Of a stretch of 64,000 nucleotides of DNA, positions 1 to 64,000 are shown piece by piece. This stretch comes from Basidiobolus meristosporus CBS 931.73 (taxonomy: Eukaryota > Basidiobolomycota > Basidiobolomycetes > Basidiobolales > Basidiobolaceae): positions 1 through 64,000 of the forward strand of contig MCFE01000394.1 of NCBI GenBank assembly GCA_002104905.1. Reading direction: 5' to 3'. Numbering within the stretch: the stretch's first letter is position 1; every line of letters begins with the position of its first letter. The notes beneath the pieces were generated by a model. It saw only the letters and a program-made list of their open reading frames with translations, was not told where the DNA came from and did no database searches. The position numbers were made by a program, and so were the translations under genes.

Positions 1-595
1 ACTGGCCATAGAGGAAGAGCAGAAATACTCTGGTCTTTTCAACATCAGTGACTTTGGGGAAGGACCAATCAATACCTTCACTGCTTTAAAAGAAGCATTA
101 ATCTATATTCATGTAGCACACTACCTATGCAAAGTTTTGAAAGTGGAACTAGATGATTTCATGGTACCTAAGTCTTTAAAGGGGCAAATTCTTTTAATAT
201 AATCTGGAGCCCCAATGCATCAGTAGACATGACTGATTTGAACAAGAGTTGCTGATTGATGGCTAAGAGTATCAGCAAGTTGACGGTTAGCACAGTAGCA
301 ACAGATTAATATGATGGAGCAAAAAAAATGAGGCATTATGCACAACTACAACACTTGTATACTCTGACCATCAAAACTATTGATCAACCATGCATAGATA
401 CACTCCAAAGATGGTAACAATAATCTACATAATAAGAACAACATATACAAATATGAAGGATAAAAGCTCCTTGCCCACTTGACCATATTGTGGATGTGCA
501 ATACCAAAGAATAAAGTTTATATATATGCTATCCCTAGTAAGCTATCCATAGTAATCTATACAGAGTAGCATAAGAAAACAGATAAAGTGCCTAA
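1..595. other. CpG-poor non-coding flank, probably old TE debris
   Basis: No convincing reading frame is present. Base composition (few CpG, many TG/CA) matches the TE-rich right part of the window rather than the gene array that starts at about 560-600. I could not match it to a specific element inside the window. Confidence 0.4.
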
Positions 596-824
596 TTGAA
601 GGTTGCTTCATACGGCTATAAGAGTTGGCGTGTGATTTTGTCAAAAGTAGAAAGAACAATTCGTTCCAGCTCATTGTTACTCTTTACTCATATTCCTCGA
701 TCGAACTCTGCATGCATTCAGATAAGAAAGAATCACTACGGCATTAAATTACGTTTAGAAGCCCAAGCCACGCATACTATCGAGTTATATTGCACTCACC
801 ACACATACGACAAGTAGCAAAAAT

Positions 825-1062
825 CTATTCATGTGCATAGGCCAGTTGTTTTATAAGAGTATTCCTTGACATCTGGCTGAGAATACCATCGATGTAGTGT
901 CGAATATTCTGCGCATCTTCTTCCCTATTGGACAAGAACTTCTTCACCACTAGGCCGCTTTGTGGGTTTCTATCGGAGATTTGTGCTTGACGCATCCACG
1001 GGACTTCCAAAGACACTGGCGACCATTAGTAGAGCACAAGCTGCGGTAAGTTGCTTGTACAT
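825..1062 (-). pseudogene. GY1-family secreted protein, frameshifted and truncated
   Basis: This relic of the GY1 family begins with an ATG at 1062 in the same MYKQLTAACALLM context as the intact copies. It then follows the family through the signal peptide. At about 979 it carries a deletion of 17 nt relative to the intact genes, between the codons for SSTN and SISD, which brings a stop (TAG) into frame. Beyond the break the old frame is still readable, including NIRHYIDGILSQMSRNT. The acidic linker and the Gly/Tyr tail are missing. The same 17-nt deletion is present in the copy at 9632-10064. It is probably not a functional gene. Confidence 0.8.
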
Positions 1063-1201
1063 TGTGAATGCTGAACACTCGATTTATATACTAAACCAGG
1101 TTAATAGACATTGCATTTACGACACTTCGCAGAATTGATGGGTTTCAATCGAATCTATGTTACAAGCATTAGGAAGAAACTATCAGAGCTTCTAGCTTTG
1201 T

Positions 1202-1290
1202 GCTTGAGGAACTATGAAAACTGCAGCTTGAGGAACTATGAAAACTGCAGCTTGAGGAACTATAAAAACTGCAGCTTGATGAACTATACA
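1202..1290. repeat. 24-bp tandem repeat, nearly 4 units
   Basis: The unit beginning GCTTGAGGAACTATGAAAAC recurs at 1202, 1226, 1250 and 1274, a 24-bp period, with the last unit diverging. It lies in the degraded spacer between a GY1 relic and a GY2 relic. A short frame crosses it but has no other support. Confidence 0.85.
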
Positions 1291-1384
1291 AACATCACCG
1301 AGTGGCTTCTGTTAATTACAATGAGGCTTAGTATGGGGCGTTGCCTATTGAAAGTATGAAGTTGAGCATGAAACATTGACAATG

Positions 1385-1560
1385 TGATGTTTATTTAAGG
1401 TAAGGATGTGGTGAATTACCCAGAAACGTAGCGTCCTAATCTCCTTCCGTTGCTGCCATCAGAGTCGGTGTCTTCAGGAATGGAATGATGATGGAGCTTG
1501 ATAAACCTATCTAGTTACATCCAACTCCATTATTTATTCCTAGCCGGTTATTCATGCCAC
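1385..1560 (-). pseudogene. GY2-type relic (3' part only)
   Basis: The stretch starting with GATGTTTATTTAAGGTAAGG matches the region just 3' of the GY2 copy at 3702. It then holds CGTAGCGTCCT and CAGAGTCGGTGTCTTCAGG, remnants of the Gly/Tyr tail and the acidic linker (read on the minus strand). Most of the tail has been lost. A similar, even weaker, remnant is at about 4395-4560. Homology is seen by eye only. Confidence 0.45.
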
Positions 1561-2390
1561 AGCACGCCCTGAAGTATATATGGAGTCAGTGTATAGCTCA
1601 GCTGAACGGTGGTATACGAAATATAAAGATTATTGTACTTCTGTACTTATATAATATATTCCCTTGTAGTGCATATAGTTCGTTTGATATTTGTATAGGC
1701 TGGTTCAAGCATTGAAGGATTCTTATCAAACAACGTCCATTTATTGCATCAAGTGAACATTTTTAGTTGTATAGTCTCATTTGTGAATATCTCCAATGAG
1801 TTGTAGCAAGCGTGTTCAAATATTGTAGAAAACATATACCTTTGAAACCTTATGATCTTCTATACACCAGAGATATGATGGTGTAAGTGTCAGTCAGTGA
1901 TCAGAGTGTAAGTAATAACTTGACTAGTAGCTTGATGTGATAAATACTTCATCATGAGTGTATTTATCTACCATAGCCGTCATGGTTAGATACACTCCAC
2001 AAAGCTCAGATGGTCACACGGTCTTGTCTTGGTCAAAATCCGTGTTTGAGGCAGACGTTTTTGAATCAGAATCCTCGTATGAAAGGCTTATCTACGCATC
2101 AACGGGGCATCAACGGGGCATCATCTTTCACCACCACTATCAGTTATATGCCCAACGGTAAGACTATAGAGATTTCAGTGAGTTATTTCACTCTACGATT
2201 ATATGCATGCATTCAATCAAAGCAACTATGCCATTTGTTTACGTATCGAAACCCAAGCCACACACACTATAACAAGTCATACACACGATAAAGTTGTATA
2301 TTATTCCCCTTCATTATCTTAGTAACTCTGCTTATCCCCTTATGGCTCTACACAATCTTCTTTAATATTCAATTCAACGGTGAAGTACTC
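1561..2390. other. Module spacer, duplicated in later modules
   Basis: No gene is seen. Positions ~1561-1800 resemble ~4560-4870. Positions ~1850-2300 resemble ~5560-5820 plus ~6000-6240, so this spacer is part of the duplicated module. A conserved block around ATGCATGCATTC (about 2195-2215) also occurs near 700, 6130, 12340, 13430 and 15740. Confidence 0.55.
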
Positions 2391-2393
2391 ACA

Positions 2394-2651
2394 ATACGAC
2401 TCAATACCGTTCTCTCCTCCTTAAACATGGTACTGCCAACCTGCGTATCAACCTTGGCTCATGGCAACACGTGACTGCCGGGCCATTGGATATTGTAAGC
2501 ATAACTCCCGGACCACCCGGCACCTCCGCCAAAGCAATCCTGTACCTTTCTGTGCAAGATTGCAACAGGAAAAGGACCAGGTTTGCTGCGATTACCTCGA
2601 AACTACGGAAAAGAAGTGACCGTTGGAGCAGTGAGAGTCTCTGCTAACTAG
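2394..2651 (+). pseudogene. Family B secreted protein pseudogene, module 1
   Basis: This is a decayed copy of the gene at 8411-8837. The expected start ATGCGATTC reads ATACGACTC, so the initiator is lost. The 3' part of exon 1, the intron and the 5' part of exon 2 are replaced by an out-of-frame junction (TTGGCTCATGGCAAC) also seen in the copies at 6443 and 9213. A further deletion removes the segment for QLEIHIAKYG. The C-terminal codons VTVGAVRVSAN and the stop at 2649-2651 remain. It converges on the GY1 gene at 2777-3226, as in the other two modules. Confidence 0.8.
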
Positions 2652-2714
2652 CATTCTCAATAAGAGTCATAATCACATGGCCATTCACTATCAATAGATA
2701 AAATGCAACGGTAC

Positions 2715-2720
2715 TTTATT
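2715..2720 (-). terminator. AATAAA poly(A) signal of GY1 gene, module 1
   Basis: AATAAA on the minus strand lies about 57 nt beyond the stop codon of the GY1 gene. It is conserved at 6787-6792 and 9558-9563 in the other modules. Confidence 0.65.
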
Positions 2721-2776
2721 CAAGCACACAGACAAGCTGTGTTGTTGGAGTGAATGAAAACCTTGATTGTTATTAT

Positions 2777-3226
2777 TTAGCAACCCCAGTCGCATCCACC
2801 ATACCCTCCATATCCCCCATAGCGTCCGTATCCCCACCGACCTCCATAACCACCGTAGCGACCGTAACCTCCTCGTCCCCAGTATCTGCCCCTCCGCCGC
2901 CCATATCCACCGTATCTCCCCCATAGCTGGGCCTCTTCAGGATTACCTTCCTCTTCCTCGACTCCTTGGTCGGCGCCTTGCTTGCTCGAGATAGTCTGAT
3001 CAAACGTATTCCTCGACATCTGGCCGAGAATGCCATCGATGTAGTGTCGAATATTCTGCGCATCCTCTTCCCTGTTGGACGAGAACTTCTTCACCATTTG
3101 ACCGCTTTGCGGGTTCTTATCGGAGATGGATGCGCTCGCTACATTTGTGCTTGACACATCTACGGGACTTCCAAAGGCACTAACGACCATTAGTAGAGCA
3201 CAAGCTGCGGTAAGTTGTTTGTACAT
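2777..3226 (-). CDS. GY1: small secreted Gly/Tyr/Arg-rich protein with acidic pro-region (149 aa)
   Basis: This intact intronless gene encodes 149 residues. An upstream in-frame ATG at 3247 would add seven residues. I chose the ATG at 3226 because it starts the signal peptide and is the one conserved in all copies. The layout is signal peptide at about 1-20, a polar pro-region at 21-85, an acidic stretch at ~90-99 (VEEEEGNPEE), and a strongly cationic tail at 101-149. The tail is built from RYGGYG/GRWGYG motifs and ends C-D-W-G-C. The pro-region has a VKK pair at the position where the sister gene has VKR. A TATA box lies ~40 nt upstream and AATAAA ~57 nt downstream. I do not recognise a named family. 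Its architecture resembles precursors of cationic GY-rich peptides, so an antimicrobial, effector or wall role is inference. It converges on a family B pseudogene. Confidence 0.85.
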   Translation of the reverse strand: MYKQLTAACALLMVVSAFGSPVDVSSTNVASASISDKNPQSGQMVKKFSSNREEDAQNIRHYIDGILGQMSRNTFDQTISSKQGADQGVEEEEGNPEEAQLWGRYGGYGRRRGRYWGRGGYGRYGGYGGRWGYGRYGGYGGYGGCDWGC

Positions 3227-3265
3227 TGTGAATGTTGAATACTCCAATAAAGCTCGGCACCAGCC

Positions 3266-3273
3266 TTTATATA
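3266..3273 (-). promoter_or_regulatory. TATA box of GY1 gene, module 1
   Basis: TATATAAA on the minus strand lies 40 nt before the ATG at 3226. Equivalent boxes are at 7338-7345 and 10104-10113. Confidence 0.65.
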
Positions 3274-3701
3274 CAGGGACAGCTTTTGGCCAAGACGGAG
3301 GTTTATAGACATCACATCTAGGAAGCTTCGCGAAATTGATGGGTTTCGGACGAACGATATATTATATTTTGCATCTATTCTACAGGCATTAGGAAGATAC
3401 AATAAGAGCTTCTAGAGTAGTGTTATCATGCGAAAAAAAATGACTACTAACAGTACACCATTAAAAGGTAAAAATTGACAGCATTGAAGGTAAAAATTGA
3501 CCGCATTTAAAGGTAAAGATTGGCACCATTTATGAAGATAATTGACAGCCAAACTGCAATAAGACTTATCTTTGCCTAGACATCCACCTTATCCATACAC
3601 ATATCCGACTTTCTCTCCATGCTGCAGCTTGGTAAACATCACTGATTAATTACGATGAGCATTGTCATTATGATGTTTATTAAAAGTAAGGATGTAGTGC
3701 A

Positions 3702-4121
3702 TTAGCAACCCCAGTCGCATCCACCATAGCCACCATATCCCCCGTAGCGCCCATATCCCCATCGGCCTCCGTAGCCACCATAGCGACCGTAACGTCCTCG
3801 TCCCCAGTATCTGCTTCCCCATCTTCCATAGCCACCATATCTACCCCAAAGCTCGGCCTCTTCAGAGTCAGTGTCTTCACTTGTAGGAGACGCTTGTTCA
3901 TCTGCCAACCCACCGCCTGACATTTGGCCGAATATGTCGTCAAGAATGGCGCGAGCATCTTCGTCTTTTGTGGACTGGAATTGTGTTATCATTTTGCCGC
4001 TTTGTGGGTCCCGGATGGAGATGGAAGCACTTGCTACATTGGTTGCTTCTGGCTGCACAGGGGTTGCCACCGCATATGAGGCAATTAGGAGAGCAAAGGT
4101 GACGGAGAAGTGCTTTTACAT
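3702..4121 (-). pseudogene. GY2: diverged GY paralogue with a stop at codon 2
   Basis: The ATG at 4121-4119 is followed directly by TAA (4118-4116), where the GY1 genes have TAC. After this stop the frame stays open for 138 codons. It encodes a good hydrophobic leader (KHFSVTFALLIASYAVA), a short pro-region with RDPQSGKM and DDIFGQMSGGG, an acidic stretch (DTDSEEAE), and the same Gly/Tyr/Arg tail ending in C-D-W-G-C. Only the stop prevents translation, so it is either freshly inactivated, rescued by readthrough, or an assembly error. A TATA-like box is at 4158-4165. Position-equivalent, more decayed copies are at ~7672-7849 and ~10470-10598. Confidence 0.8.
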
Positions 4122-4157
4122 TGTGAATCTGAATGAAGCACTTGAGCTGATTATGAG

Positions 4158-4165
4158 TATATATA
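4158..4165 (-). promoter_or_regulatory. TATA box of GY2 copy
   Basis: TATATATA lies about 37 nt upstream of the ATG at 4121. This is the same spacing as in the GY1 genes, so the promoter looks preserved although the second codon is a stop. Confidence 0.55.
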
Positions 4166-4199
4166 CCCGCACAGCATTAAAGACACTCAACTTTACCTC

Positions 4200-5700
4200 T
4201 GCCTTCAGTGGGAAGCGCTGCGGGTGATCCATTTGGCTGTTCAATAGAAGCTGTTTAGTGGCTCTTCATTCAATCAAACACGCAATACACAACAAAAAGC
4301 TTAAAAAGATCATTTGTTTAGCAGATATGTTACAGGTTAGCCACCTCCATATTAACCATATGCTAATATTGATTGTGTGAACTTCCAGTTGCAGTCATCT
4401 CCATGTACCAATGTATCCTGTCACTGTAGCGTCATTATCCCTTTCTGTTGATGCCATAGATTCCTTTATATCTTCATATTTACTGAAGAATGGCATGATT
4501 GATGACATCTCTTGAGCCAACTCCAGCATTTATTCCCAGTCGGTTACACATACAGTTAACCTGCCGCAGTAAATCCTGAAGAATATACTTGGTCGGTGTA
4601 TGGTAAGCGGAATTAGTAAGCTCCAAGTTAGGCTGCGATAATATAAAAATTAGTGTACTTATCGAATATATTCTCAGTGCATATAGCTTGTTGTAAGTTC
4701 ATGCTAGCTGATATTGGAAGGGGCTGCGGTTCAAGCACTGAGAACTAGCTGCGATCATTATTACTAAATGACAACCATTGATTGCCTCAAGTATTCCATT
4801 TTCATTCTTAGTTGTACAGTATCTGTTGCAAATATCTTCAAATATTGGGATATTGTGGAGAATATAGGGTACTTGATAGTACAACACTGATTTAGAAGTG
4901 TCTAAAATGATGAAAGCAGAGGCCTATTACACCTGGGCAGCCTTTAAGCAACTTTCAATCATCAATTACATAAAGAACTGCTCACCAAGGAGTCGATGTA
5001 AGTTCAAAATCCCTACTGCAGGCTAACTCCAATAGCCAACAGTATGGATCAAGGAGCTATCAGCACCATTCTATATGCTATAAGATTATTTATTGCAAAA
5101 ACATGAGTTGGAATGCCGCCTAGAACAAGTTTACTGAGCTTATGTTTTACCAGTAGCTTTAGAGCAATGGAGAGTTCCTACTCTTGCTTATCAGTGTTCA
5201 AAATAACACCAAATTACTATATGAAGCAGAGTCCTATGCAGTACAGCTGTATATCTGGTAGCTACCTGCAGAGGGAGTACAAAGCAAGTCATGTGTTGGT
5301 ATTTGGCTTTCTGCAGAAGGCAATTATTGACAAGAAATAATGATTAAGCATGGCCTATTTATGCTAGTGTGCTGTAATCAGCTAAACAGTAGGAGCCTCT
5401 CTGAAAGACAGCTGGAGCACCGTACAAAGCATGCCAATGTCCCAGTATATTGAGACTTTAGCCATACCTGTGAAGGAAACTGTTCATAACAGCAAGTGCT
5501 GAGGCCACTGCACTGCTGTGGAGAATACTGAAGAGGTAATAATATTTTGAGTATGACTACAATAAACCTTATGATCGTCTATGTAAGTATCAGTAGGTAA
5601 TAACTTGGCAAGTGGAATGCTGCCAGCTTGATGTGATAGATGCTCCATCTTACCATCAGGCGCCAAAGTAAGTTTATTTATCTATCATAGCCATCATAGT
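4200..5700. other. Module spacer with a CpG-poor insert
   Basis: No gene is supported. Positions ~4395-4560 look like another eroded GY2 3' remnant. Positions ~4560-4870 repeat the spacer at 1561-1800. From ~4880 to ~5480 the sequence has very few CpG and no counterpart in the other modules, and the module homology then resumes near 5500. This looks like an inserted, decayed TE fragment. Confidence 0.45.
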
Positions 5701-5805
5701 TATCGAACAAACGCTCAAAAGATACTCTCCACAAAGCTCAGATGGTCATAAGATCTTATCCGTGCTGTGGGGCAGACGAGAGGTTGAATCAGAATCCTCG
5801 TATGG

Positions 5806-5990
5806 AAGCCGGTGAGGGACAGCCGTGGTAGGGAGTGATGGAGGTTCAATAGGACGTAATCCCCGTCTCTCATCGCGTATCTCCCCGGTTTTGTCCCCAC
5901 GTCTTTAGCAAAGTCTTCGAGAACCCCGACCTCGTGGAACCTTTCACTAAGCAATGATACTTACATTTCACTTGGGATAAATACCTAAGT
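5806..5990 (-). other. ~185-bp CpG-rich insert with a well-kept reading frame
   Basis: Compared with module 1 (2070-2100), this stretch is an extra block inside the spacer. On the minus strand it holds an open frame including SERFHEVGVLEDFAKDVGTK and RDGDYVLLNLHHSLPRLSL, ending at 5715 within flanking spacer. The composition looks like real coding sequence, but I do not recognise the protein. It may be a captured exon fragment from elsewhere in the genome. No complete gene can be built here. Confidence 0.35.
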
Positions 5991-6442
5991 AGGTAAAGCC
6001 TTTCACCTTATCCACGCATCAACCGGGCGTGTCTTTCACCACCACTATAAGTAATGGAAAGGCTATAAAGATTCGTGTTTTGAATAGATTTCCACAAGAG
6101 CCAGTGAGTTCTTTCACTCTACGAATATATATGCATGCATTCGATCCGGTTTTATACTTACAGCGAATAGAAATTCAAGCCACGCACACTAAAACAAGCT
6201 ACTCATACTATAAAATTGTAGCGCCCGTACTTCACTTGACTTAAGCCTTATTATGTTACTAGTAGCAAGGAACGGGCTCGCTTGGCTAGAAACTGAAGTG
6301 AGGGTAATACACCCAGGAGTGATCAAATATTCCCCTTCATTGCCATGGTAACTCTGCCTATCTCTCCTTGCCTACCGTCCCTATCCCCTTAAAGCTCTAT
6401 ACAGTCCTCTTCAGTATCCAATTTAGTGGTGAAATACACACA

Positions 6443-6723
6443 ATGCGATTCAATACCCTTCTCTGCTCCTTAACTGTGGCACTGCTAACCCGCATACCAA
6501 CATCAGCTCATGTCAACACGTGACCTGCGAACCGGTAGATATCACAAGCATCACTTCCGGTCCACCCGGCACCTCCGCCAAAGTAATCCTGTACCCTTCC
6601 CTGCAAGATTGCAACCGTAAAAGGAACACGACTGCTACGATTACCTCTAAACAACTCGAGATATACATCGCGAAGTACGGAAAAGAAGTGACCGTTGGAG
6701 CAGTGAGAGTCTCTGCCAACTAG
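6443..6723 (+). pseudogene. Family B secreted protein pseudogene, module 2
   Basis: The start ATG at 6443 and signal peptide (MRFNTLLCSLTVALLTRIPT) are intact. Exon 1 is then fused out of frame to the middle of exon 2 at TCAGC|TCATG, and translation stops at TGA after MRF...AHVNT. The downstream frame (6508-6723) is still open and well preserved, from SCQHVTCEPVD to VGAVRVSAN, with the two family cysteines plus one extra Cys. The deletion removed the end of exon 1, the whole intron and the start of exon 2. The same junction is present at 2394 and 9213, so it predates the duplication. It converges on GY1 at 6849-7298. Confidence 0.82.
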
Positions 6724-6786
6724 CATTCTCAATAAGAGTCATAATCACATGGCCATTCACTATCAACAGATAAAATGCAACGGTAC

Positions 6787-6792
6787 TTTATT
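6787..6792 (-). terminator. AATAAA poly(A) signal of GY1 gene, module 2
   Basis: AATAAA on the minus strand lies 57 nt after the stop of the GY1 gene, identical in position to module 1. Confidence 0.65.
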
Positions 6793-6848
6793 CAAGCACA
6801 CAGACAAGCTGTGTTGTTGGAGTGATTGAAAGCCTTGATTCTTATTAT

Positions 6849-7298
6849 TCAGCAACCCCAGTCGCATCCACCATACCCTCCATATCCCCCGTAGCGTCCA
6901 TATCCCCATCGACCTCCATAACCACCGTAGCGACCGTAGCGTCCTCGTCCCCAGTATCTGCCCCTCCGCCGCCCATATCCACCGTATCTCCCCCATAGCT
7001 GGGCCTCTTCAGGATTGCCCTCCTCTTCCTCGACATCTTGGTCGGCGTCTTGCTTATCTGAGAGGGTCTGATCGAACGTATTTCTTGACATCTGGCCGAG
7101 AATGCCATCGATGTAGTGTCGAATATTCTGCGCATCCTCTTCCTTGTTGGACGAGAACCTCTTCACCACTTGGCCACTTTGTGGATCCCTATCGGAGATG
7201 GATGCGCTCGCTACATTTGTGCTTGACACATCCACGGGACTTCCAAAGGCACTGACGACCATTAGTAGAGCACAAGCTGCGGTAAGTTGTTTGTACAT
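6849..7298 (-). CDS. GY1: small secreted Gly/Tyr/Arg-rich protein with acidic pro-region (149 aa)
   Basis: This is the second intact GY1 gene, again 149 codons and without an intron. It has a signal peptide at ~1-20 (MYKQLTAACALLMVVSAFGS) and a pro-region that includes a dibasic VKR|FSS site at 45-48, a possible Kex2 cleavage point. A conserved NIRHYIDGILGQMSRNTFDQ block and an acidic run (DVEEEEGNPEE) follow. The tail is cationic from residue 101 and ends GGYGGCDWGC. Differences from the 2777-3226 copy lie mainly in the pro-region; the tail is nearly identical. It is flanked upstream by a TATA box at 7338-7345. Secretion is well supported; molecular function is unknown. Confidence 0.87.
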   Translation of the reverse strand: MYKQLTAACALLMVVSAFGSPVDVSSTNVASASISDRDPQSGQVVKRFSSNKEEDAQNIRHYIDGILGQMSRNTFDQTLSDKQDADQDVEEEEGNPEEAQLWGRYGGYGRRRGRYWGRGRYGRYGGYGGRWGYGRYGGYGGYGGCDWGC

Positions 7299-7337
7299 TG
7301 TGAATGTTGAATACTCAAATAAAGCTCAGTACCAGTC

Positions 7338-7345
7338 TTTATATA
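7338..7345 (-). promoter_or_regulatory. TATA box of GY1 gene, module 2
   Basis: TATATAAA on the minus strand lies about 40 nt upstream of the ATG at 7298, conserved with the other GY1 copies. Confidence 0.65.
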
Positions 7346-7671
7346 CAGATACAAGATGGAGGTTGATTGATATCGCATCTAGGAAGCTTCAGTCAAATGA
7401 TGTAGTATATTTTGGAGGCAACCACCGCAGCCAAAGTACAAACACTCGATTTCTGTTAACAACAACACTAGTCGTGGTATAGAGATTTCTATACTATGTT
7501 ATATGAAAGTGGCAAGTACTTATCTCGTAAACGGAAATGGGTAGATAAACAGCGAGAGCCTCAAAAGAGAGCCTCAAAAATTGCCATTTATTTTGCATGA
7601 TTTAGAGTTGTGGATGATCGCAATATTAGTAGTAAGCTTAACAGCATGATGTATTAAATTAGCAGCTCAAG

Positions 7672-7849
7672 CAAACCCTCCAAGTTCCCAGCGACCATCG
7701 TAGTCCCCGAAGTGACCATAACGACCTCGTCACCTGCCCTCTCTGGTGCGAGCACCTTCTTCCTACACACCGTTTCCCGGCTTTGGAGAAGAGATGGATA
7801 CACTTGTCACATTAAGAAGTATTAGAACGATGGAAAAGTACTTGCGCAT
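7672..7849 (-). pseudogene. GY2-type relic, module 2
   Basis: From an ATG at 7849 the minus strand reads MRKYFSIVLILLNVTSVSIS, a plausible leader, then SSPKPGNGV and a stop. After further stops it reads RGRYGHFGDYDGRWELGGF, a corrupted Gly/Tyr tail that has lost the final Cys motif. Its position relative to GY1 matches the GY2 copy at 3702-4121, so it is the same gene in the next module at a later stage of decay. Confidence 0.6.
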
Positions 7850-7859
7850 GGTGAACACC

Positions 7860-8337
7860 AAAGGATAAACGGAGCCTACTCTTGTGTATCTTTTACGTTA
7901 TCAATCCCATACTGGTCATCTTTTTCTTGGGCCACCACCATCTGATTCCTTCACAAGGAGATGAATGAGTGGGCTACGAGTGGGTAATACCTATGTGTAA
8001 CACTCAATACTAAGCATGCACTCAAAATTTAAAGCTGAAGTGTAACAGAAACTACAACGCTTTATTTACGCCTAGATCGCACTCACCATAATCGGTGTAA
8101 CGATACTAATGGAAGTGAGCAGGCAACGCATCCGTGCCACATATGCAAGCCAACACTAGTCATCCCAGTGTAATCGAACAATACAAGGAGCATTGCTTGA
8201 GTTAGATAGTTTCTCTAAAAAAAAAGTGCTTAGCCCAAAGCGAATTTGGAAATCTCGGAGTGAATACATTAGTACAGAATATTCCGCTTCATCATGGTGG
8301 CTCAGCCTGTCTCTCCTTACAAGCCGGGCTAATTTCC
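7860..8337. other. Spacer and upstream region of family B gene
   Basis: No gene is seen. This block is repeated at ~10610-11046 in module 3. It leads into the promoter of the intact B gene. Confidence 0.5.
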
Positions 8338-8344
8338 TATAAAA
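8338..8344 (+). promoter_or_regulatory. TATA box of intact family B gene
   Basis: TATAAAA lies 66 nt before the ATG at 8411. The duplicate at 11047-11053 precedes the exon-1-only copy at 11120. Confidence 0.6.
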
Positions 8345-8410
8345 TCGCTTACAATGCTCACCTTGTTCATCAGACGTACACACAGAAGCACACACACCGA
8401 GGCACACACA

Positions 8411-8837
8411 ATGCGATTCAGTACCGTTTTCTGCTCCTTGACCATGGCACTACTAGCCTGCACAACAACTTCAGCACAATCCTCTAGTGCGTTACTAAGT
8501 ATGTAATCAGTGTATAACTCAACTAGCCGCAACCAGTGAGCCTTACTAACCAAATACTTACAATATAGAATTGGTGAATACTCCTGAAGATACTGCACAG
8601 CAACTACCATTCTCAGCTGGCTCATGCCAACGCGTGACCTTTGGACCGGTGGATACTGCCAGCATCACCCCCGAATCACCCAGTACCTCTGCCCAAGCCA
8701 TCTTGTATCCTTCTCTGCAAGATTGTAACAATCGCAGGAACAGGATTGCTGCTATAACATCCAATCAACTCGAGGTACATATCGCGAAGAACGGAAAAGA
8801 AGTGACTGTTGGAGCAGTAAGAGTATCTGTCAGCTAG
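8411..8837 (+). CDS. Family B: small secreted protein, two exons (118 aa)
   Basis: This is the only intact B copy. Exon 1 is 8411-8498. The intron (8499-8568, 70 nt) begins GTATGT, has the perfect branch point TACTAAC at 8544-8550 and ends ATAG. Exon 2 is 8569-8837. Splicing restores a 118-residue frame. It has a signal peptide at ~1-22 (MRFSTVFCSLTMALLACTTTSA) and a mature domain with only two cysteines, C49 and C82, probably one disulfide. The C-terminal half alternates polar and hydrophobic residues (LEVHIAKNGKEVTVGAVRVS), suggesting beta strands. I do not recognise the family. An AATAAA lies at 8845-8850. The intron is direct evidence for a eukaryotic, probably fungal, source. Confidence 0.82.
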
Positions 8838-8844
8838 CATCCTC

Positions 8845-8850
8845 AATAAA
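8845..8850 (+). terminator. AATAAA poly(A) signal of family B gene
   Basis: AATAAA starts eight nt after the TAG of the intact B gene. The pseudogene copies have AATAAG at the same place. Confidence 0.55.
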
Positions 8851-9212
8851 CCGCATTGTTCAGTCAGGAGTTACAAAGAATGCATCCCATTAGATATACA
8901 CAGCCAGAATGAAAGAGCAACTGTAACAGACTAGTGAACGAAAGCCTAGAATACGCCTACATATCATTATGATTATCCAGCAAAAGGTGAATGGAGTGTA
9001 TCCTCCGTAGCAACCGCAACGTCTTTGTGATACTAATAGCAAGGCACCGGCTCTCTTGGCTAGAAACTAAAGTAATGGTGATTCTTCCAATAATCAAATA
9101 TTCCCCTTCATTATCATGGTAACTCTGCCTGTCTCTCCTTGCCAACCGTTTCTATCCCCTTAAAGCTCTATACAGTCCTCTTCAGTATTCAATTCAGTGG
9201 TGAAACACACAC

Positions 9213-9494
9213 AATGCAATTCAAATCCGTTCTCTGCTCCTTAACCGTGGCACTGCTAACACACATATCAACCTTGGCTCATGCCAACACGTGATCTACG
9301 AACCGGTAGATACCGCAAGCATCACTTCCGGACCGCCCAGCACCTTCGCCAAAGCGATCCTGTACCCTTCTCTGCAAGATTGTAACAGGAAAAGGAACAG
9401 GATTGCTACGATTACCTCCAAACAACTCGAGATACACATCGCGAAGTACGGAAAAGAAGTGACCGTTGGAGCAGTGAGAGTTTCTGCCAGCTAG
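9213..9494 (+). pseudogene. Family B secreted protein pseudogene, module 3
   Basis: It starts at 9213 (MQFKSVLCSLTVALLTHIST) and runs into TGA just after the same out-of-frame exon 1/exon 2 fusion seen at 2394 and 6443. The old exon 2 frame remains open to the stop at 9492-9494, including YEPVDTASIT and VGAVRVSAS. It converges on the GY1 pseudogene at 9632-10064. Confidence 0.82.
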
Positions 9495-9557
9495 CACTCT
9501 CAATAAGAGTCATAATCACATGGCCATTCACTACCGATAGATAAAATGCAACGGTAC

Positions 9558-9563
9558 TTTATT
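9558..9563 (-). terminator. AATAAA poly(A) signal of GY1 copy, module 3
   Basis: This is the conserved AATAAA downstream of the GY1 frame in module 3. Confidence 0.55.
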
Positions 9564-9631
9564 CAAGCACACAGACAAGCTGTGTTGTTGGAGTGAATGA
9601 AAGCCTTGATCCTTGTTATTAAGGAGTTTAC

Positions 9632-10064
9632 TCAGCAACCCCAGTCGCATCCACCGTACCCTCCATATCCCCCGTAGCGTCCATATCCCCACCGACCTCC
9701 ATAACCACCGTAGCGACCGTAACGTCCTCGTCCCCAGTATCTGCCCCTCCGCCGCCCATATCCGCCGCATCTCCCCCATAGCTCGGCCTCTTCAGGATTG
9801 CCCTCCTCTTCCTGGACTCCTTGGTCGGCATCTTGCTTATCCGAGAGGGTCTGATCGAACGTATTTCTTGACATCTGGCCGAGAATGCCATCAATATAGT
9901 GCCGAATATTCTGCGCATCCTCCTCCTTGTTGGACGAGAACCTCTTCACCACTTGGCCGCTTTGTGGATCCCTATCGGAGATTTGTGCTTGACACATCCA
10001 CAGGACTTCCAAAGGCACTGACGACCGTTAATAGAGCACAAGCTGCGGTAAGTTGTTTGTACAT
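9632..10064 (-). pseudogene. GY1 copy with 17-nt frameshift deletion, module 3
   Basis: The ATG at 10064 and the signal peptide match the intact genes. A 17-nt deletion near 9981 then leads to an early stop (STNLR*). Downstream the family frame is perfect through the acidic stretch and the full cationic tail ending C-D-W-G-C. A second ATG at 10018 would enter that frame (MPLEVLWMCQAQISDRDPQS...), giving 128 residues without a signal peptide, so a cytosolic product cannot be excluded. The deletion is identical to that in the relic at 825-1062, while the copies at 2777 and 6849 between them are intact. Confidence 0.8.
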
Positions 10065-10103
10065 TGTGAATGTTGAATACTCTAATAAAGCTCAGCACCA
10101 GCC

Positions 10104-10113
10104 TTTATATAAA
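10104..10113 (-). promoter_or_regulatory. TATA box of GY1 copy, module 3
   Basis: TTTATATAAA is the equivalent of the boxes at 3266 and 7338, about 40 nt upstream of the ATG at 10064. The promoter is retained although the coding frame is broken. Confidence 0.55.
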
Positions 10114-10469
10114 GATACAGCATTTGGACAAGACGGAGGTTTATAGATATCGCATCTAGGAAGCTTCAGTCAAATGATGTAGTCTATTTCGGAGGCAACC
10201 ACCGCAGCTGAAGTATAAATACTCGATTTCTGTTTGCCTTCTACCGCAATAAACAACAATGCTAGTCATGGTATAAAGATGCCTATACTGTGTTTCATGA
10301 AAGTGGTAGGTACTTGTCTCATAACCGGAAATGGGTAGAAAAGTAGCGAGAGCCTCCAAAGAGTGCCGCAAAAATCGGCCTTTATTTTGCATGATTTATA
10401 GTTGTGTTTGATGACAGTATTAATAGTAAGCTTAACAGCATGATGTAATGGATTAGCAGCTCAAACAAG

Positions 10470-10598
10470 AGAGCATCTTCTCTGGTTGGCTGGAACCTAC
10501 ACACCATTTCCCGGCTTTGGACAAGAGATGAACACACTTACCACATTGACTGTACCGGAATTTAAAAGCATAAGGACAATGGAAAAGTGCTTGCGCAT
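10470..10598 (-). pseudogene. GY2-type relic, module 3
   Basis: From an ATG at 10598 the minus strand shows a leader like that of the 7672-7849 relic and then a stretch matching its KPGNGV region. The Gly/Tyr tail is gone. It sits in the GY2 position of module 3. Confidence 0.5.
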
Positions 10599-11119
10599 GG
10601 TGAATACCAAAGGATAGATGGAGCCTCCTCTTGTGTATCTTTTACGTTATCAATCCCATACTGGTCCTCTTTTTCTTTGACCACCACTATCTGTCTTCCT
10701 TCATCAGAAGATGAATGAGTGAGCTACAAATGGGCAATACTAAGCATGCTGAAGTGTAGCAGAAACCACATCACTTTATTTAAGCCTAAATTGCACTCAC
10801 CATATTTGGCGTTACGATACTAATGGAAGTGAGGAGGCAACACATCCGTGCCACATATCATCCGTGCCACATATGCAGGCCAACACTAGTCATCCTGGTG
10901 CAATCGAACAATACAAGGATCATCACTTGAGTTCACTAGTTTCTCCTTAAAAATAAAGTGCTTAGCGCAAAGCGAATTTGGCGAATATTCCGCTTCAGCA
11001 TCATGGTAGCTCAGCCTGTTTTTCCTTACGAGCCGGGCTAATTCCATATAAAATCGCATGTAATGTTCACCTTATTCATCAGGCATACATACAAAAGCAC
11101 ACACACAGAAGCACACACA

Positions 11120-11207
11120 ATGCGATTCAGTACCGTTTTCTGCTCCTTGGTCATGGCACTACTTGCCTGCATGTCAACTTCAGCACAATCCTCTGGTGCA
11201 CTACTAA
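11120..11207 (+). pseudogene. Family B exon 1 without its exon 2, module 3
   Basis: A full-quality exon 1 (MRFSTVFCSLVMALLACMST...) ends at 11207 at a GTATGT donor, with the TATA box TATAAAA at 11047-11053. The usual branch point and exon 2 do not follow; homology to module 2 is lost soon after the donor. A distant acceptor near 11312 (CAATAG|GATTC) would give a short new C-terminus of about 20 residues, but this is speculative. I treat it as a 3'-truncated copy. Confidence 0.7.
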
Positions 11208-11554
11208 GTATGTAACCAGTATATAACTCCACAAGTCGCAGCTAAAGCGACCATTATGTTGTGGTAAGTTCACGAATTAGATCAGAATTTTGACTGTTGT
11301 TTCTTATCAATAGGATTCAAGTACAGCCCAACTATGATGTTGAATCAATTGTGGCTGAGTCGTCATACTATTTAATCGCTATATTGTGACACTTAAGTTG
11401 CATCTATCTATACACACTATGTGTACACACTATCTATACGTATTACAGATTAAGCTACCCGAGAATGCCTTATACCTCGCTGGGCACGCACCTTCATAAC
11501 ACTTTGTGAATTCTGAAAAACACAACGCTGTTCCTTCTGCAACAGGATGTTTAT

Positions 11555-11821
11555 TCATTCGCCCAAGCCAGCTTGGGATGTGCTAGCTTTAGGTTCAAAC
11601 ACAATGGCTGTCAAGGCTTCACAAGCAGGCGAAGTCTCCAGAGGCTCGTCTATATTCCTACGCATAGCTGGCTTCCCTTTAAACTTTGCTACTACTTCGC
11701 CATTCTCCATCGTTAGCTCCTGCAGCCCATGTGTTGCTGAGAATACCTCGCACACCACGCGAAGAACCAGCATGGCTCTTTCTCTATAGATACGGTCCTG
11801 GGCTTGCACCATGGTTTGCAT
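11555..11821 (-). CDS. Family C: small protein of unknown function (88 aa)
   Basis: This open frame of 88 codons starts MQTMVQAQDRIYRERAMLVL. The second Met lies in a good context (ACCATGG). It has no signal peptide. A helical N-terminal half is followed by KFKGKPAMRRNIDEPLE. The stop codon overlaps a poly(A) signal (TGAATAAA, 11557-11550), which supports the end of the gene. A TATAAA at 11849-11844 is close to the start. The duplicate at 14931-15338 keeps the first ~70 codons, indicating a real protein rather than chance. An upstream exon cannot be excluded. Function unknown. Confidence 0.5.
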   Translation of the reverse strand: MQTMVQAQDRIYRERAMLVLRVVCEVFSATHGLQELTMENGEVVAKFKGKPAMRRNIDEPLETSPACEALTAIVFEPKASTSQAGLGE

Positions 11822-12911
11822 AACAATGTCAAGCCATTGTCCCTTTATAGCGAAAACTTCACTCCAATATGATCAGATGATGGCTCGAACAATGGCCCTT
11901 TGTAAGTTCAATTAAAACTGGATTTCAACCATTGTTTCAACCATTGTTTAGTATTGATAATATGCCAACAACGATATGAGGCAATCCCGTTCAAGTTACA
12001 TGCCAAGCAATGATGATGCTGAATTTTATTTATATAGCTTGAGCCAATTGGGGCGTGGGAGCTGAGTCACCGTTCTGTTGGAGAGGGGCTTGCTGTTGTG
12101 AACAGAACGATGAGTTGACAGTAAATTGAGAATATTGAATGCTCGACATTAGCTAATATACATGGCTAATTGATATGCAGTCAAATGATGTAGTACATTT
12201 CAGAAACAACCACTGCACAAACACTCGCTCATGAAAACAAATCACAATGCAAGTCGAGCAAAGAGATTCCTATATTAAATCAAGTCGAGCAAAGAGATTT
12301 CTAACAACTACCATGGCCCTTCATCACACTATGCATGCATTCAATCCGGCCTAACATTTATGGTTGTAAAGAAAGCGCAACTATATCACTTGATCTATGC
12401 TCACCATAGCACTAGTAAAGTCTTATCCGCAATGAGCAGACAGCATCAGTAGATACCCATAGCTAGTCACTCTTTCTTAGCCTGCGAGCCAACTCAAATT
12501 AGTATGTAGTCGATGTATAGCTTGACTGGACGTAACTAGTGACTGTTGATTGCTCGAATAAAGCTTAGCACTGTTTTCGGCCAAGTTGAGGTTGATTGAA
12601 ATCCCATCCATGAAACTTCTCGGAATTGGTGGGTTTCAGTCGAATGATGTTGTGTATTTTGGAGGCAAACACCGCAGCTAGCATACAGCCACTTTTCCTT
12701 CTGTCTTCCACAGCAATAAGCGACTAAGCTAGCCATAGCAGAGAGATTCTTGTGTGAAAATGTCGATTATTGCTCACGTAAACAAATACAAGTGGGCAAG
12801 CAGCAAAAGTCTGCATAAACGACACTAATTTAGCATCTCTTTAAAGCTGTAGAGGATGACATTATTGCAAGTAAGCTTAACAGTACAATATAGTAGGTTA
12901 GTAATTCAAAA

Positions 12912-13180
12912 GCACCTAAAGTTGCATCCGCACCCTCCATATTTCCATCGACCACTATAGTACTCGTGACGTCGTCGCCACCAATATTTTCCCTGCCCTT
13001 TCCGCCACAAACGTCTTCATCCTTTGTTGGCTGGGTTCTATATATATCGTTCGGGCTTAGGGGAGGAGATGAAGGCGCTTGCCGCTTTGGTATCCGTTGG
13101 CTGCACCTGAATCCATACTAAAATATTCAGGCCATTAGGAACGCACGGACGATGGAAATATGTCTGTGTTTGATGAACAC
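12912..13180 (-). pseudogene. Diverged GY-family relic, copy in duplication 1
   Basis: On the minus strand one frame reads TKAASAFISSPKPERY, comparable to NVASASISDRDPQSG of GY1. After frameshifts and stops another reads HEYYSGRWKYGGCGCNFRCF, a short Gly/Tyr tail ending in a Cys-rich motif. The start codon is not preserved. The paired copy is at 16320-16600. Confidence 0.55.
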
Positions 13181-13827
13181 CAAAGAGATAAACGTGGCCT
13201 TTTGGTTTGGCTACGTAAAATAGCATAATAGAAAATAATGATGGAGCTTGATAAAACCTTTCATCCAAATACTGGCCATCTTCCTCTTCTACTACCATCA
13301 CCATTGGTAGGGTGCCCGTCTTTGCCTGGAGATGGCTCGAAATGCTACACGTGGTTGCTTGTGTGAATTTGAAAGCCTATTTGCAATAACCTCATATTAT
13401 CCTCCATTCTTATACCTCTATCAAGCCATGCATGCATTCAGTCAGGTTTAGCATTCGTAGCTGAAAAGGATGCACAACAACGTCACTTCATTTATGCCTG
13501 GAAGCTCTGATCGCACTCACCATCGCACCCCTATTCCACGTGATCAAAATCTTGTTATGGCGAATGTAATGGTCATGGTATTGGTAATGAGCAGGCTGCC
13601 ACAAATGCATGCCAACAGTAGTTACCCAACTACCAGAATGACCATAATGTAACTGAAACTACGTCACTTTATTTACACCTAGATTGCACTAACCATAGTG
13701 CCATAGCACCCATATTCCGTGTAACTCAAGTCTCATTACGATACTAATGCTGGTGAACAGGCAATGCACCTGAAGGCATTTCATCCTGGCGCCCCCTGTA
13801 TCGACAGAAGCATTGAAAAATACACGA

Positions 13828-14116
13828 TCATTGCTCAAATTCAATAGTTTCTCTGAAGAAATCAATGCCAATTTGGGTTGAATGTAATACTACGGTATAT
13901 AGTACAATATATTCCCATTCATCATCATTGCCCGAGAGAATCTGATCAAATGTATCCCTTGACATCTGGCTGAGAATACCATCAATATAGTGGTGATTAT
14001 TCTGCTCATCCTCTTCCTTGTTGGACGTTGGTGGGTCCCTGGCAGAGATGGACGTCACATCCAAAGCCCTTGGCAATCATTAGCAGAGCACAAGCTACGG
14101 GGAGTTGTCCACGCAT
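13828..14116 (-). pseudogene. GY1-family relic
   Basis: An ATG at 14116 begins a leader (MRGQLPVACALLMIAKGFG). After a frameshift comes DVTSISARDPPTSNKEEDEQ and then HHYIDGILSQMSRDTFDQIL, clearly the GY1 pro-region. The acidic linker and the Gly/Tyr tail are replaced by unrelated sequence. It is not functional. Confidence 0.75.
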
Positions 14117-14149
14117 TGTGAATATTTATTGCTCGCTTTTTTCTCTTAT

Positions 14150-14930
14150 ATAAGATAGCGGTTGATTGACATACTTCACGGAACATATATCCACACTGCA
14201 CCTAGCATTCAAACACCAAATAACTGTCTGCCTTCCTTTACAATGAACGTTCGATTACATTACGTTGGATATGGTAAGTTAGCAGCTCCAATCGCGCCCA
14301 AAATGTAGGGTAGGTGAAAGCACTTGTCTATTGAATTCTCAGTAGCGTATGGGAAAGCATAGATTATATGATATTGGTAGAGAAGTCTATCTATAGCCTA
14401 TCCGAAGATGCTAATTGTCAAAACAACAAACGTCTCTATCTGTGAGTTGGCAAGATTTATATGATTACTGCTCTGCGTAACTTGAATTTTATAAACCAAC
14501 TTCCAACAGCCATAGTAAAGCTTCACTATGATCAGACTTTGTATGTAAGATTGACGATTGTTTCTTATTAATAGGATTCAAGCACACACCAGCTAACAGT
14601 ACTAACTATGCACTGATGATATTGAATCAATTGTGGCTGAGTTGTCACTCTATTTAATCGCTATTTTGTGGCAAGTTGCACCGGTCATGTGGTGCATCTA
14701 TACACACTATCTTTACTCACTATGTATACACAATACACACTATCTATACGTATTACATATATAGCCTTTTAAGCTACTCGAGCGTGCCCAAGAAGTCAAC
14801 AGTAGAGAGTGTGTTGTTTAGCGCCGAGTGTTGACTGGCTCTAATGGTTGTCAAAGTTTATGGAGCATTGCTGAACAACCTGTATCCCATTATAAGGCTG
14901 GAAAGCGCTGCTTTTGTTTTCACGGGTTAA
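14150..14930. other. Non-coding spacer, partly shared with 11225-11480
   Basis: No gene is supported. Positions ~14500-14800 repeat ~11240-11480, including a GATTGTTTCTTATTAATAG block and simple runs of ACACTATCTATAC. Donor- and acceptor-like sites exist, but the exons they would join are very short. Confidence 0.45.
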
Positions 14931-15338
14931 TTACCCCAAATTGGCTCGATTCTTCTCTATCAATACTTCTATATAACAAAAACTCAAAAATCCCTCTGTG
15001 TGATATACTCTGAGTAATTCAAATTCTATAAAACCCAACGCTGTTCCTTCTGCAATAGGATGTTTATTCACTCGCCACACCCATCTTCTAAACTTTGGAT
15101 GTGCTAGTTTTAGTATATAGATGGCTATCAAGGCTTCACAAGCAGGTGAAGTCTTCAGAGGCTTGTCTATATTCCCACGCATAACTGGCTTTCCTTTAAA
15201 CTTCACCGTTATTTCGCCATTCTCCATCGTTGGCTCCTGCAGCTCATGTGTTGCTGAGAATACCTCGCACACCACGCGAAGAACCAGCATGGCTCTTTCT
15301 CTATAGATACGGTCCTGGGCTTGCACCATGGTTTGCAT
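14931..15338 (-). pseudogene. Family C, frameshifted duplicate
   Basis: The first ~71 codons match the 88-residue family C protein with a few substitutions. A net loss of 4 nt near 15115 shifts the frame, so it reads past the original TGA and through the AATAAA at 15065-15060. The remaining ~60 codons are therefore probably not translated as part of a natural protein. If it is expressed, transcription likely ends at the old poly(A) site before any in-frame stop. Confidence 0.55.
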
Positions 15339-16319
15339 AATAGTGGCAAGCCGTTGTTCCCTTATAGTCCAATATGATCAGATGACGGCTCGAACAATGG
15401 CCCTTTGTAAGTTCAATTAAAACTGGATTTCAACCATTGTTTCAACCATTGTTTAGTATTGATAATATGCCAACAACGATATGAGGCAATCCCGTTCAAG
15501 TTACATGCCAAGCAATGATGATGCTGAATTTTATTTATATAGCTTGAGCCAATTGGGGCGTGGGAGCTGAGTCACCGTTCTGTTGGAGAGGGGCTTGCTG
15601 TTGCGAACAGAACAGTGAGTTGACAGTAAATTGAGAATATTGAATGCTCGACATTAGCTAATATACATGGCTAATTGATATGCAGTCAAATGATGTAAAG
15701 AGATTTCTAACAACTACCATGGCCCTTCATCACACTATGCATGCATTCAATCCGGCCTAACATTTATGGTTGTAAAGAAAGCGCAACTATATCACTTGAT
15801 CTATGCTCACCATAGCACTAGTAAAGTCTTATTAGCAATGAGCAGACAGCATCAGTAGATACCCATAGCTAGTCACTCTTTCTTAGCCTGCGAGTCAACT
15901 CAAATTAGTATGTAGTCGATGTCTAGCTTGACTGGATGTAACTAGTGACTGTTGATTGCTTGAATAAAGCTTAGCACGGTTTTCGGCCAAGATGGAGGTT
16001 GATTGAAATCCCATCCATGAAACATCTCGGAATTGGTGGGTTTCAGTCGAATGATGTTGTGTATTTTGGAGGCAAACACCGCAGCTAGCATACAGCCACT
16101 TTTCCTTCTGTCTTCCACAGCAATAAGCAACTAAGCTAGCCATAGCAGAGGGATTCTTGTGTGAAAATGTTGAATATTGCTCACGTAAACAAATACAAGT
16201 GGGCAAGCAGCAAAAGTCTGCATAAACGACACTTATTTAGCATCTCTTTAAAGCTGTAGAGGATGACAATATTGCAAGTAAGCTTAACAGTACAATATAG
16301 TAGGTTAGTAATTCAAAAC

Positions 16320-16600
16320 GCACCTATAATTCCATACAAATCCTCCATATTTCCATTGACCACTATGGCACTCGTGACGTCGTTGCCACCAATATTTGCC
16401 CTGCCCTTTCTGGCACAAGCGTCTTCATCCTTGGTTGGCTGGGTCCTATGTACATCTCTCAGGCTTTGAGGAAGAGATGAAGGCACTTGCCTCGTTGGTA
16501 TCCGTTGGCTGCACCTGAGTCCATACTAAAATATTCAGGCCATTAGGAACGCACAGATGATGGGAATATGCTTGTGTTTGGTGAGCGCCAAAGAGATAAA
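16320..16600 (-). pseudogene. Diverged GY-family relic, copy in duplication 2
   Basis: This duplicate of the relic at 12912-13180 carries the frame fragment TNEASAFISSSKPERC and the remains of the Gly/Tyr tail. The start codon is lost. Confidence 0.5.
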
Positions 16601-17213
16601 CGTAGCCTCTTGCTTTTGCTATGCGAAATTGCATAAAAGAAATTGAAGATGGAGCTTGATAAAACCTTTCATCCGATTCACCACATACTGGCCATCTTCC
16701 TCTCCTACTACCATCACCATTGGTAGGGTGCCTGTCTTTGTCTGGAGATGGATCGAAATGCTACACGTGGTTGCTTGTGTGAATTTGAAAGCTTATTTGC
16801 AATAGCCTCATATTATCCTCCATTCTTATGCCTCAATCAAGCCATGCATCCATTCAATCAGGTTTCGCATTTGTAGCTGAAAAGGATGAGCAGGCTGCCA
16901 CCTATGCATGCCAACAGTAGTTACCCAGCTGCCTTTCACTCTGGTAACTCCTTCATTGACCGAAGAATAGATAAAAACGATGGCAATACAATCATTGCTC
17001 AAATACAAGGTTTCTATTGCAAGGAACAAATGGCAATTTTGACCCTTTTCAAGAGTACTACACTATGGGATATAAAATACGGCGGCAACACGATCATCAC
17101 TCCAATATAATGGAACCACCGGATTCTCTTCAAAGGCGCAAGTCGTGATCAAGCCTAAAGCCAAATTTACACTCACCGGAGTGTACAAGTTACTGTGGCA
17201 TATAGTATAAAAT

Positions 17214-17362
17214 ATTTCCCTCCATATCCCCGATGATCTCCGCAGCCTCTGTAATGCCTATAACGTTTGTATCTCCAGTATCTTCCCCTCTATTGCCTGT
17301 CTCTCCAATACCTAGGCCTTTCAATCGCAGATACGGTGAGTTGTTTATGCATATCATATAGT
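17214..17362 (-). pseudogene. GY-family relic with large internal deletion
   Basis: CCCTCCATATCCCC and CCAGTATCTTCCCCTC match the region that encodes the Gly/Tyr tail of GY1, read on the minus strand. They are followed directly by sequence resembling the signal peptide start (GGTGAGTTGTTTATGCAT against GGTAAGTTGTTTGTACAT). The pro-region is missing. Confidence 0.5.
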
Positions 17363-17462
17363 CAAATTTGTGGAGGAAAAATAGCGGGATGCTTTATAGT
17401 GGAATCAGTTACGGGATGTTCTTGTGGTCAAGGTAGCTGGTCTTTGAAAATAGCATGGTGTA

Positions 17463-17860
17463 GGGGAAAAAGGGGAAGGGGGAAACGCTTGCCTCCTGTG
17501 TGTGCAATGGTGGTGGTCAAGTCACCACTGCGCCCACAAAAGCCAAACAGTAGAAGAAAGGGAAAAGGGAAACGCTTGCCTCCTGTGTGTGCAATGGTGT
17601 TGGTCAAGTCACCACTGCGCCCACAAAAGCCAAACAATAGAAGAAAGGGAAAAGGGAAACGCTTGCCTCCTGTGTGTACAATGGTGTTTGGTCAAGGCAC
17701 CACTGCATCCAAAGAAGTCAAATAAAAAGAAAAACGGAGAAGGGAAAAGGGAAAAAGGGAAATGCTTGCCTCCTATGTTTACAACGGTGGTTGACCAAGT
17801 CACCACTGTGCCCAAAGAAGCCAAACATGTACATGATGAGGGGGAGGAAAGTAAAGGAAA
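17463..17860. repeat. 87-bp minisatellite, 3-4 units
   Basis: The motif AAACGCTTGCCTCCTGTGTG recurs at 17483, 17570 and 17657 (87-bp period) and, varied, at 17760 (103 bp on). Since 87 is a multiple of three, one plus-strand frame (17267-17725) shows a 29-residue repeat (KRLPPVCAMV.VKSPLRPQKP), but it has no start context, leader or homology. Weaker TTGACCAAGTCA units continue to about 18150. I call it a non-coding minisatellite. Confidence 0.75.
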
Positions 17861-17869
17861 AGAAAGGTT

Positions 17870-18680
17870 GAGCACCAGTGGATGCATTGAGGATTGATCA
17901 AGTTCTCGACACACACCAAAGGAACCTAACCGTATATGTAAAGAGAAAAGGGAAGTGGCCTAGTGCCTGCTATAAAGGTTAATCACGCCCTCATAACAAT
18001 ACAACCAAGCCAAACTTGTAAACAGACGGGATAATGTGAAGAAAAACATGTATATTAATGGTTGATCAAGTCATCAACATACATTTACATAATAAAAGAA
18101 ATCCAGATCCTCCGCGCACACTACTGGTTGACCAAGTCATTAGCGCACTAGAAAGGGTCAAGAAGTACATGCTATTCTTACCAACCAGGCTAACCAACCA
18201 GGAGCAAGGCCTTGATCCCAAACAGCTATTGAGGCAATCCGGTATATGCAAATTCCGGTAAATTTGCTAATGGCTGGCCAAGCCACTATACGGACAGCTC
18301 AAGTGCCAGGCAGGTGCAGAGAAGTGCGGGTAGATGTATCAGCGGTGTTGTGGGCAGGCATGTAGGGGATAGTGAAGGTGAGCGGGTGGGTGTGTGGCAT
18401 TTATATAGTGTAGTTACCAATAAATTTAATTAAACAATGTTTAGATGACTGCCAAGATGATTTAATGGAATCTATTGATGTTGGAGTCTTTTCCCTTATC
18501 CAAACTATGGATATTGAACACATTTATTTTACAATTACAAGTGTTGACAATAGTGGCACGGATCTAGATGAAATCACTCATCTGATGGGTTTGAGTGCGG
18601 TGTTATAATAAGCAAGCTGGATTATAGATTAGATTACGCTCTTTGCTTAAGCACAATTAAATCACTGGCTTCTCTTTCTG
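17870..18680. other. Transition from gene array to CpG-poor domain
   Basis: No gene is seen. CpG becomes rare from about 18400 onward. The left part holds degenerate minisatellite units. Confidence 0.5.
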
Positions 18681-18689
18681 GAGGTAAAC

Positions 18690-18755
18690 ATTCCTAAAAA
18701 TGGAAGAGTAGAGAATGTTGCAGCAGTAAGAATTTCTGTCCATAAACATTCTTAA
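18690..18755 (+). pseudogene. Family B exon 2 relic inside the CpG-poor zone
   Basis: AATGGAAGAGTAGAGAATGT, GCAGCAGTAAGAATTTCTGT and CATTCTTAATAAA align with the C-terminal end and poly(A) signal of the B gene (frame PKNGRVENVAAVRISV against AKNGKEVTVGAVRVSV). CpG sites of the family are gone. It lies just upstream of a GY relic, the same order as in the array. Confidence 0.6.
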
Positions 18756-18814
18756 TAAATGACTAATACATGCCATGAAGCTAGGCACAAACTTCTGCAT
18801 TACTTAGTAACTTT

Positions 18815-18945
18815 GTTGGAGATGAATGTGCTTACTTCATATGTGCTTGAGGTATGCATGTTGCTGACAGCTGTTAGCTGAGCTTAAGCTCTAAAAGTTG
18901 CTAGCACATTAATAATATTGGACACTCTACTAAAGCTCAGCAATA
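18815..18945 (-). pseudogene. GY1 relic (5' part) inside the CpG-poor zone
   Basis: TGGAGATGAATGTGCTTACT aligns with CGGAGATGGATGCGCTCGCT of GY1, with the CpG positions now TG or CA. It continues through the signal peptide region to CTACTAAAGCTCAGCA, matching the 5' untranslated part. With 18690-18755 it is a complete B-GY module edge that decayed by CpG loss. Confidence 0.62.
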
Positions 18946-18959
18946 TCTCATAGAAATTG

Positions 18960-19820
18960 CCAGTTGGAGCTTTTTGATAGTATATTGATGTAGAGCAGGT
19001 CTTTTGAGCTTGACAGTGAGGACATTCAGACCTTAGTCTTTTGCTTACTCTCTCTGCTAGAAATCAGTAGCTTCAAGTGTTGATAAATCCCATATAGATG
19101 CACCTTTATTGGTATCAACTTATTAGTTAACTAGCTTTACCAAGTTTACAGCTTATGCGTAGTTCTACTTGGAGCCTCTAATATTGAGCATTCCTAACTC
19201 TGTTTACTTGTATGGCATTTGACATTTGCTGTTGTGCTTGAGTATTCAAGAAAACTCAAAAGTCATCCTAATATTGCAAGGAGCAAGTCTCACTGGAATT
19301 CTTTTTTAGCCATTGGGTGCCCCAGCTCTAAAATCTAATCATACAATTATTTAGCTTGTTTTTTGTGTTGTGTCTACTGGCCACAAAGCAGACAATATAA
19401 TGGGACCTCAGTATATCTGCAAAATTAGCTGAAAATAATCTGATCAGATGGTGCATTGCACTTTATCTCTAGGTCTCATTCATGCCCCCCATTTACTTGT
19501 GCTTAAAATGCAATCTCTTGGTGCTAACAAGTTCACTTTACCTTGAGAGCTATTAGTAGGGTGTACAATGCCATTTGGCTGCTTCTTCAGGTGCTTGGCA
19601 AGAAATTAATCTTTTGAGTATTGCCTATAGGTCAAGTCAGCCCAACATCTTAAGAATACCAAGCCTGGCCTGTGTAGCAGATATATTTCTTCAATCATAG
19701 TAGTAAATCCCAGTTAAACTCTGTTTTGATATTAGTCAGAATCCACGCTGCAGATATCTTCTTGATACTCCAACAGTTCTAAGAACCTTTGCTATACTCA
19801 CTATTGTAAAGTAAGCTTTA
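18960..19820. other. CpG-poor region without recognised element
   Basis: No gene or recognisable element was found. Confidence 0.4.
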
Positions 19821-21360
19821 GTTCAATACCATCATTCAGCAAGTGTTTCTGCCATAATGCTTGTTTTCCAGGAATATGGTGGGAACCATGTGGCTTTATG
19901 CCATTGTTCATTCACAAGTTCCTCAATGATTTGGTTTTTGGCCAGTGCAGCAAGGTCTGGCCCCTCATCTGCTAGTTTTTGCAATAAATCCTTCCAATAT
20001 GCAAGTATGTTCTCTTGGGCACTGCTCTTGAAAAAGTGCTGCAACCTGTTGGTGTGCCTGTTAATCCACCAAAACTCCACTATAGGCATTGTGATGAGCT
20101 CCTGACTTTTTGACATTGTTGCTTTGCCTGTTTATGAAATCTCTACCTTGTGTACAATGGAAGATGCAAAGGCTGCACTGTATGAGTTGCCTTTCTCTGT
20201 AAACTTGTCTACCTCACTGGAGTGTAGCTCAACAGGCTGTGCTTCAAATTGTTGTGAAAGCAACTGTTGTTTTGTTGGCAATTTTTCTTAGCTATGATGG
20301 GAATCAGTCAGTTGTAGGCTTGCTGCTTCAAGTAGTATGAGCTATCAATTTCTTTCACACAGTCTTACCACTGGCTGTGGTTGATTCTTCTTCTTTCATT
20401 TATACCATGTCTTAGCAATACCTGGTGTTTGACTGCTGCCTCAAATGAGTGTTTTTTGTGATGTACTTCAATTTCTCCTTGATAAGTATTGTGCTGGTGC
20501 CAACATTTCTGCCTGCTTGTCCCTCAATAGCTCTCTTCCAGCTACCTTAAATTCATTTGCCACCAGTTTTTAGCTTAAAACCTTAGTTGTGAGAGGCTCT
20601 TGAGAGTACCACTGGTTTTATTCTAGCCAGGTCCTGCACTGCTCTTTTGGCTAAATGCCTCATGAGCAGAACTTTGTTGTTTCCTTGATAAATGCTGCAT
20701 TGATGTATCTGTTTCTGCCTGCTTGTCCCATACTGGCACTCTTCCAGCTTCATGATGCTTCTTCACTACTTGTTTAGAGTTTTTGACCCAGCTTGTGATT
20801 GGCTTTTAGCTGTGACCCCCTTATACTGTTGCCTATGATAGCTTTGGCTATTTTGCAATACTTCTTAACATTGCATTGCCAGTCCAAATCTTCTTGCTTG
20901 TTTGAATCCAGGGAAATGCTCATGGAGCTAATGATGCACATTCTGCTTGGCCTTGGGTTTCCAATGACTCCATAATATGCTAGCATTAAGGTGATGGTGT
21001 GTTAGGCTTCTCACAGCCCCTTGAGTATTAGCCCACTGCTCATCAATATACTTAATGGCTTCATAGTTTATCAATGTCTTGTGATTCTTAGGCTTCAGGA
21101 TATATATATGGCAGTCTCTCCCTGCCATGCTGTGAAGCGGTTTTTGGTGGGCTTTATCTTTGGGCAAAGTTATTGTGCTTCAAAGAATATATGGTCTTCC
21201 TCTGCTGTTGCATTGAAAAATGGAGCAAATCTGGACTGTGATACTGATCTACTAGAGTTTTATCTTTACAACAAGGATTCTGTGCTCTTGGACTGGGATG
21301 TTGATTGCTTCCTAATGAGAATAATTTGGTCCCCCAGATGGATCTGATCTGGATCAAATA
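19820..21360 (-). mobile_element. Repeat family E1, copy a (unclassified TE, decayed)
   Basis: E1 is a multicopy coding-like element. This copy reads on the minus strand through PKDKAHQKPLHSMAGRDC, EAIKYIDEQWANTQGAVRSL, and at the 3' end MPIVEFWWINRHTNRLQHFF with AQENILAYWKDLLQKLADEG. Many stops interrupt it. Related copies are at 22330-23170, 23190-23720, 27715-28400, 44440-46500 and 55647-57160. I could not assign it to a known transposon class. Confidence 0.55.
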
Positions 21361-21399
21361 TCAGGGTCCTGCAAAGAGTCTGTCACAATGCTGGCAGCT

Positions 21400-22340
21400 T
21401 GGAGTTATTGACACTCCATACAATCTCATGTTGGGACTGTGATGGCATTTTGCTGATTTTACTGCCAAGTAAAGTAAGATACCTAATAGTATTTGAGCAG
21501 TCTCCTGACAAGAATTGCATGGCATTCTAACAGTCTTAATTAACACCACACCTATTTGAGGGGACCTAGCCAGCCAATACATCTTGCCATTTATGACAAG
21601 AAACTTGAGAGTATTCTAAAGGCCTCTTGGCAACATCAGCTGACATCATTCCAGAAGTAGGGTAGCCTATAGCTAGTTTTGTTTAATGCTACCATACTAA
21701 TTTGCCAAATGATATTTCCTTTTTCAAACTCCTCTTGAGCTATTCATATTACCACTGTAGAATTGCCCCTCCTTATTTGTTTACCCACTACCACCTTGGG
21801 TACTCCACCTTTAATTCAAATAAAGAAAGCCAGAGCCTCCGACTAAAACCTCAATAAATGTGCACATCTGCCACAATTGAAACACTTTTATCACCCCAAC
21901 TTTACAGCTTTTTAGTGTTTTACTTGCAAAGCTGCCATATACCTTGTACTGCTGGTAACAAATACATCTTGAAAACACATGCTTGGTTGCAGCCACTTTT
22001 GCCATGAATGCTACCCAAACACTTGCTAAGAGCTTCCTGGTATTTAGCCAATATATTCCTTCTCCCTGCTGGATTCTAGACCACATTGTAGATGAGCACT
22101 GGATCTTGTTTGAGTGAATTTTGTATTGAATGGTACAGGAATTGGCTTGTACCTAGTAGAAGCCCAGCATACCTTGATGAAGTTTTCCTTATAGAAATCA
22201 GTTGCTTGTTGCATCCAGCGCAGCCTTTCAAACAGGTGCTTGGTTGCTACCACTTATGCCATGAATACTGCCTGAATATATGCAAAGAACTCTTGGTATT
22301 TAGTCAATATAATCCTTATCTGTGCTAAGTTCTAAATCCC
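21400..22340 (-). mobile_element. Repeat family R2, copy a (unclassified)
   Basis: This minus-strand coding-like block includes FYKENFIKVCWAST, SRCICYQQYKVYGSFASKTL and TVRMPCNSCQETAQILLGIL in broken frames. It is similar to 34340-35110 (same orientation) and to 57240-57660 and 58600-59410 (opposite orientation). It may be part of the same large element as E1, to which it is adjacent here. Class unknown. Confidence 0.45.
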
Positions 22341-23170
22341 CATCATAGGTGGGCTCTGGCTACACTCCAGTGAGGTAGATGAGTTTGCAGAGATAAACAA
22401 TTTGTCTACTACAGCCTCCATGTCCTCCATAGTTGACATAGTGGATATCCCACTGACAGACAAAGTAGTAATGTCAAGTACTCAGAAGGTTATCACAATG
22501 CATTTGGTGGAACTTGATCATTAATGTTGCAGCACTTCTTCAAGAGCAGTGCTGAAGAAAATGCATGTGAATATTGCAAGTATTTATTACAAAGACTGGC
22601 AGACAAGGTGCTAGACCTTGAAGTGCCAGCTGAAGACCAGGATGTGTGGGAACCAGTGAACAAACAGTGGAAGCTGTTGGGTTCCTGCAGGAGTCATGGA
22701 AACATAGTGTTACAGCAGAAATACTTAGTGAGTGGTGGATTTCAATGGTGTTACTTGTTGAGTGTGGGGTTGGGCTTAATGTTAGTGTAAGGTATAGGGA
22801 CTTGTATAGGTCAATACAATTGACTGTTGTGGTACTACTGCAGTTTCAACAGAAATAAATCAATTTGTGAGCATGAAATAATAACAATATTAGTTAAGTT
22901 AGGAAGTAAGGAGTGTGAAAAGAGGCAATAACCAATCAATGCACACAAATGTATGAGGTGATTGAGTGTCAAGGACTAAAACAGGGTGAACTGGCAGAGG
23001 ACCAATCAAGAGCCACTGATGTAAAGTTGTGATGAAAAATCTCAACTAAGTTTTTGTGAAATCTGAGGTGTAATTATTTTTCATTGGTCTTGGCATAGTA
23101 TTTGAAGAGGATCAACACCTCTTAGTCACCGGAGTTTAATTATGTGACAGCTTTTTGATGGGATCATCAC
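22330..23170 (+). mobile_element. Repeat family E1, copy b
   Basis: On the plus strand it carries HSSEVDEFAEINNLSTTASM, then MLQHFFKSSAEENACEYCKY and AEDQDVWEPVNKQW, parallel to copy f at 55.7-56.0 kb. The downstream part resembles 28020-28400. Confidence 0.5.
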
Positions 23171-23189
23171 AATCATCTGAACAGGGGCT

Positions 23190-23720
23190 CTACATGTACT
23201 ATCTTCCCATCCTGTCTCTGGACTATGTCCTGATTTCTACAAGCCATTGCATCTATTCTATTAGTCACTCCACCTAACTGCCTCACTATTGCTTTAGTAT
23301 GAGCTCACAACTTACTTACTAATATAGTTGGCAGTGATGTTATAATGGTCTATTATTGGTGTTCTGCAGGAGGTGTTGCACTTGGTACATTCTTATCTGG
23401 CAGAGCATCATGATCAGCTGACAGTTCCTCAGATATTCTCAATTGCATCCTTGACTGGCGGCTTGTGGAGTCCATATTTGTACCTGCAGTAGGCACATTG
23501 TCAACATGGTCTTTTTTGGATGTAGCCACTCTTGTTCCACAGAATATCACAGCAAGTCATTGTCCAATTGTTGTTCTGCTGCTGTTTGCCATGGGACTTG
23601 GTTTGCTTTGTTTTTTGGCAACATATATATGGAAGAGAGTCAAGCCAAAAAGGAAATAGTGCTACATATTCCTATGTATGTGGTGCCACAACTTTATTTA
23701 TAGTGCTTCCTATGGTATGT
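23190..23720 (-). mobile_element. Repeat family E1, copy c (N-terminal part)
   Basis: This stretch matches 45930-46400 and 56870-57160, covering the start of the E1 frame and the region before PKDKAHQKPLHS. It is inverted relative to copy b next to it, so the locus is rearranged. Confidence 0.45.
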
Positions 23721-23734
23721 TATCATTAAATGTT

Positions 23735-24386
23735 ACATTCATGTGATGCAATATCTTTGATACAAGACTGTCATCCCAAGTATTAACAAAAGGTGATACA
23801 ATAGCATCACATTGTTGAGTATTAAACTGTATGTCCCATGGACAAGACTACCTTGATTCAATTGTGTAAGGGAAGGAAAAAGAGACCATGTGGTTATTGT
23901 AACATTCCTCTCAGTCATGAAGGATGAAGTCAGCATAGGAAGTATTGTAAGGATGATGGTTAGTGCATTCCCACACAAGTTATACCTGAGCACTCATCAG
24001 TCACTACTGTACCAACAATTTCTTGTCAGCCACTTATACTTTCATAGTGACAACTAGCTGAAGTGGTTGACCATTGCACACTAAGTCAGGTGAACTTGTT
24101 AAGCCATTTGGTGCACTGCAGCCCTCTCAATATGGCCAACAGAGTGATAGCTCAGAAGAAAATGATTCATTAGTTGATTGTAAGCCTATCTCCCACTACA
24201 ACTGTGCCCTGTATAAGTCCAGCAAGATCCTATTATGCAATGGGTAATACCCATGGAAAAAATGCCAGCATTACTTTACAAAGTCAAGGAAGCCCAGCAA
24301 TCCATACACTGGCAAATTATGTGATTTTGCAGCTAGAAGAGTGGCAAGTAATCTGTAATGGGAACTTTATGGACTTACTGCTACAT
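23735..24386. other. CpG-poor region without recognised element
   Basis: No gene or element recognised. Confidence 0.35.
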
Positions 24387-24389
24387 ATT

Positions 24390-25123
24390 AGACTTGTTCC
24401 GTTGGATAGTGCCACATTGAGCCATGAGTGCCAAATGATGCCATTGTGTGCCAGAGAGATCAAGTGGGCCTATACTTGGCCACAGAGTGTGAAACATAGC
24501 TCTGCATCTTCATGTAAAGCAGTCCCTGTGTTTCACCCATTGCGCAGGAGAAAATCCATTTTTTGACCTTTTTTTGTGGATTAATGTAGCTCAGGATGTG
24601 TAACTGCACAGGAGAGCTGAAGATATGCATCTGGTACTCAACACCCATGGCACTTTGACTCTAGCTCCTGTAGCTTGTATCATGTCACAAAAATGAATGG
24701 CACTATCTTGGTCCACTGGTACTATCTGGCACAATAAGTGCTTTGTATAGATCTTACTTTAGGGCTAATATTTAAATATAGCGCCAGATAGTACCAGTGG
24801 ACCAAGAGAGTGCCATTCATTTTTGTGACATGATACAAGCTACAGGAGCTAGATTCAGAGTGCCATGGGTATTGAGTACCAGATGCATATCTTCAATCTG
24901 CTTGTGCTCTAACACATCCTGCACAACATTGATCCAAAAAAAAAGATCAAAAAATGGATTTTCTCCAACACAATGGGTGAAACACAGGGGCTGCTTTGCA
25001 TGAAGATGCAGAGCTATGTTTCACACTCTGTAGCCAGGTAGAGGCTCACTTGGCCTCTTTGGCACACTATGGCATCATTTGGCACTCATGGCTCAATGTG
25101 GCACTATCCAACGGAACAAGTCT
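24390..25123. mobile_element. 734-bp palindromic MITE, copy 1
   Basis: The element begins AGACTTGTTCCGTTGGATAG and ends with its reverse complement. Two arms of about 345 bp surround a ~45-bp AT-rich spacer. It is flanked by the 3-bp duplication ATT (24387-24389 and 25124-25126). The arms carry fragments of frames but no protein gene. Its termini resemble those of the Harbinger-like element at 29424-32860, which could mobilise it. Confidence 0.85.
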
Positions 25124-25126
25124 ATT

Positions 25127-26050
25127 GCCAAAACCATTTTGATATATTGGACAAACGAATGACCATCAAGCAGCTTGCAACATATCATCCAGAGACCATC
25201 CTGGTACAAGTATGCATGAACAGTTGAATGGCACTTCTGACCACCCTTGCAAGGTGTCCAGCTTGTCAGGAGTCCACCATCACAAGAAGAAAACATTGCT
25301 CACACTCCAGCAATTATCTAGTAATAACTGTCAAATAAGCTCATGCAGTCCAGTAAATAATCTGAAGTTATCAAGTACTGTAGTTAGTATGAATCAGGTG
25401 CAACCATCTCCAAAATACTTAGTAGCAAAGATTGCAATCAATGAGGAAGCAAGAGCAATTTGAAAATATACATGAACACGCATTCGCCTTGGCTCTTGAT
25501 GGATACTCTTGAGACAAGTACTCCACCAGCATATTATGTTGGCCTCTGATTCTCATCAACCTCAAGCTGCCCCTAATTCTACAATATAGGAGTAGTGGTT
25601 TGATGGTAGTATCACTGATTTTGAGGCTTTTATCACTGTCCAATTAGGGTAGCAACCTGTATCCTTTGCAGAATGAATTTCTATGCTAACCAACAGGATA
25701 CCAGTAAGTAGCTGTCATATTAAAATAAATATTCTTATCTGTATTAGAACACATCAGCCATCAGCACAATAGCTTGCTTTTCCCGGTACAATGAACAGTA
25801 TGGCTGCTGAATGTGTGTGATTCAGGGTATTCACTCCATAGCTCACACATGTTATTGTTATACAAACACTGATACTAAGAGCATCATCTTACCATGGATA
25901 GTAAATACAGAAGTCAGCATGCATTAGCAGCATGCTGGCAAAATATAAGCTATTGGCCTGAATAAGGAATTAATCATAATTGGAGATACTCCAGATAGGG
26001 AATACCTGTTTGTGCAAAAGTTTTTCACTAGGAGCAATGCATTTGCTGTT
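25127..26050. other. CpG-poor region without recognised element
   Basis: No gene or element recognised. Confidence 0.35.
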
Positions 26051-26052
26051 CA

Positions 26053-26515
26053 ATAATATCCCTATACAGATGACCAAATTGTAGATGGTGCATATCAAGC
26101 TAAATGAGGCCTTTGAGAAACTGGAAAAATTTTAAATAATTGGCAAGATATTACAGAGTATCCACCACTGTAAGTACTTCTCACAGGCTACACTCAACAT
26201 TTATACACATATGCAACAATACAAGTGCAAGGACTGAATGAACTGGATATGTATTTATTCAAGTGACCTTCTGAAGTCATTTCCTTTTGAGTAATAACCC
26301 TATACTAAAGACTAAGCTCTATATGCGGCACTTCTAGTTAAACAAACTGTTTGAGGTACCAGAGAAACTTGAAAGAATTGCTCAGATGTTGCAGAGTATC
26401 CAGTGCCCAAAGTACTTCTCAACAGCTCCAGTTAATATTTGTATGCATATTTGGCAGTGGAGAACATGGACTGGATGAGCTGGGTACAGATTTATTGATG
26501 TGGCCTTCTGATGCA
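26053..26515. repeat. Degenerate tandem duplication (~240-bp unit)
   Basis: Positions 26053-26280 and 26293-26515 share blocks in the same order, such as CAGAGTATCCA, AAGTACTTCTCA and the TTTATT near the end of each unit. The copies are well diverged. Confidence 0.45.
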
Positions 26516-26583
26516 ATATCAGCCTAGAGTACATTGGAAGCCTTGGCTGTCATATGCTGGTATGGTGGGAGTAATTACATAAT

Positions 26584-26794
26584 AGACTTGTTCCATTGTG
26601 CCATTGATCATAGTGCAAGAAAGTGCTCTATATTTTGTTATTAATTTGATATTTTAGGGTCATATGCATGTCAATTTTGATCCCAAATTGGCACTGTATG
26701 GCACCTTCTGGCACTCTGTGGCACAATCAGGCACCATCTGGCATGCTAGGGCACTATTGGGCACTATGATCAGCTGGAATGATGGAACAAGTCT
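26584..26794. mobile_element. 211-bp MITE, short variant
   Basis: It begins AGACTTGTTCCATTGTGCCA, ends GGAACAAGTCT, and is flanked by AAT on both sides (26581-26583 and 26795-26797). This is a short deletion derivative of the same terminal type as the 734-bp elements. Confidence 0.7.
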
Positions 26795-26799
26795 AATAG

Positions 26800-27714
26800 C
26801 TGCTCACCAATGCCAACTTATTGCATCTAGAGCTTTTATGCAAGGGTTCTGCAATAGGTTCTGAGTGGGAATACTTCAAGCATAAAGCTGAATACCTAAA
26901 CTTTTACTGCTACTGTATTCATTTTCTATTCCATGTTGCCTGGTGTGAGGAGAATATTGAGCCATACTCAACCTTTGGGAATTTTCTATGGAGCAGATGT
27001 ATGAGGAGATAGGAGCGCAAGTCAGGTTGCAAGTAAAGACATAGCCTATTGTCATCAAGATTATAACATCCAAGCCCATTACAAATATCATGAGCTGACA
27101 TTCAGAGAAAAACTAGAAGGATTTGTAGCTACCAGCTTAGATGTGCACCTGCAGACATCAATGCCTTAGCATTAAGAAGCTAAGCAGCCCCAATGCATGG
27201 ATAATCAGTTAAGGAATGCAAGGTTGGGTTAAATACAATAAGTAACTAATATTTACTTGGACAACTTATCCATAGTTTGCTTATCATACAGAACCAGTTG
27301 TAGCTCCTGTAATGCTGTTACAATGACAACAGATGTCTGCATTACAGCTGTCCAGACACTGTGCTATTTCTTCTCATTTACTGCACTTGCATGCATTGGC
27401 TGGTTAGGCCTGCTCAAACAAATATTGACAACATTGAGAGCTTTAAATGCCATGTAATGCCTGCAAAAGAGCTGTTAAAACACTTTCCAGTTTCTTACTC
27501 CACCTGACAGTAATTGAGCAAAATACTTTCACAATCACACAATACAATTGTGAATAGGGTCAATAGTTCCAAGCTGCTGGTATTATGGTTTTCTAGTGGT
27601 GGGGCTTTGTCAGCTTATCAGAATTGGATCCACTCAGTAGACCATGCTCCCTTCATAGGGGGGTATAGATTCCACTGCTGTACAAAGCAAAAATGCTAAG
27701 AAAGTTTTGTACTA
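26800..27714. other. CpG-poor region without recognised element
   Basis: No gene is supported; only short chance frames. Confidence 0.35.
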
Positions 27715-28400
27715 TCACAAAGCCCATAATGGAGTTTAGAGACCATAACAGGCACATCACAATGTCACAGCACTTCTCCAACAGTTGTACTTAAGAAAAC
27801 TCCCTTCAATATTACATGGACTCATTGCTAATACTAGCGCATGAGTTGCCAAACCTTGCATTGCTGGCTGAAGACAAGGACTTATACAAAATAGTGGAGA
27901 TACAACATCATAAAGTCATGGGACTCCAGTTAAATTCATGGGCAAATGATACTATGGCAGAGATACTTACCTAATAGTGGATTTGAATAAAGTTGCTGGT
28001 AGAATTTGAGGTATGGTTAGTTGCTGGTGCTGAGTACAGGGACTTTATAGATCACTTCAGTTAATAATTGATATACAACAAGTGATTCAACAGACAGAGG
28101 CTAAATTATGTGCATGAAGAGTAAGTGCACTGTTTATCAGGAAATAAGGAATGCAAAAGCAAGGCAATAGCCAGTCAACGTTTACATATTTAGATGATGA
28201 TCAAGTGTTTGGGACTGAAAAGTTAGAGAAATGGTAGAAACCAATTAAAAACAACCTTATGGCTGTTGTAATGAAAAATTTTGACAATGTTTTTTGCAAA
28301 ATCTCAGGTGCAGCTTTTCAACAATCATGAATAGTGTCCTAAAGACTGTAGTACCTCCTAGTCATGGGATTTGAACTGTGTAATGGCTATTGGATGGCAT
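27715..28400 (+). mobile_element. Repeat family E1, copy d
   Basis: It matches the 3' part of E1 from the segment corresponding to FWN-DRYTKKLQ through the downstream non-coding tail, parallel to 22500-23160. Frames are broken. Confidence 0.45.
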
Positions 28401-29420
28401 GATGACAATAATTTCTTAGAGCCTGCCCCAGCTATTCAAGTAGTGAAGCTTTGTCAGCAGTGAAGTCAGATGTTTCTCTGCACTAATAGAGTCATAGGTA
28501 GCACCAGGGTTGTACACTAGTGCATTCTTGGCATACAGCTCCATAATGTATATACAGATGACATCATGCAAATTAGTACATATACAAGCTTATACCAGTA
28601 TACAAACTTTCTAAGCATGCTATTGATGATGAATGTACTAAGCTTCTTGAAGTCTTATTAATGCAAAGTGCATGTGCTGCTGATTCCACTGAAATATTGC
28701 CAGCCAAAGCTGCCATTATCAAGGGTGGGGCAGATATATTAGTTATGTTGGTAAACAACTTACAACCACTGTTTGATGCTTTCCTTGATGTTTTGAGTTG
28801 CTTGGGAATGCCCAGAGTATGCAGGCTCAAAGGATAGATCAAAATTAAAAATATCCAGTATGAAACATAGACTGTAGAAGGTATAGTTACCGTGGGGATG
28901 CAATCAGCAACTGCAGAGTCATTGCTCCTGGAGCTGCAGATAGCAGACTCATCACATGTGTCATGAACATAAGATCTGGGTTATATTTTTTGTCAAGAGC
29001 TGCAGCAGCTTGGCAAAGGTCTCCATCATCATTGAGATTGCATAGTGAGTTGACCATATGAAAGGTGGCATGTGCTTGGCCTCAATGGATAGTAGTAATA
29101 AGAACTTTGCATGAGCTACAGTGTAAGTGCAGAGTTAACCTTATTTGATTGCTTTTATCTGCACTTAAAAGGGTGCTTGATTGAAAGTAGCATAGCACTC
29201 CTCTATTGAGGCTGAGTCAATGAAGCAGCTGTGTAACCAAACTCTAATTGAAAAATGGACTAAAGCCTCACTGTAGGAGTTCCTGGATACTGTTGAGTTA
29301 GAGCAAAGGTGAGATAACATATGTGTTATACACTACTATCATCAAGATATGAAGTGTGAGCATAAACCAACTGTATCTAATATACAAGGCTGAAGGATTT
29401 CATCAATATTGAGTGTAGAA
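28400..29420. other. CpG-poor region without recognised element
   Basis: An 89-codon minus-strand frame (28573-28842) has no recognisable domain. Nothing else is seen. Confidence 0.35.
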
Positions 29421-29594
29421 ACTAGACTTGCTCTGTTTGATGGTAACACATAGTGCCAGCCTGTTTATGGTGCCAGATTGATCTGGCACTATCTGCACTA
29501 TGGTAGAAACCATAGTGCCAGTGTTAGGATATAGTTGCTGGTAATTTTACTCAATCTTACTTTGTTGCTCAGAATAGTACTTTCCTTGCTTTAT

Positions 29595-30942
29595 TCACTC
29601 TTCATAATGCTCCAGACACATATCTCTCAGTGGATGTATTTGGAAATGAATATGCTGTGCACTGATAAGTATCTTAAAAGTTTTACTTATTCTGCTGTTT
29701 CCTCCTACATATGGCTTGCCTCTGCATTTACCTGCCAATGTGCTGAATGTCTTCAGATATCCATATGTATGCTCTACCCTTGCTCTGAAATGATTAAACA
29801 TCTCATTGTAGAGCTTCTGCTTCCGGCTAAGCACACCATTACATGGCTTCCTATAAGCTGTAAAGCATCCTAATCTCTGACAGTCCTCTTCTATATAAGC
29901 TAAGTCTGCCATCACATTTCCCCCCATACTGAATTCTGGTTGATTCTCTACCTAGAGTGCTTTGTCATGCCTAATTCCAGCAAATTACCCAGTAAACCAG
30001 ATAATGACACCCTCAGTATCAGACAGTTCTTGAAACTTCACACAGTGTGCCTTGTACTTGCCTGAATAAAAGTGCCATTGCCCTCTATAAGGTCTGTTGA
30101 TCCTGACTTGGAAGGTATCCAAAATATTCCTTACATGGAACCTACTGCTGAGCACTCTGGGATATGGAAGTCTATTGGTGCTTCTGAACCTGTTACTCCA
30201 AGCTTGCTCTAAATCATTCATACCCTTGGAAAGGAGAATCTTCATTGCTTTCAGCTAGGGATGAAAGCTTCTGCAACTAATGTTGCCATGGATAGTGGGA
30301 TGGAACCTTGCAATGGTTCTTGTAATAGCAGTGAAGCTTAACTGTTACAAGTCTTGGTATAAGAGTTGTAGAGGGATAGAGAGTTCAGCCAGTCTTGTAT
30401 TCATTAAAACATGAACTGATCTTTATTGAGGTTCCAGCAGCTCCTTATATACATTATGCCAGATCAATTGCTGACTTATTCTATTTCCTAATATAGGCTG
30501 TGGCTGATACTCATTTGATTGCATCATTATCACCCAATAAGATCCTACTTGATATATCTACTTCTGTCTGGTAAGGATCTGCTGATTCATTTGCTGAATA
30601 ATGCTACTGATTTGATGGATACTATTGATATACTGATAAGGTACACATATAACTAATTGATTTGACTAAAAACTGATCTAACTTAAACATTCAGGCAGTA
30701 GACCATTAATTAGCAAGGAATCTCCTTGAGTAGGATGCGGTAGATGGTCAACAGTATTTGGTATAGATCTCCTCTAGTGTGCTAAAAGAGAATCCAGTGC
30801 TAGTGATGGGATTGATGAAAAAGGACCATTTGGATGAGTAAGTCATTTTAAGATTAGTAAGTGATTGAACTGAGGTTACTATGGTCCCAATGCCAAGTCT
30901 CAACTCATCATCAGTACCACCTAGCCAAAACCCATCCACCAA
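29595..30942 (-). pseudogene. DDE_Tnp_4-type (PIF/Harbinger-like) transposase, interrupted
   Basis: The frame begins near 30942 (MVDGFWLGGTDDEL...LEEIYTKYC). It is cut by a solo LTR and resumes with HPTIHGN and MNDLEQAWSNRFRS. The catalytic triad of the DDE_Tnp_4 fold is visible: D in ILDTFQVRINRPY, D in GIRHDKA after a YSGKYKAHCVKFQ motif, and E in ARVEHTYGYLK. At least one stop lies between the second and third blocks (about 29985). Copy 2 at 61.8-62.67 kb shows the uninterrupted order. This enzyme would cut and paste the element and probably the MITEs that share its ends. This copy is dead. Confidence 0.8.
30343..30705 (-). mobile_element. Solo LTR of Ty3/gypsy family, inserted in transposase
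   Basis: The sequence runs from TGTTACAAG to GTAGACCA on the plus strand and matches the 55282-55644 LTR. Flanks TTAAC (30338-30342) and TTAAT (30706-30710) are a 5-bp target duplication with one C/T difference. Its removal rejoins the transposase frame seen at 61.9 kb. Confidence 0.8.
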
Positions 30943-32127
30943 CTTACAAGCATTGTCCAGACTGAAGAGGTCAATGTTGGATCTGTTTGCATTCTTGCTA
31001 AATAATTATAGTATGGCCCAAGTGTCTATGATGAGCCTTCATACAGATATTTGGGTTCTACTCATTAATCTAGCAGAACCAGATACCTCAGAGAGTCAAC
31101 AGAAATGGAACATCCTGAGTTGAAAGCTGTGGAATGAGTTCTACATCAAGTAGCCAGCATATGTATGTACAAAGATGTATAACCAGACAAGTACTGAAAT
31201 CAAGAATGAGCTGAGAGTGAGGGGATTTGATGATGAAGCCATGCAGGAACACTTTTGCGTGCAATTAGCTCAGTACAGGCCTGGTGCATCCATTTGTACT
31301 TTAACTTTGGGAACCAAAGAGATCTTGAATGAGTTTTTGCCTCAAATGACTGATGTGCTATATGATATATTGGTAGAGTTAAGTGGCTTCCAAGAGCAAT
31401 ATACACAAAGCTCATCCAGGCAACAGTTCCAAGTATCAGACACAGGGTAGGTGAGTACCTTGAGGAATCAGAAGGTGAGCTTCAACAGGAAGAATACAGA
31501 CTGCAAGCAACAGTGTCCAGATTGTGCCAGCACACCTTGCTGGATTCCTTACTATCCCTTGCAACTTCTGCGTGCTGGCACATGTCAGTCCACGCTATGC
31601 CAACACCCTTCACAAGAGTGCCCTGCATTGAGTCAATGCGTGTTGGGTCCATGTGTGCACTTCTGTGCAAAACCATCAGAACTTGCCAAACTGCTTATTT
31701 AGACACAAGTCCATTAGAGCAGGCCAAGTTGTGTCAACAGACAGCATCATATCAAACTCAGCCAAGGGCCATGCTGGCTCATCATGTTGTGCCTGCACAT
31801 GCCATTGAACCTGACCATCAGCAAGTTACTTCCGGGGAACTTACTGATGATGACCAGCACAAAGTGCCTCTACCACCAGAGCCAGTGGCAAGTAAAAGAA
31901 CACGTCATCATGTAGCACTGCAGGCCAGTTCAGTAACATCACCTGGAGCAATTAAGCATGGTCAAGCTGCAGCATTGCACTCATCAACTAAGAGGCAAAG
32001 TACTGACTACAAATATGCAAGTAGCCAAGAGGATAGTCAACAAGGAAGAAGTTTAGGTGTGCAAAGTGAATTACTACCAAATGCTTCAGTAGTAATCCCT
32101 GTGAGAAAAAAACCTAGGAGAAGTTGA
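30881..32127 (+). pseudogene. Accessory ORF of the Harbinger-like element
   Basis: Three conserved frame blocks lie in order: 30881-31123 (MVPMPSLNSSSVPP, SMLDLFAF, AQVSMMSLHTDIWVLLINLAE), 31175-31450 (TEIKNELRVRGFDDEAMQEH), and ~31400-32127 (IRHRVGEYLEESEGELQQEE, then SRLCQHTLLDSLLSLAT). The last ends in a basic VIPVRKKPRRS tail. The same blocks occur in copy 2 at 60645-61440, showing that these frames were selected. PIF/Harbinger elements usually encode a second, DNA-binding (Myb-like) protein, and this may be its counterpart, but I see no clear Myb motif. Stops and a frame change show decay or a missed intron. Confidence 0.55.
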
Positions 32128-32933
32128 AGCAATTGCTATTGTTTGTGATCATCCAATCAATGCTTTTTTTTTTGAGATCCAAATCAAGCCATTGCAATTC
32201 AATGATCACTAAAATTTTGATGTAAGTAATATCAAGGTTGTCTCACATTTCAAACAGAACCCCTTTGAATAAATACCCTGCATTTATATACATCATCTGT
32301 AGCACCAGTGCAGCCATCTGACATGTTTTGCACCTATCCATTTATTCACTTGCTAGCTATGACACCTTATCCAATCACTAGGATCAGGGATTTACTTGCT
32401 GAATGACCAAAATGGGATATTTGGTGGCAAATCAGGTAGCTTGTATAATGGTCAAAGAGCCAATTGGGGGCTGACAGCTTCATGATATTTTTGGCTCAAT
32501 TAACCACAGAGATACCATAAAATTGGAGTGATAGTAACCAAAATGATATGTATCAGTGTAGTTTATAGTGTGATATGCATTTATTTCATTTACATAAAAG
32601 AAATACATCCAAATATAGGATCTTACCTACCATATTAGTGGTGTCCAATTGCACATGTGATGTAAATATTACTAGTAGGTGTGATCATCCACGCCAACCT
32701 CATCATGTCAAATTGTACCATAGCGTACAAGGTTATCCCACTTGGTGCAAAATTGTCCAAGAGTGGTCCTGCATACTGGTAGCTACAATATTGCACCCAA
32801 CTGTTCTTAGAGACTGTGGATTACACTGTGCACCCTGGTATGGTACAATGGATTAAGTCTATTTGCTGAGGGGGTACTATGTGTTGTAGAAGCTTTAGCA
32901 CCATAATAATCATACAAATCAATTACTTAAATC

Positions 32934-33302
32934 TGTTACAATTCAAGAACTGATTTGAATATAAGGAACTTATCAAGAAATAGTGATGATAGTTAAACTG
33001 TTGTTTATTAATAAAGAAGCTCATTATTTATACCTTTGTAGAGGAAATATAGCTCTAACACTAAGCAAGGAGGATTTCTCAATATTCAGGAGCATTCTGC
33101 AACAGTTTCAGGGTTAGTACATAATAGTTAGCATTAGTGCTAATTTGATCCCAACTATAGGGGAATAATCATAAGATTGTAGATCTGAAGAAAGTGGCAA
33201 AGTTAGAGCTGTGAATTAGTCCCACAGTGACCAAGACTATTCCAGAATTGCCAAGTAAACTTTTAGCTGCTGAATGATACCAAATAGTTCAGTATTCCAG
33301 CA
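32934..33302 (-). mobile_element. Solo LTR of Ty1/copia family with 5-bp TSD
   Basis: The 369-bp sequence from TGTTACAATTC to ATTCCAGCA matches the LTRs of the copia element at 40232-43827. It is flanked on both sides by AAATC (32929-32933 and 33303-33307), a perfect target duplication. It lies just outside the right end of the Harbinger-like element. Confidence 0.85.
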
Positions 33303-33596
33303 AAATCAGTACTAGCTATCCAAGAAAACTTTGGGTGGATTCTTAATAGAACTTACCTAAGACATTTTCACCCAGAAATCAGGTACTCTGAACATTGAGC
33401 TTCTTGTGATTTCCTAACCTTGAACATATGTTTCTGTGATAAACCTTGACATATTCTGCTTGTTTGATTGTCACGATCTTGTAACAGTGTAGGCAGTACT
33501 TAACATTGTTTTAATCAATATGTGAGCATCTTGCGACCTACTTGCTCTTGGGAGCCGAATATGTGGCTGTCATAATGCCAGCAGCTTACAATTATT

Positions 33597-34330
33597 AGAC
33601 TTGATCCGTTGGATAGTACCACATTGAGCTATGAGGGCCAAATGATGCCATAGTGTGCCTGGGAGGCTAAGTGAGCCTAAACTTGGCCACAGAGTGTGAA
33701 ACATAGCTCTTCATCTTCATGCAGAGCAGCCCCTGTGTTTCACCCATTGAGTTGGAGAAAATCCATTTTTTGACATTTTTTTTTTGGATCAATGTTGTGC
33801 ATGATGTGTAAGAGGACAGAAGGACTGAAGACATGCATCTGGTACTCAATACCCATGGCACTCTGAATCTAGCTCCTGTAGCGTATATCATGTCACAAAA
33901 ATGAATGGCACTATCTTGGTCCATTGGTACTATCTGGCACTATATTTAAATATTAGCCCTAAAGTAAGACCTATACAAAGCACTTATAGTGCCATATAGT
34001 ACCAGTGAACCAAGATAGTGCCATTCATTTTTGTGACATGATATACGCTACAGGAGCTAGATTCAGAGTGCCATGGGTATTGAGTACCAGATGCATGTCT
34101 TCAGTCCTTCTGTCCTTTTACACATCATGCACAACATTGATCCAAAAAAAAGGCCAAAAAATGGATTTTCTCCAACACAATGGGTGAAACACAGGGGCTG
34201 CTTTGCATGAAGATGCAGAGCTATGTTCCACACTCTGGGGCCAAGTTTAGGTCTACTATGCCTCTCTGGCACGTAATGGCACTATTTGGCACTCATGGCT
34301 GAATGTGGCACTATCCAACAGAGCAAGTCT
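33597..34330. mobile_element. 734-bp palindromic MITE, copy 2
   Basis: Termini are AGACTTGATCCGTTGGATAG and GAGCAAGTCT, flanked by ATT on both sides (33594-33596 and 34331-34333). It has the same length and arm structure as the 24390 copy. Confidence 0.85.
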
Positions 34331-34339
34331 ATTGACCCT

Positions 34340-35110
34340 CTACTTAATACTACAGCAGGTTTGTTTTAACATTTTGCTGGTTTATTGCCCAATAAGCTAC
34401 AACACTTTATGGTGTCTGAACAGTATTTTGGCTAGACTTATACAACATTTTGATAGTCTTATTGCAATTATATTTGTCTGAGTAGACTCAACAGGCTCAT
34501 CCATACAATTGCCTTATATGACAAAAAATTGGACAGTGTTTTGTCACCTACTTTGTGGATCCTGGCTGACATTTTGAGGGCAGTACAACAGCCTACAGCA
34601 AGTCCTGTCTTATGCTGCTGTACCAATATATAAATGAAATTCCCTTTTTCTGGCTCTCCATGCACCTTTCAAATGATGCACATTGAAATCACTTCTCCTT
34701 GTATTCCTGCCTACTACTTTCTAGGGTAAGTAACAGATACCTTGAATTAAGAGATGCTAGCACTTCCTGCTAACTACTGCAATTGACACACTTGGAAACC
34801 TCAGCCTTACTGCTCTCAATTTGATACTGGCAAAGTTGCTAAATACCTTGTATGGCTGGTTATATATTAATTTTGCAAACATATGCTGGATTGCTGTCAC
34901 TTTAGCCATTAGTACATCCTGAGTTACTGCAAAGTACTCTCTGGCACTTAGCCATAGTATTCCTTCTTCCTGCTGGATCTGGGACTCTTGTAGGTGCCCT
35001 CTGGCTCTTGTTTGTGTGAGTTCTGTATTGAAAGATGTGGAAATTGGTTTGTAATCAGGAAAGACCTAGCATAATATAGTAAAGGCATCATAAGAAAATT
35101 AGTTGCTTTT
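34340..35110 (-). mobile_element. Repeat family R2, copy b
   Basis: It aligns with 21440-22140, for example the part before the MITE-like AACATTTTGCTGG and the CTGCTGGATCTGGGACTCTTG region. Frames are destroyed. Confidence 0.4.
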
Positions 35111-37070
35111 TGTGACTGACCCTACCTTGCATTACTTAACTAATTACCCATGTGTTGGGACTGCTTAGCTTCTTAGTCCTATAGGTATAAGAATCTCCTT
35201 GAACACATTTGTACTGATTAGTTTATAACTGCTACTAGCTGTTCTCTGTTAGCCAACTCATCACATCCATGATGGACTTGAAGGATATATTCTTAATGAG
35301 TATAGGATAAGGTAGTATTGTACCTTGTCTTGCCCTCCTATTGACATATGTTCTCTTCATAGGAAACTCCCATAGGGTGATGCAAGATGCATTATTCACC
35401 ACAAACCATGCAAGATGGAGTAAAGAATAACAGTAGTGCCCAAGATCTACACACTTAGGTTCATGCTTTTTTATATTCTTGCTGCTGCCTAATATCTGCC
35501 TGATAGGAGATTAGTATCAGCCAGCTGGGTGAAGCAGCAGAAGTACTTGGCTTGATGGGGTATTTCATCATTGATGAGCATATGAACTTACTGACTAAGC
35601 CTAATTACCAATTTATTTTTATTGATGCCACTGTGCTTTTTTCCTGGTGTAAAAAATCTTGTCTCCTATATTAGTGACTTGTGTGTGCAAGGACTTAGCT
35701 CCTGATGGGTTTGGATCATCTGGTGGCTCCAGATGAGAAACAAGTCCAGTGTTGTAATGCAAATAATATCAGCAGATCATGTAAGGATGGTAACTTGTAA
35801 ACATTAGTGCTTGAAATTTGCATTAGAGAGCAAGCATATAATCACCTAGGTTACAGAGCTGTCATTTAGAAGTGTTATATTTTGAATGATTGAGATATAT
35901 GTTAATGGGAGTACTAGAACATGTTGAAGCTGAGTGTGATAGTCAGCATTGTTTCTACTTGCAGGAAAGCATAAATCCTTGCAAATCTGAGTTGCCCAAC
36001 ACAGTGATGAATTGGACATGACAGCTCTAAATTGTTATTAATTATTATGTTCAAGGCACTTCTGACTATAGTCACTTAGGTTAACAGCCATCTAGGACTT
36101 CTACCAAAGGAATATAGCTCATATGACCCTTTTTGTGAAAGTAGCTGCTCCCTTTATTGGCAGTGAATTTCAGTCCCAAGGTTAAGCATGGCAGCTGAAG
36201 CAAGGCAGTACAATGGGGAGTACAGAGGAGCTGTGTCTGCAAAAACTGCTCCCCATCCTAAGTGTTTTTCAAAAGGTACAATCCCAATTTTATTACTATT
36301 ACCAATGATAAGATTCATAGTCAAAAATTAACTCAAATTTCATCAAAGCTTAATTGCAACATATTTTTCACTGATGTGAAACATATGCAGAAAGTGTAGG
36401 TTGTTAGCCCTGGTGTACCATGAAGCCAACTTGCCTTGTTCTGCCTTAGAAACAAAGCACTCTGTCTAGTCAGAATACTAAGAGTCTATATACCCTCAAT
36501 GATTACATACCTATCAGTTGGCATGTGGTAGTTGGACTGAGCATACTTGGTACATTTCCTGAGCAGCACACTGCCAAGCTATTCTCCACCATCATCAGCT
36601 GTAATGAATGCTCACCAAGTCATATCTCATTTTTCAATTTCTAAGCTGTGCTATTACCTCATCAATGCAAAGAGCTTTCAACAATCACATTTATAAGTGC
36701 AGTAGAGCTCACTGCAACTTTGTATTCATTTGATTAAGGTACAGGAGTACCTCTACTACACCTGCAGTTGTTTTGGGTTGTATTATTAATAAGTGCACAC
36801 TCTCCTTGAGCATAAAGCTTAGTGCAGAATATGTGACTACCACAATTGCTGGCTCCAATCTGCATATTCAGGAACATCTAAAGCTGCAGCAAAGAGTGTT
36901 TTTTTATCAAACATGTATGAGATATTGCTTCATCACTAGTACTGAGTCCATGTCTCATTGACTTCCCAGCATGAATTTATTCAAATACCCAGTTCCTTCA
37001 CTATTTTGGTATCTAAGTTGTGCCCTTACACTTGCAATACCCCTTCAATTCTCCACAATACTCAAGATAA
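35110..37070. other. CpG-poor region without recognised element
   Basis: No gene or element recognised; short chance frames only. Confidence 0.35.
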
Positions 37071-37453
37071 TATTGCAACTTGAGAAGTGATTTGAATACA
37101 AGGAACTTATCAAGAAATTGTGATCATGGTTGAATTACTGTTTATTCATAAGGAGGCTCAGTATTTATACCTTTGTTGTTGTAATACAATTGCAATACCA
37201 AGTAAGGAGGGCTTTGCAAAATTCAGGAGTATTCTGTGACAGTTATAGGAGTAGTATATAATGCTTTGTTAAAGTGCTAACTCATCTTAAGTGTTTTGAT
37301 CTTGACTATAGAGGAATAATAATAGAATTATAGATCTGAAGAAAGTGGTAAAGTTAGGGCTGTAAGTCAGTCCTAGAATGAACAAGACTAGTCCAAAATT
37401 TTCAAGTGAGTTCTTTGCTGCTGAACAATACTAAATAGCTCAATATTTCTACA
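37071..37453 (-). mobile_element. Solo LTR of Ty1/copia family, older copy
   Basis: From TATTGCAACTTGAG to ATTTCTACA the sequence follows the copia LTR with more substitutions and a small insertion. No matching target duplication is seen (GATAA against GAGAC). A smaller LTR 3' fragment may lie at ~39790-39836. Confidence 0.7.
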
Positions 37454-37459
37454 GAGACA

Positions 37460-40231
37460 TCCTGCACTGCCAAGTGACCACAGCTGTGAGTTTCTTTTGA
37501 AAAATTGTAATAGAAATCCCACTTTCAAATGTTCAGGGAGCTGTAGATACAGTTTATAGTTGCTATTCTTTTGAGGTGCTATTGCATCATAAAGTATCAT
37601 AATCTGGCAACTAGTCCAAATGTATTCCATAGTAGCACTGTATTCAGCTAAAAACCTACATTACATTCCCTCTTGGTGATGCACAACACTGCCTATCTTT
37701 GCTATAGCCTTATATATGTGTAGTACCATACCATCTTAATTTTTTGTGTATCCTACAGTACAGTTCCATAGTATACAGCAGCTGAGCAATGAGTGTTGAG
37801 CCAAGAGAAGACTTATGTGCTCATAGTAGCTTGGTAATTTGCACAAGTTTACACTCTACAATGCACTTTCAGTGCTTTGATATTTCTGTAATATTTAGTT
37901 ACTGTTAATTAGGATCACCCACAAATTTTCTGCCCTTTCAACAATAGATGTCACAAAACAACTCATTGACTTAACTATGTAGTTGTGGGACCTAGTACAT
38001 GAGAGTGCTCAGCAGCCATTGGCTAAGAGGCATCACATGTCATGAGCACTTGGTACATCAGTAAGCCTTTTGTGTCATCAACATCTCACCTAGACATTAG
38101 ATCTGAAGAGAATAGGTAACTCAGGCACAAACCAGCAGACATTACAGTAAAAAGGATGGCTTTTGTTTACTAATACAGCTCAGTCACATATGCATCATCT
38201 CCTAGCTATTTTCTGCAGCTCTGTAATGCTAATACAAGGCAGTACAATGACATTGTATCAGAGCTTGAACAAATCCAAAATTCTAGTGCTCTAAGCCAAG
38301 ATGTGCTCTTTCTACTAAGTATTTGGCAGCTTGGTGTGGTTGCATTAGATACTGGCGTTAAGAAAATGGCAATACTTATGATGTCAAACATCTTTTGGGA
38401 ATATTTCTCCTGCATTCTTGCAACAATGACAATAGCAGTGCATGAGTAGCAGCTTGGTCTGTATGCTCCAATTTCTTTATCTTGTCAGCCTAATTATTGT
38501 GGGAAGCCTTCACTCAGTGTCCTTGCCTCATAAAGCAGCTATAGCAGTAAAAGTTCCTCTAGTTTTGTTGCTTTTCTTATTTTCTAAATGCTGCTTGGAC
38601 ACGGGTAACATACTGGTTTTAATTTCCCCACTTGTCTACCTTGTTTAAGTCACTGTAATGTAACCTTTTTTGACAAAGTGCAAAGGCATGTTGTATTCTC
38701 TTCCCTCCAAAGAATGCAGGAGATACTTATGATAGCTATGTTAGCTGCAAGCAAACATAATATGTATACAGTATTCAGAAGGTCTCTATCAAAGAGTTGC
38801 TTGAAATTGGCTCTGATATTATGTCCTTCTCTGAGTCTTCCAAACCTTGTGGGCTAAACTGGAAGCAAATATTTCTTCAGCAATGAAACCTTACACACCA
38901 ATACATGCAGCACAAATGGCCCCTGTGGTATAACTTCAAAGCTATACGTATGTGCAAAAGACTTTCAAAATGACAATATTACCTATGCTGGAGTTTAGTA
39001 ATATAATTCCTTGAAAGTATACAAAGCTGAGATGTAACTACTGGATTTGAGGAAATGTAAAATGCTAATGTGGTTAAATAATACATAATGTGTAACAATA
39101 TGCAGATAATATAAGCTTACTAACTTACATATCCAACTATAGACAGTGTATTGGAGTGTACCTGTGATAAAATGCAATTGCAATCTACAAACTCAACAAT
39201 TGGAAGTAAATGTACACATACTTATCATGTCACAAAGGTAATTTGTAGTGACTGTATTAGTGAGTAGATATAAATACAAACAGCACGAGACAAGCAAAAT
39301 CAGCAACCAGAACGGCATTTTGATTTTGTCAGCAGTTTATCCATCCAAGTTGCAAAAGCCATGTTGGAGAATTTCTAAAGGCATAATGATGCTGACATCA
39401 TGCAAAATTGGTTACAAAATGCCAATCTTTGTGTCTTGAAGCATTGCATAAAGTTGGTATATAAGTACCTAACCAGAGAATCTACAGTATAGAAGTGCAA
39501 TGGCACTGTATAAGGTTGGCAACAATACGCAAAGTAGCTTGGTGTTCATCTGTCTGTAGGCTTGAAACAGTTGTAGCTGTGTTGGGTATGCTAAGTAATA
39601 TAAAAAATTTATTACAACAGCTTCATAGTCCCTATTGAAGTAGGTTAAGGATATGTGCATAGTATTCAATCAATATTCCCATCTAATACTGACATCAAGA
39701 GATTATTCCTAGAAGCAATGATCTGATTGATGTGACACTGATGAGGCAATCAGTGTGCCTTTCAGTAGCCAAAACTACTCCTGAGTCTTTAAGTAAGCTC
39801 AGATCCTAGTATTACCAAATAGCTCAACATTTCAACTCTTCTACTTTACTCAATTACACATTGATCATATCTTCTTTCAGAGATTTGATGCTCTGGCTAA
39901 GTCAACAGTTTTGCTAATGAATCTGCATATGATTTGTCAGTTTAGCAATGAGCCAAATCTATCACATTATTATCCACCACTTTACTTACAATGTTCATAA
40001 TAATTTCAGGTTCTAACTTCTGACATACCTCACAAAATTTTTGGCCGATGAGATAGGGCCCTGCATGTCCTAATGGTGCAATCTAGTTTCTCTGAATTGA
40101 ACATCTCAATGTTTGGAGCTACTTGATATATCAAATGTGTACCTATAGGCTACAGTGGAGTACCTCCTCAAATGGTTTGTAACAGCATGTGAGTAAATAT
40201 ATCATGCTCTGCTGCTGCAAATTAATCTTAC
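37460..40231. other. CpG-poor region without recognised element
   Basis: A hydrophobic 68-codon frame at 38442-38648 has no support. Apart from a possible LTR scrap near 39800, nothing was recognised. Confidence 0.35.
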
Positions 40232-40600
40232 TGTTGCAACTTAGGAAGTGATTTGGATATAAGGAACTTATCAAGATATACTGATAATAGTTGAGTTGTT
40301 GTTTATTAATAAGGAAGCTCAGTATTTATACCTTTGTAGAAGAAATATAGCTGTAACACTAAGTAAGGAGGGTTTCTCAGTATTTCAGGAGCATTCTGTG
40401 ACAGTTTCAGGGTTGATACATAATGTTTAGTAATAGTGCTAATTTGATCACAACTATAGGGGAATAATCAAAAGATCATAGATCTGAAAAAAGTGGCAAA
40501 GTTAGAGCTGTAAATTAGTCCCATAGTGACCAAGACTAGTCCAGAATTGTTAAGTAAATTTTTGCCGCTAAATGATACCAAATAGTCCAGTATTTCAACA
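40232..40600 (-). repeat. Copia 3' LTR
   Basis: This 369-bp LTR is bounded by TG...CA, nearly identical to 43461-43827 and related to the solo LTRs at 32934 and 37071. The pol frame ends 6 nt inside it. Confidence 0.85.
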
Positions 40601-41356
40601 CTCTCCCTCAACTGAAAAATTTCTCAATCCTAATTCCTCCCTGAGATTCTCATGTTGTGGCCTAGCAAGTGGTTCTGTCAATATATCTGCCACCATTTTG
40701 TTAGTTGGGCAGTACACTAACTCTACCAAGCTATTTTCTACAGCTTCCCTCACAGAGTGATGCTGTACATCAATGAGCTTAGTCCTGGCATGATTAGTAG
40801 GATTTCTAGCTAATGAGGTACAACTTTGATTATCCTTGTAAATACATGTAGGTGGATTTGAATAAAAACCTAAGTCATTGCGTAATTTTTGTAGCCATAC
40901 AGCCTCCTTAGTTGCTTGGCATGCAGCCATATATTCTGCTTCAGTTGTAGATAGGGCCAAAGTTGCTTGTTTCTTACAATTCCAAGTAATAGCTGCAGCA
41001 GCATAAAGAAATACATATCCTTTGGTAGAACATATGTTAATCAGATCCCTACCCCAATCTGAATCACTATAACCATTAAACGTTTGCTTATTAGCTGATC
41101 CAGAGTATTCCAGTACCATATTTATGGTACTTTGTAGATGTCTGACAATCAGCGTAACTGCTGCAATTTGATCTGATCCATAATTCTGCATGAATTGACT
41201 GACTATTCCAACTGCCACTGCAATGTCTGGATGTGTAGACACCATCAAGTACATTAGGCTACCAACTATTGATTGATAGGGAGTGTTTTGCTCAATATTT
41301 GAGCTGATTTTGTCTATAACTGGCTTAGATATGCTTGATTTCAGGTTATTGTCCAA
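40595..41356 (-). pseudogene. Copia pol C-terminus: RT end and RNase H
   Basis: This is the longest open part of the element (253 codons). It shows copia RT/RNase H landmarks: YQSIVGSLMYLMVSTHPDIA, GYSDSDWGRD, LSTTEAEYMAACQATKEAVW, DNQSCTSLARNP and ADILTEPL. The RNase H Asp of SDSDW and Glu of TEAEY are present. The coding sequence runs across the polypurine tract and stops at TGA inside the LTR. It is joined to broken frames upstream, so it is not active. Confidence 0.85.
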
Positions 41357-41522
41357 AGGAGAAGCTGCAGGTTTGCAATTTTCCTTTTTGAAGCATCTAA
41401 GAATGTCCCTGGTGTACTTGGACTGATTCAGCTAAATTTTCTGCGTAGGATGAACACACCCTTTTTAAGCTGTTTCACATATATACTTTAATCTGCAGTG
41501 CTACATGAGAACTCAATTTCCT

Positions 41523-41885
41523 CTAGATATGTGTCAATCTTCTTATACCATGCACTAGGTGCCTGCTTAAGCCCATACAACAGTTTTCCAAGTTTGCACA
41601 CCTTTTGAGGGTCTTTAGGATTGGTAAAACCTTCTGGTTGCTCCATATATATAAAGTTTCTTGCAAATTCCCATTTAGAAAGGCTGTTTTGACATCCATT
41701 TGGTGTAGATATAGACTGTGTACAGCTGCCAGGGCTAGAACTTTCCTAATGGACTCAAACCTGGCAACCAGAGCGGATGTTTCCTTAAATTCTAGTCCCT
41801 GGATCTGGGAATAGCATTTACCCACTAATCTTGCCTTATACTTGTCAATGGCACCATTTGGGGTTATCTTGATCTTTAGACCCAT
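41523..41885 (-). pseudogene. Copia reverse transcriptase N-terminal part (RVT_2)
   Basis: [34 protein letters not shown] and [20 protein letters not shown] are classic RVT_2 motifs, including the first catalytic Asp ([11 protein letters not shown]). The frame breaks before the YVDD block. Confidence 0.85.
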
Positions 41886-42157
41886 CTACATCCTATTGGC
41901 TTTCTCCCATTTGGAAAATCAACCAGTTCCCATGTTTTTGCCATGATCAGTGATTGGTACTCCTTGTACATAGCTAGTTGCACATTGTAGCATCTGGACT
42001 TTGTATTGCCTGTTCCAGATTCTGAGGTTGGGCAAATCAGGCAAGATAAGCTTCTTCATGATCATTAGATGTCTGCCACCAGGATCCATGAGCACTTCTT
42101 ATTCTGGTAGATCTCCTGACTGGGATAATCTGCTCTGATCTGGAACTGGTAGATTTA

Positions 42158-42373
42158 TCAAATATTTGTCTTGGCTCCAAAGGACAGTGTTTTTGTGGGG
42201 CCACATATGTTAGAGTGTACAATAGCCAATATTTGAGTGGTATTGACGCCTTCTGAGCTCTTGAAATGTTGCCTAGCTAATATGCCATATGAACATCCCT
42301 TACAAGCATTCAATTTGATTGGAATTGAGTATTCTAGGCCCAAGACAAGCTGATTTTTCACCAATTGGCTCAT
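42158..42373 (-). pseudogene. Copia integrase N-terminal fragment
   Basis: NACKGCSYGILARQHF and LAIVHSNICGPTKTLSFGA match the C-x-x-C and VHSDICGP segments before the copia integrase core. The first catalytic Asp position reads HSN, and the rest of the core is absent. Confidence 0.7.
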
Positions 42374-42927
42374 TTTCTGTTCCCCAATGTGTCCTTGTCT
42401 GCTATACCATGTTTCCCAGTTAGTTTCATCAGCTTTGGCAATGTTGACATACTAAGGTACAATGCTCTTGCATTGTGACTTGTATTTATTGTGACTTTTG
42501 ATTCCCAAACCTAATTTTGTCCATTTTCACTCAATATTGAGCAGCTCATCTTAGTAAAAACAAATTTCAGTCCCTGAGCAGTTGCTGCACTGATTGATTG
42601 TGGGTTCTTAGCAATAGCAGGTAAATAGAGTACATCAGTCAATGCAGCCATTGTTGCCCCTGAGCTATTGCTCATATTTAGTTACATAGACCCCCCTGCA
42701 GTAGCTTCCAGAGCAGAGTTATCTCCCAGATAAACCTTTCTTACAGGAAAAGTTTTTAAGTTGCTGATCCACTCCTTTATTCCAGAAGTATGCTGTGATG
42801 CTCCAGAGACAATATACCATTCATTACTTCAGTTACTTGAACTCTCTTATACGGTTACAAATAACTGTTCATCAGTAATTATATGGTTTGCCTGCTCTAG
42901 TTTCTGTTTTTTGTCTGCTTCTTTCAT

Positions 42928-43302
42928 CTAGCATTCTCTTGCCCAGTGTCCTGGCTTTATACAGTAGTTACAGTAAACAGGTTTTCTTTGGTTTTGTTGC
43001 TTCTCCTTCTTTTCTGAGTGCATTTCTGAGCTGAATAAAGCATTATCTTCAATTTTCTCTGCTTGATCATTATATCTGAGTTCTTCATGGAGAAGTCTTC
43101 CTTTGACAAAGTCTAAAGTCATATTGTTTTCTTTGCTCTCAAAAGAAAGTAAGAGTGACTCATACTTGTCTGGTAGGCTGCAATGCAGACAGAGTATCTT
43201 TTCTTCATCATCTATACCAGCATTAACGCTGTAGAGTTCTTCTGCAAGTGTCTCCATTCTGGTAATGAGTTGTAGCATGTCACCATCTGGCTTTGTCCTC
43301 AA
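42928..43302 (-). pseudogene. Copia gag (UBN2-type) with zinc knuckle
   Basis: MLQLITRMETLAEELYSVNA, ILCLHCSLPDKYESLLLSFE and the zinc knuckle YCNYCIKPGHWAREC (C-x2-C-x4-H-x4-C) identify a copia gag. Nearby upstream codons to ~43400 continue it with stops. Confidence 0.8.
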
Positions 43303-43448
43303 GTTGGAGAACTTTTGTTTTAAGTAAAGCTTGCTTGATACTTACTTTACTCTAAAGATCTTCTGAGAGGATTCTCATGCTGCTTTGGAAGTATTTGAGG
43401 CATTGATTTGCTGGTCAAAGTCATCTTTAGATTAGATGAAGGCAACAA

Positions 43449-43460
43449 GGGCTCATAACC
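43449..43460 (-). other. Primer binding site for initiator-Met half tRNA
   Basis: The plus strand reads GGGCTCATAACC, the anticodon-stem-loop sequence of initiator-Met tRNA, immediately next to the 5' LTR. This implies priming by a tRNA cut in the anticodon loop, as known for Drosophila copia and yeast Ty5. Confidence 0.75.
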
Positions 43461-43827
43461 TGTTGCAATTTAAGGAGTGATTTGGATACAAGGAACCTAA
43501 CAAGAGATAGTGATAGTAGTTGAATTCTTGTTTATTAATAAGGAAGCTCAGTATTTATACCTTTGTAGAAGAAATATAGCTATAACACTAAGTAACAATG
43601 GTTTCTCAGTATTCAGGAGCATTCTGTAACAGTTTCAGGGTTTATACATAATGTTAAGTAATGGTGCTAATTTGATCATGACTATAGGAGAGTAATCAAA
43701 GCATCATAGATCTGAAAAAGTGGCAAAGTTAGAGCTGTAAATAAGTCACACAGTGACCAAGACTATCCATAACTGTTAAGTAAACTTTTAGCCGCTGAAT
43801 GATGCCAAATAGTCCAATATTTCAACA
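43461..43827 (-). repeat. Copia 5' LTR
   Basis: This 367-bp LTR runs from TGTTGCAATTT to ATTTCAACA. Confidence 0.85.
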
Positions 43828-43829
43828 CT

Positions 43830-44440
43830 TGTTCAACTCTGCATAAGTTGACAGGCTTTTCTAACTGCTGCTAGAGCACTTCAAAATAAAAGTATCACAA
43901 GTTCTTTGAGGCTACCATATATCAATTAAAAGCCAGTGATCATGTCCAGAGCTCATGCAAATTGACTACTTCTTGGCAAAGGTTTACATATTCCAAGGAT
44001 ATTTTCAATGGTATTTGCACATGTTTGCAGATTGCATTATTGAGATGCTTAAGATTGTGGTCAATATTGTGGTTCTAATTTGGCACAGCTTTCTGTCCAC
44101 ATTCTTCAAGTTTGACTTCAATATCAACAACAAAGCTCAAATTGCAATATTATTCTGATTCACCAAGGATACCTTGCAAAGACTGTCAAAAAGAATTGCT
44201 GCTCAGATTTCAAAATGTTGATGCTATAAATCCTCATCACATCAATAAATTGGTACCCTTTGAATGTTCTCCGCCAATTTTTGCACTCAATAATGCAAGA
44301 CCTTGATTCAACTCCTGCATTTGTGTACATTGATTGACTGTTGACTCTTTTACATACTGCTTACTTCCTGACTTGACTCAATATTCTTCTTAGATGAATA
44401 TACTGTGGATTTATTTCCATTTAGACTTTGTTAGTACCTC
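43830..44440. other. CpG-poor region without recognised element
   Basis: No gene or element recognised. Confidence 0.35.
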
Positions 44441-46500
44441 TATTGTCAGTTGTGGTGACCTATAGAAGTTCCTATACCCAGCACCAAAGTCTATCCCAAC
44501 ACCACACTCAACAAATATCTATGTTAAAATCCACCATTCAATAGTAATTTCTGCTGTGACACCATCTTTTCATAACTCTTTTGGGAGCCTTGCAGCTTTA
44601 TGTAACTGTTCATTCACTGGCTGCAATACATCCTGGTGTTCAGCCAGCACTGCAGGTCAAGTACCTTGTCTGCCAGTTTTATCAATAAATGCTTGCAATA
44701 TTTAGATGCATTTTCTTGAGCCCTGCTCTTGAAGTAGTGCTCCAGCCTCTTTGTACTTAGGTTGCATATTCCATCACAACAATACACAATTAGTATTTGA
44801 TTGGTTTTCTGTCAACTTGCACATGTTATGCTCTCTGGCATCTGATCTGCTTCTACGCTTGTGCTCAGTTAGTGGCTATTGCCACTTTTTCACACTCCTT
44901 ACTTTCTGACTGAACCAATATTGTTACTTTTCATGCTTATAAATTGGTTGATTTGCATGGACACCCCAGTTTTGACTTAACTGTTAGTTGTGCTGATCTA
45001 TATGGATCCTTTTACCCAACACCAAAAATATGCACAGCCTCACACTCAGCATGTAGCTTCATTAAAATTATCTGCTGTTGTCTTGTTGGCATTTCTAATA
45101 GGCTCTTATGGGATTTGGTCTATTCTTGGCTAATGGTGTTGATTGGTGCAAACTGCAGCTTTTCCCTAGTGTTTCCTTGTCTCTGGTTTCATTATACTCT
45201 TCCCTTTCCCTTTACCTTTATCACTACCAGGTTGTTCACTGCTGCTATAAGTGCAGCTTATATTGACTATTGTTTTTCTTTGCTAAATGCTGCACTAGTG
45301 CATTTGCATTGGCCTGCTTGTCCCTTACTTTGACTCTTCCAGCTACCTAATATTTTTGTGTTGCTTGTTTGGAGCTTTTAGTACTGCTCTGGATTGACTC
45401 TTGAGGAAGCTGCTGGATTTAAGCATTGGTACACTTGTTTTACTGCCTCTAAGAGATTCTGCTATTCTTGAGATATATTTTCAGCATACCAATGCTGGTC
45501 AAAGTCTGTTTGCTTGCTCAATCCAGCTTTACAGTTATGGAGCAATTTATAGGGTTCTGATTAGCCTTGAGATCCTGATGGTCCATTATAATGCAGGCCT
45601 TAAAATAATAGCATGCTAGACTTTTACAGCTGCCTGAATATTAGCCCACTCTACATCATTGCACTCAATGGGCTCAGGCATATTGTATGTCTTTATATAT
45701 CAGGCTGTGGAGGATAGACCTTAGTCTCTCCCTCCCATGCTGTAAGATGCTTTTCTGTGGGCTTTATCCTTGGGTACTGTGGTTGCGCTTTAAAGACTCT
45801 GTGGTGTTTCTCTGCAGCTACATATGAAAGTAACTCCATTCTGACCAATGACATTGAGTTATTAGAGCTTCTTCTTAACAGCATAGATACTGCATTCTCT
45901 ACCTGGCATAGTGAATGCATCACATGTATTGTTGCCTCATCCTGTCTCTGAACTACCTGCTGATTTCCCTGGGCCTTTGCATCTATCATATTAGCCACTG
46001 CACCTAAACCCCAGACTATTGCTTTGATATGAGCAGGCAGCATACTTACAAATGCATGTGGTAGCAATGTTATGATGGGAATATCATGGTTGTCTGGCAA
46101 GGGCTCTGCATTTGCTACATGCAACCACTTGACTTTTAAGGTCAGCTTGCAGCTATGCAGAGATTCTCTACACCTGGCCTAACAGAGAGCCTAAAATCTT
46201 TACATAATTGCCTTTAGTAAGCACACTGTTCAAATAGTCCTTATTGAATGTATCTGCACCTTGTGTACTAAGTGCCAAAGCAAGTTGTTGTGCAAACTTT
46301 CTCTGCTCTAGTTTGAATTGGGGCTTGGGGGGAAAGCAGGCAGCATTGCTTCATTTTTTGATGACATTCATATGGAAGTGAGTGTGACCAAAGGATAAAT
46401 AGAGCAACATGTACATGTGGATATGATGCCAGAGCTGTATTTATGATATGGTGAGACAATACCAGTAGCAGAAATACCAACAATACCTTATAAAACAAAG
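44440..46500 (-). mobile_element. Repeat family E1, copy e
   Basis: This copy contains the longest E1 frame, 45693-46124 (143 codons): LPDNHDIPIITLLPHAF, AIVWGLGAVANMIDAKAQGN, VVQRQDEATIHVMHSLCQVE and KPTEKHLTAWEGETKVYPP. The helical segment with QRQDEA may be a coiled coil. Upstream (46268-46516) is the E1 N-terminus and downstream (~44560-44760) the part matching VEFWNIDRYTKKLQ. I cannot assign the class; a Crypton-like or other rare DNA transposon would be one possibility, with no catalytic motif seen. Confidence 0.5.
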
Positions 46501-46820
46501 GAGTCATCAGCCACAACCTATATTAGGAAGTACAATCAGTGAGCAATTGATCTGACAAAATGTATATAAGGAGCTGCTGGAACCTCAATAAAATTAGTTC
46601 ACGTTTTAGTGAATACAATACTGGCTAAACTCCCTATTCCTCTATAACTCTTTTACCAGGACTTGTAACATTGGTAGCAACAATAACCAGAAACCTCCCT
46701 CTTTGAGAAAGAAGCAGCCTCCCTCAAAATGCAGAAAATCTGGAATGGAAAAATGCAACACAGCAAATCTTAGTCCAACAGCTACAGTTACTGCTGATTC
46801 TTTGTTGGTGGCAACAAGGA

Positions 46821-47093
46821 ATGACTATTATGGCCCAGAACCAGCAAAGCCTTGTCAAGAGCAACTTCTGTGTCAAAATCAGCCAGCACCATAGAAAGGT
46901 CAATCAAAACCTGGGAACTTGGCACTTTCAAATTGAAGAAGCATTTAAGGCTATATCGGTTGCCTCAGAAAGCACATTAGATGATGCAGCCTCTTACCTG
47001 GTAGATGCAGCTTTGCTATCGTACCACAACAGGATCAGGTCAGCCACTTTGATGGGATGCTCTACTAACTCTACCTGGGATGAGTTTGTGTAG
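46821..47093 (+). pseudogene. Gypsy A gag fragment
   Basis: GTWHFQIEEAFKAISVASES, DAASYLVDAALLSYHNRI and ATLMGCSTNSTWDEFV parallel the gag of element B. Stops follow; a broken zinc-knuckle region lies at ~47480-47540. Confidence 0.75.
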
Positions 47094-48211
47094 AAATTCA
47101 AGATCCTTTGAACTTCCCCCACCAGCAGACAGTGCTAAGAGGGAAGCTGAAGACATGCAGATGGAAAGGATTTGTTGAAGAATGCACATAAGAGTATAGA
47201 TGTCTACTTCAGCAAATTGAAACCATGGGCCCCTTGGATCAAGTGGAAAACTTTATTGATGGGTTGAAAGAAAGAACTTGCAAGGAAGTGAATTACTGAA
47301 GACTTTACACTATTGAAGAAGCCATCAAGATTACCATTGACTATGACTCAGCTATGTATGAAGTTGGAAAGCCTAGAATGACTAATCAGAGGGGCTACAA
47401 TTGCTATGAAAGAAGTCAGTCAGAGGCAGTGCCAATGAAAATAGACTCTATGCAAAAGAATCCCCCCTCAAAAGAATGCTTGAAGAAAGGACTTTGTTTT
47501 AATTGCCACTGGTAAAGGTATATCTCAAGGTTCTGCCCTCAGAAAAGTAGTGGACACAACTTAACAAGAACCTTCAGCCACAATGTAGGCCTTGAGCATA
47601 GTAACATGGAGGACAAACTTGAAGAAGACCTGGAACTCACTTTCATATAATAAAATAATACTTATCCCAAATGACTCCAAGTTCAGCAAAGCTTTTATAC
47701 TTAAATGGAGTTATCATTGTAGCATCCACCATGATTATGATTGACTATGAGCATCACATGAGTACATATCAGAGCAATTTGCCTTGAAAACTGGAATTGA
47801 CTAAGAGCCCACAAAAGCAACTTCAGTCTTAACAGCCAATGGGAACTCTCACATAATCAACTCTATTGCTCAGCCAGTAATAGTTAAGATTGAAGACTAT
47901 GAAGAAGACCTACAGGCTTATATATCTGGGAACTGCAAGTTTGACCTTGTACCTGGGAAAGCAATGCTATTCCATTTAATCCATCAACAAACTGAAGAAC
48001 CCATGCCACCCAGATACAAAAAGACAACAATACTCATTGGCTCTAACCTGCCAGTCTGGATTTCAACTTGGCCAGTTCCAGTGTGTGTGAAACAATTAAA
48101 ACTAGCAAGACCTAGTCCTGTAAAGTAATTGGAAAACTTACCCAGGCGTTTCTCATGGCTGTGTTAGAGGAGGAATCTTTTACTCCAGCATCTTGATAGG
48201 TCCAGACTGTC

Positions 48212-48978
48212 TTGAAGGAATATTCAGACATCTTTCCCAATGAACTTGAAAGCCTACAACCAGTCAGAGATAGGGACTATGCTATTGATACAGGAGATAG
48301 CCCTTCAGTGAGCAAGACATCATACCGAATGAGTCCATTGGAATTGAACAAGATGAAGAGACATATAGTTCAGTTGTTGGAGCAAGGATATATCAGACCT
48401 AGCAAGTCACCTTAGGGAGCACTATTGCTTTTTGTGAAAAAGAAGGATGGAACACCTAGGATGTGCATTGACTACTGAGAGCTCTGTTTCAATTACTGTC
48501 AGGAAAAAGTACCCTATACCCTGGAATGATGAGCTATTGGACCAACTTAATGGAGCCATCAAGATATAACCAGATTGGGGTGAAACTAGAAGATATCCCT
48601 AAGACAGCATTCAGTACCAGATATGGATGTTACATGTAATTGGTCAGGAGCTTTAACCCCACCAATGCCCCTGCAATATTCATGACCTTGAGGCAAGCAG
48701 TCTTTCAGGAGCTCTTAAAGTTGATGGTAGTCTACCTAGATGATTTATTGATCTATAGCAAGACAGAAGGGCACTTGGTGCACATTAAAGTGATCTTGAG
48801 GAAGCTAAGAGAGAACAAGCTGTATGGCAAGCTAGTAAAGTGCAAATTCTTGAAGGAGCATGTTGAATACCTGGAAAACATAGTGACTAGCACAAGAGTG
48901 ACTTTAAGGCCAAGAAGGTTGAGGTCATCAAGAGTCCAAAGCAGCCCCATAGCATTTCAGAACTCTGATCATTCCTAG
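48212..48978 (+). pseudogene. Gypsy A reverse transcriptase fragments
   Basis: KEYSDIFPNELESLQPVRDR and MKRHIVQLLEQGYIRPSKSP give the RT N-terminus. TNAPAIFMTLRQAVFQELL and MVVYLDDLLIYSKTEGHLVH contain the catalytic YLDD. Frames are broken between them by stops and deletions. Confidence 0.85.
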
Positions 48979-49100
48979 GAATGATTTCATATAATTAGAC
49001 ATTTGTCAAGTCCTTTGCAAGTATTACAGCCCCTTTAACTGATGTTCTCAAGAAAGACAACACCATGAAGTAGGACATAGCCTGTGAGACTGCCTTTCAG

Positions 49101-49400
49101 ATGCTCAAGAATGAACTTGCTAACCTGCCAAGCTTCAGAACTACAGGCTTCAGAAAAGGGCTTAATCTGTTTACAGATGCTTCAGACTATGCAATTGGTA
49201 GAGTACTGAGTAAAGAACATGAGGGAAAGGACTACCCAGTTGCTTCTGAGTCCAAGAAGCTGAATTCAGTAGAACAAAGCTATCAGTGCATGAGAAGGAG
49301 ATACTTGCTTTCAATATACTGCTTGAAGATCTGGAGATGCTGCATTGAAGGAGTTAAGTGCAATGTAAAGACTGATCATACCAAACTTAGGTATATATAA
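49101..49400 (+). pseudogene. Gypsy A RNase H fragment
   Basis: GLNLFTDASDYAIGRVLSKE with DYPVASESKKLNSVEQSYQC and VKTDHTKLRYI are RNase H landmarks of Ty3/gypsy pol, including the TDAS catalytic Asp. Confidence 0.8.
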
Positions 49401-49951
49401 GCTTGGAAGGTACTATCCAAAAGAATGACAAGATGGACAGAATATACTCAGCAATTTGATATGGATATTTTCTACTGCACTGGTAAAAACAACATGGTTG
49501 CTGATGTCTTACCAATACAAGAACAAGTTGACAACTCAACTGGGTGCATGAATCAGATTGGCCTAGAGTATTAACAAAGTAATTGGAGAGCCAAGCTGTT
49601 GTATCCAAGAGAAAAGTTCAAAATGACCCTTGAGTAGTTTAACTGAGCCTTAGTGACAACTATGTGCAGAATCTTAGAATTGTTAGAGAGTGGTGAAAAT
49701 ATTAGCAGAGGGGTTCTAGTCTAGAATTGGTCTTGTATATAGCTGCATTTGGCTATAAGGCAGCAGGGTTTGTTTGCTGTGCAGGCTAGGCTTAGTGTTC
49801 TTGGGAGTGCCAGATATGCTAGGCTTGGGTAGAAACTAGAATAGAGTTGTGAGTTCTCCATCTTACTGAGACATAACCCTAATTTTGTTGAGACACACAC
49901 TAAACCAAAAGACTCAGTAAGCTTTATTTATACTTTTTGATCAAGTTGAAT

Positions 49952-51105
49952 AGACTTGTTCCGTTTGATAGTGGCACATTGAGCCATGAGTGCCAAATGA
50001 TGCCATAGTGTGCCAGAGAGGCCAAGTGAGCCTCTAACTGGCCACAGAGTGTGAAACATAGCTCTGCATCTTCATGCAAAGCAGCCCCTGTGTTTCACCC
50101 ATTGTGTTGAAGAAAATCCATTTTTTGACCTTTTTTTTGGATCAATGTTGTGCAGGATGTGTTAGAGCACAAGCAGATTGAAGATATGCATCTAGTACTC
50201 AATAGACTTGTTCCGTTGGATAGTGCCACATTGAGCCATGAGTGCCAAGTGATGCCATAGTGTGCCAGAGATGCCAATTGAGCCTCTACCTGGCCACAGA
50301 GTGTGAAACATAGCTCTGCATCTTCATGCAAAGCAGCCCCTGTGTTTTACCCAGTGTGTTGGAGAAAATCCATTTTTTGACCTTTTTTCTTGGATCAATG
50401 TTGTGCAGGATGTGTTAGAGCACAAGCAGATGGAAGATATGCATCTGGTACTCAATACCCATGGCACTCTGAATCTAGCTCCTGTAGCTTGTATCATGTC
50501 ACAAAAATGAATGGCACTATCTTGGTCCACTGGTACTATCTGGCACTATAAGTGCTTTGTATAGATCTTACTTTAGGTCTAATATTTAAATATAGTGCTA
50601 GATAGTACCAGTGGACCAAGATAGTGCCGTTTGTTTTTGTGACATGATACAAGCTACAGGAGCTAGACTCAGAGTGCCATGGGTATTGAGTACTAGATGC
50701 ATATCTTCAGTTCTCCTGTGCTCTTACACATCCTGAGCTACATTGATCCACAAAAAAAGGTCAAAAAATGGATTTTCTCCTGCGCAATGGGTGAAACACA
50801 GGGGCTACTTTACATGAAGATGCAGAGCTATGTTTCACACTTGGTGGCCAAGTATAGGCTCACTTGACCTCTCTGGCACACTATGGCATCATTTGGCACA
50901 CATGGCTCAATGTGGCACTATCCAACGGAACAAGTCTAATACCCATGGCACTCTGAATCTAGCTCCTGTAGCTTGTATCATGTCACAAAAATGAATGGCA
51001 CTATCTTGGTCCACTGGTACTATCTTGTACTATATTTAAATATTAGACCTAAAGTAAGATATATACAAAGCACTTATAGTGCCAGATAGTACCAGTGGAC
51101 CAATC
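49952..51105. mobile_element. 734-bp MITE (outer copy), split by another MITE and 3'-truncated
   Basis: The outer copy begins AGACTTGTTCCGTTTGATAG at 49952 with AAT at 49949-49951. It is interrupted at 50204-50937 by a second copy and resumes at 50941. It stops at 51105, where the truncated gypsy LTR begins. Confidence 0.8.
50204..50937. mobile_element. 734-bp palindromic MITE, copy nested in another
   Basis: Both ends are complete (AGACTTGTTCCGTTGGATAG and its reverse complement). The target AAT is duplicated (50201-50203 and 50938-50940) inside the outer copy. It is the best-preserved copy together with 24390-25123. Confidence 0.87.
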
Positions 51106-51384
51106 ATCATAACCCAATAAGGTCCTACTTGATATACATATTTCTGTCTGACAGGTATCTGCTGATTCATTTGCTCACTAATGGTACTGGTTTGACTGAT
51201 AACACTGGTATAATGATAGGCTAAGCATATAACTAGTTGATTTGACTAAAAACTGATCTAACTTAAACATTCAAGTGGTAGATCATTACAGCCTCCCCTA
51301 CTAAGGTTGAGAGGGTTCTGCTTAATCCCATTTCCTGTGACACCAATATCCAGATAGTTCATTATTGTTGGCAAGTCTTGTAAG

Positions 51385-52420
51385 CTAGAGTCTGTCACTA
51401 TGAGCTAAATCTTGCCAGATGTTCCCTTGTTTATCATCTAGATGGTAAGTTGCAAATGGACATTGTCTCATGATCTTAAGGGGTCCTGTCCATTGTGGCT
51501 CCAGCTTCTTCCAAGAGTTATTTCTCAGCAATACAAAGCTCTCAAGTGCCAATGCTTCTGGTGATATAGTTTCATTAAATCTCTGCTTCATCTTTTTAGC
51601 ACTTTGTGATGCTTTGGCCTGTGTCTGTTGTTGTCTATGTTCCAGTTGCTGGTGTCCACTTGGCTGGCAGAACCCATTTTCTAAGGCATATGTAAGCTTT
51701 GGTTGTGTAACATCTCATGGAGTTCTTAGCTCACATCCATACACTAAGTAAAATGACAGTTGCTGGGTGGTGTTGTGTACTCTAACTCTGCATGCAAAAG
51801 TGCTTGGTCTATTTACTTATCCCATATACTAACAACTACATTAGTACACTTGGTGAATATTTTTCCAAATATGTCATTAAACCACTCAGTGACTCCATTC
51901 ATTCTAGGATGACATGCCATGATTTTCAGGTGTTTGATCTAAAACATTTTCAGTTACTCTTCCAATATCTTTACCATAGTGTTTACTCCTCAATTGGATA
52001 GAATCTCTAAAGGCCATCCAAACTTCATTAGGATCTCATGGCAGATGAGACTTTCAACTGCTTGTTCACTAGCTACAGGTACTGCTTTTCAAACTGTCTT
52101 ACAGGCTCCAAGTGAAAGAGTTTGGAAATTCTCTGTGGTTGGCCTTGGTTAATTTGGCAAATTGGACATGTTTTCACTAGCTTCTCAATGTCTTGTTTCA
52201 TTCTGAGCCACCATGCTCTGGCTTTCACAAGGCTACAGGTTCCTTCAAGTCCAGGATGTCTATATCCATTGAGTAGCCTATGTACTAAATCCAGGAAACC
52301 AATATAAGGGCAATAGACAATAGGCAATAGGGCTTCCATCAGCAATTTGGTAGAGTGCTCATCCTGTACCACAAATATGCTAGCTTCATCCCAGATTATC
52401 TTCTTGATCTCTTCATCCAC
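51385..52420 (-). pseudogene. Gypsy B integrase fragments
   Basis: The N-terminal zinc-binding part is at 52073-52420 (HRLLNGYRHPGLEGT, TCPICQINQGQP; H-H-C-C type). A broken catalytic core shows ACHPRMNGVTEWFND with the conserved Glu (about 51900). The C-terminal domain at 51385-51591 (PQWTGPLKIMRQCPFATYHL, HSDRL) follows. Stops separate these blocks. Confidence 0.8.
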
Positions 52421-52599
52421 CTTATTAGGAATATCTTAGGCTTCAAGTACTTTGGTAATAAGCTAGGCCAATCTGATATATGCACCAAGTTAAGTTGTGC
52501 AACTTGTTCTAATCTTTATAAGGTATCAGCAACCATGTTGCTTTTGCTAGAGCAGTAAGCAATCTCCAAGTCAAATTGCTGAATGTATTCACTCCTTCA

Positions 52600-53148
52600 A
52601 CTCATTCTTCTGGAGAGTACCTTCTGAGCAAATGCACACTTGAGTGAGGTATGATCAGTCCTCAGAGTGCACTTGACTCCTTTAATGTGGCATCCACAGG
52701 TCTTCAAGCAGTGTATTATGGCAAGGATCTCCTTTTCATGCACTGGATAGTACTGCTCTGCTGAGTTCAGCCTCTTGGACCTAAAAGCAACTGGATAGTC
52801 TGTTCCCTCTTGTTCTTAGCTGAGTATTCCACCAATTGCATAGTTTGAAGCATCTTTGCATAAAGTAAACTCTTTTCTGAAGCCTGGAGTTCTGAAGCTT
52901 GGCAACTTAGCAAGTTCATTCTTGAGCATCTGAAAGGCAGTCTCACAGGCTATGTCCTACTTCATAGTGTTGTCTTTCTTGAGAATATTAGTTAAAGGGG
53001 CTGCAATACTTCCAAAGAACTTGACAAATGTCCAATAAGAGGAAACCATTCCAAGAAATGAACAGAGTTTTGATATGCTATGGGGCTGCTTCAGATTCTT
53101 GATGGATTCAACCTTCTTGAGGTCTAAAGTCACTCCTATGCTAGCCAC
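52600..53148 (-). pseudogene. Gypsy B RNase H and connection region
   Basis: GVTLDLKKVESIKNLKQPHS, LCSFLGMVSSYWTFVKFFGS and APLTNILKKD lie in one frame (52957-53148). The RNase H core further downstream is interrupted by stops but parallels 49101-49400 of element A. Confidence 0.75.
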
Positions 53149-53205
53149 TAGGTGTCCCAGGTATTCAACATGTTCCTTCAGGAATTTACACTTTGCTAGC
53201 TTGCC

Positions 53206-54167
53206 CTAAAGCTTGCTCTCTCTTTGCTTTCTCAAGACCTTTTCAATATGTACCAAGTGTTCTTCTTCTGTCTTGCTGAATATCAATATGTCATCTAGGT
53301 AGAGTACAACAAACATGTCTAAGTATTCTTGGAAGACTCTTTGCATCAAGGTCATGAATGTTGCAGGGGCATTGGTGAGGCCAAAACCTATGATTAGGTA
53401 CTTGTAATGTCCATATCTGGTCCTGAATGTTGTCTTAGGGATGTCTTTGGGTTTCACCCTAATGTGATTGTATCCTGACATAAGGTCAATATTGCTTAAT
53501 AAGGTAGCTCCATTGAGTTGGTCCAAAAGCTCATCAATCCAAGGTATAGGGTACTTATTCTTCATGGTAACTGAGTTAAGAGCTCTGTAGTCAGTGTACG
53601 TCCTAAGTGTTGCATCCTTCTTTTTACAAAAAGTACTGGTGCTCCCCAAGGTGACTTGCTGGGTTTAGTATATCCTTGCTCCAATTGCTGATCTATTTGT
53701 CTTTTCATCTCTTCCAATTCCAACAGACTTATTCTGTAAGGTGTCCAACTCACTGGAGGGCTATCTCCTGCATGAAGGGCATGATCCTTGTCTCTGACCG
53801 GTGGTAGGCTTGCAAGTTCTTCTGGAAATACATCTGCATATTCCTTCAAAAGAGTCTGCACCTTCTGGGGTACTGAAGTAGCAAAATCCTCCTGTAATAC
53901 TGCCATGAGAAACATATGGGTACCTTTTCTAAGAGCTCTACATAAATGTGTCCTGCTAAGTTCACTTGTTTCACACATGCTGGAATTGACAAAGTTAAAA
54001 TCCAGTCTGGCAGGTAATAGCTCATAGGTCTTGTTGTCCTGGATCTGAGTAGCATGGGTTCTCTGGTTGATTGACCAATTACAACAAAATAGCCAGGTTT
54101 TCATGTACAAGGTCAAACTTGCAGTTCCTAAATATATAGGCCTGTAGGTCTTCTTCATAGTCATCAA
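53206..54167 (-). pseudogene. Gypsy B reverse transcriptase, one frameshift
   Basis: An upstream frame (53562-54167) carries LLKEYADVFPEELASLPPVR and QLEQGYTKPSKSPWGAPVLF. The overlapping second frame (53206-53649) carries DYRALNSVTMKNKYPIPWID, LLSNIDLMSGYNHIRVKPKD and FVVLYLDDILIFSKTEEEH. Both catalytic motifs (NIDLMSGY and YLDD) are intact. A single frameshift near 53600 separates the two halves. Confidence 0.87.
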
Positions 54168-54711
54168 TGTTAACTGCTACTGGCTGAGTAATAGAGTTGA
54201 TTATGTGAGAGTTCCCACCACCTGTTGAGATTGAAGTTGATTTGGTGGGTTCCAAGTTGATTGCAGCTTTCAAAGCAAATTGCTCTGACATGTACTCATG
54301 TAATGCTCCTGAGTGAATTATGATCTTGGCAGGTACTCCATTGATTACTCCATTGAAGTATAATAGCTTTCCTGAGTTTGAGGTCATCTGGGATAGGTAT
54401 GCTTCTGTCATATTGAAGATGAGTTCTGAGTCTTTGTCAAGTTCATCCTTCATGTTACTATGCTTAAGGGCTTCAATATAGTTGAAGATTCTTAATGGCT
54501 GGTATCCATTTCTTCTCTGAGGGCAGTACTTTACAATATGTCCCTGCTGGTGGCAGTTAAAGCAAAGTCCTCTTTTCTTACATTCTTCTGAGGTAGGATT
54601 TTTCTGCATAGCATCTATTTCCATTGTCACTGCTTCTGATTGTCTTCTTATATAGTGATTGTAGCTTCTCTGATTAGTCACTGTAGGCTTTCCAACTTCA
54701 AACATAGCCAA
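54079..54711 (-). pseudogene. Gypsy B gag zinc knuckle and protease
   Basis: The knuckle is GLCFNCHQQGHIVKYCPQRR (C-x2-C-x4-H-x4-C). The aspartic protease segment reads GVPAKIIIHSGALHEYMSEQ, where the catalytic Asp of the DSG motif is His, so the protease should be inactive. The frame overlaps the RT frame by 89 nt. Confidence 0.8.
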
Positions 54712-54915
54712 GTCATAGTCAATGGCAATCTTGATAGCTTCTTTGATGGTCTGAAATCTTCAATAATTCACTTCCTTGCAAGTTCTTTCTTTCAACCCAT
54801 CAATAGAGTATTCCACATGATGCAGGGGCTCCATTCTTTCAGTTTGTCTAAGTAGACATCTATATTCATAGATGTACACCTGAACCATTCCTTTACTCCT
54901 GAGTGCCTATAACTT

Positions 54916-55188
54916 TCATCTTAGTAGTGTCTGCTGGTGTAGGGGTGCAAATCCATCCTTGATTTCTGATGCAAACTCATCCCAGGTACAGATAGTAGAG
55001 CATCCCATCATGGTGGCTGACATGATCTTGCTGTCATACCACTGTAAAGCTGCACCTACCAGGTAAGAGGCTGCATAGTGTGACTTGCTTTCTGGAGTAA
55101 TTCCCTTAGCATTGAAAGCTTCTTCAATCTGGAGGAGCCAAGCTCTCAGGTTTTCATTGACTCCACCATGGTACCGGTTGACCTTCAC
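54916..55188 (-). pseudogene. Gypsy B gag N-terminal part
   Basis: NLRAWLLQIEEAFNAKGITP, YLVGAALQWYDSKIMSATMM and TCTWDEF-like residues (ICTWDEFASEIKDGF) are typical of Ty3/gypsy gag (retrotrans_gag). The segment joining it to the zinc knuckle (54712-54915) is broken by stops. Confidence 0.8.
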
Positions 55189-55281
55189 ACTAAAGTTGCT
55201 CTTGACAGGGTTTTGCTAGCTTTGGGCCATGGTAGATTTTCAGACATCTTGAGGGAGGTTTCTGGTTGTTGCTGCTACCAA

Positions 55282-55644
55282 TGTTACAAGTGTTAATATA
55301 AGAGTTGTAGAAGAATAGGAAGTTTATCTAGTGTTGTATTCAATAAAATTTGGACTGATCTTTATTGAGGTTCCAGAGGCCCCTTATATACATTTTGCCA
55401 GATCAATTCCTGAATAATTGTGTTTCCTAATGTAGGTTGTGGCTGATGACTCACTTGATTGCATCATCATCACCCAATATGATCCTACTTGATATATCTA
55501 TTTCTGTCTGATAAGGATCTGCTGATTCATTTGCTGACTAATGCCACTGATTTGATAGATAACACTAATACATTGATTGGCTAAGCATATAGCTAATTGA
55601 TTTGACTAAAAATGATCTAATTGAAACATTCAAGCTGCAGATCA
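55282..55644 (-). repeat. Gypsy B 5' LTR
   Basis: This 363-bp LTR is the reference for the solo LTR at 30343-30705 and the partial ones at 46513-46670 and 51106-51285. It contains a TATA-like TGTATATAAGG on the minus strand and an AATAAA. Confidence 0.82.
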
Positions 55645-55646
55645 CA

Positions 55647-57160
55647 AAACAAGTCCCTATACCCTACAGCTTTATGCTATTGTTCATTCATTGGTTCCCA
55701 TATATCCTGGTCTTCAGCTGGCACTGCAAGGTCTAGCACCTCATCTGCCAGTATTTGCAATAAATCCATGCAATATTCAGGTGAGTTTTCCTGAGCACTG
55801 CTGTTGTAGAAGTACTGCAACTTCTTGGTGTACCTATCAATGTTCCAAAATTCCACAGAAGGCATTGTGATTGTCTCTTGAGTTCTTTACATTGTTGCTT
55901 TGTCTGTCAATGGGATCTCCACTCTGTCAACAATGGATGATGTGGAGGCTGTGGTGGACAAATTGCCTTTCTCTACAAACTCATCCACCTTGCTGGAGTG
56001 TAGCCTAACTGCCTGTGCTTTCAACTCTTGTGAAAAAGCTGTTTTCTTGTTTATAATTTTTCTTGGCTATGATGGGACTCAGTCTTCTCAAGGCATGTGG
56101 CATTAATTAGTAAGAACTGCAGTTTTCTTCTAGTGCTTCACCGTCTCAGGCTGGGTAGACATTTTCCTACTACCTTTTTCCTTTTACACTGCCCGGATCA
56201 CTCACTGCTACATTTTCTGAGTGCTTCATGTATTGAACCACATTTTCTTCTTGATAAATGCTGTTCTGATGCATCTGTTTTGGCCTGTTTGTCCCTTGCT
56301 GGCACTCTCCTGGCAACCTGAGGTTTTTTTCTGGTTGTTTTAAGCTCTCAGTTGTAATTGTGGTAAGCTGCTGCAAAAGCTGCCAGTTTTTAGTGCTGCC
56401 AGGTCCTTGACTCTTACTCTGACTGAGTAGTTCTTGAATAACACTACGCTTTTTCATTGATCAACTTTGTGCTGATGTATCTGTGTCTGCCTGCTTGTCC
56501 CTTTTTGGCACTCTTACAGCTACTCTTGAGATACTCTCTTAGCATACCAATGGTGACCCAAAACCATTTTCCTGCTTGAATCCAGGATTATACTCATTGT
56601 GCAGGTCATGTGCATTATGTTTGGCCCTAAGTTCCTGATGGTCCCATGGTATGCTGGACCTATGGTGATGGCATGCTAGACTTCTCATGGCCTCTTGAAT
56701 ATTAGCCCACTCTTCATCATTGCACTCAATGGCTTCACAGATCTTAAGTATCTTTTAATTTCTTGGCTTTGGTCCAAAACACCACAGTGCCACCCTCCCA
56801 TGCTGTGATAGGATTTCTGTGGGCTTTATCTTTGGGCACTGTTGTTGTGCTTCAAAACTGTGCAGCATTCTTCAGTTGCCTACTTGACTGAAAGCTTGAG
56901 GAGTCCACATTATTACCTTCAGTGGGCACACTGCCAACATGGCCTTTTTTGGATGTAGCCTTGCTTGTAGCACTAAATGCCAAAGCAAGCTATAGTCTAG
57001 CCAATCTTTTGCTGCTGTTAGCAGTGGGGCACAGTTGGGAATTAGATGACTTTGCTTTTCTTTTTGGCAGCATACATATGGAAGTGAGTCAAACCAAAAG
57101 GAAAATGGTGTTTCATATACATGTGTATGTTGTACCACAACTTTATTCATAATGCTTACT
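55647..57160 (-). mobile_element. Repeat family E1, copy f
   Basis: This is the most complete E1 copy. It begins MNKVVVQHTHVYETPFSFWF at 57137, passes through VPKDKAHRNPITAWEGGTVV, HSSKVDEFVEKGNLSTTAST and MPSVEFWNIDRYTKKLQYFY, and ends with AEDQDIWEPMNEQ at 55677. Numerous stops interrupt the ~1.5 kb frame. It abuts the gypsy B LTR. Confidence 0.5.
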
Positions 57161-57239
57161 ATGGCAGGTCATCATTGTGATAGAAGTGTGTCTATTGCAC
57201 CTGGTGTGCATTTTTGCAGTGGCTAGTAAGCAGGAGGCC

Positions 57240-57660
57240 ATAGTATTTTTGGACTCATACTATATGTGGAACAACTAAGGTAGTAGTAGGTAAGCAAATA
57301 AAGAGGGGTGATTCTACAATGGAAATATGAATGGCTCAGGGGGGCTAAAAAAATGAAAACCCACTTGGTAAATTGGTACAGTAGCATTATACCAAACTAG
57401 TTGTAGGCTGCTGTACTACTGTCAAAATACCATCAGTGGCTTGCAATGAGATTGTCAAACACTGTCAAGTTTCTTGCCATATAAGGCAACTGATTTACTG
57501 ACTAGTAAGGTCCACTTAAATAGATGTAGGGCACATTGAGACCACCATAATTCCATGCAACAATTGTCAAAAGACCACCAAACCCTGTCATGGTTTTAAC
57601 TTTATTTGGCAGCAAAATAAGCAAAAGCTATTGTGATCCAATCATAAGATCATATAGAGG
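57240..57660 (+). mobile_element. Repeat family R2, copy c
   Basis: GTAGTAGGTAAGCAAATAAA and the following 350 bases match the reverse complement of 21440-21800. The block ends at a MITE. Confidence 0.4.
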
Positions 57661-57666
57661 GTCATT

Positions 57667-58395
57667 AGGCTTGTCCTGTTGGACAATACCTCATTGAGCC
57701 ATGAGTGCCACACAATGCCTTAGTATGCCAGGGAAACAAAGCGGACTTGTACTTGGCCACAGAGTATGAAATTTAGATCTTCATCTTCAGGCAAAGCAGC
57801 CTCTGTGATTTGCCCATTGTGCAGGAGAAAATCCATTTTTTGCCTTTTTTTCAGATCAATTTTGTGCATGATATGTAAGAGCACACAAGGACTGAAGACA
57901 TGCATCTTGTACTAAACACCAGTGACACTCTGAGTCTGGCTCTGGTGGCTTGTAACATGTCATAAAATGCATGGCACTATCTTGGACAACTGGCACTATC
58001 AGGCACTATATTTAATTATTAGACCTAAAGTAAAACCAATACAAAGCACTTATTGTGCCAGATAGTACCAGCGGACCAAGATAGTGCCATGCATTTTTGT
58101 GACGTGATACAAGCCTCAGGAGTTAGATATAGAATGCAATGGGTGTTTAGTACTAGTTGCATGTCTTCAGTCCCTCAGTCCTCTTACAGATCATGCACAA
58201 CACTCATCCCAAAACAATGGTCAAAAATGGATTTTCTCCTGCACAATGGGTGATACACTGGGGCTGCTTTGCATGAAGATTAGTAACTATTTTTCACACT
58301 CTGTGGCCAAGAATAGGTCCACTTGGCCTCACGGGCCACTAAGGCATCATTTGGCACTAATGGCTCAATGTGGCACTATCCAATGGAATAAGTCT
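57667..58395. mobile_element. 729-bp palindromic MITE, older copy
   Basis: Termini are AGGCTTGTCCTGTTGGACAA and GGAATAAGTCT, with flanks ATT and ATC. More substitutions than in the other copies indicate greater age. Confidence 0.75.
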
Positions 58396-58599
58396 ATCAA
58401 TTCCAAGCTGCTGGTATTATCATGGTCTCTTGATGGGATCCTGATGGCTGATCTGGATTGGATCCTCCTTCTGGAACAAATTATTTTTCATACGGTACAT
58501 AGAGGACAGCCAGGAAGTGTGAGTAAATACTGAGTGCCAATAGGAAATTGGATACACACATGTCTTTGGTACCAAGAAGTTAAGCTACCGCAATGTGTT

Positions 58600-59410
58600 G
58601 GTTATCATTTAAGTCAGGCAAGACTGGGCTGAATGCAACAGGCAGCTAATCTTTATAAGGAAAACTTCATCAAGGTAGGCTGGGCTTCTACTGGATTGAA
58701 GCTAATTGCTAAACCACTCAATAAAGAATTCATATAAGTACAAACCAGATGACACCTATGATGAAAATAGGATACTACATGGCAAGTGAACATATTTGCC
58801 TAGTACCAGGAAGTATTTTGCAGATATTTAAGAGGTGTTCATTGCAAGAGTGCCACCACCAAGCATATACATGCAAGATATATATCCTACCAGCAATACA
58901 AGGTATATGCAAGATTTGCAAGTGTTAAACTGAGAAGCTGTAAAGTTGAGGCCATAGAAATGGGTCAGCTGCAGCAGGTGTGTGCACATGTAGAAGTTAG
59001 CAAGCACAAGGCCATAGTGTTCTTATTCAAAATATATGTGGCATACCTGTGGCAATTGTGTGTAAGCATATATATAGGGTGAAGCTACAGAGGAATGTAT
59101 GGATGGCCTATGAAGAGGTAGAAAAAGGTAATACAATTGTACAACTTGATACATTTGCATTATACAGGACAAGCTGAAGGCTGTGGTACAGCATGCTAAA
59201 ATGGCAAAAGTGTGTTGCAGCAAGGCCATCAAGTTTTTGCCGTATTATTCAATTGGATATACTTGTCTGTTAGGTCTGTCCAAACAGATGTGGACCACAT
59301 CAAAACCATCAATATGCCATGCAATTCTTGCCAAAGGAGCACCTAAATATTGTCAAGTTTGCTACTTTATTTATCTATGTAACATAGGGACAGCATATCC
59401 AGGATGAAGA
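58600..59410 (+). mobile_element. Repeat family R2, copy d
   Basis: NLYKENFIKVGWASTGLKLI and the SYQQYKVYARFASVKLRSCK block match the R2 copy at 21.8-22.3 kb in reverse orientation. A later part (59183-59407) matches the MPCNSC region in a shifted frame. Confidence 0.45.
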
Positions 59411-59645
59411 TGATAGAGATGATGATATGGCTTGGTCATGTGTCACAGGTACTGGTATGGGCACTTGCCTAATATAGAAGTACTTACATCTAGTAATCAT
59501 ACATAGAGTGAAGGATAAATAATGCTGTAAATATGCATGTGAGTTAGTCAGCCAGCTTTTGGGGAGGTAATGATCAAACAAGACAAATGAGGTAAGCTAA
59601 GATAAAGGTAGTAGGAAATAAGCTAGTAGTAAATATGGGAATGAG

Positions 59646-59990
59646 CACATTGATTGGTGGGTGGCACTATGCCTGCAATGCAGAGCATTGCACTTATCAC
59701 ACATGTTGCAGACCCTGGTAGCCAGATTTACAGTGCTAAGGGTGTTGAGTACCAAATGCTTGTCTTCAAGTGATTTGTACACTGGCACCTTGTGCATAAT
59801 ATCAGACATAGAAATTAGACCAAAAAATGGATTTTACCAGCACTATGAGCAAAGCAAAGCAGTTACTTTGCATGTAATTATAAACTATGTTTCATAGTCT
59901 ATAGCTAGACTTTGGTTGGCCATGCTTCTCTGGCTTACTATAGCATGGATTGATGCCTGTGACTCATATAGCTCTATTCAACAGAACAGG
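59646..59990. mobile_element. Single MITE arm (truncated copy)
   Basis: Read on the minus strand from 59990 (CCTGTTCTGTTGAATAG) to 59646, it follows one full arm of the 734-bp element. The second arm is missing. Confidence 0.6.
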
Positions 59991-60644
59991 TTTGTTGTAA
60001 AGTTACACCTACTGAAGCAAGCTGGTTGTCAGAATGAAGCTAAAGTTAAGCTTCATTGTGAAAGTGTTACTCTTGTTAAATAATTGGGCTTCTCATTTGG
60101 GCCCTCCTACAGGTACCAAGTAGCAGTAATGGTGCTTCTTTACAGCTTCAACTCTGGGTGCACTAATAGTGTAGTGGGTGAAGAGTCAAATAGAAATCTA
60201 TTTATGACTTTTGACACATGATGAACTAGTTATGTGCAACTTTTGTTTTGTCCAAAAGAATAGATATATCTTTCACACTACTGTGTTCTGAGCAATCAAC
60301 TGCTAAGTATGTAATGATCAGACACAAGGCAGGAGGGTAGAGCTAGGCAAGGCAGGACCAGCAAAAGAATTAGGTGTGGATTGACAAGGCAAGGTGGATT
60401 CCAAGGCAAGGCTGTTTATTCAAGACCTGTGCTTATCAGACTGAGGAATACATAAGGGGGGATAGCACTATGTATACTTTCTAATAATATGGATGCCAAG
60501 GGATATTGGCTAATACTGATGGGGCTCTGGGGTGAGGCACAGTGAGTTTGCCAAGATAGTAATATACTAAAGAATAGACTATAACATTAAATGAGGATAT
60601 GCCAAGAATAAGCAGATCATGTGACTAGTTCATGTGAGCTGCAG

Positions 60645-61440
60645 TCACCATTTATGGTATTGAGCTACATAGATTCCAAAGGGAAGCTTTGATAGATATT
60701 CACTTGTAAAAAATATTGCCATGAATTGGACTGATGTGCACCTGCAGGCTGGTGTTGCAAGGCTTGATAAAAAATCCAACAAGGTGGGCTGGTGCAATCT
60801 TGATGCAGTTGCCAGTGGTCTATATTCTTCCTCTTGAATTTCATCCTCTGAGTCTTTAAGGTATTCACTTACATAATGTCTTATATTGCCTTGATGAGTC
60901 CTATGTGCATTGCTCTTGGCAACCACTTAACCTTATTAATATGTTAAGCAGTACATTAGTCACTTGAGGCAAAGAGCTGTTCAACATCTCCTTGGATGGC
61001 AAAGTAGAGGCACAAACACAAGTATCTGGACCATACTGTGCAAATTGCATGCTAAATTGTTTTCATTTAGCCTCCTCACCAAGTCCTCTCACTGTCAGCT
61101 CATTCTTGACTTCAAAACTTGTCTTATTAACTATTTTCTTATATACACCTGCAGGCAACTTGATGTAGAGCTCATGCCACAACTTTCAGCTCATATTCTT
61201 CCATCCCTGTCAACTCTCTGAGGTATTGGAGTTCTGCTAGATTAATGAGTAGTGCCCTAATATTAGTATGAAGGCTTACCATAGAGACTTGGGCTATACT
61301 AAGATCATTTGTCATGATCTCAAGCAAATCCAACATTGACTTTTCTGGTCCAGACCACACTTGTAAGCTATGGAATGGATCCTATCTGGGTTGTACTAGC
61401 TATGAGTTGAAATTTGGAATAGGGACCATAGTGATAGATT
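60645..61440 (-). pseudogene. Accessory ORF of Harbinger-like element, copy 2
   Basis: On the minus strand it reads MVPIPNFNS, SMLDLLEIMTND, AQVSMVSLHTNIRALLINLA, then SFEVKNELTVRG, and NIRHYVSEYLKDSEDEIQEE with LHQPTLLDFLSSLATPACRC. These are the same blocks in the same order as 30881-31700, with stops between them. Conservation of protein sequence over DNA decay supports a real second gene. Confidence 0.6.
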
Positions 61441-61859
61441 ACAATACTCATATAGAAGTATAATGCACAAGCCTGATTTTATGTGTGATATATATGACAA
61501 CCAACATGATTATTGGAATTTGCATGTATTATGCATGATTCATCACAGATTGCATTGGCATGGATGTGATTCCATCAGCTGCAGATTCCCTATTTGATTT
61601 TAGACTTGTGTGCAATTCATCAATAAAATCACCAAGTCATTATTTGAGGATAATTTTTGCAATATCATGATGGGATGCATGGCAATTGATGGAGATTTAA
61701 TCATAATACAATCAGAATGAGATAAATTAAGCAAATTGAGCCAAATCAATTCAACTTATTTGCACACATATACTTTTTAATATTGATATAACTTACTCAT
61801 CTTAGTAGTCTTTTCTTATCAATCCCATCCCTACTGCTGGATTTACTTTTGACATATTA

Positions 61860-62672
61860 GAGGAGATCCATACCAAGTACTGTGGGCCATTAAGCCCTAT
61901 TTACTCCAGGGGATTGCTTATGAGCTTCTCTGCTATGACAAGAACTATTGTCTTAAAAGGTTTCATCCCACCATCCATGGCAATAAAAGCCAAAGAAGTT
62001 TTCACTCCCATCTGAAAGCAATGAAGAACCACCTTGCAGAGTGTTTGAATGACTTGGAACAAGCTTAGAACTCTAGGTTCAGAAGCTCCAGTAGGCTTCC
62101 GTATCTCTGTGTGTACAGCAACAGGTCTCATATCAAGAGTATTTTGGATACCTTCACAGCAAAAATCAAAGACCTTCTAGAGGGCAGAGGTACCATTATT
62201 CTATCATAAATAAGGCACACTGTATGAGGTTTGATCCACTGTATGACATTGTGGGTAAAATCATCTGGCTTGGTGGGCCATTTGCAGGTAGTAGGCACAA
62301 CAAAACATTGTGGGATTACAATCATCCAGAGTTCAGTAATGAGAAGAAGTATATGGCACCCTTAGTTTATATTGGACAGGATTTTTGGAGATCAGGATAT
62401 ATTATGGCTAATAGGAAGCTAGGGAATGGTGACCTTAGTAGGAAGCAGAAGCTGTAAAATGAGATATTTAATCATTTTGAAGTGAAAATAGAACATGCAC
62501 TTAGATTTATAAGAAGATTCAGTATATTGGCAGGGAAGTAGAGAATAAAGACACATACAGGAGAAAACAGCAGAATAGGTAATATAGTCAGCATACTTAT
62601 TAATGCACAGTATATTCATACAAGGTGACATCCACTAAGAGAAATGTGTTTGGAGCATTATGATGAGTAAAA
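61860..62672 (+). pseudogene. Harbinger-like transposase, copy 2
   Basis: LEEIHTKYCGPLSPIYSRGL begins the alignable part, followed by GFHPTIHGN, LNDLEQA, RSSSRLPYLCVYSNRSHIKS and ILDTFTAKIKD. It continues GPFAGSRHNKTLWDYNHPEF, LSRKQKL*NEIFNHFEVKIE and MCLEHYDE. The second Asp of the triad is Asn here (RHNKT). It shows the region that the solo LTR interrupts in copy 1. It is divergent from the accessory ORF at 60645-61440. Confidence 0.75.
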
Positions 62673-62699
62673 GAAGTAAGAAAAGTTATATTCTGGGAA

Positions 62700-63720
62700 T
62701 TATAAGTAAGATTGTGTAAAGTTACCAGTAATGGCTTCTTAACACTGGCATCACTGTAGTTGAGGTATAAAAGTTATGATTGTCACTGCAATTCTGCTCC
62801 CTCTTGTATTGGAAACCTGGAGAGAATGATGCTGATCTGCTTGTGCAGAGGCTTGTGGCAGTCATGCACAAGTCTTCTTGGTTCATTCAAGCTCTGCTAT
62901 AGTATGCTCAGAAGTTAGATATCAACTGAGGTTTATGGCCCAATACAAGGATCTTTGAGTAATATAAGCTTTTAGAGCAATAAGATCATAAAGCCTTCCA
63001 TCAAATACATAAAAGTCTACTAAGCATTTTAGGTAATCCATATATGAGCTTCTACATCAACATTTTCAAGATAAGCAATATATATACTGATGACAACACT
63101 GCCCTGTGTCAAACCTTCCCATTAGAGGCATCTCAGGGTTTTTGCAGAGCACTTCCTTGTCAAAATTGTCCAGCATCTGATGCACACTATGGCACTTCTA
63201 CTAATATATTGCCAGTTCTGAATAGTCCCAATTAATTCATGGAATGCTGATGCATACTGACTGCAGGTGTTTTCCTGTTAGTATTACTGAGTACAGGCAT
63301 TTTATAATGATTAGGAGATTTGGCTTAGGCAGATTAAGTTAGCTTGAGAACCTAGGTTCAGTCAAGAGATCCCCAGAACCTTCCTGCAGTCCATCCACAA
63401 TCTTTTTGGGCCAGGAGATTTAGGTAACACCATGGTGTATAATCATTCCTGTGCCAATCTGATCCCAAACATCATTAGCTCCCCCCCCAAAATTCTACAA
63501 CAATCTCTGGAGTCTTTCTACTGTCTGCAAAGTCTACTACTGCTGTTTCTGGAGCTTTTCCCTCTGCTGAAAAGTTGCATGGATCAAGTTACCAAGTCTG
63601 GAAGGCTAAGAAGTATATGCTGCTACATGAAAGAGGTCTTTGAGATATTTTTATGGGAGAAGAATTCCCTCTTAAAAGTGTAAGACAAGAAGTCTTAACA
63701 TATTAGAAGAAAGTTTGAGG
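62700..63720. other. CpG-poor region without recognised element
   Basis: No gene or element recognised; a run of nine C lies at 63481. Confidence 0.35.
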
Positions 63721-63729
63721 TGCCTTTAA

Positions 63730-64000
63730 TTGCATTGCCTTAATGTTACAATAAATGCTAATTCCATATCTATAGAGCAAGAACAATCAAATGCCTGGAA
63801 GGCACTAGAAGACACCTACCAGGTATGTTCAGCTGAACAGCAAATGCATTTTAGACAAAGATTCTTTAAAACAGAAATACTCCCTGGAGAAAAGGTAAAT
63901 AATCTAAAAAACATATTTACCCTTTTAATTGATGACATGAAATCCACAGACATACATACTACTCAAGAAAATGTGATATTTACTCTCCTGAATAGCCTGA
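63730..64000 (+). pseudogene. Copia-type gag fragment, cut by the window edge
   Basis: An open plus-strand frame without stop runs to the end of the window. EQSNAWKALEDTYQ, RFFKTEILPGEKVNNLKNIF and TQENVIFTLLNSL follow the UBN2/copia gag pattern (W-x2-L-x3-Y, then LxxL, then LL-x-SL). No start codon is visible, so it is either the middle of a gag gene that continues outside or a relic. It differs from the gag at 42928-43302. Confidence 0.6.

Follow-up and report, generated by a model that had tools for sequence, protein, structure and literature searches.

In the genome of Basidiobolus meristosporus CBS 931.73, genes encoding small, putatively secreted proteins are arranged in large tandem arrays. 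In these proteins an acidic stretch is followed by a cationic tail that consists almost exclusively of arginine, glycine and aromatic residues. At least 39 intact copies were counted, 28 of the GY1 type and 11 of the GY2 type, and many broken copies are also present. We have not found this peptide family described in the literature, and we tentatively favor its use as a source of antimicrobial-type peptides over a function as an adhesive or wall protein.

Copies in the window and in the genome

A preliminary description of the analyzed window, a stretch of 64,000 nucleotides, placed a tandem family of such proteins at positions 2777-10064. The family is real, as two minus-strand frames of 149 amino acids were found there, each of which begins like a signal peptide, continues into an acidic linker and closes with a Gly/Tyr/Arg tail whose last residues are CDWGC. 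Four tail-bearing copies do lie in this interval, but only two of them are intact, the others being damaged by a stop codon or a frame-shift. The features are as follows.

2777..3226, minus strand: intact GY1 copy, 149 aa, single exon (open reading frame and self match in own-genome tblastn)
3170..3226, minus strand: leader of this copy, about residues 1-19, boundary putative
2924..3169, minus strand: its pro-part, residues 20-101
2780..2923, minus strand: its tail, residues 102-149
3246..3273, minus strand: its conserved core promoter TATATAAAGG, with the TATA box 47 nt upstream of the ATG
2715..2720, minus strand: its AATAAA poly(A) signal, offset 59
3702..4121, minus strand: broken GY2 copy, ATG TAA at codons 1-2, remaining frame open through CDWGC
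6849..7298, minus strand: second intact GY1 copy, 149 aa, carrying VKR/F
6996..7241, minus strand: pro-part of the second intact copy
6852..6995, minus strand: tail of the second intact copy
6787..6792: AATAAA equivalent of the second intact copy
9632..10064, minus strand: broken GY1 copy, pro-part 17 nt shorter and frame-shifted, tail frame still open
825..1062, minus strand: GY1 fragment without acidic spacer or tail, outside 2777-10064
13927..14028, minus strand: GY1 pro-part remnant, outside 2777-10064

The two intact proteins are 93% identical to each other, and the broken GY2 copy is 59% identical to the copy at 2777; unlike this GY2 copy with its stop at codon 2, the 11 other full-length GY2 copies of the genome are free of stops. 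The rest of the window holds reading frames that, judged by eye, resemble those of transposable elements, and an Rfam scan of the window gave no match at gathering score.

Two further matches to the core promoter TATATAAAGG were found, at 7318-7345 and 10084-10111, which makes three in total, when none was expected from 100 shuffles. A TATAWA element 35-51 nt upstream of the ATG and an AATAAA 23-71 nt past the last sense codon are each present in 38 of 38 intact copies, which are related and not independent. This set of 38 (28 GY1 and 10 GY2) omits one intact GY2 copy, C966:8610, which starts with MHK.

When the genome was searched by tblastn with a GY1 query, at least 148 matches were obtained (150 of 167 candidates were scored). 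The best one, at 1.6e-98, was the match of the query to its own locus; another 27 GY1 matches, all full-length and free of stops, followed at 2e-83 or lower. These copy numbers may include allelic contigs; for example, C1207 and C356 are 98.4% identical over 8.7 kb, and the window and C1123 are 98.0% identical over 5.9 kb. When the two longest alignments were taken for each pair of contigs, identity ranged from 81 to 99%.

Selection, composition and charge

Within the protein, constraint is strongest on the tail, with dN/dS of 0.09 among GY1 copies, 0.07 among GY2 copies and 0.05 between the two types. Corresponding values for the pro-part were 0.23, 0.55 and 0.15, and the leader is the least constrained part (0.40-0.74). 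An excess of synonymous changes was seen in the GY frame only, the values for the tail being 1.3 and 3.5 in its alternative frames; the +1 frame, which is also open over the tail, was rejected as a true gene on the former value. These figures bear on the very improbable explanation that the copies are mostly non-functional duplicated sequence, in which a Gly-rich frame stays open by composition. Consistent with such debris are the many broken copies, the open +1 frame and the transposon-like frames elsewhere in the window, while the frame-specific purifying selection, the 39 intact copies, the conserved TATA and AATAAA elements and the homologues in a second species argue against it. The preliminary description named, as a finding that would speak against it, a tail that is a low-complexity by-product, its ending not conserved in related species. 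This applies in part, as the endings do differ in Basidiobolus ranarum, but strong purifying selection on the B. meristosporus tails indicates that they are not such a by-product.

Among 30 distinct tails (from 56 precursors), comprising 1481 residues, there are 394 Arg, no Lys and five aliphatic residues, while the matching pro-parts, taken as one precursor per tail, contain 168 Lys and 129 Arg. When the charge of the tail is added to that of the 45 pro-part residues next to it, the mean sum is +0.1 (15 precursors), and pairing of charge between this spacer and the tail reached 0.027 in a permutation test, although the sequences are related. Strict pairing of the whole pro-part with the tail was no better than chance (0.15).

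Architecture of the precursors and their relatives

GY1 and GY2 belong together as a single branch within a larger superfamily, whose members have an acidic spacer and leaders related to each other, and in nearly all seen members of which a junction close to PEExELxxR is found, with the consensus (P/S)-E-E-(A/T)-x-L-(W/Y or none)-(G/R)-R. In an alignment of 13 sequences (A3), E97, E98, L101 and R104 are invariant, and in one of 11 sequences (A1) the same holds for E98, L101, W102 and R104, with E97 almost invariant. With the tails removed, the pro-parts of the GY/D and B/C/ranarum groups matched in a profile-profile comparison with 97.4% probability (E 1.4e-11), in an alignment which spans the first 53 columns and includes the leader. 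The cationic tails behind the junction vary (GY-CDWGC, (GRGRW)n and (FRRYGP)n, with further types in B. ranarum), and their C-termini include CDWGC, CYDWDC, GRW, YRW and similar endings. GY tails contain GGYG-type repeats, GRYGGYGGRWGYGRYGGYGGYGG, and some B-type members carry a Lys/His-rich middle segment. The CDWGC ending, previously called invariant, is so in both Cys and in Trp (38 of 38 intact copies), but D and G are each present in 37 of 38.

The precursor-like architecture proposed earlier, an acidic pro-part next to a cationic tail, is supported by the charges and by the conserved junction. The VKR/F dibasic site is not its basis and was rejected as a maturation site for lack of conservation, as KRF occurs in 16 and KKF in 12 of the 28 GY1 copies, while the 10 GY2 copies examined have neither. 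The counted GY, D and B tails have WGR as junction residues, and one further partial B frame has WRR; RR stands at the junction in five of five GRGRFG-type tails of B. ranarum, in P0049 and in three of four C-type tails. Distribution of dibasic sites is also relevant to another, improbable explanation, namely that these are Kex2-processed repeat proteins (KEPs), whose repeats would be excised as short signaling or effector peptides. B. meristosporus CBS 931.73 was reported as the richest, with 43 KEPs, among 1461 surveyed fungal strains (PMC7329392), and the C-type (FRRYGP)n and P0049 tails hold four to seven RR/KR sites. On the other hand, in 28 of 28 GY1 copies the tail has two dibasic positions, which overlap in a single RRR, nine of 10 GY2 tails have none, and the GY repeats are not separated by such sites.

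AlphaFold2 modeling of GY1 with alignment A3 gave no confident fold (pLDDT 48.7) and a low-confidence helix at residues 4-15; the signal peptide was otherwise judged by eye. An amphipathic helix after PEEAQLRR in the middle of the pro-part was considered but not supported, as one of 14 segments exceeded shuffled sequences at the 0.05 level and one of the 14 had been mis-picked from a tail.

Three protein searches revealed no convincing relative outside Basidiobolus, the best outsider among the matches listed being a low-complexity one at E 3.5e-3. Significant relatives among these matches were unnamed hypothetical proteins of Basidiobolus, and B. ranarum was the only other species represented. 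The matches of the second search, in which the best 7993 candidates by shared words were scored, are a lower bound, as is the list from the third, from which P0050 was absent despite a piece of P0050 in the query. The B. ranarum members have related leaders, and six of seven have the junction; their tails end in C(G/S)GDDCG(S/D)C in five cases, YGRSY in one and GVCIV in P0050. In the last protein, whose leader and pro-part are related to those of the family, a Lys-rich linker and a stretch with 6 Cys were seen, with no junction motif before its C-terminal part; it may be a gene-model error, being encoded on a 2.1-kb contig. AlphaFold2 gave it no confident fold (pLDDT 40), and no credible relative of it was found in PDB. 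A PDB search with the A3 profile likewise gave none, the best match (E 0.0033) being a mitoribosomal chain aligned on the Gly-rich tail. When 11 family proteins were scanned against Pfam, no model reached its cut-off, and our literature search found no publication pointing to the family, K493DRAFT names occurring in one paper, unrelated by title. The preliminary description knew of no described fungal family with this ending, and none was found in these searches.

Discussion

In the mechanism that we tentatively favor, the leader would direct the protein to the secretory pathway, and the spacer, rich in Glu and Asp and roughly matching the tail in amount of charge but opposite in sign, would keep the precursor roughly neutral. 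Cleavage after the junction Arg would then free the C-terminal Arg/Gly/aromatic module, which could bind anionic surfaces through guanidinium and cation-pi contacts and would likely serve in an antimicrobial-type arsenal against gut and soil competitors. Such a layout would be like that of frog-skin and defensin precursors, with one conserved prepro-part and interchangeable modules. In favor of this mechanism, tails that differ entirely from one another stand behind leaders that are related and a junction that is shared. The profile match between pro-parts, the invariant junction residues, the constraint on the tail, its use of Arg without Lys and the near-neutral sum of spacer and tail charge also count for it, and P0050, with its 6-Cys stretch behind a related front part, is a possible precedent. 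The nematode peptide CNC-4, of 48 Gly/aromatic-rich residues with GGYG repeats, was reported to be antibacterial (PMC8181894), and Arg was described as frequent in Trp-rich antimicrobial peptides (PMC6017362). Several findings speak against this mechanism: the GY junction, that of the window's branch, has no dibasic site (WGR, not RR), tails within a branch are frozen rather than diversifying, the leader is the least constrained part, the amphipathic helix in the pro-part was not supported, the charge of the whole pro-part is not paired with that of the tail better than by chance, P0050 has no junction motif, and the tails are nearly devoid of aliphatic residues (5 of 1481). Aliphatic residues are typical of lytic antimicrobial peptides.

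A structural or adhesive function is a real possibility, even if a doubtful one. The Arg/aromatic/Gly tail would be a sticker-and-spacer polymer that condenses, as a glue of adhesive conidia or a part of the spore wall, the acidic spacer would keep it soluble, and amplification of the arrays would serve dosage. Freezing of the tail by purifying selection in at least 39 intact copies, strict preference for Arg over Lys, near absence of aliphatic residues and the unconfident AlphaFold2 model agree with this, as do reports that Mefp-3 bears hydroxyarginine and that a zwitterionic fp-3 variant self-coacervates (PMC4275877). However, Tyr is not conserved: none occurs in the GRW-type tails (four distinct ones counted), which speaks against DOPA-type glue as a general explanation for the family; the Lys/His-rich middle segment of some B-type members and the 6-Cys stretch of P0050 also fit poorly.

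It is rather unlikely, but conceivable, that the superfamily is a module-swapping secretion system with one leader type, an acidic brake, an EExxLxxR release site and many unrelated cationic modules, an independently evolved counterpart of frog prepro-dermaseptin. In the latter, a conserved prepro-part is combined with interchangeable modules. The Basidiobolus modules would be Lys-free Arg/aromatic/Gly polymers, Lys/His-rich middle segments and perhaps a 6-Cys domain. The fungus that would have evolved this counterpart itself inhabits the guts of frogs.

If the tails are antimicrobial, they would represent a large peptide arsenal, of which we found no earlier description, in an early-diverging fungus of amphibian guts; in the published accounts cited here, Basidiobolus specialized metabolism is treated as small molecules (PMC7466969, PMC10964425). 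Should the tails be glue or wall material instead, spore adhesion in early-diverging fungi would gain a set of candidate molecules. In both cases, tails of differing sequence obey one Lys-free Arg/aromatic/Gly rule, a natural experiment on what Arg can do in such polymers and Lys cannot, which is open to test by short synthetic peptides.

Among known systems, Pfam glycine-rich proteins (PF07172) share with GY a Gly-rich C-terminus, GY scoring below the cut-off (12.9 versus 30 bits). Fungal KEPs resemble the family in their signal peptide and repeats, and the C-type and P0049 tails in repeated RR, whereas the GY, B and D tails are not split into units by Kex2 sites. The GY tails may also be likened to Mefp-3, a short Gly/Arg/aromatic-rich chain. 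Hydroxyarginine and Gly flexibility were reported for this mussel protein (PMC4275877), while the Basidiobolus tails are Lys-free and come with an acidic spacer and a conserved junction. Homology with YGGYG-type nematode peptides, which the preliminary description had named for their resemblance, was not supported: no named nematode protein was among the matches listed in the three protein searches, which were word-based and of limited sensitivity, and the likeness is one of composition. Like GY, the caenacin and NLP-29-cluster peptides (CNC-4, NLP-31) are small, presumably secreted in the case of GY, and Gly/aromatic-rich with GGYG repeats; the mature part of CNC-4 has about 48 residues, as the GY tail does, and nlp-27 to nlp-31 form a cluster of neighboring genes, reminiscent of the GY arrays (PMC8181894, PMC2453101). 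In CNC-4, however, GGYG comes after the signal sequence, and the C-terminus is RPGLLGML, conserved in caenacins, which does not end the family tails, while GY is Arg-rich and has an acidic spacer and the CDWGC end. Frog-skin and defensin precursors share with GY a signal peptide (putative here), an acidic propiece and a cationic C-terminal module, and with Basidiobolus the differing modules behind a related front part (PMC7073735); the Basidiobolus sequences are unrelated to them, the GY junction has no dibasic site, and the tails are almost free of aliphatic residues.

Results

Within its first 14 kb, the window contains a duplicated unit carrying a minus-strand gene of 149 codons. A tandem family of such genes had been proposed in the preliminary description for 2777..10064, and this stands for two intact copies; the other two tail-bearing copies there are both broken, one by TAA at codon 2 and one by a frame shift.

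GY copies in the window
2777-3226, minus strand, intact GY1 copy, 149 codons
6849-7298, minus strand, intact GY1 copy, 149 codons
3702-4121, minus strand, diverged (GY2) copy, second codon TAA
9632-10064, minus strand, broken GY1 copy, pro-part 17 nt shorter and out of frame
825-1062, minus strand, GY1 fragment without tail
13927-14028, minus strand, GY1 remnant (pro-part)

Within the duplicated unit, a second small, probably secreted gene (8411-8837, plus strand) lies tail-to-tail with the GY gene. It has a leader (MRFSTVFCSL...), one presumed intron and a second exon (...VTFGPVDTASITPES...LYPSLQDCNNRR...) with 71 matches in the genome; a Pfam search with an approximate splice gave no match. 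A duplicated reading frame (MQTMVQAQDRIYRERAMLVLRVVCEVFSATH...) is found beside the GY array, and the rest of the window holds remains which, judged by eye from reading frames, resemble Copia-/Gypsy-type retroelements and DDE transposases.

Other features of the window
6511-6717, 9282-9491 and 2465-2602, relatives of the second exon of the 8411-8837 gene
11120 (start), relative of its first exon
11555-11821 and 14931-15377 (minus), duplicated reading frame
40595-43341 (-), 48640-48978 (+), 52073-54759 (-), 29595-29951 (-) and 62095-62457 (+), retroelement/transposase-like remains (by eye)

When the fungus' own genome (89 Mb, 1311 contigs) was searched by tblastn with the 149-aa GY1 protein, at least 148 matches were obtained (150 of 167 candidates scored), among them at least 28 GY1 and at least 11 GY2 copies that are full-length and stop-free. 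GY2 is 139 aa long and about 60% identical to GY1. The public protein clusters P0001 and P0003 have 28 and 11 members, and the closest protein match to the window GY1 is a hypothetical protein of B. meristosporus CBS 931.73 (99% identity, full length). Pairs of array contigs are 81-99% identical in their two longest alignments, which argues for diverged duplicates in most cases; alleles are possible for some pairs. All 38 intact GY copies examined (38/38) have TATAWA upstream (35-51 nt) and AATAAA downstream (23-71 nt).

The precursor consists of a putative leader of about 19 residues, with a helix predicted at 4-15 (AlphaFold, low confidence), a VASAS-like stretch, an acidic spacer, a junction motif and the tail. 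Among the 38 intact GY copies examined, the motif at the junction is NPEEAQLWGR (23), DSEEAELWGR (8), DPEEAELWGR (3), NPEEAELWGR (2), DSEETGLWGR (1) or DSEETDLWGR (1).

Weak tail matches in the own-genome search pointed to further loci, of types B, C and D.

Loci with other tails
Type B, array on contig C650, 31-57 kb, about one gene per 1.2 kb, and more on C184; (GRGRW)n tails
Type C, C25, C870, C184 and C650:57.4 kb; (FRRYGP)n-like tails
Type D, C792, two intact; end GCYDWDC

Some type B frames are broken or without full leader, and several members possess an added Lys/His-rich middle segment (KKHSKKHHKK-like). In the array on C650 at about 31-50 kb (L029, L055, L061 and L062) the repeat number of this segment differs between copies, from KKHSKKHHKK to KKHHKKHHKKHHKK. 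TATAWA is present in six C and D stretches (of nine B/C/D stretches, two repeating the same C genes) and was not found within 110-130 nt in the three type B frames. RNA-seq exists for this strain (PMC7466969).

Among the matches listed, B. ranarum has at least seven members (P0049-P0055), five with GRGRFG-type tails and C(G/S)GDDC ends and one with RRHDYDRY repeats; the pro-part alignment search added a short eighth match, P0060. In P0050 (K7432_017454) a related leader and pro-part, without the junction motif, are followed at residues about 145-229 by a Lys/Gly-rich linker and a six-Cys stretch of about 65 residues, for which Pfam and PDB searches gave no match; this C-terminal part could represent a new domain, or else an error of the gene model. 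With the tails left out, leaders and pro-parts still prove related (hhalign 97.4%, E 1.4e-11, over the first 53 columns, which include the leader), and a single blastp comparison of GY1 with type D gave E 3e-8. Outside Basidiobolus, nothing below E 3.5e-3 was among the matches listed in word-based searches that started from one protein, from the whole alignment or from the pro-part alignment. Pfam scans of 11 family proteins gave no relative, and PDB searches with P0050 and a family profile gave no credible one. An acidic part adjoining GYR-rich repeats was seen in P0014 (unnamed protein) and P0043 (Artemia shematrin-like protein); their E-values (3.5e-3 and 3.3) make low-complexity convergence likely.

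At the junction, ranarum P0051-P0055 have PEETELRR and three of the four C-type tails WRR, and (T)PEEAQLRR or similar precedes the acidic spacer in type B, some C and ranarum. PEEAQLRR and PEExELxxR, both within one precursor, resemble each other and are putative processing sites.

A separate observation is that, in several copies, a Cys-containing stretch of unrelated sequence (CFNQPCHSLMNMSCGSNGRGYGDR... or similar) is joined in frame to the acidic spacer and the GY tail, which looks as if the tail had recombined onto another sequence.

Fused copies
C1207:3107-3421 (L009)
C1207:11215-11511 (L010)
C356:5991-6287 (L022)
C966:11217-11522 and C966:18519-18806 (L025)

The tail is the part most held by selection. 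Nei-Gojobori estimates for 28 GY1 and 10 of the 11 GY2 copies gave a tail w (dN/dS, which sets both kinds of change against each other in the same bases) of 0.09 within GY1 (378 pairs), 0.07 within GY2 (45 pairs) and 0.05 for GY1 x GY2 (280 pairs; dS 0.62, dN 0.034). The corresponding values were 0.23, 0.55 and 0.15 for the pro-part and 0.40, 0.74 and 0.50 for the leader, and control frames of the tail gave 1.34 and 3.46 for GY1 x GY2 (250 equal-length pairs). Tail dS is below pro-part dS within GY1 and for GY1 x GY2 and above it within GY2; because this order differs between groups, uneven gene conversion is possible.

Thirty distinct tails from 56 precursors comprise 1481 residues: 540 Gly, 394 Arg, 388 Phe/Trp/Tyr, only 5 Ala/Ile/Leu/Met/Val and no Lys; the pro-parts of the same set (one precursor per distinct tail) contain 168 Lys and 129 Arg. 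Not counted are P0050, which has a different type of C-terminal part, and C650:41.9, whose tail is frame-shifted. Type B tails contain Trp but lack Tyr, and in type C tails Phe predominates beside some Tyr; thus, the conserved feature is 'aromatic', not Tyr. In 15 chosen precursors, adding the charge of the tail to that of the 45 pro residues before it gave a mean of +0.1. Pairing of this 45-residue spacer with the tail gave a permutation value of 0.027 (related sequences); pairing of whole pro-part with tail charge was no better than chance in the 15 precursors (0.15), with outliers B3 and C2, both bearing a cationic middle segment.

Discussion

Most likely, the GY protein would be synthesised as a precursor of nearly neutral charge and, once secreted, be cleaved or unmasked at the junction, after which the Arg/aromatic tail would attach to anionic surfaces via guanidinium and cation-pi contacts. 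We tentatively prefer an antimicrobial use, because diverse modules, one of them Lys/His-rich, sit behind related leaders, and because the layout resembles that of charge-neutralised antimicrobial peptide (AMP) precursors. Nematode GGYG peptides are described as antibacterial (PMC8181894), and synthetic NLP-31 as active in vitro (PMC2453101). Purifying selection on the mature part would be compatible with such use, since the mature part of R. dybowskii frog AMPs is reported to have w < 1 in all families but one (PMC7073735).

The reading as an adhesive or wall protein, a little less likely, is nearly as good. A condensing polymer needs aromatic stickers, spacers of Gly, and Arg rather than Lys, and the tails have all of these, with Arg strictly over Lys. 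Moreover, adhesive material is described as possible on capilliconidia in this fungal family (PMC13370150).

Three known kinds may be compared. Caenacins were ruled out: their GGYG directly follows the signal, whereas GY proteins differ in this and in the C-terminal end, and no homology to GY was found among the matches listed in the word-based searches. Kex2-processed repeat proteins (KEPs), for which B. meristosporus tops a published count with 43 (PMC7329392), were ruled out for the GY branch, as Kex2 sites do not separate its tail repeats; the C type may be a KEP. Judged by layout, the GY precursor would work like charge-neutralised peptide precursors, to which we liken the family, its membership of an AMP family being putative.
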